A stretch of DNA of 37,141 nt from Akkermansiaceae bacterium (GCA_025362955.1 JANYFB010000338.1:1-37141), one strand, 5' to 3'. Positions 1 through 37,141 are shown, counted from the stretch's first letter. Notes: a model not told the origin generated them from the letters alone. Translations and numbers: made by a program.

Positions 1-3000
1 CAAAACATCGGGCGCGTGAATCTAACCGCCGATGGCGGTGACATCCGCGGCAATGGAACACTCAGCATGGCGGGCGACCTCGTGATGAAAGCCGCGCAGA
101 TCTATCCGACGACCCTCGCGAACTTCGACATCTTCGTTTACGATCACGCCGAAGGCACCGGTTCCGTTTCCATCAAAGCTTCCGGCACGAACAATGCCCC
201 GCTGTCCGCCGGTGGCAGCCTCTCCATCTACTCATCCTCCATCCATCAAGGGGGCGTGTTGCGTGCACCGCTGGGCACGATTCGGCTGGGCTGGGATGGC
301 GGGGACATCGACACGAGCGATGCGGATTTGGACGCGCCTCGGAATTTCATCGCCGGATCGACTATCGCCACCCCGGTCACGCTTGACGTGACTCTCACGG
401 ACGGGAGCTTGACCTCGGTTTCCGCCAAGGATCTGGAAATCCCCTTCGGCATTAGTCCGGACGGACTCACATGGATCGATCCGCGAGGCGTCAATGTCAC
501 CCTGTCTGGCCTGCCGGAAAAAGCGGTTTTCCTCTCGGCGGATAGCGTTACGATGGCTCCCGGGGCGACTGTGGATCTGCGCGGCGGTGGGGATCTTCTA
601 GCAACCCGCTGGATTCCTGGAAACGGCGGCAGCAAGGATCTTCTGGGAACCGCCTCTGCGGAATGGGGCGGCAGCACTATCTATCAGCCCGGTGCATTGG
701 TCACCTACCAAGGGGCAACCTGGTCCGCGCGAGTGAGACAAAGCGGGCAGACTCCGGGTTCCAATCTCTATTGGTCGAAGGTCGCGGAATCCTACGCCAT
801 TGTGCCGGGCTTCGACTCGAAATTTTCCCCGTTTGGTGCGTTCAACACTGGCTCGAATGCTGATTCGCTGGCGGGAAATCCAGGGTATGTGAGCAGCACG
901 CTGAAAATTGGCGACTCCATCACCTTGGAGGCGAGTGACGGACTTCCAGCAGGCACTTACACCCTGCTACCAAGGGCTTATGCGGTCCTCAAGGGCGCGT
1001 TTCTCGTGACGCCGGTCGCAGGCGTGGGGGGCGAGACGCTGAAGGCTGCCGACGGTGCCAGCTATGTCTCCGGATACGCCGCCAATTCCTTCAATTTACC
1101 CAACGAGACTTCTGCGGTGCGATCCCGATTTGAAATCGCGTCCGCGAAGGTCGTCATGAACCGGGTCACTTATGCGGTAGCTACGGCCGATGAGTTCGTC
1201 ACCGCCACGGGGGCCACGCAATTGATTCCCGCCGATGCGGGTTATGCCGCATTCCATGGCAATGTAACATTGCAGCTTGGCGGGAGTTTGCTCACCCAAT
1301 CCGAAGGGCGCGGTGCGGCGGTGGACATCAGTAGCTTCGCAGACATCACGCTGATCGGCAGCGGGGGTGACCCGGCAAGCACCGGCATTGCCCTGCAAAC
1401 GGCGGTCCTTGATTCTTGGGGCGTGGAAAGTCTGTTAATCGGCGGAGTTCGCACCAAGGGCGCAGACGGCACCACCATCGACGTCCGGACTTCCAATCTA
1501 ACATTGGATAATCCCGGCGATCTTTTCTCCGGTCAGGAAATCGTTCTCGCCTCTCGCGGTGGCCTGACTCTCACTGACGGATCCTCGATTGCATCGGCAG
1601 GGAAATCGGAAGCAGCGGCGGATACGTTTCTCATCCATGGCGACGGCACTCTGCTACGCGTGAGCAGCGATCCTGCAGCGACCGTCATTCGCGATGGGCT
1701 AACAGGTTCTACCTCGCCCTTGATGACGATCGGAGCAGCCGTGAAAATCGCGGGCCCTTCGGTGTTGTTAGACTCCACTTACGGCACGATTCTATCTGCC
1801 GAAGCCCGGATCGACGCGGAAAATCTCACCCTCGGCAGCGGACAGATTAGCGTCGTATTCGATGACGCCAACGGCGTGTTAGATGGTTCGTTGATCGACA
1901 ATCACCTGACCTTGGCTGGCTTGACGCTCGACAATGTGCAACAGGCCAAGGCGCTTACTTTGCACAGTTACCGCAGCATCGATTTTTATGGCACCGGCAG
2001 CATCGGCGGACCCGCGCTGGAGACGATCACTTTTTCCAGTAGTGGCGTCCGCGGCTATCAGCAAGGCACCGGTGCAGTGACGATCCGAGCCAATGACGTG
2101 CATTTTGATAACTCCGTGCTTGCGACGCCCGCCATCGCACCCGCAGTGAATTCGGGGAGTCTGAACGTGGTCACCGGAACGATTCACTTGGGTGCGAACG
2201 GGTTTGCGGTTGCAGGCTACCAAGATCTCTCGCTCGCTGCCTCTGACCGGATTTCCTTCGATGGAAATGGGACTTTTTCCACAACCGGGAATCTACAAAC
2301 TCTCACTCCGCTGATCGAAGGCGCGGATGCCGCCACCTATTCCATCGTCGCGGGAGGCACGGTCTCGCTCGACCGGAGCGGCACCACTCCGGCCATGGGA
2401 GGCGGACTCGGTGCCAACCTAACAATCCAAGGCACAAGCCTCAACGCGAATACCGACATCCTCCTTCCCAGTGGCCAAATTACTCTTCGCGCCATTGACG
2501 GCCCGCTTGAAGTCGGCGGCAATCTATCAGTCGCAGGCATCGCGAAGGTATTTAACGACCTCATCCGCTTCACCGATGCCGGAACGATCAATTTGGAATC
2601 GGTGACCGGCGATGTGACGCTTGCCGCCGGAAGCGATGTTTCCGTGGCCGCGTCCATGGTCGGTGGTAACGGCGGGACGGTCAGCGTGAGTGCGCCGGAA
2701 GGCATTTTCACCGATGACGGAAAAATGCACGGACAAGCCGGCGTTGGCGAGTTAGGCAGCGTCAGCGGCACCGCAGGAAAATTTCTGTTGGACGTGGGAT
2801 CGCTCACTGAAACGGGGTTGGCATCATTCGATGAAATCAGCATCGCGCTGGATAATGGAGGATTCACCGCCTCGCGAAGTTTCAGAATTCGCAACGGAGA
2901 CGTGACCATCGGCAATGTAAATCTCAGCCACGAATTTTCCCTATCAGCCGATCAAGGGGGCATCGCAGTCAGTGGCACGATCAACGCCTCCGGGCAAACC

Positions 3001-6000
3001 GGCGGCTCGATTTCCCTAGCAGCGCGGGACAGTCTCACCCTCGTGGCGGGTTCCGTTCTTAACGTCACTGGCCAGGATTTCAACACCGCCGGCAAAGGTG
3101 GCTCCATCCTCCTCGAAGCGGGAACCCAGCAGGACGGCATCGCCAACACCGAGGCCCTGCTCGATTTGCAATCCGGCTCGCAAATTCTCCTCGGCGTGAA
3201 CACCTACATTCCCGGCAGCTATACCACCCCCGGTTCCAGCGCCTTCGGAGGAAAATTCACCGGCACGCTTCATCTCCGCGCACCCCGCACCGCTGCGAAC
3301 GATGGCATCCAAATCAACGCGATCCAAAGCAACATCACCGGCGCTTCCGCCGTCGTCGCCGAAGGTTACAAAGTTTACACACCGCTGGGTGGAGTTCTGA
3401 ATACCGCCCAACGGGATCTGATCAACACCGACTCTATCAGCTTTCTCGGTGCGGCAGGCGTGGGGAACGCCAACGAAATCGCGATGCGTGGCAAGCTCCT
3501 CAACGGTGCCGGTAGCACTCTGGACTCGCTTCTGGTCATCAGCCCCGGCGTGGAAATGGTGAACCTCACTGGCGATCTCGTTCTCGGCCTCGCAAACAAT
3601 TCCGACTTCGGGTCCTCCGATCCCGAAGCTCTAACTGGTGCCGATTGGGATCTTTCCGGCTTCCGCTATGGGAGCCTCTCCGCGCCGGGCGTGCTAACCT
3701 TACGAGCCAGCGGGGACATCGTTTTTAATAATACTCTCAGCGATGGTTTCACTCCGGCTGATTTCAGTCTCGTGACCTTCGAAGACAGCGGGCATTCCCT
3801 GATGTGGCTTGGAAAATTGATGTCCATCTCGGACAGCCTTCTGCCCATCAACACCCAGTCATGGTCCTACCGCTTGACCGCAGGTGCGGATGTGAACGCC
3901 AGTAACTTCCGGAATGTCGTTTCCTCCACCGCACTCGATCTCACGCAGCCCTCAAAAGGCTCGGTCATTGTCGGTGAATTCTATCCAGCCGTGCCGAATC
4001 CTTCCTCATTCGATGTCTCCGCTGCGACAGGAAGCTCAGGCCAAACCGCTGACACCATCAAGATCTCGACCTTTTCCTTTAACCAGGGAACCCGCTACGA
4101 AGTGGTCCGCACCGGCACGGGAGATATCACCGTCAACGCCGGACGTGATGTGCAGCTCCGCAACCAATTCGCCACGATTTACACCGCCGGAGTGGCCTTG
4201 CCAGTACCCACCACGATTTATGGTGAAAATGACTTCGTCCTGCCAGTGATTCCAGATTCGGCAGAGAACCATCCGCTTCAGGGAGGATTCGGATCCACCT
4301 TGGGCGAAATCCAGCAAATCACCCAGCCTGCTTGGTCGATGGCGGGTGGGAACGTATCACTTCAAGCCCAAGCGAACATTGGCCGCTACACCTTAATCAA
4401 TGGCCTCCTCACCACCGATTCGAGCCGCCAAATGCCGACGAATTGGCTCTATCGCCGCGGATATGTAGATCCCAAAACGGGCCTCTTCGCCAGAGACGGA
4501 GGATTCGGCACTACCCCAAGCATTCAAAGCCCGGAAAACATCCACGATACCGCCACTTCCACAACTTGGTGGGTCGATTACAGCAACTTCTTCGAAGGCG
4601 TCGGCGCGCTCGGCGGCGGCAATGTGAGCTTGGTAGCTGGCAACGACATCGTGAATGTCGATGCCGTAGCTCCCACCAATGCGCGGATGCCCGGCCGAGA
4701 AAAAAATCCTGCCTACACGCCCGGTTCCACGACTGAACCCGAATATCTAAATCTGGCCCCCGATTCCACGAAACTCTTAGAACTTGGAGGCGGCGACGTC
4801 ACCGTGACGGCGGGCAGGAATATCGACGGTGGAGTTTATTATGTCGAGCGAGGCGAGGGTTCGTTGTTCGCCGGTGGCACTATCACCACCAATGCATCGC
4901 GGTCACCCTCGCTTGGAATTCTGAGCGGCTCCGCAGCGTTAGATCCGCTTACCTGGCTGCCGACGACCCTCTTTGTCGGGAAATCACATTTCGATGTCGC
5001 CGCGCGGGGTGACGTTCTGCTAGGTCCGGTCACCAATCCGTTTCTCCTTCCTCAGGGAATCAATAACAAGTTTTGGTATAAGACTTATTTCAACACCTAC
5101 TCGGCTGATGCTGGGGCCACTGTCTCGTCGTATGGTGGCGATGTGACCCATCGCAACGCGATCAATCTGCCAGACGGAGCCTCCGCCCGCCCGATCCTGA
5201 GTGCTTGGTTCAGTTCGCAAAATCTATTTACCGGAGAAGGTTCCTCGTCGAATGCCTCCAACTTCCAACCGTGGCTGCGTCTTGCGGAACTGGATCTAGC
5301 GAAATTTGGCCAAGTGTTTAAACTGAGCGCACCGAATCTCAGCAGCACCTCATTCGCGGGCGATGTGAATTTAGTCGGTAGTTGGACCTTGTTTCCTTCC
5401 GTCACTGGAAGCCTGGAGCTAGTTGCCGACGGCGGAATCATCGGACTGCAAGATACTGGCCCCGGTCGATCAAACGGCATCCCCAATCAAATTTGGACAT
5501 ACGCCAGCATCAACGTGTCTGACACATCCGCAGAATTGATCCCAGCCGTTACCTCGCCACTGGCCTATCAGGTCGTCGCAGGTCCGTCGCGGACGAATCA
5601 AACCCTCAGCGAATTAAATATCCTCCAAGCCCTAAGTCTCTCGCTCAGCGAAACAGGTTCCACCAAGGGAATCGCTGGCACCAGCGCGGTGAAACAGGCG
5701 CTCCATGCGGAATCGCTGCTTCATGCAGGTGATACGGAACCGGTGCGCATCTACGCTGCGGGCGGGGACATCACCGGCCTGACGCTGTTCTCGCCAAAAG
5801 CGGCGCGGATCATGGCCGACCAAGACATTACGGACGTCGCATTTTACCTGCAAAACGTTTCCGCAACGGATGTCTCGCTGGTCTCCGCAGGCCGCGATAT
5901 CATTCCCTTCAACGAAAACGGCTCCCTTCGCGCGCTTGCTGGAAACGTCGCCCTCGGCAACGTGGTGGGAGACAACCCGCGCAGCACGGTCACAGGAGAC

Positions 6001-7248
6001 CTCACCAATGCTCTAGCCGGAGATATCCAGATCAACGGCCCCGGAGTATTGGAAGTTCTCGGCGGGCGGAATCTTGACCTCGGTGCAGGCGCCAACTTCA
6101 CCGACGGCACTGGAGTGGGCATCACCAGCATCGGAAATGCCCGCAACCTGTCGTTGCCCTTTGCAGGCGCGGACATCATCGCGCTCGCCGGCGTCTCTGC
6201 GGCAGCCAGCTCGGGTGCTGCGGATGGACTCGCCTTGAGCGACATGGATTTCACCGCCTTTATCGAGAAATATGCCAAGCAGCTCGAAGATACGTCCGAT
6301 TCCGCCTACCTGAAAAAACTGCATTGGACCGGCAAATTCAGCGATCTCACCGAAGAACAGCAGGCGATTGTCGCCCTCGAGGAATTCTACGGAATTCTCC
6401 GCGAAACCGGCCGCGACGCTGCGGAAAAAGGCAATTACAAAACCGGCACCCAAGCCATCCACACCCTGTTCGGCAAGGACCAGCGCGTCGGTGAAATCCT
6501 CACCCGCGCCCGAGAAATCCGCACCACCACCGGCGGCACCATCAGCATCGGCGTTCCCGGCGGAGGGATTGCGATGGCCAATTCGATTTTCGGCAATCCA
6601 CTGACCCCTCCCGGCATTGTGACTGAATACGGCGGCTCGATTTCCACCTTCACCGACGGGGATGTTGAAATCGGCCAAGCCCGGATCTTCACCCTCCGCG
6701 GCGGTGACATTACGATGTGGTCGTCCCAAGGCAATATCGCCGCAGGCACCTCCCCCAAAACGGTGGTCACCGCGCCGCCCACACGGGTAGTCATCGACAT
6801 TTCCAGCGCCGACGTCCAAACCGACCTCGGTGGCCTCGCTACCGGCGGCGGCATCGGCGTCCTCGCTTCCGTCGAAGGCGTAAAAGCGGGTAACGTCGAT
6901 CTCATCGCTCCTAACGGATTTGTGGATGCGGGCGACGCAGGCATCCGGGTAACGGGGAACCTGAACATCTCCGCGCAAGTCGTCCTGAATTCCGGTAACA
7001 TCTCGGTAGGCGGCACGAGTGTGGGAGCCGCACCCGCCAGCGTCAGCGCGCCCAGTGTAGCCACGGTCACGGCAGCCGGAAACACCGCAGCCGCAGCCGG
7101 GGCAACGCTTCCCAAGCCGGGAGCCGAACAGCAACCGGATCAGAAGCCAGGCGCGGAAGCCTTGTCGATCATCACTGTGGAAGTCATCGGTTACGGCGGC
7201 GGCGGAGCGGACGAAGATGAGGATAAAAAGAAAGAACAGCCCCTCTAA
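1..7248 (+). CDS. Giant filamentous-haemagglutinin-like adhesin (DUF3739 type), 5' end missing
   Basis: The frame is open from base 1 and ends in TAA at 7246-7248, so about 2,415 C-terminal residues are visible and the signal peptide and TPS-type secretion domain lie outside the window. The protein is built of degenerate beta-helix repeats rich in G, S, T and N ('GGDVTVTAGRNI', 'GNVSLVAGNDI'). Family-typical blocks include 'TGTGDITVNAGRDVQLRNQF' (about 4118-4177) and the C-terminal 'IITVEVIGYGGG' near 7170-7203, which I recall from DUF3739 filamentous haemagglutinin proteins. It ends in a charged tail (DEDEDKKKEQPL) with no beta-barrel, so export probably needs a separate two-partner-secretion pore not seen here. 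A chitin-binding-type-3-like segment is embedded at about 661-789. A Sel1-repeat gene follows 10 bp later on the same strand. Role in surface adhesion is inferred from the family. Confidence 0.88.
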   Translation, partial: QNIGRVNLTADGGDIRGNGTLSMAGDLVMKAAQIYPTTLANFDIFVYDHAEGTGSVSIKASGTNNAPLSAGGSLSIYSSSIHQGGVLRAPLGTIRLGWDGGDIDTSDADLDAPRNFIAGSTIATPVTLDVTLTDGSLTSVSAKDLEIPFGISPDGLTWIDPRGVNVTLSGLPEKAVFLSADSVTMAPGATVDLRGGGDLLATRWIPGNGGSKDLLGTASAEWGGSTIYQPGALVTYQGATWSARVRQSGQTPGSNLYWSKVAESYAIVPGFDSKFSPFGAFNTGSNADSLAGNPGYVSSTLKIGDSITLEASDGLPAGTYTLLPRAYAVLKGAFLVTPVAGVGGETLKAADGASYVSGYAANSFNLPNETSAVRSRFEIASAKVVMNRVTYAVATADEFVTATGATQLIPADAGYAAFHGNVTLQLGGSLLTQSEGRGAAVDISSFADITLIGSGGDPASTGIALQTAVLDSWGVESLLIGGVRTKGADGTTIDVRTSNLTLDNPGDLFSGQEIVLASRGGLTLTDGSSIASAGKSEAAADTFLIHGDGTLLRVSSDPAATVIRDGLTGSTSPLMTIGAAVKIAGPSVLLDSTYGTILSAEARIDAENLTLGSGQISVVFDDANGVLDGSLIDNHLTLAGLTLDNVQQAKALTLHSYRSIDFYGTGSIGGPALETITFSSSGVRGYQQGTGAVTIRANDVHFDNSVLATPAIAPAVNSGSLNVVTGTIHLGANGFAVAGYQDLSLAASDRISFDGNGTFSTTGNLQTLTPLIEGADAATYSIVAGGTVSLDRSGTTPAMGGGLGANLTIQGTSLNANTDILLPSGQITLRAIDGPLEVGGNLSVAGIAKVFNDLIRFTDAGTINLESVTGDVTLAAGSDVSVAASMVGGNGGTVSVSAPEGIFTDDGKMHGQAGVGELGSVSGTAGKFLLDVGSLTETGLASFDEISIALDNGGFTASRSFRIRNGDVTIGNVNLSHEFSLSADQGGIAVSGTINASGQTGGSISLAARDSLTLVAGSVLNVTGQDFNTAGKGGSILLEAGTQQDGIANTEALLDLQSGSQILLGVNTYIPGSYTTPGSSAFGGKFTGTLHLRAPRTAANDGIQINAIQSNITGASAVVAEGYKVYTPLGGVLNTAQRDLINTDSISFLGAAGVGNANEIAMRGKLLNGAGSTLDSLLVISPGVEMVNLTGDLVLGLANNSDFGSSDPEALTGADWDLSGFRYGSLSAPGVLTLRASGDIVFNNTLSDGFTPADFSLVTFEDSGHSLMWLGKLMSISDSLLPINTQSWSYRLTAGADVNASNFRNVVSSTALDLTQPSKGSVIVGEFYPAVPNPSSFDVSAATGSSGQTADTIKISTFSFNQGTRYEVVRTGTGDITVNAGRDVQLRNQFATIYTAGVALPVPTTIYGENDFVLPVIPDSAENHPLQGGFGSTLGEIQQITQPAWSMAGGNVSLQAQANIGRYTLINGLLTTDSSRQMPTNWLYRRGYVDPKTGLFARDGGFGTTPSIQSPENIHDTATSTTWWVDYSNFFEGVGALGGGNVSLVAGNDIVNVDAVAPTNARMPGREKNPAYTPGSTTEPEYLNLAPDSTKLLELGGGDVTVTAGRNIDGGVYYVERGEGSLFAGGTITTNASRSPSLGILSGSAALDPLTWLPTTLFVGKSHFDVAARGDVLLGPVTNPFLLPQGINNKFWYKTYFNTYSADAGATVSSYGGDVTHRNAINLPDGASARPILSAWFSSQNLFTGEGSSSNASNFQPWLRLAELDLAKFGQVFKLSAPNLSSTSFAGDVNLVGSWTLFPSVTGSLELVADGGIIGLQDTGPGRSNGIPNQIWTYASINVSDTSAELIPAVTSPLAYQVVAGPSRTNQTLSELNILQALSLSLSETGSTKGIAGTSAVKQALHAESLLHAGDTEPVRIYAAGGDITGLTLFSPKAARIMADQDITDVAFYLQNVSATDVSLVSAGRDIIPFNENGSLRALAGNVALGNVVGDNPRSTVTGDLTNALAGDIQINGPGVLEVLGGRNLDLGAGANFTDGTGVGITSIGNARNLSLPFAGADIIALAGVSAAASSGAADGLALSDMDFTAFIEKYAKQLEDTSDSAYLKKLHWTGKFSDLTEEQQAIVALEEFYGILRETGRDAAEKGNYKTGTQAIHTLFGKDQRVGEILTRAREIRTTTGGTISIGVPGGGIAMANSIFGNPLTPPGIVTEYGGSISTFTDGDVEIGQARIFTLRGGDITMWSSQGNIAAGTSPKTVVTAPPTRVVIDISSADVQTDLGGLATGGGIGVLASVEGVKAGNVDLIAPNGFVDAGDAGIRVTGNLNISAQVVLNSGNISVGGTSVGAAPASVSAPSVATVTAAGNTAAAAGATLPKPGAEQQPDQKPGAEALSIITVEVIGYGGGGADEDEDKKKEQPL
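661..789 (+). other. CBM5/12 (chitin-binding type 3)-like segment inside the adhesin
   Basis: This stretch encodes W, then Y-x-x-G-x-x-V-x-Y-x-G-x-x-W, then a G-x-x-P-G turn and a final Y-W-x-x-V. The spacing of aromatics and glycines is that of small ChtBD3/CBM5/12 modules. It interrupts the beta-helix repeats. Carbohydrate binding is inferred from the pattern only. Confidence 0.5.
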
Positions 7249-7258
7249 AGAACGGGAT

Positions 7259-8131
7259 ATGAAATTCGCCCCATCTGTCATACTTCTGTTATTTTTCGGA
7301 ATCTCCGCCGCTGGGGCCGATGATCAAAAGCCCGCAGCCTCCGTGAACGATGGCGGGGAAGCCCAATTCCAACTTGGCCGGGCCTATCTGCGGGGTGAGG
7401 GAGTGCCCAAGGATGTGGAAAAGGCGCTGGAACTGATGAAATCCGCCGCCGCACAGGGAAATACCGAGGCGCTCGGAGGCGTCGGTTATTTTTACAGTAA
7501 CGGAATCGCCGTGCCCAAAGATGACAAACAAGCGACCGAATGGTTCCGCAAAGGCGCGGAAAAAGGGTCTGCCAAAGCACAGTTGAACTTGGGAAAAACC
7601 CTCCTTTCTAATAAAAAAGAAAGCGATTCCAAGGACAGCGATCCAATTCTCCAAGAAGCCTTGCAATGGATCAAAAAAGCCGCCGATCAAGGACTTCCCG
7701 AAGCCGGTTTAACTTACGCAAGAATTCTCTTCTACGGCGATTACGGCACATCAAAAGACTACGAGAAGGCTATCGATTATTTGAAGCCCGGTTGTGAAAC
7801 CGGGATTGCAGACGCCCAAAATATGCTCGGTGCCATGTATGAAGCCGGAAACGGAGTGTCCATGGATGTCGTCTCTGCCAAATCATGGTATCGCAAGGCT
7901 GCCATGCAGGGTTACGCCAAGGCCCAGAGAAATTTGGGAACCCTCATAGGGCCGCTGGTCGGGAACAAGGAGGACCGAATAGAAGCCTTAGCTTGGCTAT
8001 TGATCGCTTCCGATCAGCTCGATGTCCCGGCTCAGAAAACATTGGCCGACACGGTGCCGAGCCTGAAACCCGGAGAGCTGGACGACGCGAAACTCAAGGC
8101 ATCCGAGTTGCGGATGGCGTTGAAAAAATGA
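7259..8131 (+). CDS. Secreted Sel1-repeat (SLR) protein
   Basis: 290 residues. I chose the ATG at 7259 because it gives a clean signal peptide (MKFAPSVILLLFFGISAAGA, cleavage near residue 20). An upstream in-frame ATG at 7217 would overlap the adhesin and add a charged extension. The mature part consists of about five to six Sel1-type repeats of about 36 residues with the signature A-x-x-x-LG-x-x-Y-x-x-G-x-G-V-x-x-D ... A-x-x-W-x-x-x-A-A-x-x-G, for example 'AQFQLGRAYLRGEGVPKD' and 'AQNMLGAMYEAGNGVSMD'. Such alpha/alpha repeat proteins usually scaffold protein contacts in the periplasm. It starts 10 bp after the adhesin stop and is probably cotranscribed with it; a role in adhesin export or folding is possible but unproven. 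No enzyme motif is visible. Confidence 0.9.
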   Translation: MKFAPSVILLLFFGISAAGADDQKPAASVNDGGEAQFQLGRAYLRGEGVPKDVEKALELMKSAAAQGNTEALGGVGYFYSNGIAVPKDDKQATEWFRKGAEKGSAKAQLNLGKTLLSNKKESDSKDSDPILQEALQWIKKAADQGLPEAGLTYARILFYGDYGTSKDYEKAIDYLKPGCETGIADAQNMLGAMYEAGNGVSMDVVSAKSWYRKAAMQGYAKAQRNLGTLIGPLVGNKEDRIEALAWLLIASDQLDVPAQKTLADTVPSLKPGELDDAKLKASELRMALKK

Positions 8132-8175
8132 AGCTGTTAGCGCACTGACTCTATCAGACGCGACTCAGATGGATT

Positions 8176-8766
8176 TCATTTTCCGTCCGTAGGCAATTGG
8201 GCCTCCAGCGCTGCGTGCAGGGTCATCTGGTTGTAGGCCTCCTCGCCAAATAGAGCGCGGTAAGTCTCGTTTGCCCGTTCACGCGCGCGTTCCACCGCAG
8301 GGCCAGGTTTGATCAAAATGGTATCCTCGTCAGAGGGCGCGGTATGGGAACCATCGGCGTTGGTTTCTCGGACGCTATCGGCCAAGTCTTGATAGAAGGT
8401 GGTGACGATCCCTCGCATGGCGGCTGCGATAGGAGGGGGCACTTTGGATCCAGGATCATTCTCCGCAGCATTGAGCGCGAGAATCACTGCCGGTAGCCGC
8501 ACTTCGTCAGACAATTGAATCCCGGGCGAGGACTTTGCAGGGGAGGATGGGGAAATTGATTTCGGTGATTCGTCAGCAGTCCGAATCCGCGAAAGTGAGT
8601 GGGCGGCTGTCCCGACTGGGACTTTGCCGCCTTGAGCTTGGCTTGGATTTCCTTGGTGCCCGGCTAGCGTGGAGTTTCGGTCACTGATCCCGGATTGTCG
8701 GATGATGAGGATGGCACAGAGGATGAGCAGAATGATGGCGGCCAAAGTCAGATAGGTGGAGCGCAT
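8176..8766 (-). CDS. Membrane-anchored hypothetical protein
   Basis: 196 residues. A single hydrophobic N-terminal segment (about residues 7-22, 'LTLAAIILLILCAILII') follows MRSTY and looks like an uncleaved signal anchor. After it comes a low-complexity linker rich in S, P, G and K to about residue 90, then a more ordered, probably helical C-terminal part containing 'AVERARERANETYRALFGEE'. I do not recognise the family. The gene is convergent with the Sel1 gene (44 bp between stops). It is separated from the next minus-strand gene upstream by a strong terminator hairpin, so it is probably its own transcription unit. No Shine-Dalgarno sequence is seen before the ATG. Confidence 0.7.
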   Translation of the reverse strand: MRSTYLTLAAIILLILCAILIIRQSGISDRNSTLAGHQGNPSQAQGGKVPVGTAAHSLSRIRTADESPKSISPSSPAKSSPGIQLSDEVRLPAVILALNAAENDPGSKVPPPIAAAMRGIVTTFYQDLADSVRETNADGSHTAPSDEDTILIKPGPAVERARERANETYRALFGEEAYNQMTLHAALEAQLPTDGK

Positions 8767-8799
8767 GAGAATGGGGAGGGTCGCAATTTCTAATGAAAA

Positions 8800-8827
8800 G
8801 CCGGCATCGGGAGGTTCCGATGCCGGC
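8800..8827 (-). terminator. Rho-independent terminator of the PstS-like gene
   Basis: A perfect 11-bp stem (GCCGGCATCGG / CCGATGCCGGC) with a 6-nt loop is followed on the minus strand by TTTTC. It lies 75 bp beyond the stop codon of the minus-strand gene ending at 8903 and 33 bp before the start of the next gene, so it isolates the two. Confidence 0.85.
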
Positions 8828-8902
8828 CTTGAGGTGGGATTTACTTGCGGGCGATGGTTGTGAAGAAACGTTCACAAACGGATGTCCGCAGGCAAGGCCG
8901 GA

Positions 8903-10243
8903 TTACGGGGCAACCGTGCCACCATCGGCTGGACGGCCGACGTGCATGCCGGAGATTGGAAGCCCTGCTGCGGCAAAGTATGCGGGAAGCGCAGCCTTGA
9001 TGGTGGTATAGACGCTATCCACGTCACTTCCGGGGGCGACATCGTTACGCATATACATGTTTTCGTAGCCCCACGCGGTGTAGGTGCCTTCGACGATTTT
9101 TTTCACGTCGTTGTTTCCAAGGTCGATTCCGCCAGCCGCGATTTCCGACAGAGTCACGCCGTTGTAGCCGATGAGCGAGCCACCTAAATTGCGAAGTTTA
9201 ATGGCATCACTAACCCCAAGCCAGCTCACAAGATCGGCTTTGATGCCGCTGAGAACCGTGCTGCCCGCAGCGTTCAAAACATTGACCGAAGCACCCTTGT
9301 TGCCCATGTCCGTGGCCACGGTGCCGCCGCTGCTGTAGCCGCCATTGCCTGCCAAGTCTTGTCCCCAAACGGTGGAGGCGTAAGCAACGTTGACGCCGAC
9401 GCCGCCCTGTGGAACCAAACGAATCGAGGTGAGTTGGTCTCCAGAAGCCGCCGTCACCACATATTGTTTGACGGTTTTGACAATGCCGAAGCCAGTTTCC
9501 GCCAGATAGGTGGTGCGGGTGCCGGAACCGTCGTTACGACCTGTTGCGAACACATAGCCTGCGTTTGCGCCCGGAGTGTCACCGTCTGGATTGTCGTTCA
9601 CATTGTTGGTGAACATGCTGCGAGGTTGAAGACCGCCGCTCATCAGGGCGCGGAATTGTTGGCTTGTCACGTTGGTGATTGCCGATCCGTCGTTAGTGAC
9701 CATCGAGAAGACGATTACGCCAGCAGCAGGTGAGCCGGGCAGAAGGGAGAATGAACCATAGGGCGTCGAAGCCTTGCTAACATCCGAGAAAGCAATGTGG
9801 GAGGTGGCTGTCTCCACGTTACCTGAAGCGGTGCTCAATGCGGCATACTCTTTCCCGCCGTCGGTCGGGGAACCCCCGGTCAGCAAGTTGGTTTTGTAAT
9901 ATTTTGGAGGCAGGGGATCTGTGACTCCGACTAAGGAACGAATGCCTTCTACCGAGCCACTGAAGGTGCAGCGGATGGTGGTGGTGCCGGGGACACCCGG
10001 AAAGTTACCGCTGAAGATCGCGGTGGTGGCAAGGGGGTTGCTTGCGTTCAAATCGCCAGTGACGCCGTTGTGGCCATACTTATAGTCCACGCCGCCGTTT
10101 CCGACGTCATATTTCGCTTTAATCGCGATGAAGGCCGAGGCACGGAACGCGGTGGCTCCGGTGATGTTGACTTCCACGTCGGCATATGCGGTGGCGGTGA
10201 AGGCGATGGCGGAGAGTCCCGCGATGAAGTATTTAGGTTTCAT
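8903..10243 (-). CDS. Periplasmic substrate-binding protein, PstS-like
   Basis: 446 residues with a signal peptide (MKPKYFIAGLSAIAFTATAYA, cleavage after AYA). The mature protein opens with 'VNITGATAFRASAF'. The middle has 'NVTSQQFRALMSGG', resembling the PstS 'lt..ql..If.G' segment, and then 'GRNDGSGTRTTYL', which matches the phosphate-loop S-G-T-R motif of PstS-type proteins. These point to a type-2 periplasmic-binding fold; the ligand may be phosphate or something else. No permease or ATPase genes are nearby, so an ABC-importer role is not supported by context. It lies 40 bp downstream of a PEP-CTERM gene and is probably cotranscribed with it, ending at the terminator at 8800-8827. The leader is A/C-rich with no Shine-Dalgarno. 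Confidence 0.68.
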   Translation of the reverse strand: MKPKYFIAGLSAIAFTATAYADVEVNITGATAFRASAFIAIKAKYDVGNGGVDYKYGHNGVTGDLNASNPLATTAIFSGNFPGVPGTTTIRCTFSGSVEGIRSLVGVTDPLPPKYYKTNLLTGGSPTDGGKEYAALSTASGNVETATSHIAFSDVSKASTPYGSFSLLPGSPAAGVIVFSMVTNDGSAITNVTSQQFRALMSGGLQPRSMFTNNVNDNPDGDTPGANAGYVFATGRNDGSGTRTTYLAETGFGIVKTVKQYVVTAASGDQLTSIRLVPQGGVGVNVAYASTVWGQDLAGNGGYSSGGTVATDMGNKGASVNVLNAAGSTVLSGIKADLVSWLGVSDAIKLRNLGGSLIGYNGVTLSEIAAGGIDLGNNDVKKIVEGTYTAWGYENMYMRNDVAPGSDVDSVYTTIKAALPAYFAAAGLPISGMHVGRPADGGTVAP

Positions 10244-10283
10244 GTATTTGGTTTGGTTGTATTTTTTCAGGAGTTCAGGTGAA

Positions 10284-11174
10284 TCAAGCGGAACGACGGC
10301 GACGGCGGAGCACGAGTGCCCCAGCAGCCAAGCCGATCATGGCAGTGGATGAGGGTTCAGGAACGAGGAAGGAAACGACGCCATCGGTGCCAACAGTCAC
10401 GTTCCCTTCAAAGGAACCGGCACGAAGGGCACCAGGAACTTGTCCGGCGGCATTCGTCTTGGCGAGAACTCGATAGAGGTCGAGCGAGAACTCAACGCTT
10501 CCGACGTCTCCAGCGTAGGTGCCGAACGCGGTGGCGCTGCCCTTTTGCTGAATACCGCCTTGAAGGCTGTTCATCGCGGTGCCTTGGATGCCAGCGGTTA
10601 GGAACGGATTTTGATCGTCGATTTGCGAAATACTTGTTAGAGAGATGGTGACCTGTGCGTTGTATTGGGTTGCAAAGACATTGTTTTGTGATTGAATGCC
10701 AGAAGCTGCCTCTGTCATACCGTTGTTGTTTGTCATATCCCGTGCGGTCGAACTCGCCGATCCGACGGTTCCGACCGTATTGCGTGCTGCGGAAACATAC
10801 AGCGTGCGGTCAGGATCGCCGCCGGGGTCGACAGAGGAACCCAAAGATTCCGTGCTGTAAACGCCAGCAAGACCGGCGTAGATCGAAGGATCAGTTGCCC
10901 AGTTGGCACCGAAAGCGCTGACCAAGGTGGAACTGAGATTAAGAATGTTACCTTGGGTCAGCGAACCTTGGCCAGCGGTTCCTGCGGCAGATCCGCGATA
11001 GAGCGTCGCTGCGTTGCCGAGATCGGCATAAATGGTGTTAGTGCCTCCCTCTTGTTGGAAGAAGAGCACGAGATCGCCAGGTGCGTAGAACGAATTGGCC
11101 GCGGTGGCTGGGAAGGCCGCCAAGATGGACGCCGACGCCATGACCAAGGCGTAACGTTTGATGTGGTGTTTCAT
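10284..11174 (-). CDS. PEP-CTERM protein, paralogue 1 of a three-gene family
   Basis: 296 residues. A signal peptide (about residues 1-26, ending PATAA) is followed by the shared family module starting 'FYAPGDLVLFFQ' and including 'NTIYADLGNAATLYRG', 'IYAGLAGVY', 'ISQIDDQNPFL' and 'VEFSLDLYRVLA'. The last 26 residues are a textbook PEP-CTERM sorting signal: VPEPSS, a hydrophobic helix, then RRRRRSA. Such tails are processed by an exosortase (established knowledge); no exosortase is in this window. It is divergent from paralogue 2 and shares the 399-bp region between them. The function of the shared module is unknown to me. The start codon is preceded by an A-rich leader with no Shine-Dalgarno. 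Confidence 0.9.
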   Translation of the reverse strand: MKHHIKRYALVMASASILAAFPATAANSFYAPGDLVLFFQQEGGTNTIYADLGNAATLYRGSAAGTAGQGSLTQGNILNLSSTLVSAFGANWATDPSIYAGLAGVYSTESLGSSVDPGGDPDRTLYVSAARNTVGTVGSASSTARDMTNNNGMTEAASGIQSQNNVFATQYNAQVTISLTSISQIDDQNPFLTAGIQGTAMNSLQGGIQQKGSATAFGTYAGDVGSVEFSLDLYRVLAKTNAAGQVPGALRAGSFEGNVTVGTDGVVSFLVPEPSSTAMIGLAAGALVLRRRRRSA

Positions 11175-11312
11175 GGTGATTTAGTTTTTGTCGATTGGTG
11201 TGTGTTGCCGTTAGAACTTCGAGCGGGTTGTCCAAGACATGATCAACTCATGATTCGTCACCCCTTTCAGCCTCGCGAGGATGGCCATCGAGCACTTTGT
11301 TCGTATGTTTTT

Positions 11313-11343
11313 CATGTGAATATTTCGTCACTCTAGTCACGTC
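11313..11343 (-). promoter_or_regulatory. GTGACGA element upstream of paralogue 1
   Basis: On the minus strand this reads GTGACTAGAGTGACGAAAT, with the core at 11331-11325, about 157 bp before the start codon at 11174. It resembles the element before paralogue 2 (GTGATTAGGTGACGAATT). The same core also occurs closer to the gene at 11261-11255. Confidence 0.5.
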
Positions 11344-11399
11344 CGCTCTCGATTTGGCTTCCGCCCAGATTTTGCGTTTCGGCAAGCTGACACTTCGAT

Positions 11400-11423
11400 A
11401 GTGATTAGGTGACGAATTCGTTG
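11400..11423 (+). promoter_or_regulatory. GTGACGA element upstream of paralogue 2
   Basis: The core GTGACGAATTCGT begins at 11409, 165 bp before the start codon at 11574. The following ~40 bp align to the region after the paralogue 3 element with about two thirds identity by eye, and both are followed by a second inverted repeat. Confidence 0.5.
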
Positions 11424-11573
11424 CATTGCCGGATTTGCCGGGAGTTCGGCATTTCATAGCCTCCCGGCGGCTTCTGAAATTCACGGAGGCAAGACGGCAC
11501 CTACAGCCCATGTGGGACAACCTCATCTACGCTTGGATCCAAGTTCGAAAAACCAAATCCTCATTTACCCAAC

Positions 11574-12833
11574 ATGAAACGCATTCTAACTACCATCTCT
11601 TTAGCGGTCAGCCTGACCGCAACTACCGCCCACGCGCAAAACGCTTTCTATGCGCCGGGGGATCTCGTCCTGTTCTTCCAAAAACCCGGCAATACCAATA
11701 CAATTTACGCCAATCTCGGCAATGCCGCCACGGTTTTCCGCGGCGCTGCGGCGGGACCAGACGGTGCCAATAAAGTGGAATTCCTCAATTTAAGCGCCAC
11801 TCTAACATCCGCATTTGGCGCGGGTTGGGCAAGCGACCCGGACATCTATGCGGGCCTTGCCGGTGTTTACGACGACAGTTCCCTCGGCTCCACCCTCAAA
11901 GACGGAGACCCGGCCCGCACCCTGTATGTTTCAGCGTCACGCAGTGCCGTGGGAACCGTCGGCTCGGCGAATTCGACCGCGCGGGACATGTTCAATCCTG
12001 GCAGCAACGCAATGACAGACGCCGCCTCAGGTATCATTTCACAAAACAATGTGTTGGAAACCAGTTACAGCACACAAGTTGCCGTCTCCCCTACGAGCAT
12101 TTCGCAAATCGACGACCAGAATACATTCCTCAGCCCGGGAATTCAAGCGGCCGCCATGGGTGGCAACCTTGACGGTGGAATCCAACAGCGCGGCAGCGCA
12201 ACGAGCTTCGGCACCTTCGGGTATGCCGGCTCGGTGGAATTCGCCCTAGATCTCTATCGAGTCCTTGCCAAGAACACCATCTCGGGACAAGTCGGGGGAA
12301 GTCTCCGCGTAGGCTCTTTTGAAGGAACTGTGACCGTGGGGACCAATGGTAAGGTATCCTTCCTTACCCCTCCCACAGGTTACGATACGTGGGTGCTCGG
12401 ATTCCCTGCGCTGGATACGGATGCCAAAAGAATGCCTTCAGCAGATCCTGACAACGATGGCATGTCCAATCTCATGGAGTTTGTGCTCACCAGCGACCCC
12501 GGAGTATCAAGCCAGTTTAATAGCTCGGGTCAGTCTTATCTGCCAACCGTCGATACTTCGGGAACTAGCTGCGTTTTTACATTTAGACGCAAGGACATCT
12601 CAGAAACTAACTCGACCCTCCATTTTCAGTATGGCAACAGTCTGACGAGCTGGACCGACTTCACCCTTGCCGGCTCAAATGGAGGCTCAGGCACATCTTC
12701 CTATACCGCGGGGCCTGCATCTTACACCGTCCAAGGGAACGGCAGCAATGCAGATAAGATCGTAGTCACAGTCCCTAAAAGCGCCGTGATCGGTGACAAG
12801 CTCTTCGGGCACCTCAAAGTTACCCGCCCCTAA
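11574..12833 (+). CDS. Secreted protein, paralogue 2, with TSP3-like C-terminal module
   Basis: 419 residues. A signal peptide (residues 1-21, ending AHA) is followed by the shared family module ('FYAPGDLVLFFQKPG', 'NTIYANLGNAATVFRG', 'ISQIDDQNTFL', 'VEFALDLYRVLAKN', to about residue 265). In place of a PEP-CTERM tail it has a different C-terminus: W-x-x-G-F, then an acidic D-x-D-x-D-G-x-x-N-x-x-E-F motif ('ADPDNDGMSNLMEF', about residue 290) like thrombospondin-type-3 calcium sites, then about 110 residues including 'FTFRRKD' and 'YGNSLTSWTDF'. This type of C-terminus recurs in secreted verrucomicrobial proteins (from memory) and may be a surface-sorting module. It is followed 215 bp later by paralogue 3 in the same orientation. 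The leader is A/C-rich with no Shine-Dalgarno. Confidence 0.88.
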   Translation: MKRILTTISLAVSLTATTAHAQNAFYAPGDLVLFFQKPGNTNTIYANLGNAATVFRGAAAGPDGANKVEFLNLSATLTSAFGAGWASDPDIYAGLAGVYDDSSLGSTLKDGDPARTLYVSASRSAVGTVGSANSTARDMFNPGSNAMTDAASGIISQNNVLETSYSTQVAVSPTSISQIDDQNTFLSPGIQAAAMGGNLDGGIQQRGSATSFGTFGYAGSVEFALDLYRVLAKNTISGQVGGSLRVGSFEGTVTVGTNGKVSFLTPPTGYDTWVLGFPALDTDAKRMPSADPDNDGMSNLMEFVLTSDPGVSSQFNSSGQSYLPTVDTSGTSCVFTFRRKDISETNSTLHFQYGNSLTSWTDFTLAGSNGGSGTSSYTAGPASYTVQGNGSNADKIVVTVPKSAVIGDKLFGHLKVTRP

Positions 12834-13048
12834 TGGGCCTCCTCGGCCGATTCTGCCAGAAGCTCAAGACTTAGTCAGACTCCAAAAGCCGCAATGTGAC
12901 GATTTCGTCATATTGTTAGGGTTGCCCGGAACTTGCGTTCTTCAAGAACCTGTCTCCCTATTGATGGGTGCTGCGACCTTCCTCACAATGCTTGAAATGC
13001 CATTAATTCCCTCTTCGCCTGAAAAGATTTAATTACTATAAAACGATC
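12834..13048. promoter_or_regulatory. Intergenic regulatory region before paralogue 3
   Basis: 215 bp without a gene. It holds a near-symmetric element TGACGATTTCGTCA (12897-12910; 6-bp arms, 2-bp centre) that includes the GTGACGA core at 12896-12902, 153 bp before the paralogue 3 start. A second inverted repeat, GTTCTTCAAGAAC, lies at 12937-12949. The last 30 bp before the ATG are A/T-rich. No good terminator for paralogue 2 is visible. Confidence 0.55.
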
Positions 13049-14239
13049 ATGAAAAATATATCATCCCTATCTCTATCCTCAATGGCTGTTGCGGTTTGCC
13101 TTGCTGCTACTGCCGCCAATGCTCAAAACACGAACTACTCACCGGGAGATCTGGTGCTGTTTTTTCAAAAACAAGGAGGCGGTAATACAATCTATGCAAA
13201 TCTCGGTAATGCCGCCATTAAATATCGCGGTGGCGCTACGGGATCTGCCGATGGGGCGAATCAAGTCCAATTCCTAAACATCAGTGCCGAGCTGACCAGC
13301 GCCTTCGGCCCCGGGTGGGCCAGCGACCCGACGGTTTATGCCGGTCTTGCCGGAGTATGGGGAACCGATGTTCTCGATAAAGTTACTCTTCAGAACAAAG
13401 ATCCCAACCGCACTCTTTACATATCGAAGTCGAGAACCTCAGTTGGTACAGTGGGATCAGCGGGTTCCACTCAATGGGATTTAACCCTAGCAGGTAATAC
13501 CGCGATGAGTTCCGCTTCTTCTGGAATTGAGGCGATGAATAATGTGCTTGAAGTCTCATACACCACACCGACTGCGGTAGTGACTACAGTTACCTCCCAA
13601 ATTGATGATCAAAATCCGTTCATTGCTCCGGGTATTCAAGGCTCTGCGATGTCTAACGCGCTTGAGGGTGGAGTCCAGCAGGCGGGAACGTCGTCCAGCT
13701 TCGGCGAGTTCGGTGCCGCAGGAAATGTTGAATTCGCACTCGATCTCTACCGCGTGCTGGCGGTTAACACCGCTCCCGGCCAGGTCAGCGGTGAGGTCCG
13801 CATCGGCTCCTACGAAGGAACCGTTACCGTGGACAGCAGCGGCCTTGTGTCCTTCATCGCCCAGGCATCCGCCGTCCCCGAGGCGGAGATTTCCGTTCAG
13901 CAACCCGTCGGCAGCGAATTGGTGGATAACAAGGGCAAAAAAAGTTTTGGCACCGTTACTGTGGGGAATACCGGAACCGGTAAAACCTTCACCATTAAAA
14001 ACACAGGTAGCGCCAATCTAACTGGTATCAGCATCACTAAATCAGGTGCGGATCTCAGCAACTTCATTGTGACGGCGCCGGGTCAAACTTCATTGACCCC
14101 CAATGCCTCCACCACGTTCAAGGTGAGCTTCAAGCCCAAGGGCCTCGGAACCCGCACCGCAACGCTCCACGTCCACAGTAATGATGCGGACGAAGCCAGC
14201 TTTGAGATCAAACTTGCCGGTTCCGGCGCAGCTAACTGA
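13049..14239 (+). CDS. Secreted protein, paralogue 3, with choice-of-anchor-D/Ig-like C-terminal domain
   Basis: 396 residues. A signal peptide (about residues 1-25, ending ANA) precedes the shared family module ('YSPGDLVLFFQKQGGGNTIY', 'VYAGLAGVWG', 'SQIDDQNPFI', 'VEFALDLYRVLAVN'). After 'GLVSFI' the sequence runs through AVPEAE, reminiscent of the VPEP start of a PEP-CTERM tail. It then continues into a domain of about 110 residues with 'SFGTVTVGNTGTGKTFTIKN', 'LTGISITKSGAD' and 'RTATLHVHSNDADE', the pattern of choice-of-anchor-D/ASPM-SPD-2-Hydin-like Ig folds. It ends LAGSGAAN with no hydrophobic anchor, so it may be secreted or held by another domain. It converges on aat with 5 bp between stops. 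Confidence 0.88.
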   Translation: MKNISSLSLSSMAVAVCLAATAANAQNTNYSPGDLVLFFQKQGGGNTIYANLGNAAIKYRGGATGSADGANQVQFLNISAELTSAFGPGWASDPTVYAGLAGVWGTDVLDKVTLQNKDPNRTLYISKSRTSVGTVGSAGSTQWDLTLAGNTAMSSASSGIEAMNNVLEVSYTTPTAVVTTVTSQIDDQNPFIAPGIQGSAMSNALEGGVQQAGTSSSFGEFGAAGNVEFALDLYRVLAVNTAPGQVSGEVRIGSYEGTVTVDSSGLVSFIAQASAVPEAEISVQQPVGSELVDNKGKKSFGTVTVGNTGTGKTFTIKNTGSANLTGISITKSGADLSNFIVTAPGQTSLTPNASTTFKVSFKPKGLGTRTATLHVHSNDADEASFEIKLAGSGAAN

Positions 14240-14244
14240 TAGAA

Positions 14245-14820
14245 TCACCTGGCTGAATCCCTATCGGACAGCGCTTTCTGGAGTGCCTTATGGTAATCTG
14301 CCCGCGAGAGTTCATAGCCGCCGAATTGTGTCAGGTGGTTGGTGAGCCATTGGGTGTCTAACAAATGAAAGCCCCGCGATCTGAGGCGCCCGACCAATGC
14401 CACCAGCGCGATCTTGGAGGCGTCCGTTTTGCGGGAAAACATGCTCTCGCCGAAAAACACTCCGGGCAGCGCGACGCCGTAGAGTCCGCCTTGCAGTCCC
14501 TCGGCATCCCAGCACTCGACGGAGTGCGCATGGCCGAGCTGGTGGAGATTGCAGTAGCTTTCGAGAATGACCTCGTCGATCCAAGTTTCCTCCCGGTCAG
14601 CGCAGCCTAACATAACCTCGCGAAAAGCGGTGTTCCATCTCACCTCGAAGGGCTTGGACTTCAGGCTCTTGGCAAGCCCGTGAGGGATGTGAAAGCGTTC
14701 GTCTAACGGGATCAGGCCGCGCCGCTCGGGGGAAAACCACAGGATCTCGCCGTCCACCGCCATCGGGAAAACCCCACGAGCGTAGGAGTCTAGCAGAATT
14801 TCAGGGGGGATGATTTTCAT
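14245..14820 (-). CDS. aat: Leucyl/phenylalanyl-tRNA--protein transferase
   Basis: 191 residues. Aat transfers Leu or Phe from aminoacyl-tRNA to proteins with N-terminal Arg or Lys, creating an N-degron for ClpS/ClpAP in the cytoplasm (established). Family blocks are present in order: 'YARGVFPMA', 'ILWFSPERRGLIPLD' (the W-x-x-P-x-x-R-x-x-x-P signature), 'WIDEVILESYCNLHQLGHAH', 'SVECWD', 'LQGGLYGVALPGVFFGESMF' and 'LLDTQWLTNHLTQFGG'. It is somewhat shorter than the E. coli protein (about 234 residues) but all core blocks are there. It is the last gene of a minus-strand group behind pheS-queD-folE2, separated from folE2 by a 135-bp gap carrying an inverted repeat. Confidence 0.96.
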   Translation of the reverse strand: MKIIPPEILLDSYARGVFPMAVDGEILWFSPERRGLIPLDERFHIPHGLAKSLKSKPFEVRWNTAFREVMLGCADREETWIDEVILESYCNLHQLGHAHSVECWDAEGLQGGLYGVALPGVFFGESMFSRKTDASKIALVALVGRLRSRGFHLLDTQWLTNHLTQFGGYELSRADYHKALQKALSDRDSAR

Positions 14821-14835
14821 GCGGGGTAAGAGTTT

Positions 14836-14945
14836 ACCGCTAAGGTCGCTAAGGAAAGCGGAGGCAGAGTTTTGACAGAATCATTTGGAAGCGCTTGTTT
14901 GAATTGGCTTTGCGTTCCTTAGCGACCTCCGCGCCTTTGCGGTTC
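14836..14945. repeat. REP-like inverted repeat between folE2 and aat
   Basis: Two arms match in inverted orientation. The core GGTCGCTAAGGAA (14844-14856) is perfectly complementary to TTCCTTAGCGACC (14915-14927). The flanks (ACCGCTAAGG; CTTTGCG...CGCGCCTTTGCGGT) extend the similarity imperfectly. It fills most of the 135-bp gap. The style, built on GCTAAGG/GCGGAGG words, resembles dispersed intergenic palindromes of many environmental bacteria. It could fold as a long stem-loop in the transcript. Confidence 0.65.
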
Positions 14946-14955
14946 AATTCTTCCA

Positions 14956-15774
14956 TCATGCATCCAGCGCTTTTCCGGAGATCACGGCGAAGGCATTGTG
15001 GTCGTGGATGCTCTCGTGGTTCACGGCTTTAACAGTGAAGGAGGAAACGCGGGGATCGGCACGCAGCAGGGCGGCGGCGTTCCTAACAACATCCTCGACG
15101 AAGACTGGATTATTGTAGGCTTGCATGGTCACGAATCGCTCGTCAGTGCGCTTGAGCAGGGCGTAAACGGGAGCGGAGCCGGACTCTTCCGCCACCGCGA
15201 TGAGGTCTTCGATCAGGATCAATTCCCAACCGCCTTTTTTAGCCTTGGGGCGGACTTCCAACGTGACATAGCCGCGCTGGTTGTGGGCGCCGTATTCGCT
15301 AATTTCCTTGCTGCACGGGCAAAGCGTGGTGACAGGCACGGTGACGCAGAGCACGAAATCATCGAACTTACCGTTAGACGTTCCTTGAAAAACCACGTCG
15401 CAGCCAACCTTGGCCGCAGCGCCGGAAACAGGCGCCTTCTTCGTGACGAAATAGGTGAACGCCACCTTGATCTGCGCTTCCTCGGCATCGAGACGTTTTT
15501 TCAGATCATGGAGGATTTCCGGCAGCGTGCGCATGGTCACCTCGCCCTCGTGTTTACTCAATACTTCCAGGAAGCGGCTCATGTGGGTGCCTTTGAAATG
15601 ATGCGGCAGATGGACCGACATCGAAATTTTCGCGACAGTGGGAAACGGTTTGCCGTCGTGGTCAAGAACCTGGATTGGGTAGCGCAGATCAGAGACGCCG
15701 ACTTGGTCGATCGCGAGGCCGCGAGTGTCCTGCGTCGCTTGGATATCGGGCAATGAGGATTTTTTCAAAGGCAT
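14956..15774 (-). CDS. folE2: GTP cyclohydrolase FolE2 (type IB)
   Basis: 272 residues. It converts GTP to 7,8-dihydroneopterin triphosphate, the first step for both folate and queuosine. The FolE2 hallmarks are visible: 'GVSDLRYPI' near residue 27, 'SMSVHLPHHFKGTHMSRFLE' with conserved His and Glu, the metal-binding Cys in 'TTLCPCSKEISEYGAHNQRG', and 'ERFVTMQAYNNPVFVEDVVR'. It differs from zinc-dependent FolE (type IA) and is known to use other divalent metals. It starts 3 bp after the queD stop on the same strand, so the two are almost certainly cotranscribed and act in sequence in preQ0/queuosine synthesis. Confidence 0.96.
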   Translation of the reverse strand: MPLKKSSLPDIQATQDTRGLAIDQVGVSDLRYPIQVLDHDGKPFPTVAKISMSVHLPHHFKGTHMSRFLEVLSKHEGEVTMRTLPEILHDLKKRLDAEEAQIKVAFTYFVTKKAPVSGAAAKVGCDVVFQGTSNGKFDDFVLCVTVPVTTLCPCSKEISEYGAHNQRGYVTLEVRPKAKKGGWELILIEDLIAVAEESGSAPVYALLKRTDERFVTMQAYNNPVFVEDVVRNAAALLRADPRVSSFTVKAVNHESIHDHNAFAVISGKALDA

Positions 15775-15777
15775 GAG

Positions 15778-16239
15778 TTAGAAAGGTTTTTCGTATTCCG
15801 CCCACGATGAGGACGTTTCCCAAACCCGGACGCGGACGAGCCGGACGGCGGGCGTGAGGAGGTAGCGTGTATCTGCACGCCGGCCATAGGCGGCAAGGGC
15901 ATTTTCCGCGTGATCAAAAATCGTGCGAGCCATCACTTCAGTGGTCGGATCTTGGTTTTCAAAACCGATCACGCGGTCGCCGTAACGGGATTTAAAATCC
16001 TCATAGGCCGGGTCTTGGGTATTCATGCACAAAGCATGGTCGAAGTTATCTAACCAATCCCCAACAGCTTCTTTGATGATCTTGAAATCGCACACCATCT
16101 CGTTTTCATCCAACTCGTTAGCCTCGATCACGAACTCGACCTTGCGGGTGTGCCCGTGGGGAAATCGGCATTTGTCAGGATGCTTGGTGAGCATGTGACC
16201 GTTTTCCACTTCGAGGGATTTGCAGATTCTATAAGGCAT
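15778..16239 (-). CDS. queD: 6-carboxy-5,6,7,8-tetrahydropterin synthase (QueD)
   Basis: 153 residues. QueD converts 7,8-dihydroneopterin triphosphate, the FolE2 product, to 6-carboxytetrahydropterin in the queuosine pathway. In the sequence, His15, His28 and His30 ('GHML', 'PHGHT') form the expected zinc site, and Cys24 in 'KHPDKCRFPHGHT' is the expected catalytic cysteine. 'DNFDHALCMN' (about residues 67-76) carries the conserved Asp-His, and 'PTTEVMARTIFDHA' carries the Glu region. It precedes folE2 by 3 bp and follows pheS by 58 bp on the same strand. QueE and QueC are not in the window. Confidence 0.94.
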   Translation of the reverse strand: MPYRICKSLEVENGHMLTKHPDKCRFPHGHTRKVEFVIEANELDENEMVCDFKIIKEAVGDWLDNFDHALCMNTQDPAYEDFKSRYGDRVIGFENQDPTTEVMARTIFDHAENALAAYGRRADTRYLLTPAVRLVRVRVWETSSSWAEYEKPF

Positions 16240-16297
16240 ATTGAAGAGTTTGGGTCACCGTAAATCGGGCGTATCAATCATTTGATCTAAATAATTC

Positions 16298-17314
16298 TTA
16301 GGCGAATTGCTTTAGGAAACGCGCATCATTTTCGATAAGAAGGCGGATGTCTTTGATACCCCAGCGGATCATGGCGAGGCGGTCCAGGCCCATGCCGAAG
16401 GCGAAGCCGGTGATTTTCTCGGGATCGAAGGCGTTGTCTTTGCGGGATTGATTGATGGCTTCGAAGACGGCGGGATCGACCATGCCGCAGCCAGCAATTT
16501 CGATCCATTTCGGGGCTTGGCCTTTGACGGTGAGTTTTACGTCAATCTCGAAACTCGGCTCAGTAAACGGGAAGAAGTGCGGGCGAAATCTAACTTCCGT
16601 ATGGCTGCCGAACAATTCGCGGAGGAAATATTCTAACGTCCCTTTGAGGTCGGGAAGTGAAACATCGGTGCCTACGTAGAGGCCTTCGAGTTGGTTAAAA
16701 ACGGATAGATGGGTCGCGTCGATCTCATCGCGGCGGTAAGCGGAGCCTGGGGCGATGATGCGGATCGGCGGGGTTTGCGTTTCCATGGTCCGGACTTGCA
16801 CGCTCGACGTGTGGGTGCGGAGGAGTTTCCCTGAGTCGAAATAGAATGTATCTTTTTCATTCCGCGCCGGGTGATCGGTGGGGGTATTGAGCGCGTCGAA
16901 ACAATGGAACTCGTCCTCGATTTCAGGTCCGTCCGCCAGCGCAAAGCCCATGCGGCGGAGAATCCGGATCGCTTCATCCCGGATTAATGTGAGCGGGTGG
17001 AGCGAGCCGACGGAAATTTGCCGGGCGGGCAAGGTGACGTCGATTCCCACCAATGCGGCGCGGTCAGCGATTTCCCGAAGTGCTAACTGTTTCTCCTCCA
17101 GCGCGGCGGTGATGGCGGTGCGGGCGGCATTCAGAAGTTGTCCGACGGCGGCCTTGTCCTCCTTCGCCACGTCCTTGATGCCTGCGGCGACTAGGGTAAG
17201 GGTGCCTTTTTTGCCGAGCACGGCGACGCGTGCGTAATCGAGCGAGCGTTCGTCACTGGCATCGGTGATGTTTACAAGCGCTTCAGTTTGGATGGCTTCG
17301 ATTTGCTCCTTCAT
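16298..17314 (-). CDS. pheS: Phenylalanine--tRNA ligase alpha subunit
   Basis: 338 residues, normal for PheS. It forms the catalytic subunit of the alpha2-beta2 enzyme that charges tRNA-Phe. An N-terminal coiled-coil region (about 1-85) is followed by the class II core: 'GSLHPLTLIRDEAIRILRRM', motif 2-like 'GSAYRRDEIDATHLSVFNQL', the 'FRPHFFPFTEPSFEID' block, 'WIEIAGCGMVDP' and motif 3 'GFAFGMGLDRLAMIRWGI'. pheT is not next to it; the downstream genes are queD, folE2 and aat, three of these four being linked to tRNA charging or modification or aminoacyl-tRNA use. It is divergent from the DsbD-like gene. Confidence 0.97.
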   Translation of the reverse strand: MKEQIEAIQTEALVNITDASDERSLDYARVAVLGKKGTLTLVAAGIKDVAKEDKAAVGQLLNAARTAITAALEEKQLALREIADRAALVGIDVTLPARQISVGSLHPLTLIRDEAIRILRRMGFALADGPEIEDEFHCFDALNTPTDHPARNEKDTFYFDSGKLLRTHTSSVQVRTMETQTPPIRIIAPGSAYRRDEIDATHLSVFNQLEGLYVGTDVSLPDLKGTLEYFLRELFGSHTEVRFRPHFFPFTEPSFEIDVKLTVKGQAPKWIEIAGCGMVDPAVFEAINQSRKDNAFDPEKITGFAFGMGLDRLAMIRWGIKDIRLLIENDARFLKQFA

Positions 17315-17426
17315 GGGAAAGGCAGGGAAATAGACCGAAACCCAGCGTCGGTCAAAGCCAAGCTGTCCCGAGTCTCACCCGGAAAATGTGATACCATTCG
17401 CAGCGGGATGGCGTATCGTCGGCCTC

Positions 17427-18254
17427 ATGCGTTTGATTGGATTACTCGCCGCCCTGACCCTGACCGAAGTTCTAAGTGCGGGAGTGGCGGACAATCCTTT
17501 AAAGATCGAATTAATTTCCGAGGCGAAAAGCATCGCTGCGGGAAAAACCTTTAGCCTCGGTCTGCATCTCCTCCATCCACCCGGTTCTCACAGTTATTGG
17601 AGAAATCCCGGGATTGTCGGCTTGGCGACTCAAGTCGAATGGGAAATGCCGCCCGGTTTCCATGCCGCAGACATCCAATGGCCCGCCCCACAGATCGTGA
17701 AGATGGCGAGCTACGAAGCACAGGGCTACGAAGGTGAAACGCTATTGATCATCCCGATCACTCCGCCGAACAATCTATCTGCTAGCACAGCGACCATCAC
17801 CGCCAAAGTCTCATGGATGTGCTGTGGAAAAACATGTGAACCCGCAGTAAAAATCCCGTTTTCCATCACCCTCCCTGTCTCTGATGCTGCGTCAACCGAT
17901 CCATCGACAGCACCCCTTTTCCAAAAATTCCGCGCCCTGATCCCGCGAAATGACCCGTCATGGAAGGCGACCGTCAGACGTCAGGCTGGCAAAATCATCC
18001 TCACCTTGAAGTCGCCCGGCATGGTTTCCCACCCGAGTGCGATGCATTTTTTCACTGCCGACGGACAGGTGGATTCCAATCAAAATCAGCAGCTTGAAAT
18101 TCTATCAAATGACGCGGTTCGGATCATTTTGATTCCCTCAGAAACCACCCCAGAGCATTCCGTCTCTCTGCCGGGAGTGGTGAGTTTTTCCACTGGAGAC
18201 TCGAAGACTTATATCGAAGTCAACCCCCCGTATGAACGCGGATCTGGGTTATGA
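17427..18254 (+). CDS. Secreted DsbD-alpha/ScsB-like domain protein
   Basis: 275 residues from the ATG at 17427, chosen because it gives a signal peptide (MRLIGLLAALTLTEVLSAG). An in-frame ATG at 17388 is an alternative. The mature part resembles the N-terminal periplasmic (alpha) domain of DsbD/ScsB: 'GLHLLHPPGSHSYWRNPG', 'WEMPPGF', 'WPAPQ', 'GYEGETLLIIPI' and then the cysteine motif 'VSWMCCGKTCEP' (Cys132, Cys133, Cys137). The membrane (beta) and thioredoxin (gamma) domains of full DsbD are absent, so this would be a stand-alone thiol-exchange or metal/copper-linked domain. The extra adjacent cysteine is unusual. It converges on the SNF2 gene with a 9-bp gap. Confidence 0.75.
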   Translation: MRLIGLLAALTLTEVLSAGVADNPLKIELISEAKSIAAGKTFSLGLHLLHPPGSHSYWRNPGIVGLATQVEWEMPPGFHAADIQWPAPQIVKMASYEAQGYEGETLLIIPITPPNNLSASTATITAKVSWMCCGKTCEPAVKIPFSITLPVSDAASTDPSTAPLFQKFRALIPRNDPSWKATVRRQAGKIILTLKSPGMVSHPSAMHFFTADGQVDSNQNQQLEILSNDAVRIILIPSETTPEHSVSLPGVVSFSTGDSKTYIEVNPPYERGSGL

Positions 18255-18263
18255 GATCCTTTT

Positions 18264-20966
18264 TCAAGGATTCAGCAGCGCTCTCACCGTCGCGGCATCG
18301 AGACGGTGAGAGATATCTGAATCTGCTAGAATCCCCGCCGCCAGCTTGCCTTTTTCTTGTTGGAGCTTGTGAATGCGCTCCTCAACGGTGTCCTGACAAA
18401 GCAGCTTGTGGACAAAGACCGGATTATTCTGGCCGATCCGGTAAGCGCGGTCCGTCGCCTGTGCTTCTGCAGCAGGGTTCCACCATGGATCGTAGTGGAT
18501 GACGGTGTCGGCGGCGGTTAGATTGAGACCGGTTCCGCCGGCTTTCAGGGAAATAAGAAACACCGGCGCTTTACCATTCTGGAAGTCCTCGACGAGTTTT
18601 CCCCGGTCCATGGAGGCTCCTGTGAGCTTCAGATACGGGATTTTTTCCTTCACCAGATGCGCCTCGATCAAGGTGAGCATGGTGGTGAATTGCGAAAATA
18701 ACAGAATGCGGCGGCCTTCTTCGATGAGCAGGGCGAGCAGCTCGGTTAGAAAATCCAGTTTGGCGGATTCCACGATGTCGCTGGAATAATCTTCCGGCAG
18801 CAAGCGCGGGTGGCAGCAGATTTGGCGGAGCTTGAGCAGCGCGTCGAGAAAGACAATTTGCGATTGCTCGATGCCCCGCGCGGCGATGGCCTCGCGGACT
18901 CGCTTGTCCATGGTGGCGCGAACTGTTTCGTAGAGATCCTTTTGGCCGGTGTTGAGTTCGATGAGGTGGACAAGCTCGGTTTTCGGCGGCAGTTCCTTGG
19001 CGACCTGATCCTTCGTGCGGCGCAGGATGAGGGGGGCGACGCGTTGTTTCAGAATCGCGTTCCTCTCCAGATCGCCGTCCTTTTCAATAGGCGTGCGGAA
19101 GCGTTTGTTGAATGCGTCTTCAGTCCCGAGGAAGCCGGGGACGAGGAAGTTCATCAAACTCCACAACTCGCCAAGATGATTCTCAATCGGTGTTCCTGAT
19201 AGACAAAGCCGGTTGCGCGCATTCAATTTGCAGGCAGCCTGCGCCACCTTCGAGCGCGGATTCTTGATGTTCTGCGCCTCGTCTAACACGACGATGTGGA
19301 AGGGCACGGTCGCCAGTTTTTCGATGTCCCGCTGGAGCAGCGCGAAGGATGTTAGAACCAAGTCGGCGTGGGGGATCGAGCGGAAATATTTCTTCCGCTC
19401 CGGACCATTGAGGACCAATACCCGAAGATCGGGCGTAAACCTCGTCGCTTCCGCCCGCCAGTTAGGGACGACGGATGTAGGCGCGATGACGAGCACCGGC
19501 AAGCCAAGCGAATGACCGGATTTCTTTTCCGTTAGGATGTGCGTGAGCGTCTGGAGGGTTTTTCCCAGGCCCATGTCATCGGCTAGAATCCCGTGAAGTC
19601 CGTGCCTTGCGAGGAACTGCATCCAGTGAAATCCAGCGAGCTGATAGTCGCGCAGAGTCGCCTGCAGGCCGGTCGCCGTCGGCACGGGATCAATCCCGGA
19701 AAAATCTTTGAGCTTGGCCGCCAGCTCGGCGAGGCGCGGCGGCGTGTCGATTCCAAAGCCGCCTAAGCCAGCAAGCGACGCGGCGTCGAGCGCGTGGAGC
19801 CGTGCCTTGTCGGGGAATTTCGGATCGATCAGTGCGGAAAGATGATTGAGAATTTTCCTAACCCGCCCGATGGGGAGTTTCAACGCGTCGCCATCCGGGA
19901 GCGGCGCGTAAATGTGGCCGTTGTCGGGACGATCCAAGGTTTCCTCAAGAAAATCATTCTCTAACAATCCTGCGAGAATTGGGAGTAAATCGTAGCGTTT
20001 ACCCCCTACATCGAAGCCGACAGACAGGCTGAACCAACCGCCATCGCCTGGGTCGAGGGAGCTATCCCACTTCGCCGGATCGGCCTCGTGGACGCGGTGG
20101 CCGACATGATCCGAGACGGTGACGGCCCAGCCAAGCCCCTCTAACCGACCGACCATTTCGCCACGGAACTGGTGCCAGAAAGCATCAGTCGGCACCCGGC
20201 TGGGATCGGGAAACCAGCGGTCCGGCGTCGTGGAATGGTGGGTTTCGCGGGACTTGAGATTCAGGAGAAATTTCCATGCGGAGTTCGATTGTAACGAGGA
20301 AAGCCCGGTATCCCGGAGCTGTTGGGTGGCGGCGTTCTCTGCGGCGGTATCGTGTTGGAGAATCGCCGGCTGGCCTTCATGCGTGATCGAGCTGATCCAA
20401 TCTGGCGCGGAGGCCCGCAAGGAACTACGATGAGTGCCGTAGATCACGGAAGCCTCGGCGGAGATCCAGAAATCCACGTTCGGCTGCCCTAACGACTGGA
20501 GCAAAAGCCGCGTCGCCTTGTCCACTGGCTCACGGTTGACCCGCAATTCGAAGCGCGGCTCCATCCGCAGGCGGGGCAAATCCGGCGGAGGATCTTTCAT
20601 CAACTCCCGCACGCTCGGCAAAGCCGCCGCGACCGCGCCAGCGATTCCCCGTCCTTGCAAGCGCAATGGATCGCGCTCCTTCGCCGCCTTGGTGAGAATC
20701 GCCGCTGCGTGGTGACAGAAATTCCCAACCTCGCAGGAACAGAATGTTTCAAATTCCCACCCGCTTCCCGACTGCCAGAGGTTGACCTCCGCTTCATCTT
20801 TTCCCACAACACCTATCAGACTTACCGAGCCGGGCGCGGTCTCCTCGATCCGCAAATCCTTCACCTTGCTAATCAGCGACCCGGCGGCAGCGAGGATCTC
20901 GTCGTCGAAACGATCCTTCCAACGGGTGTCCCCGAGAAACGATGAAATGTCTGCGGTGGGTGACAA
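18264..20966 (-). CDS. SWIM zinc-finger SNF2-family helicase
   Basis: 900 residues with a TTG start at 20966-20964; an in-frame TGA lies 24 bp upstream and no ATG precedes the conserved N-terminus, so TTG is the best choice. An N-terminal SWIM finger is visible (Cys76-x-Cys78 ... Cys84-x-His86). The C-terminal half is a SNF2 ATPase: 'LADDMGLGKT' (motif I, near residue 465), 'DEAQNIKN' (motif II, near 563), 'SGTPIENHLGELWSLMNFL' (III), 'ILLFSQFTTML' (IV), 'SLKAGGTGLNLTAAD' (V) and 'QATDRAYRIGQ' (VI). Such bacterial SNF2 proteins are ATP-dependent DNA or nucleoprotein translocases, often of unknown target. It follows purK by 18 bp on the same strand, but a functional link to purine synthesis is not implied. 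Confidence 0.95.
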   Translation of the reverse strand: MSPTADISSFLGDTRWKDRFDDEILAAAGSLISKVKDLRIEETAPGSVSLIGVVGKDEAEVNLWQSGSGWEFETFCSCEVGNFCHHAAAILTKAAKERDPLRLQGRGIAGAVAAALPSVRELMKDPPPDLPRLRMEPRFELRVNREPVDKATRLLLQSLGQPNVDFWISAEASVIYGTHRSSLRASAPDWISSITHEGQPAILQHDTAAENAATQQLRDTGLSSLQSNSAWKFLLNLKSRETHHSTTPDRWFPDPSRVPTDAFWHQFRGEMVGRLEGLGWAVTVSDHVGHRVHEADPAKWDSSLDPGDGGWFSLSVGFDVGGKRYDLLPILAGLLENDFLEETLDRPDNGHIYAPLPDGDALKLPIGRVRKILNHLSALIDPKFPDKARLHALDAASLAGLGGFGIDTPPRLAELAAKLKDFSGIDPVPTATGLQATLRDYQLAGFHWMQFLARHGLHGILADDMGLGKTLQTLTHILTEKKSGHSLGLPVLVIAPTSVVPNWRAEATRFTPDLRVLVLNGPERKKYFRSIPHADLVLTSFALLQRDIEKLATVPFHIVVLDEAQNIKNPRSKVAQAACKLNARNRLCLSGTPIENHLGELWSLMNFLVPGFLGTEDAFNKRFRTPIEKDGDLERNAILKQRVAPLILRRTKDQVAKELPPKTELVHLIELNTGQKDLYETVRATMDKRVREAIAARGIEQSQIVFLDALLKLRQICCHPRLLPEDYSSDIVESAKLDFLTELLALLIEEGRRILLFSQFTTMLTLIEAHLVKEKIPYLKLTGASMDRGKLVEDFQNGKAPVFLISLKAGGTGLNLTAADTVIHYDPWWNPAAEAQATDRAYRIGQNNPVFVHKLLCQDTVEERIHKLQQEKGKLAAGILADSDISHRLDAATVRALLNP
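18281..18312. repeat. Inverted repeat at the convergent 3' ends of the DsbD-like and SNF2 genes
   Basis: A perfect 11-bp stem, CTCTCACCGTC (18281-18291) / GACGGTGAGAG (18302-18312), with a 10-nt loop, lies in the last codons of the SNF2 gene. A smaller 6-bp stem (18256-18261 / 18266-18271, ATCCTT/AAGGAT) overlaps the SNF2 stop codon. Neither is followed by a T-run, so a terminator role is only possible. Confidence 0.4.
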
Positions 20967-20984
20967 TGGCGCGGCGGACGGTTG

Positions 20985-22136
20985 TCAATGAAGCCACAAC
21001 GCCTTCATCGCTTCCGCGCGGGAGAGAGCGTCTGCGGCGGTGGTGCCGATGAAATTTGCGTGGCCCATTTTGCGGCGTCCGATGGCGCGGCGTTTGCCAT
21101 AGAGGTGGAGGATCGCCTCGCCGTCTTTGAACAAAGGCAGCCAATCCGGCGGCGTCGTTTCGTCCCGCCAAATATCGCCTAACAAATTGAGCATGACGAC
21201 CGGAGTGAGCAGGCGAGTGGAACCTAACGGCAGTCCGATCACCGCGCGGAGTTGTTGGGCGAACTGCGAGGTGACGCAGGCGTCGAGCGTGTGGTGCCCG
21301 GAATTGTGCGGGCGCGGGGCGATTTCATTGACGAGCAGGGAGCCGTCGGTTTTCAGGAAGAATTCGACTCCGAGGATGCCTCGATAGTCGAGCGCCTCAG
21401 CCACCCGGCGGGCGATGGCGGCAGCCTCTAACGCCACGGCGGGTGAGATCCGCGCAGGGACGATGGAGATGTCCAGCATCCGATGGCGATGACGATTTTC
21501 CGCAGGATCATAAGTGACAGTGACCCCATCCGCACCCCGCGCCGCCATCACGGAAAGCTCCTTTTCAAAAGGAACCCACGCTTCTAACACAGCTCTCGGT
21601 GATTCGAAGGCAGCCCAAATTTCCGCAGCATCCTCGTGGCCTTCGAGCTTGACCTGGCCCTTGCCGTCGTAGCCGAAATCCGCCGTTTTGAGGACGCCCG
21701 GGCCGTTGAGCTCCCGCAGCGCGGTGGCGAGATCGGAGGCGCTAGAAATGACGGCATACCATGTGTGCGGAATGTTGTTTTCGCGGAGAAAATTTTTCTC
21801 CCGCTCACGATTCTGGGTGATGCAGATGGCGTTTGGCGAAGGGTAAAGTCCGGTGCATTTCGCCACCTCCTCCAAGGTCTCACAAGGAATGTTTTCGAAC
21901 TCGACGGTGGAAACCGTGACGCGACTGCAAAAATCTTTGAGCGCGGCAGGATCATCAAACGGCTTGTCGATGACCTCGTCCGCACACTCCACGGCTGGTG
22001 CTTCGAGTCCACCTGTCCAGATGACCGTCCGCACGCCCATCCGGCGGGCGGCAAGAGCGATCATGCGACCAAGCTGGCCACCACCGATGACGCCGACGAC
22101 ACAATGCGGCGAGTGAATAGGAATGTTAGAAGACAT
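20985..22136 (-). CDS. purK: N5-carboxyaminoimidazole ribonucleotide synthase
   Basis: 383 residues from the ATG at 22136-22134, which lies 4 nt after the purE stop; an in-frame TTG at 22148 would overlap purE. PurK uses ATP and bicarbonate to convert AIR to N5-CAIR in de novo purine synthesis. The ATP-grasp family is shown by the N-terminal 'GVIGGGQLGRMIALAARRMG', 'VEFENIPCETLEE', 'GPGVLKTADFGYDGKGQVKL' (ATP-binding loop), 'FEKELSVMAARGADG', 'GVEFFLKTDGSLLVNEIAPR' and 'PHNSGHHTLDAC'. The C-terminal 'HLYGKRRAIGRRKMGHANFI' is also typical. It sits downstream of purE in an operon, with the SNF2 gene following. Confidence 0.97.
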   Translation of the reverse strand: MSSNIPIHSPHCVVGVIGGGQLGRMIALAARRMGVRTVIWTGGLEAPAVECADEVIDKPFDDPAALKDFCSRVTVSTVEFENIPCETLEEVAKCTGLYPSPNAICITQNREREKNFLRENNIPHTWYAVISSASDLATALRELNGPGVLKTADFGYDGKGQVKLEGHEDAAEIWAAFESPRAVLEAWVPFEKELSVMAARGADGVTVTYDPAENRHRHRMLDISIVPARISPAVALEAAAIARRVAEALDYRGILGVEFFLKTDGSLLVNEIAPRPHNSGHHTLDACVTSQFAQQLRAVIGLPLGSTRLLTPVVMLNLLGDIWRDETTPPDWLPLFKDGEAILHLYGKRRAIGRRKMGHANFIGTTAADALSRAEAMKALWLH

Positions 22137-22140
22137 GAAA

Positions 22141-22647
22141 TCAGTCAACGGGATCGAGAGGAGGCAGCGCTGCGGACTTCACGGTGGCGGTCTGGGTTTT
22201 TCGAAAATCCGCGAGTTTTCCCGCGAGGGCCGCATCGTTGTTAGATAGCATCGCCACCGCGAAAAGGGCGGCATTCACCGCGCCCGCCTTACCAATGGCG
22301 AAGGTAGCGGTCGGGATGCCTGCGGGCATTTGCACGATGGAGAGCAGCGAATCCATGCCTTGCAGCGCCTTGGATTCCACCGGCACGCCGAGCACCGGGA
22401 GGTCCGTGATCGCAGCGGTCATCCCCGGCAAATGTGCAGCACCACCCGCTCCAGCGATGATGCATTTCAACCCTCGCCCACGCGCATCACTGGCATAAGA
22501 AAACAGCTTGTCCGGCGTCCGGTGCGCGCTGACGACCTCCGCTTCCCAAGCGACCCCGAAGTCGCGCAAGGTGCGGGCAGCGTGTTCCATCGTCGGCCAA
22601 TCCGACGTGCTCCCCATGATGATCCCGACGACTGGCGCTGCGCTCAT
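22141..22647 (-). CDS. purE: N5-carboxyaminoimidazole ribonucleotide mutase
   Basis: 168 residues. PurE class I moves the carboxyl group of N5-CAIR to give CAIR, the step after PurK. Visible family blocks are '[17 protein letters not shown]' (phosphate-binding S-x-S-D), '[19 protein letters not shown]' (the S-A-H-R-T-P catalytic His loop), '[18 protein letters not shown]', 'LPVLGVPV' and '[20 protein letters not shown]'. It is the first gene of the purE-purK group. The 170 bp upstream are shared with the divergent methyltransferase gene. Confidence 0.97.
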
Positions 22648-22782
22648 GATGTCAGCGTGGCGGAGTCCTTGCGATGCGTCAATACGCGGGTCAAAACCAA
22701 GCCCGCACCGATCACGAAAGATTCACCACAATTGCAATTTCCTAAAATCCATTTTCGATTCACACTCGGCTCGGAAACACTC

Positions 22783-22815
22783 TTGACCTTTGAAAATAAA
22801 TTGTTCAAAAGAACA
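22783..22815 (+). promoter_or_regulatory. Promoter/operator-like segment before the methyltransferase
   Basis: An A/T-rich block just before the start codon contains a -35-like TTGACC (22783-22788) and two overlapping inverted repeats: TTTGAA (22789-22794) / TTCAAA (22804-22809), and TGTTC-AAAA-GAACA (22802-22815). The second ends 2 bp before the ATG. No convincing -10 was found. Such symmetry at the start of a methyltransferase gene suggests autoregulation (inference). Confidence 0.45.
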
Positions 22816-22817
22816 CA

Positions 22818-24167
22818 ATGAGCGCGGAAATTTGTGATCGAAATCACCGGCGCCCTGTCGGAATTGACCTTTTCGCTGGAGCAGGTGGCATGTCCCTGGG
22901 TTTCGAGCAAGCTGGCTTCCATGTCGCTGCCGCCGTTGAAATCGATCCGATCCACGCTTGCATTCATCACTTCAATTTTCCTCACTGCGCAGTCATTCCA
23001 AAGTCCGTGAAAGAGGTGACTGGCGATGAAATCCGCTCCATTGCGGGTATTTCGGGGAAGGTGGATGTCGTCTTCGGTGGTGCCCCGTGCCAAGGCTTTT
23101 CCATGATCGGGAAACGGGTTCTCGACGATCCCCGCAACAGCTTGGTCAAGGATTTCGTGCGGATCGTGACCGAGCTCGACGCGGATTATTTCGTCTTTGA
23201 AAATGTGAAAGGACTAACCGTAGGAACCCACCGCAAGTTCCTTGAGGAATTGATCGAAGCCTTTGAGTCACACGGCTATAATATACGCCTTCCTTGGTCC
23301 GTCTTGAACGCCGCTTCATACGGAGTTCCACAAGACAGGAAACGGTTGTTTCTGCTAGGCGCGAAAAACGGTTGCCAAGTCCCATACTATCCAAGCCCCA
23401 CGACGACCCGCGCGGAAAGACACCCGGAAGTCAGGTTGAATCACGGCCCCACTTGTAGAGACGCACTTGATGATCTCCCCGACGCAGACCGTTTCAGAAC
23501 CTTGCAGGGAGACGACGAAGTGAGCACGAGGGCATGGGGAGAACCTTCTCCTTATGCCAGGGAAATGCGCTGTCTTGATCAATCCTCATGGCACTTCGGC
23601 CTCCCTCGTCTCTGGAATCCCGGCCTGCTAACATCGAGCGCCCGCACGATCCATTCTGAAATTTCACGCCTCCGCTTCACTCAAACGGAACCAGGCACCG
23701 TGGAACCGATCTCGCGCTTTTTCAAACTCTCTCCCACCGGCGTATCTAACACCCTGAGGGCCGGGACGGATGCCGCCCGCGGGGCTTTCACCAGTCCCCG
23801 ACCGATTCACTACCGGCATGACCGTTGCGTGACTGTTCGTGAAATGGCACGGTTGCATGGATTTCCAGATTGGTTCCGTTTCCACCGCACGAAATGGCAC
23901 GGAGCGCGGCAAATCGGCAATGCCGTTCCACCACCTTTAGCCCGAGCGGTCGCATCATCGATCATTGAGGCATTGGGAATTACACCGCAATGCGAATCAA
24001 TTCCTGTTCCGTTAGGCGATCCGGCGTTGCTCTCCATGGAAATGTCACATGCCGCCGCCTTCTGGGGCGTGGACAGTCCGATTCAAAAACGGGATCGTAA
24101 AAGTGGTGCAAAAAAGCGTTCGCAAATCGAAACGGAAGCAGCCCGCCTGTCTGGAATCGCCATCTAA
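22818..24167 (+). CDS. DNA (cytosine-5-)-methyltransferase of a type II-like R-M pair
   Basis: 449 residues. It transfers a methyl group from SAM to C5 of cytosine in a specific DNA site. C5-MTase motifs appear in order: motif I 'GIDLFAGAGGMSLGFEQAGF' (from about residue 15), motif II region 'AAVEIDP', motif IV 'GGAPCQGFSMIGKR' with the catalytic Cys in the PCQ loop, motif VI 'ENVKGL', motif VIII 'QDRKRLFLLG', motif IX 'REMARLHGFPDWF' and motif X 'RQIGNAVPPPLARAVASSI'. About 160 residues between motifs VIII and IX hold the target-recognition region; the site cannot be read from sequence. A ~60-residue tail after motif X is rich in K and R. The putative endonuclease gene starts 5 bp after its stop. 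Confidence 0.96.
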   Translation: MSAEICDRNHRRPVGIDLFAGAGGMSLGFEQAGFHVAAAVEIDPIHACIHHFNFPHCAVIPKSVKEVTGDEIRSIAGISGKVDVVFGGAPCQGFSMIGKRVLDDPRNSLVKDFVRIVTELDADYFVFENVKGLTVGTHRKFLEELIEAFESHGYNIRLPWSVLNAASYGVPQDRKRLFLLGAKNGCQVPYYPSPTTTRAERHPEVRLNHGPTCRDALDDLPDADRFRTLQGDDEVSTRAWGEPSPYAREMRCLDQSSWHFGLPRLWNPGLLTSSARTIHSEISRLRFTQTEPGTVEPISRFFKLSPTGVSNTLRAGTDAARGAFTSPRPIHYRHDRCVTVREMARLHGFPDWFRFHRTKWHGARQIGNAVPPPLARAVASSIIEALGITPQCESIPVPLGDPALLSMEMSHAAAFWGVDSPIQKRDRKSGAKKRSQIETEAARLSGIAI

Positions 24168-24172
24168 TCCTC

Positions 24173-24976
24173 ATGAAGGAAAAGCAGCCCAATCGTTACC
24201 AAGCCCTCGTTGCCGACGTATTTTTCCATTCCTACAAAAAGGGCGCATCAACCGTAGCCTTCACTCGCGAGGAGCTGATAGCGACCGCGACCAAGCTCGG
24301 AATCGTGGTTCCAAAAAATGCGGGAGATATCATTTATTCATTTCGCTATCGGAATCCTCTACCGGATCAAATTCTCAAAACCCAACCCACAAACAGGGAA
24401 TGGGTCATTGAAGGCGCGGGCAGGGCAATGTATGAATTCAGACTCGTCGCGATCAACCGCGTCGCTCCGAACCCGAATCTCATCACGATCAAAATCCCCG
24501 ATGCCACGCCAGAAATCATCACCTGCAATTCCCTTTCCGACGAACAAGCCCTGCTAGCCCGTGTTCGCTACAACAGACTCATCGACATCTTCCTCGGCGT
24601 CACCGCCTACTCGCTTCAAAACCATCTCCGCACCACGGTGAAAAGTCTCGGACAGATCGAGATCGACGAGGTTTACGTCGGCATCGACCGCCATGGCTGC
24701 CAATATATCATCCCGGTACAGGCGAAGGGCGGGAGCGATCAACTTTCCACAGTCCAAGCGAAACAGGACATCGCTTGCTGCGCCGAAAAATTTCCAAATC
24801 TGGTCTGCCGCGCGATCTCCGCCCAATTCATGGACGATTCGCGGATTGCGATGTTCGAGCTGTGCCTTGATGAGGACGGCCTCGTGAAAACCGTGGACGA
24901 GCGGCATTATTTTCTCGTCGCTGCGGATCAAATCGGAGTCGCCGACCTTGAGCGTTACCGCAAATCAGCACGGTGA
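24173..24976 (+). CDS. Putative type II restriction endonuclease (PD-(D/E)XK-like)
   Basis: 267 residues. I do not recognise a named family. The C-terminal half contains 'IEIDEVYVGIDRHGCQYIIP' followed by VQAKGG, which fits the pattern D/E-x(n)-(E/Q)-x-K of PD-(D/E)XK nucleases: an acidic residue in IEIDEVYVG and the Q-A-K catalytic strand (about residues 161-186). The N-terminal part ('TREELIATATKLGIVVPKNA', then 'GDIIYSFRYR') may be a DNA-binding helical domain. Position is strong support: it starts 5 bp after a C5-methyltransferase on the same strand, the usual compact R-M arrangement. Cleavage and specificity are inferred. No upstream C-protein gene is visible. Confidence 0.72.
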   Translation: MKEKQPNRYQALVADVFFHSYKKGASTVAFTREELIATATKLGIVVPKNAGDIIYSFRYRNPLPDQILKTQPTNREWVIEGAGRAMYEFRLVAINRVAPNPNLITIKIPDATPEIITCNSLSDEQALLARVRYNRLIDIFLGVTAYSLQNHLRTTVKSLGQIEIDEVYVGIDRHGCQYIIPVQAKGGSDQLSTVQAKQDIACCAEKFPNLVCRAISAQFMDDSRIAMFELCLDEDGLVKTVDERHYFLVAADQIGVADLERYRKSAR

Positions 24977-25034
24977 CGGCGGCGAATGAATTTTTTCTCG
25001 AAACTTGGACGCCCTACGATGCGTAACGAGCGTG

Positions 25035-26042
25035 ATGGACACAATTTCAGCACCGGGATTTGGACGGCGGGCATTTTTGGGCGGAACTTTTGCGGCGGTG
25101 GGCGGCCTAGCGATAGCCCAAGAACAGAAAACGGTGGCTGCGCCCTCGATTGCTAGAAATCCGCTCATCTATCATTTCAAAATCGGTGAGATCGATGCTT
25201 GGTCGATCAGCGACGGGCACAGCCTCATGGGCAAAGGAAATCCGCTTGGCATGATGTGGCCTGAAGAGGACCGGCCGCAGATGAAGAGTTGGATGGAAGA
25301 GCGCAACGAGCACATGGATGGAATCCCGCTTTACATCAACATCTTGGTCATCCGGCGCGGAAATGAAGTGGTCCTCTTCGACGCCGGATTCCGGCCGGGA
25401 TCGAATCCGAATCTAGCATGGCTGTCGGACGGGTTGAAACAAATCGGGATCGCGCCGGAGCAAGTGACGGCAGGCTTGCTGAGCCACGCCCACGGGGATC
25501 ACTTGGAAGGATTTGTTAGGGAGGGTAAACCTGCCTTTCCGAATGCGGCCTTTTATTTCCTGCCAGACGAATACGATTTCTGGCACGGGCCGAATCCGGA
25601 TTTTTCCAAGTCCAAGCGAAGCAAAAGCCCGCTTCCCGCCTTGGTCAAAAGCGTGCGTGCGGACTTCGAGGTGCTCAAGGGAGTCGCGCAACCGATCAAG
25701 CCCGGGACGGAACTTTTCGGCGGCATGGTAACGGTCGAGGCAGCTCCTGGCCACACGTCAGGTCATGCGATTTTCAGGATTAGATCCGGCACCGAGTCGT
25801 TGCTGCATTTCGTGGATCTCGCGCATCACCACGGGCTCAATTTTTATAATCCCGGCTGGACCATCGAGTTCGACCACGATCCGGTGCTAGCCGTGGAGAC
25901 CCGGAAAAAAGTCTTCGCGATGGCGGCGGCGGAGCGGACGCGTTGTTATGGATTCCATGTGCCATGGCCCGGACTCGGTCAAATCCTGCCGGTGGGCGGC
26001 GGCTATCTCTGGCACGCGGAGCGCTGGAGCTGGGGGAGTTAG
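25035..26042 (+). CDS. Tat-exported metallo-beta-lactamase-fold hydrolase
   Basis: 335 residues from the ATG at 25035; a TTG at 25005 is in frame, but the ATG places a twin-arginine signal (GRRAFLGGTFAAVGGLAIA, about residues 10-28) at the right position. The core has the MBL zinc motif 'LLSHAHGDHLEGF' (H-x-H-x-D-H), then 'VEAAPGHTSGHAIFRI' (third His) and 'LLHFVDLAHHHG' (bridging Asp), so both metal sites look intact. Other motifs are 'NILVIRRGNEVVLFDAGF' and 'FHVPWPGLGQI'. MBL-fold enzymes hydrolyse many substrates such as lactones, thioesters and phosphoesters; nothing here identifies the substrate. It lies 58 bp after the endonuclease gene and converges on the YkuD gene (16-bp gap). Confidence 0.9.
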   Translation: MDTISAPGFGRRAFLGGTFAAVGGLAIAQEQKTVAAPSIARNPLIYHFKIGEIDAWSISDGHSLMGKGNPLGMMWPEEDRPQMKSWMEERNEHMDGIPLYINILVIRRGNEVVLFDAGFRPGSNPNLAWLSDGLKQIGIAPEQVTAGLLSHAHGDHLEGFVREGKPAFPNAAFYFLPDEYDFWHGPNPDFSKSKRSKSPLPALVKSVRADFEVLKGVAQPIKPGTELFGGMVTVEAAPGHTSGHAIFRIRSGTESLLHFVDLAHHHGLNFYNPGWTIEFDHDPVLAVETRKKVFAMAAAERTRCYGFHVPWPGLGQILPVGGGYLWHAERWSWGS

Positions 26043-26058
26043 ACAACCACCTCCACGA

Positions 26059-26805
26059 TTATTTGAACCGATACCGCCCCTCGACCACGGTGACTTCCGG
26101 TGGCACGCGGCTGGCCTCGAATAAATCGTATCCTTCCCGAAGGTTTTTCCAAAACTCCTCATTTGAATTTCCAACAGTTTTTTGCATCGCCTCCTCACTC
26201 ATGCGAAACGGAAAAATGTGGACCCGGAAAACTGGCTGCCCCCCGTCCAAAGCGGCGGAGCAGAGAGTGTAGATTTCCTCGATTTTTTCATCGGTCATGG
26301 CAAGACAGCCGATGGAAACGTGGTTCCCATGCACCATGATGAAACTGCCCGTACGTTGGTGGACGCGGTCGTATTCGTTAGGAAAACCGATGTTGAAAGC
26401 GAGGTGGAACTGGCTGTCCGGCTTCATCGCGGCAGGCGGGACCACATAAAATCCTTCAGGCACCTGGCCGTCTCCTTCCGCGAGCTTCGGACCCGGAGCA
26501 CCGGACGCTGCGGCAATTGGATAGCTGCGAAAGAGATCGAATTTCCCCGTCGCACGATTACGAACTAACAATTCCAGCTGATTTTCCTCTTTGAATGCGC
26601 GGATAAATACCGGATCGCCAAATTTCAGCCCGACGGCAGTTAGATCCCGCTCCAATGCCGGGCGGACATTCAACGCGGCGGCGTTGGCCCGTGGCGCGCC
26701 GGGCCGGATGGAGTGATCAATCATGACGGGCGTGGACTTTTCCGTTTCTTCGCAGGCAGCCCAGGAAACAAAGCCCAGCAAGCAGATGACGATGGCGGGT
26801 GTCAT
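26059..26805 (-). CDS. L,D-transpeptidase (YkuD) family protein, YafK-like
   Basis: 248 residues. An N-terminal hydrophobic signal (about 1-18) ends at WAAC, a poor but possible lipobox. The catalytic YkuD motif 'IMVHGNHVSIGCLAMTD' (H-x(n)-S-I-G-C) holds the nucleophilic Cys, and upstream 'GDGQVPEGFYVV' and 'FHLAFNIGFPNEYDRVHQR' match the YafK-type arrangement. L,D-transpeptidases form or break 3-3 peptide links, or attach or detach lipoproteins, in the periplasmic peptidoglycan. Here a YafK-like role (cleaving or processing the peptidoglycan-protein bond) is possible, but assignment within the family is uncertain. It lies 52 bp downstream of the S8 peptidase on the same strand. Confidence 0.88.
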   Translation of the reverse strand: MTPAIVICLLGFVSWAACEETEKSTPVMIDHSIRPGAPRANAAALNVRPALERDLTAVGLKFGDPVFIRAFKEENQLELLVRNRATGKFDLFRSYPIAAASGAPGPKLAEGDGQVPEGFYVVPPAAMKPDSQFHLAFNIGFPNEYDRVHQRTGSFIMVHGNHVSIGCLAMTDEKIEEIYTLCSAALDGGQPVFRVHIFPFRMSEEAMQKTVGNSNEEFWKNLREGYDLFEASRVPPEVTVVEGRYRFK

Positions 26806-26857
26806 TTCAATGGCTCAAGAGCATCGAATTTGTCATCTGATAGAAGCCTTAAGCCAG

Positions 26858-28753
26858 TTAGTGTGACGACGGGGAAAGCGGCAATAGGTTTAATTTGGTG
26901 GGCGATGTGCCCAGCGAGAATTCCAGGGCGTTATCCAGTCCGTCCCCATCCGGGTCAGCAGCGGGTGCGGCAGTTCCGTGAGGCAGATAAGTGGAAAAGT
27001 AATGTTTCCGCCATTGCTCCGAGGGGGTGAGAGTTTTTTGCAGTGCCAAATCCGCCATGAGGATGCCGAAGCCACTATTAATTTCATACCCCGGCGCGGA
27101 AATATCCAAACAACTGCTTTCAAGAATTGTCCGGACTTGGGCATTGGTGAGGCTTGGGGTCTTACTCCAGACAAGGGCCGCGATTCCGGCAGCGGCTGGA
27201 GCGGCGGCACTCGTGCCGTAAAATGGCTTGAAACCCGGCACGGATGTACGACCGCCATCGCCCGCAGTAATCGACGGAGTGTTAATTGTTAGGCCCCCGC
27301 TTGCCAGAAAATTTCCAAGGGTGAAAGGTGTGCCGTCGGGTTTGTAAAACATTTTGTGAGGACCATCTGAGGAATAACTTTCCAAGGGCGAAGAGGTCGT
27401 GAACGGCCCAGGAGCCACCAATGAAGCATCAGAAGCGGCCACACCGATACAGTTGCCGGTCGCCGCATGACCGATCACTTGTCCGGCTGTCTGCACTTTC
27501 AGAGGACTGCCAGTACAGGAAAGTCGTAAATAGCGCGGGGCGGCCGAGTTATCTTTCCAAATCACGATCCGCTCGCCGCGTGCCACGTAACCGACATACT
27601 CGGTGGGTTCCGCACTACCGTCTTGGAAATCAGTCGATGAATCAACGACCTTGGTTCCCGATGAGTTGAGGACATATAAGTCATAGTCATTCGCAGAAGT
27701 ATGATATTCATCGCTCCACTGCAATACAGCATCGGATGAATGGTTGGTTAGTGAATTATAGTTATTCGATCCGAAACTATGGACATGTCCATTTGGAAAG
27801 AGTGATCCGGCTGAGCCGTTATCTACAAAATCCCCCTCCCAAGTGGTGGAGTTGCCACGCTTGAGGCTGCCCTCATTGCCTGAGGCGGATAGATAAATGG
27901 CACCGCTGGCCACCGCGCTGTTTACAGCCTTTCCGATCGCGTCATCCTGAAACTGCCATTCGTTTGAATAGGAAATATCGTCCACAATGATCATGCATCC
28001 GGCTTGTCGTAACAGTTTGATAGACTGGGCGAATCCAGATTTCCCCGGTCCAGCTTCCGCGAAACAAATCGATGCACCGGGAGCGATGTCATGGATAATT
28101 TCCGACATGGCCGTGCCTTCACCTGAGCCATGCCCGAAGCGCCCTGGCAGAACCGTGAACGACGCTGGTAACTCCCCGGAGGCGATGGAGGCGTCCGAGT
28201 ATTTCGCGCTATCGGAAATCACGCCCACTTTGACTCCCGTGCCGTCCACTCCGAAGGTGACGCGTGCTTTATTCGCCTTTTCTGCTGCATCACTTTGATT
28301 GGTAACCTTGTGGGTAATCGCGATACCTCCCCTAGCGATCCGTTTAACATCGGCCCGCGCGGCAAGCCTTGCCAAAGCGGCGACAGGTAAGCTGGCACGC
28401 ACAGAATCCAACTCCTCTGATACATCTAGGACCGTGCCGCCTAAATCGACAATCGCCTTGCTGAGTGCAGGACTTGCGGCGGCGCTCATATCCACAATCA
28501 CGCGACCATCCGCTTCGCGGTGAACCCGAGATTTGATGTCTTTCGCACCCTCCACCGCGCTCAGTCCGGCTTGCTCGCGGGACAGGTAGAGGAGTTGGGA
28601 AACGAGTTTGCGCTCCACAGGTGTCCGTTGGGTCTTTTCCGCATGGATCGCATCCATCTGAATCCTTACCCCGGGTGATATCTCATCCGCGCGGGCAGGA
28701 GATGCAAGGGCAAGGCAGGCTAACAGCGAAGTGGTGGTGGCGGTCCGGTTCAT
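26858..28753 (-). CDS. Secreted S8-like (subtilase) peptidase with short TSP3-like C-terminus
   Basis: 631 residues from the ATG at 28753-28751, chosen because it gives a signal peptide (MNRTATTTSLLACLALASPARA); an in-frame ATG at 28807 would place 18 residues before it. Subtilase features: Asp181 in 'GVKVGVISDS', the oxyanion Asn in 'YLSASGNEG', and the Ser loop 'FYGTSAAAPAAAGIAAL'. The usual H-G-T-H motif is replaced by 'GHGSGEGTAMSEIIHDIAPG', leaving Glu212 in the place of His, with His208 and His221 nearby. A likely beta-rich domain ('SSDAVLQWSDEYHTSANDYD') is inserted between Asn and Ser. The C-terminus has 'APAADPDGDGLDNALEFSLG', the same module type as paralogue 2, but stops about 16 residues later. 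Probably extracellular. Confidence 0.9.
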   Translation of the reverse strand: MNRTATTTSLLACLALASPARADEISPGVRIQMDAIHAEKTQRTPVERKLVSQLLYLSREQAGLSAVEGAKDIKSRVHREADGRVIVDMSAAASPALSKAIVDLGGTVLDVSEELDSVRASLPVAALARLAARADVKRIARGGIAITHKVTNQSDAAEKANKARVTFGVDGTGVKVGVISDSAKYSDASIASGELPASFTVLPGRFGHGSGEGTAMSEIIHDIAPGASICFAEAGPGKSGFAQSIKLLRQAGCMIIVDDISYSNEWQFQDDAIGKAVNSAVASGAIYLSASGNEGSLKRGNSTTWEGDFVDNGSAGSLFPNGHVHSFGSNNYNSLTNHSSDAVLQWSDEYHTSANDYDLYVLNSSGTKVVDSSTDFQDGSAEPTEYVGYVARGERIVIWKDNSAAPRYLRLSCTGSPLKVQTAGQVIGHAATGNCIGVAASDASLVAPGPFTTSSPLESYSSDGPHKMFYKPDGTPFTLGNFLASGGLTINTPSITAGDGGRTSVPGFKPFYGTSAAAPAAAGIAALVWSKTPSLTNAQVRTILESSCLDISAPGYEINSGFGILMADLALQKTLTPSEQWRKHYFSTYLPHGTAAPAADPDGDGLDNALEFSLGTSPTKLNLLPLSPSSH

Positions 28754-28844
28754 AACAATTTGAAAGGAAAGGAAGCCACATTGTTCCTCGGTGAAAATCA
28801 TTGTCAAATCAGGAAACCCGCCCGCTTTGCCGTTGGCCCGAGAT

Positions 28845-30851
28845 TCAAGCGGCTTCCGCGATTACCAAAACTTCCGCGAAAGGCAAATCTGCAAGCAGAG
28901 CGAAGGCGTTGTTCCGCGTCAGCCTAGCCCGTGTCGCCGCTGGACTGGCCATGCCGCAGAGGAATTTTGCAAGTTGGCGTGGAGTGTTGAGCGCTGCGTG
29001 TTTCTCATCGACGAGTTTTCTCACTGATAGAATTTCCTCATCAGTGATCCGCCGGGACTTGGGGCGCTTGATGGTTTTCGCGGGGACGCCCCGACAGCGG
29101 TCGCAGTGGCCACAGGGCGCTTCTAACTTCTCACCGAAATGTTTTGTTAGATAGCCGGTAAGGCAACCGCGATATGCCGATAAGGCTAACACTTGACGCA
29201 GGCGGGCGAGATCGGCTTGTTCGCGGGATTGGAATTTTTCGATGAGGCGTGCGGTTGGTTGCTTGATGTCACCTGGGTCTTTTTTCAATTTGTGACCGTG
29301 GCGGACACCCCACACGCTGAGGATGATGTCGCCAGCCGCTTGCAGGGCGTTGAGAGCGGCGACGATTTTCTCGCGAGGGCACTTGAATTTTTCTGCTAAT
29401 AAAGTCGGATAGAAATAAAGCCACCAGCGTTTCAGCTCTCCGGAAGCGAGAATCTGTTGGATGAATTTCCGCTCACCGGATGCACGGCCCGCTAGAATTT
29501 TTTCCTGTTTGTTAAGAAGCTTGATCCGGTAGGTGGCGTAAAAACTGCCGGTGGCTTCGATGATTCCGTCCAGCTCCAGATAGGTCATGACGGTGGAAAC
29601 GACTCCGGGGCGGATGTCGCAGATGGTGGACAGCTCGTAGGGAGAAACATCAAAAACCGGGCCGAGCCGGAGCACGCGGTCGATGAGATTTCCGAGGGCG
29701 CGGGGTGACGGGGTGTCGGAATAAATGAAGTTCTCAAGGACTGTTAGATCCTCACTACAGGCGAGCATTTCGCAGACTGCGGGCAAGCCATCGCGACCTG
29801 CGCGGCCGATTTCCTGGGTGTGGTTTTCGAGGCTTTTCGGGAGGTTATAATGGAAGACGGCGCGGATGTTCGACTTATCAATACCCATGCCGAAGGCGAT
29901 GGTGGCGACGATGATGCGGGTATCGCCGACCATGAATGAACTCTGGGCATCCGCCCGGAATTCGGCGGGCAGACCGGCATGGTAGGCGCGGGCGGAGAGG
30001 CCGTTTTTCGCGAGGAAGGTGGCGAGTTCCTCGGCGGTTTCCTGACGAGTGACATAGACGACGGCGGGGCCATCGACGGCGATTAGTTTCTCTAGCAACA
30101 GTGATTTCCGCTCGACGGCTTTGCATGGCGTGACGCGAAGATCGAGATTGGCCCGATGGAAACTGAGTTGGACGTGATCGGTAGCCGCGATGCGGAACGC
30201 CTTGCGAATGTCGCGGGCGACCTTGGGCGTAGCGGTGGCTGTTAGGCAAAGGATGCGCGGAATTTTCAAGCGGCGGCAAATCCTCGCGAGCTTGAGATAG
30301 TCCGGGCGGAAGTTGTGACCCCACTCGGAAATACAGTGCGCTTCGTCGATCGCGATGAGGCAGACAGGCAGGCGTTTTACTCGTTGGCGGAAGGCTTCGT
30401 TAGAAAACCGTTCGGGAGCGATGTAGAGGAGCTTGAGGGTGCCGGCTTCGAGACGTTCGTAAACATCGCGGACCTGATCGGCATCGAGCGTAGAATCGAG
30501 ACGAGCGCCTGAGATGCCCTTTGCGTGGAGTGCCTCCACTTGGTCGCGCATGAGGGCGATGAGTGGGGAAACGACGAGGGTGAGGCCATCTAGCAGCAAC
30601 GCTGGGAGCTGATAGCACAGGGATTTCCCCCCACCCGTAGGAAAAATTGCGAGCGCAGAGCGGCCATTGAGCAGGGCGCAAATGACGTGTTCTTGCCCCT
30701 CGCGAAAGGCATCGTGGCCGAAACGGGCGCGGAGGGTTTGGAGCACGAGCGAGGCTTTCGTTTCCCCAGAGATGACGCAAGCGGGAAGCAAGGGCCCTTT
30801 TCCCGCGCTTGAGGCTTGGCAAGCGGGTGGTGGCGGACAAAAACGGGGCAT
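28845..30851 (-). CDS. recQ: ATP-dependent DNA helicase RecQ
   Basis: 668 residues from the ATG at 30851-30849; a TTG at 30791 (648 residues) is a strong alternative. Residues before the conserved 'SLVLQTLRARFGHDAFREGQ' are Pro/Cys-rich and unlike RecQ, and the ATG shares its CATG with the divergent start. RecQ is a 3'-5' helicase in recombinational repair. Motifs: 'AIFPTGGGKSLCYQLPALL' (I), 'LTLVVSPLIALMRDQV' (Ia), 'AIDEAHCISEWGHNFRPDY' (II and aromatic loop), 'LCLTATATPKV' (III), 'IVATIAFGMGIDKSNIRAV' (V) and 'QEIGRAGRDGLP' (VI). The RecQ-Ct zinc site follows: C ... APCGHCDRCRG. The C-terminus does not look like a typical HRDC domain. Confidence 0.95.
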   Translation of the reverse strand: MPRFCPPPPACQASSAGKGPLLPACVISGETKASLVLQTLRARFGHDAFREGQEHVICALLNGRSALAIFPTGGGKSLCYQLPALLLDGLTLVVSPLIALMRDQVEALHAKGISGARLDSTLDADQVRDVYERLEAGTLKLLYIAPERFSNEAFRQRVKRLPVCLIAIDEAHCISEWGHNFRPDYLKLARICRRLKIPRILCLTATATPKVARDIRKAFRIAATDHVQLSFHRANLDLRVTPCKAVERKSLLLEKLIAVDGPAVVYVTRQETAEELATFLAKNGLSARAYHAGLPAEFRADAQSSFMVGDTRIIVATIAFGMGIDKSNIRAVFHYNLPKSLENHTQEIGRAGRDGLPAVCEMLACSEDLTVLENFIYSDTPSPRALGNLIDRVLRLGPVFDVSPYELSTICDIRPGVVSTVMTYLELDGIIEATGSFYATYRIKLLNKQEKILAGRASGERKFIQQILASGELKRWWLYFYPTLLAEKFKCPREKIVAALNALQAAGDIILSVWGVRHGHKLKKDPGDIKQPTARLIEKFQSREQADLARLRQVLALSAYRGCLTGYLTKHFGEKLEAPCGHCDRCRGVPAKTIKRPKSRRITDEEILSVRKLVDEKHAALNTPRQLAKFLCGMASPAATRARLTRNNAFALLADLPFAEVLVIAEAA

Positions 30852-31290
30852 GTTCAGCGCCAGCAAACTCACCCCGGAACAAAAAGACGCGCTCAAGCAA
30901 TGGGCAGCCGAGGGAGCCACCATGTCCGATCTCCAACGCCATCTGAAAGAGGATTTCGGACACACTCTCACTTATATGGACACCCGTTTTCTCATCCTCG
31001 ATCTCGGCATCGAGCTGATCGAGCCCCCCAAGGTCGAGCCGAAAAAGGAGGAAAAACCCGTCTTGATCCCAACGGGGAAGGTCACCACCACCATGGATTC
31101 GCTCACACTGCCCGGTGCGCTGGTCAGCGGAAAAGTCGTTTTCAGCGATGGTGAAACGGGTGTCTGGATGCTTGATCAAACGGGCCGTCCGGGTCTCGAT
31201 CCAGATACAGAGGGCTATCGGCCGACGCCGGAGGACATCAAGGAGTTCCAAGTGCAGCTCCGTGATTTGATCCAGAAAAGCGGGCTTTGA
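30850..31290 (+). CDS. Conserved small hypothetical protein
   Basis: 146 residues. The N-terminal ~55 residues ('LTPEQKDALKQWAAEGATMS' then 'DLQRHLKEDFG') look like a small helical, possibly helix-turn-helix, unit. Next comes a charged linker rich in E, K and P ('EPPKVEPKKEEKP'), then a likely beta-rich C-terminal part ('LPGALVSGKVVFSDGETGVW') ending in a short helix. No signal peptide or membrane segment is present, so it is probably cytoplasmic. I do not recognise a function. The start ATG is at 30850, in the same CATG as the most distal RecQ start. A bulged hairpin overlaps its stop codon. Confidence 0.78.
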   Translation: MFSASKLTPEQKDALKQWAAEGATMSDLQRHLKEDFGHTLTYMDTRFLILDLGIELIEPPKVEPKKEEKPVLIPTGKVTTTMDSLTLPGALVSGKVVFSDGETGVWMLDQTGRPGLDPDTEGYRPTPEDIKEFQVQLRDLIQKSGL

Positions 31291-31309
31291 GCGATCCTGA
31301 TCGCAGCCC
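31282..31309 (+). terminator. Possible hairpin at the end of the small hypothetical gene
   Basis: GCGATC-CT-GATCGC (31291-31304) is extended, across a 4-nt bulge holding the end of the stop codon, by GGGCT (31282-31286) / AGCCC (31305-31309). No T-run follows, so this is a stem-loop but not a classical intrinsic terminator. Confidence 0.3.
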
Positions 31310-31352
31310 ATACAGACATGAAGGGCGGTCTGCGGCGTTGAATGCGTAGAAG

Positions 31353-33998
31353 ATGCCTAGCCGGACTGGTCGATCATTCACGGCGCAACCTTGCAGCCGC
31401 AGGAGAATGATTGTCCCGCTGCTGGCTCTGGCCGCCATGCTCGCGGGATGCAAGCCGCCTGCGAGGACCGTTGAGAAACCTGCTGCCGCGCCGCTGGTCC
31501 GCTCGGAACCCGGCACCCAACTCGCGAACGCCCGAGTGGATGCCGCCAAGGCGAAACTCGAGCTCAAGCGGCCTGACGAAGCGCTAGCTCTGTTAGTTTC
31601 CGCGCTGAAAATAGATTCTGGCTCCGAAGAGGCGCGTGGCCTAGCAGAAATGATCTTGAAAGAAACTGTCTGGAATTTTCCGGAAATCACGCTCTCGCAT
31701 CCCTTGCCAATCGAGCAACTCGCTTTTGCCGCTCCGGCGTCGCTGTGGGTGAGTCTGGCAGGTGAATCGAACACAACCGTTAGATGGAATCTTGAAACCT
31801 TGCAGATCGAGAGTGTGCTATTTCCCCTAACTGGTGTCCAAACTCGCAGCCTGGTGTTTGATCCTGGCCATCGGTCGGTGGTCGTCGAGCGAGGGGGCGT
31901 GACTTTGCTTTGCAACGCGCAAACCTTGAAACCGATCCGCGACTTGGGGGCGTTACCGGATTTTTTCACTCCATCGGCGGTCATCGTATTTTCCTCGGAT
32001 GGATTGCTGATGGCACATCCGGGTTTCGTCTCGGAAAAGGACCATTCCATCGTCTGGCACCTGCGTGACGCAGCCACGGGGCAGCTTATCCGCTCGTCCG
32101 AGCCTGTGGCTGCCGATGCACCTCGTCCGCTCGCGGCATTTCTGAATCGCGGACAACTGCGGGTGATTCATGCGGATGGAAGTTTGCTGGAAACGCCGGT
32201 TTCTCCCATCGAGCCGCTCCGAACGACACCGCTGCCGGAGCCCGTTAAACTGCGAGAGGCGCAATTTTCCTCGGACGGGAATTCAATCCTAACACTCCAA
32301 GATCAGGGGCCGCATTTGCCGCCAACCGAATCTGTTATTTCCTATCTCGACGAGGAAGATACATCGCTCCAACAAGAAGCACTCAGCCAACGATTCCCGT
32401 GGACCCGACAACCTAACATCTGGAGCGGCCTGATGCGCGAGTCGGATCAGAGGCCGTTCTCGATTGAGGGAAATACTTTGAAAATCCTGACCAATCCCCA
32501 CGCTCCCGTCGAAACAGCATCGCCCATCTCCGCGTCTGCTTTCGATGGAAATCGTGTGATCCTTGGCGAAGAAAACGGCGCGGTGACCATTCGCCGTTTG
32601 CTGCCGTTGCCCGGTAAAAATACCAGTGAAAAGAAGCCTAGTCCTATCGATGCAGCTTCCCTAAGGACTCTGGAAAATCTCTGCGGGGCATTTGCCGGGA
32701 AATTCTATGACGAAAACCTGCGGACCTTCACTTCGATCCCGTCCGAAGATCGCATCAAAGCTGTTAGCGCCTGCGATTTCGACACGATCCTCGCCCTTTT
32801 CCCGACTCTGGATTTTAGCCCCGTCATCGCGGAATTCAAATCCATCCAAATTCGTCGCACCGCGCCGGAGGCATTTCAAACGTTGCAGGACCGTTTGGCC
32901 CGAGCGGAAAGATCTTCGCTCGGTCTCACGAAAATCGAGGAGATTTTTCGCACCAATGACACCCCCTCAATCCTCGCCGCCATCCAGTCCGCCGGGGGAA
33001 AAGGTCCGGCTGCGGCGACTGCCCTCACACTTGCGTTGAAATCCGACCAGCCGGAGTGGATCTCCGCATTACTCGCCTCGGCAGTGGATCTTCCGCCGCT
33101 GCTCCGCCAGATCGGGATTTCGCGTATCGCATGGCTGCAAGGTCGGAAGGCGGATGCCCTTTCCTGCTGGCCTGAAATTTTTCCAGACCTAACGGAAGTC
33201 CGCCGCCGCGAGGATTGGGACGGCTGGGAGCAGGCGGATTTCAAACCGGCCCTCGATAACATCCGCGAATGTGTCAGCGGGGAGCTTAACGCGATCGATG
33301 TTCCCGAGAATTCGACACCCGAGCAACGCAAGGTCATCGCGACACGGCTCACTGATCCCGCGACCATCGCTGCCGTGGGCCAGCCCCGCTTTGCAGCGGC
33401 TTGTTTGAAAGCGGCGCTCGCGTTTTCCGCCCACAAGGAAGAAACCGCGATCACCTTCCAACTCGCCAAGCTGGCACGCGATTTAGGAGCCCCACCCGAA
33501 CCCTGCCTGCGGGCGGAAGCGCTCGCTCTAACCGCACTCGACGATTATAAAAATGCCCACCCTCGCTGGATCGAACTCATCACCGAACATCCAGTGGAAA
33601 CGACCCTTCCCGGAGACTATGCGGAAGCTGCTTACACGGCATTTGAAAATTCTGATCCCCGTCAAGCGATGGAAATTCTAACCACCGGCCTCCACCGTTT
33701 CCCACACGACGGAAATTTCGCATTGCGGGCCGGCTGGGTGGCGCTGCTCACTGGAAATTCTGAACGCGCCTATCGTTTCCTGCGCGAAGGACAACGCATC
33801 GGCTTCCCTGCTGAGAAACTTGAAAACGCCACCGCACTGCTCATCATCGCCGCCGCGCAAACAGGCGCGAACGATGACGCGGCGGTCTATTTCCAGGATC
33901 TCCTGAAAATCGACCCCGCGTGGGCAGATGCCACCACGCTTGACACTCTCGACTGGCCGGAGGAATTGAAAGAATCCCTGCGGCAGTTCTGCCGCTAG
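31353..33998 (+). CDS. Large lipoprotein with propeller-like and TPR-like regions
   Basis: 881 residues. The start at 31353 gives an n-region ending SRRR, a hydrophobic stretch, and the lipobox LAGC with Cys33; the ATG at 31407 would give a signal with no positive charge. After the lipid anchor, a short TPR-like stretch ('AKAKLELKRPDEALALLVSA', about 65-85) precedes a region of about 350 residues with repeated beta-strand patterns ('LVFDPGHRSVVVERGGVTLL', 'IVWHLRDAATG', 'AQFSSDGNSILTL') like a WD40/quinoprotein propeller. The C-terminal half is alpha-helical and TPR-like ('AMEILTTGLHRFPHDGNFAL', then 'RAGWVALLTGNSERAYRFL'). It probably sits in the outer or inner membrane facing the periplasm as a protein-interaction scaffold. 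No enzyme motif was found. Confidence 0.82.
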   Translation: MPSRTGRSFTAQPCSRRRMIVPLLALAAMLAGCKPPARTVEKPAAAPLVRSEPGTQLANARVDAAKAKLELKRPDEALALLVSALKIDSGSEEARGLAEMILKETVWNFPEITLSHPLPIEQLAFAAPASLWVSLAGESNTTVRWNLETLQIESVLFPLTGVQTRSLVFDPGHRSVVVERGGVTLLCNAQTLKPIRDLGALPDFFTPSAVIVFSSDGLLMAHPGFVSEKDHSIVWHLRDAATGQLIRSSEPVAADAPRPLAAFLNRGQLRVIHADGSLLETPVSPIEPLRTTPLPEPVKLREAQFSSDGNSILTLQDQGPHLPPTESVISYLDEEDTSLQQEALSQRFPWTRQPNIWSGLMRESDQRPFSIEGNTLKILTNPHAPVETASPISASAFDGNRVILGEENGAVTIRRLLPLPGKNTSEKKPSPIDAASLRTLENLCGAFAGKFYDENLRTFTSIPSEDRIKAVSACDFDTILALFPTLDFSPVIAEFKSIQIRRTAPEAFQTLQDRLARAERSSLGLTKIEEIFRTNDTPSILAAIQSAGGKGPAAATALTLALKSDQPEWISALLASAVDLPPLLRQIGISRIAWLQGRKADALSCWPEIFPDLTEVRRREDWDGWEQADFKPALDNIRECVSGELNAIDVPENSTPEQRKVIATRLTDPATIAAVGQPRFAAACLKAALAFSAHKEETAITFQLAKLARDLGAPPEPCLRAEALALTALDDYKNAHPRWIELITEHPVETTLPGDYAEAAYTAFENSDPRQAMEILTTGLHRFPHDGNFALRAGWVALLTGNSERAYRFLREGQRIGFPAEKLENATALLIIAAAQTGANDDAAVYFQDLLKIDPAWADATTLDTLDWPEELKESLRQFCR

Positions 33999-34002
33999 TC
34001 TA

Positions 34003-34302
34003 TCAGGCTAGATCCCGCACCTGCACTTGCGCCCACCAATCCTTGAAGGAGTTGATGAAAATTTCATGGTCCGGGTCCACCTGATAGGCATCGTGATCCT
34101 CGATGGTACTGAATTGCATGGAAGTCGCGTAGTCCCAAGATTGGTCAATCACCGGACGGGGCATGACCTTCGCCGGTACGGCCCAATGACCACCCGTTGA
34201 CAGCTTGATTTCCATCAGCGCCGTCAACCCTTGCTCGAAGACCGCACGGTCCGCGTCGTTTTGATATTCACCCTTCAGCCAGAAATAAACATGATGCTCC
34301 AT
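34003..34302 (-). CDS. Dabb family (stress-responsive alpha/beta barrel) protein
   Basis: 99 residues from the ATG at 34302-34300 (a TTG at 34314 would add four residues). The pattern 'MEHHVYFWLKGE' at the start, 'FEQGLTALMEI' in the helix, 'SWDYATSMQFSTIEDHDAYQ' and 'HEIFINSFKDWW' is typical of the Dabb dimeric ferredoxin-like fold. The biochemical role of most Dabb proteins is unknown. It is a single minus-strand gene between two plus-strand genes, converging on the lipoprotein gene with 4 bp between stops. The 158 bp on its 5' side, shared with the divergent dnaE, hold no clear signal. Confidence 0.88.
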   Translation of the reverse strand: MEHHVYFWLKGEYQNDADRAVFEQGLTALMEIKLSTGGHWAVPAKVMPRPVIDQSWDYATSMQFSTIEDHDAYQVDPDHEIFINSFKDWWAQVQVRDLA

Positions 34303-34460
34303 GGCTGATGCCAATAAGGTTGGGATGCAGCGACGGCAAGCCCATATCTCCGCCGACCCTTGTTAAAGGATGTCCTCCAAGTGGCCAGTTGGATCATTTC
34401 CACATTCCCCCGAGCCGCCGCTTGCCCTCGGTCCCTTCGTCGCTAGGCTCGGGCCGCCCG

Positions 34461-37141
34461 ATGTCCGATTCCTTCGTCCACCTCCACCTGCACACTCAGT
34501 TTTCCCTGCTCGACGGGATGATCCGCACCAAGGATCTCGCCAAACGCGCTGCCGATCTCGGGATGCCGGCGGTGGCAATGACGGACCACGGCAACCTTTA
34601 CGGTGCGATCAAATTTTATCAGGACTGTAAAAAGGCCGGAGTGAAACCGATCCTAGGTTGCGAAATTTACCTCGCTCCCGCCTCGATGGACGACAAGCGC
34701 GAGGTCGTCGGTCGTAAGCGCTCGACCCACTTGACCCTGCTTGCCGAGACGAACGAAGGCTGGCAAAACCTCAGCAAACTCGTTTCCAAAGCCAACCTCG
34801 AGGGACTCTATCAGGGCGAACCCCGCGTGGACCGAGAGACTCTCAAGCTGCACTCCAAAGGCGTCATCTGTCTAACAGGCTGCATTTCCGGCCCGGTCAA
34901 TGAATGGCTGCTTGTCGGTGACGAGGACAAGGCCCGTGAGTGCCTGATGGAAATTGTCGGCATTTACGGCGGCGAAAACACTTACATCGAGATCCACAAT
35001 CACGACCTCGAACCGCAGCGCCTCGTCACCCCTTCCCTGCTCAAGTTTGCCCGGGAACTCGATCTGAAAGTCGTGGCCGCAAACGATGTGCATTTTCTCG
35101 ATAAGTCCGATCACGAGGCGCATGACGTGATGATCTGCATCGGAACCGGCCATCTGGTGATCGATGAAAACCGCAAACACTACACGCCGGAAGTCTATTT
35201 TAAAACGCCGGAACAAATGCGCGCACTTTTCGCCGATGTTCCCGGTGCCTGTGACGCGACTTTGGAAATCGCGGAACGCTGCAACGTCACCCTCAAACTC
35301 GATCCCGCCAGCTCGGAAAAATACCCGCAGTTCGGCACTCCAGATGGCAGCCCCCGCGAGGAATATCTGATGAAGGTCTGCCAGATTGGCCTCGTGAAAC
35401 GCTACGGCATCGAACGCGCCGGAGAACCGGAGATCGTGGAGCGACTGAAATACGAGGTGGATACGATCAATCAGTTAGGCTTCGCCTCCTACTTCCTCAT
35501 CACTGCGGATTTCATCCAATGGGCGCGTGACAATGACATCCCCGTCGGTCCCGGCCGTGGCTCGGCGGCGGGTTCGCTGGCCTCCTATGCCATGGGAATC
35601 ACGGATATTTGCCCACTGCGATTCGGCCTGATCTTCGAGCGCTTCCTTAATCCGGAACGCGTTAGCCCACCCGACGTCGATATCGACTTCTGCCAGAGCC
35701 GCCGCGTGGAAGTGATAGATTACGTCCGGAAAAAATATGGCGAGCGCAGTGTTTCCCATATCATCACTTATGGAAAACTCGGGGCGAAAAGCGTGCTGCG
35801 CGACGTGTGCCGCGTGATGGGAATTTCCTATGGCGAGGGCGACCGCATCGCCAAACTCATCGAGCCCAAGCCCGACGCCACGCTCGCCAAGGAATACGAA
35901 ACCAAGCCCGAGCTGAAGGAACTCATCGAAAGCAGCTCCACCTATCAGCAGCTCTGGAGCTACGCCACCAAGCTCGAAGGCCTCGCCCGCAACGTCGGCG
36001 TCCATGCGGCAGGAGTCGTGATCGGTGATAGACCGTTAGACGAACACGTCCCGCTCACCCGTGGAAATGAAGGGGAAGTCGTCACTCAATACGACATGAA
36101 GGCCATCACCGACGTGGGCCTGCTCAAGATGGATTTCCTCGGGTTGAAAAACCTCACCGTCATTCACGAAGCCGTGGAGCACATCCGCAAACACACGCCG
36201 GACTTCGCGATTGAAACGGTGCCGCTCGAAGACTGGCGGACCTTCGAGCTCCTCAACCGCGGCGAAACCATGGGCGTGTTTCAGTTGGAATCCGGCGGCA
36301 TGGTCGAGACCTGTCGCAAGTACGCCATCGAGAAAATCGACGACATCATCGACCTTCTCGCCGTCTATCGCCCCGGAGCTATGCAGTTCATCGACCAGAT
36401 GCTCGATGTGAAAAAGGGCCGGACCCGCGCGATGTATGAGCATCCATTGTTAGAGAAAGTCTGCGGCGACACCTTCGGCGTCATGATCTATCAGGAACAA
36501 GTCCAGAACGCCGCCAAGGTCCTCGCCGGTTACACGCTCGGTGGTGCCGACCTCCTCCGCCGCGCGATGGGCAAGAAGGACCCGATAGAGATGGAGAAAG
36601 AGCGGGCGAAATTTGTCGCGGGCGCAGCGGTCACCAACAACATCGGTGAAAAACTGGCCAACCAGATTTTCGATAAAATCGCCATGTTCGCCGGTTATGG
36701 GTTTAATAAATCCCACTCCGCCTGTTACGGCCATATTTCCTACTGGACCGCCTATTTGAAGGCGAACCACCCGGTCGAGTTCATGGCCGCCTTGCTCTCT
36801 AACGAAATCCATAACACCGACAAGATCGGCGTTTTCGTCTCCGAGTGCCACCGCATGGGCTTGGAAATTTTGCCGCCCAATCTCAATGTCTCGCAGCTCC
36901 GCTTTTCGCCGGAGACCACCCCTAACGGCTCGAAAGGTGTGCGCTACGGACTCGCTGCGATCAAGAACTGCGGAGAAGGAGCCATGGCCATCGCCATTCT
37001 GGATCGCGGGAAAAACGGCACATTCCTCTCGCTCGACGACTTCGCCTCGCGCCTCGATTCCAAGGTCGTCAACAAACGCATTCTCGAAAACCTCGCCAAG
37101 GCCGGTGCGCTCGACTGGACCGGAGAATCGCGGGCCGGGAT
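34461..37141 (+). CDS. dnaE: DNA polymerase III alpha subunit, 3' end beyond the window
   Basis: The frame opens at ATG 34461 and stays open to base 37141 (893 codons plus 2 nt). The expected full length is about 1,150-1,200 residues. DnaE is the replicative polymerase subunit. An N-terminal PHP domain is shown by 'FVHLHLHTQFSLLDG' (His7, His9, His11) and 'AMTDHGNLYG' (Asp42, His43). The C-family polymerase core has 'VGPGRGSAAGSLASYAMGI', 'FERFLNPERVSPPDVDIDF' with two catalytic Asp near residues 406-408, and 'LLKMDFLGLKNL' with the third Asp near 557. Next come 'RPGAMQFIDQML', 'YQEQVQNAAKVLAGY' and 'FNKSHSACYGHISYWTAYLK'. No Shine-Dalgarno precedes the ATG. Confidence 0.97.
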   Translation, partial: MSDSFVHLHLHTQFSLLDGMIRTKDLAKRAADLGMPAVAMTDHGNLYGAIKFYQDCKKAGVKPILGCEIYLAPASMDDKREVVGRKRSTHLTLLAETNEGWQNLSKLVSKANLEGLYQGEPRVDRETLKLHSKGVICLTGCISGPVNEWLLVGDEDKARECLMEIVGIYGGENTYIEIHNHDLEPQRLVTPSLLKFARELDLKVVAANDVHFLDKSDHEAHDVMICIGTGHLVIDENRKHYTPEVYFKTPEQMRALFADVPGACDATLEIAERCNVTLKLDPASSEKYPQFGTPDGSPREEYLMKVCQIGLVKRYGIERAGEPEIVERLKYEVDTINQLGFASYFLITADFIQWARDNDIPVGPGRGSAAGSLASYAMGITDICPLRFGLIFERFLNPERVSPPDVDIDFCQSRRVEVIDYVRKKYGERSVSHIITYGKLGAKSVLRDVCRVMGISYGEGDRIAKLIEPKPDATLAKEYETKPELKELIESSSTYQQLWSYATKLEGLARNVGVHAAGVVIGDRPLDEHVPLTRGNEGEVVTQYDMKAITDVGLLKMDFLGLKNLTVIHEAVEHIRKHTPDFAIETVPLEDWRTFELLNRGETMGVFQLESGGMVETCRKYAIEKIDDIIDLLAVYRPGAMQFIDQMLDVKKGRTRAMYEHPLLEKVCGDTFGVMIYQEQVQNAAKVLAGYTLGGADLLRRAMGKKDPIEMEKERAKFVAGAAVTNNIGEKLANQIFDKIAMFAGYGFNKSHSACYGHISYWTAYLKANHPVEFMAALLSNEIHNTDKIGVFVSECHRMGLEILPPNLNVSQLRFSPETTPNGSKGVRYGLAAIKNCGEGAMAIAILDRGKNGTFLSLDDFASRLDSKVVNKRILENLAKAGALDWTGESRAG

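Follow-up and report, generated by a model that had tools for sequence, protein, structure and literature searches.

The locus described here raises two questions: why three adjacent genes of an Akkermansiaceae bacterium should share one N-terminal module and end in three different tails, and what purpose such a set of proteins might serve. They lie in a stretch of DNA of 37,141 nt (the window) and are arranged as follows.

10284–11174, minus strand: gene A, encoding a signal peptide and the shared module (10365–11174) followed by a PEP-CTERM tail (10287–10364)
11574–12833, plus strand: gene B, encoding a signal peptide and the shared module (11574–12365) followed by an acidic tail of about 155 aa (12366–12830)
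13049–14239, plus strand: gene C, encoding a signal peptide and the shared module (13049–13858) followed by a choice-of-anchor-D/ASPM-SPD2-Hydin Ig-like domain (13859–14236)

It is likely that these genes contribute the modules to a surface locus that Verrucomicrobiota use under phosphate limitation, in which the tails carried by the module are interchangeable.

An initial annotation had placed the three open reading frames and proposed that they share an N-terminal module, diverging after G-x-VSF, and both points are borne out. ORF calls across the window gave the same genes, with A on the opposite strand and divergent from B and C. All three begin with a stretch resembling a signal peptide, all contain the motifs GDLVLFFQ, NTIYAxLGNAA, SQIDDQN and LDLYRVLA, and the module extends for about 265 residues, ending at G-x-VSF(L/I). 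Pairwise identities over about 240 aa are 70% (A–B), 65% (B–C) and 56% (A–C). When the module was searched against its own genome the E-values ranged from 1e-95 to 1e-97, so that the resemblance is due to homology and not to chance, and A, B and C were the only copies found in the 3.9-Mb assembly.

Searches of Pfam and NCBIfam assigned the module to no family, and PDB sequences gave nothing convincing. Judged by its sequence, it is a family undescribed in both databases. A single-module query matched 26 of 99 related genomes, mostly in two or three adjacent copies, and a profile built from 40 modules (alignment A3), run against 236 genomes from the class, detected it in 38. A MAG named Chthoniobacter flavus is among the carriers of the locus. 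Across a phylum-wide draw of 289 genomes, a sample with few matches, it was seen in its own class only; it is a Verrucomicrobiota family. The AlphaFold model is confident (pLDDT 92.6, pTM 0.91) and consists of several strands and a 21-residue helix. Compared with PDB and BFVD, the best Foldseek E-values were 1.3 and 1.0, and VIA returned no chain with Z >= 2, so neither a PDB fold nor a viral model was matched. The model can be regarded as a candidate new fold, for which a lack of structural matches is no proof.

Proteins with a PEP-CTERM tail carry a recognised sorting signal, and gene A conforms to this group of exosortase-associated proteins: its tail scores 22.8 bits against Pfam PF07589 (cut-off 20.7) and 28.4 against TIGR02595 (cut-off 16), the product has hydrophobic stretches at both its N- and C-terminus, and signal peptide, PEP motif, hydrophobic stretch and Arg cluster are all present. 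An exosortase is encoded in the same genome (PF09721, 157.7 bits; TIGR02602, 129.2 against a cut-off of 105.6). The tail of gene C matches choice_anch_D (NF012200, 62.9 bits against a cut-off of 45) and PF22544 (40 bits). Choice-of-anchor-D is a domain that accompanies varied anchors and is not itself established as an anchor, and the gene C product ends without a recognisable one. While the types first proposed for the tails of A and C were upheld, the thrombospondin type 3 (TSP3)-like identity suggested for that of gene B was not, as no TSP3 family, nor any other family in Pfam and NCBIfam, matched it (E <= 1 for TSP3). It carries a single DPDNDG calcium-loop-like motif within its roughly 155 aa, and tails of the same type recur elsewhere in this genome on unrelated large proteins (in all, 18 places at E <= 1, gene B included), the best other copies being 49–51% identical. 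It is a generic C-terminal module.

Most module loci have one PEP-CTERM copy, and about 20 also carry at least one copy with a non-PEP tail (acidic, choice-of-anchor-D or Ig-like) or with tandem modules. Several kinds of C-terminus occur among the homologues, and not the single constant one that would have spoken against a swap: PEP-CTERM tails, acidic tails of about 150 aa and of different subtypes, one to three choice-of-anchor-D domains, Ig-like repeats (the longest such ORF being 2074 aa) and tandem modules, with tail lengths spanning about 80 to 1800 aa. The PEP-bearing modules do not form one clade, a topology that the AU test rejects (p = 2.7e-108; p = 2.8e-4 within the genus), and in many loci the differently tailed copies come out as sisters. 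A clade of the window's own three modules is compatible with the data without being favoured by them (p = 0.31), so their monophyly, on which the initial annotation had made its idea of a swap depend, is not contradicted. Between the sister module copies of G035 and G050 (support 99–100) the tail differs, being acidic in one and Ig in the other, and since orthologous copies can have different tails, tails do change.

The same pattern could have a different origin, in which the modules of an ancestral pair, one with a PEP-CTERM and the other with an acidic tail, were made alike by gene conversion again and again, most lineages never having swapped tails at all. This would explain why PEP and acidic copies are sisters within L023, L036, L042, L043, L044, L049, L051 and the window (A and B), and why tails are retained between the pairs of close species (L046/L047 and L058/L059). 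However, third codon positions of module pairs within a locus are near saturation (35–58% identity), which dates the duplications or exchange events as old and gives no sign of recent conversion. The differing tails of the G035 and G050 sisters also speak against it, as does the tail of gene B, which is 44% identical to that of an unrelated protein of its own genome and 45% to that of a G038 module copy. A history of conversion of this kind is, in our estimation, rather unlikely. It concerns how the pattern originated and is compatible with the functional readings of the locus. The idea of a tail swap holds as a pattern, the tails not following the module phylogeny, and its route may have been either tail capture or old conversion of modules.

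Clues to function come from the neighbouring genes on the other side of gene A.

1–7248, plus strand: the C-terminal part, about 2415 aa, of a giant filamentous-haemagglutinin-like TpsA (PF12545, 100 bits)
7217–8131, plus strand: a Sel1-repeat (TPR-like) protein (PF08238, 131 bits), a conserved neighbour with the same cluster in 20 loci
8176–8766, minus strand: a small secreted protein with an N-terminal hydrophobic stretch and no Pfam match, a conserved neighbour with the same cluster in 10 loci
8903–10243, minus strand: a putative divergent PstS-type secreted protein, recognised by family profile and by AlphaFold/Foldseek/VIA fold match

The initial annotation did not mention the PstS-like partner, the secretion locus or the palindrome shared with other genes that is described below. 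The N-terminal 1201 aa of TpsA are found on another contig of the same genome, C277, behind genes for ExbB, ExbD, TonB, Porin_5 and a coiled-coil protein. When aligned to a single homologous ORF, the C277 and window pieces cover consecutive stretches of it, and DUF3739 occurs in this genome in TpsA only. We infer, from the arrangement in relatives, that a single locus is split between C277 and the window contig. In the complete locus of G050, further out, there are a PPIase, the coiled-coil protein, Porin_5 (651 bits), TonB, ExbD, ExbB and TpsB. TpsB (ShlB/FhaC with POTRA_2) is recognised in relatives (PF03865, 55.9 bits, and PF08479, 54.7 bits, in L109) and was not located in the own genome, where the contig ends at ExbB. 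TpsA, TpsB, ExbB, ExbD, TonB, the porin and a PpiC PPIase co-occur in relatives, which is the content of a PdtAB/PUMA3-type locus. Neither PF16930 nor PF12545 had a match in 14 control genomes, and the literature searched on two-partner secretion, ExbB and PEP-CTERM proteins yielded no description of the verrucomicrobial locus.

The system most like it is the sigma-VreI/PUMA3 locus of P. aeruginosa, lapA/lapB-pdtA-pdtB-exbB2-exbD2-tonB4-PA0696 (porin)-PA0697-PA0699 (PpiC) (PMC7035377), in which pdtA and pdtB-exbB2-exbD2-tonB4-porin-PPIase depend upon PhoB and phosphate starvation (PMC7035377, PMC4971064). Both have TpsA, TpsB, ExbB, ExbD, TonB, a putative porin, a PpiC-type PPIase and, in the same neighbourhood, a secreted protein of DING/PstS-like type, a likeness of gene content as the papers describe it. 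In contrast to PUMA3, the verrucomicrobial loci add the Sel1 protein and the module genes with PEP-CTERM or other tails, their ExbB has DUF2341 and LamG domains, no Hxc type II genes were seen adjoining them, and their candidate operator is palindromic instead of the direct-repeat Pho box. A second parallel is found in P. fluorescens, where Psp, a secreted PstS-like DING protein induced by phosphate limitation, is encoded beside the gene of a 4083-aa haemagglutinin (PMC2225411); the common feature is a secreted PstS-like protein next to a haemagglutinin-domain gene. Psp, however, is of the DING type and secreted by Hxc, whereas the window protein has no type II neighbour and is closest to the PstS1 type. 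Among PEP-CTERM/exosortase proteins (TIGR02595, PF07589), to which gene A conforms, many module loci are distinguished by also holding non-PEP copies. ZepA (PMC10957091), a zinc-binding exoprotein present in PVC bacteria, likewise carries PEP-CTERM and serves a nutrient function. It has conserved zinc-binding histidines and a Zur-linked context; no histidine is conserved in alignment A3 and the context differs, and ZepA, considered as a possible relative of the module, was set aside.

The gene at 8903–10243 is 40 bp downstream of gene A, and its product has no Pfam match. Its homologue adjoins the module in 56 of 69 loci and is present in 37 of 38 module-bearing genomes against 19 of the 198 without a module (the same 236 genomes; Fisher p = 6e-28). 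Searched against the PDB, the family profile matched PstS1 (4exl, E = 2.5e-11). The AlphaFold model (pLDDT 89.4) superimposes on 4lat with a Foldseek E-value of 4.7e-9, a VIA Z of 24.1 and an rmsd of 2.6 over 254 residues, while DING structures gave Z of about 16. Within the family, R234, G239 and R241 are invariant. The R-x3-SGT loop and an Asp, which we take from the E. coli PBP to be the phosphate contacts, are conserved to varying degrees (R and G 56/56, S238 46/56, D152 45/56, T 39/56), so that some members are without the Asp or Ser thought to contact phosphate. The profile match and the fold match identify the protein, as modelled, as a divergent PstS-type protein and putative phosphate binder. 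No pst permease genes surround it in the window; a canonical pstS-pstC-pstA operon is located away from it, on contig C33.

The promoters of the module genes offer a possible link with phosphate regulation. The commonest 7-mers upstream of the module genes of the genus, TGACGAA and GTGACGA, are halves of a palindrome, AATGTGAC-N6-GTCACATT, and TGTGAC-N6-GTCACA occurs upstream of module genes and of TpsA. In the regions upstream of module genes TGAC-N6-GTCA was counted 17 times, where shuffled sequences gave 0.45 (at most 3 in 300 shuffles); with any other spacing, TGAC and GTCA came to no more than 3 occurrences. The window contains the following sites.

11315–11332, no strand assigned: operator candidate in the divergent promoter region of A and B, with 2 mismatches to TGTGACNAWWTNGTCACA, 141 nt upstream of gene A
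11409–11421: a further partial site, GTGACGAATTCGT, in the same promoter region
12895–12912, no strand assigned: operator candidate TGTGACGATTTCGTCATA, with 1 mismatch, 137 nt upstream of gene C

In the own genome, TGTGACNAWWTNGTCACA was found at up to two mismatches in nine places, against 3.5 expected with uniform bases and none for the reversed control, and at up to one mismatch in three, against 0.16 expected. The latter three lie upstream of porinO/P-pstS-pstC-pstA on C33 (a promoter with a second, two-mismatch site), of a phoBR-type pair on C174, and of gene C. The response regulator on C174 has PhoB as its best NCBIfam match, under the model cut-off, and is paired with a PhoR-like kinase. 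Among the sites with two mismatches are those in the A/B promoter region and in the promoter of TpsA on C277, a class of which about three are expected by chance. The motif was derived in part from module promoters, that of gene C among them, and the pst, phoBR and PlcP sites lie outside the derivation set. In six genomes of relatives searched at up to one mismatch, where the reversed-pattern control gave none, the palindrome precedes phoBR in five (G030, G038, G050, G055 and G290), porinO/P-pstS-pstC in three (G030, G050 and G055), and in two (G030 and G050) a glycosyltransferase-metallophosphoesterase fusion, which corresponds to the two domains of the Agt-PlcP pair used in lipid remodelling by phosphorus-starved bacteria (PMC4796936). 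For some of the sites in G030 no partner gene is evident. Immediately ahead of the PstS-like gene no operator was recognised, and this gene could be transcribed from the promoter of gene A.

The palindrome can be proposed as the candidate Pho operator of this lineage, for which no description was found in the literature searched. Two known elements were considered and rejected. The classical Pho box consists of direct repeats, and such repeats at a spacing of 11 nt are not enriched upstream of the module or TPS genes; a CRP box does not fit either, since in the palindrome the TGTGA and TCACA halves are spaced by 8, not 6. As the operator is an inverted and not a direct repeat, PhoB itself may not bind it, and the binder may be another protein.

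Taken together, the conserved locus, its PstS-type partner and an operator shared with phosphate genes suggest a surface system induced at phosphate shortage. The homology, the conserved neighbourhood, the PstS fold, the common operator sequence and the exchange of tails were observed by computation. The following scheme could be envisaged. A PhoBR-type regulator would act at TGTGAC-N6-GTCACA and, when phosphate is scarce, would switch on porin O/P-pstS-pstC-pstA, phoBR and, in relatives, the Agt-PlcP-like genes together with the locus. The giant filamentous TpsA would be exported via TpsB, alongside the ExbB-ExbD-TonB energiser, the porin and the PPIase, and the locus would secrete the PstS-type binding protein and several copies of the display module. 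These copies would be held in different ways, as exosortase substrates with PEP-CTERM or by acidic, Ig-like or choice-of-anchor-D tails, and the repeated exchange of tails on a retained module would vary the distance or place at which the same binding or assembly surface is displayed. The modules could then act jointly with the TpsA fibre and the PstS-like protein to catch phosphate or phosphorylated material at the surface and hold the cell to it, near the porin, and this is probably the task of the locus. The regulation by phosphate, the locations, the ligand and the biochemical role of the module are inferred throughout. In its most specific form the proposal is possible but tentative: that a Verrucomicrobiota-specific module of novel fold on interchangeable tails, the PstS-like protein and an energised, two-partner-secreted fibre may constitute an apparatus for capturing phosphate outside the cell, controlled through a palindromic Pho operator.

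It could also be argued that the locus has no tie to phosphate and builds adhesins or a matrix, the modules being structural proteins of biofilm or exopolysaccharide and the PstS-like protein a structural partner that has lost its binding. PEP-CTERM proteins have been linked to exopolysaccharide (PMC1569441), TpsA proteins are frequently adhesins (PMC5422565), the Ig-like, choice-of-anchor-D and tandem-module extensions resemble stalks, and the PstS-like family has diverged beyond detection by Pfam. Against this reading are the rare palindrome, which also precedes pst, phoBR and Agt-PlcP-like genes, and the Arg and Gly of the R-x3-SGT loop, invariant in the PstS-like family, and we consider it improbable. 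Still a little less probable is the view of the initial annotation that the tails are sorting signals sending one display domain to three destinations: PEP-CTERM is indeed such a signal with an exosortase present, sister modules have exchanged tails and the gene B type of tail is found on several further large proteins that the genome encodes, but nothing indicates sorting or anchoring by acidic or choice-of-anchor-D tails (the one generic, the other not an established anchor and, in gene C, ending with no recognisable one), so that of the three proposed attachment modules only PEP-CTERM stands, and tails so many and so different in length would fit spacers or extra binding domains equally well.

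The locus would thus be a phosphate-starvation TPS locus with a PstS-like partner that carries an undescribed module family. In the 20 years since PEP-CTERM proteins became known, few of them have been given a function. If the proposal is true, one large PEP-CTERM family would be tied to a specific nutrient response, with its partner protein named and with a secretion system and an operator that are open to direct testing. A Pho operator is proposed for this lineage of Verrucomicrobiota, and the Pseudomonas phosphate-starvation cluster of TPS, ExbBD, TonB and porin genes, several of them of unknown function, would be extended to a different phylum, where its conserved partners hint that the whole cluster may serve the capture of phosphate at the cell surface.

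The palindrome TGTGAC-N6-GTCACA, the inferred phosphate operator, also precedes a gene for a glycosyltransferase-metallophosphoesterase fusion protein in three related genomes (G035, G030 and G050), and this Agt-PlcP-like protein is a fused form of the lipid-remodelling pair of phosphorus limitation. The fusion genes are:

L037:14629-16611 (G035), Agt-PlcP-like fusion
L162:2872-4899 (G030), Agt-PlcP-like fusion
L168:503-2560 (G050), Agt-PlcP-like fusion

Four near-identical palindromes (AGTGACAATTTCGTCACA) lie near contig ends in G030 (loci L157, L158, L160 and L161), with no phosphate gene in view around them, and are perhaps a single repeat element broken up by assembly.

Single ORFs with at least two tandem copies of the module, the stretch of about 265 residues common to genes A, B and C, occur in G006 (L040:4889-6799 and L041:3-1142) and G020 (L045:622-2574). 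In G006 both contig ends seem to belong to a single gene that has at least three modules. A 791-aa open frame in G233 (L080:3242-5614) spans a module with PEP-CTERM and the PstS-like protein with no separating stop, which may reflect a fusion, a mistake in the assembly or read-through. G038 carries, besides its main locus, a divergent second module/PstS-like locus (C32, L081).

Elsewhere in the window, at 22818-24976, an apparent C5 DNA methyltransferase was recognised by eye (DLFAGAGGMSLGFEQAGF), and the ORF after it may encode its restriction partner. The acidic C-terminal tail of gene B (about 155 aa, 12366-12830) matches no Pfam family and is also carried by several large and unrelated proteins encoded in the same genome (G000; contigs C270, C329 and C62). 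The C-terminus of a subtilase-like protein (26858-28807) shows a tail beginning of this type, DPDGDGLDN, but truncated. The gene B-type tail is a candidate for a generic domain that sorts or anchors Verrucomicrobiota proteins by their C-terminus.
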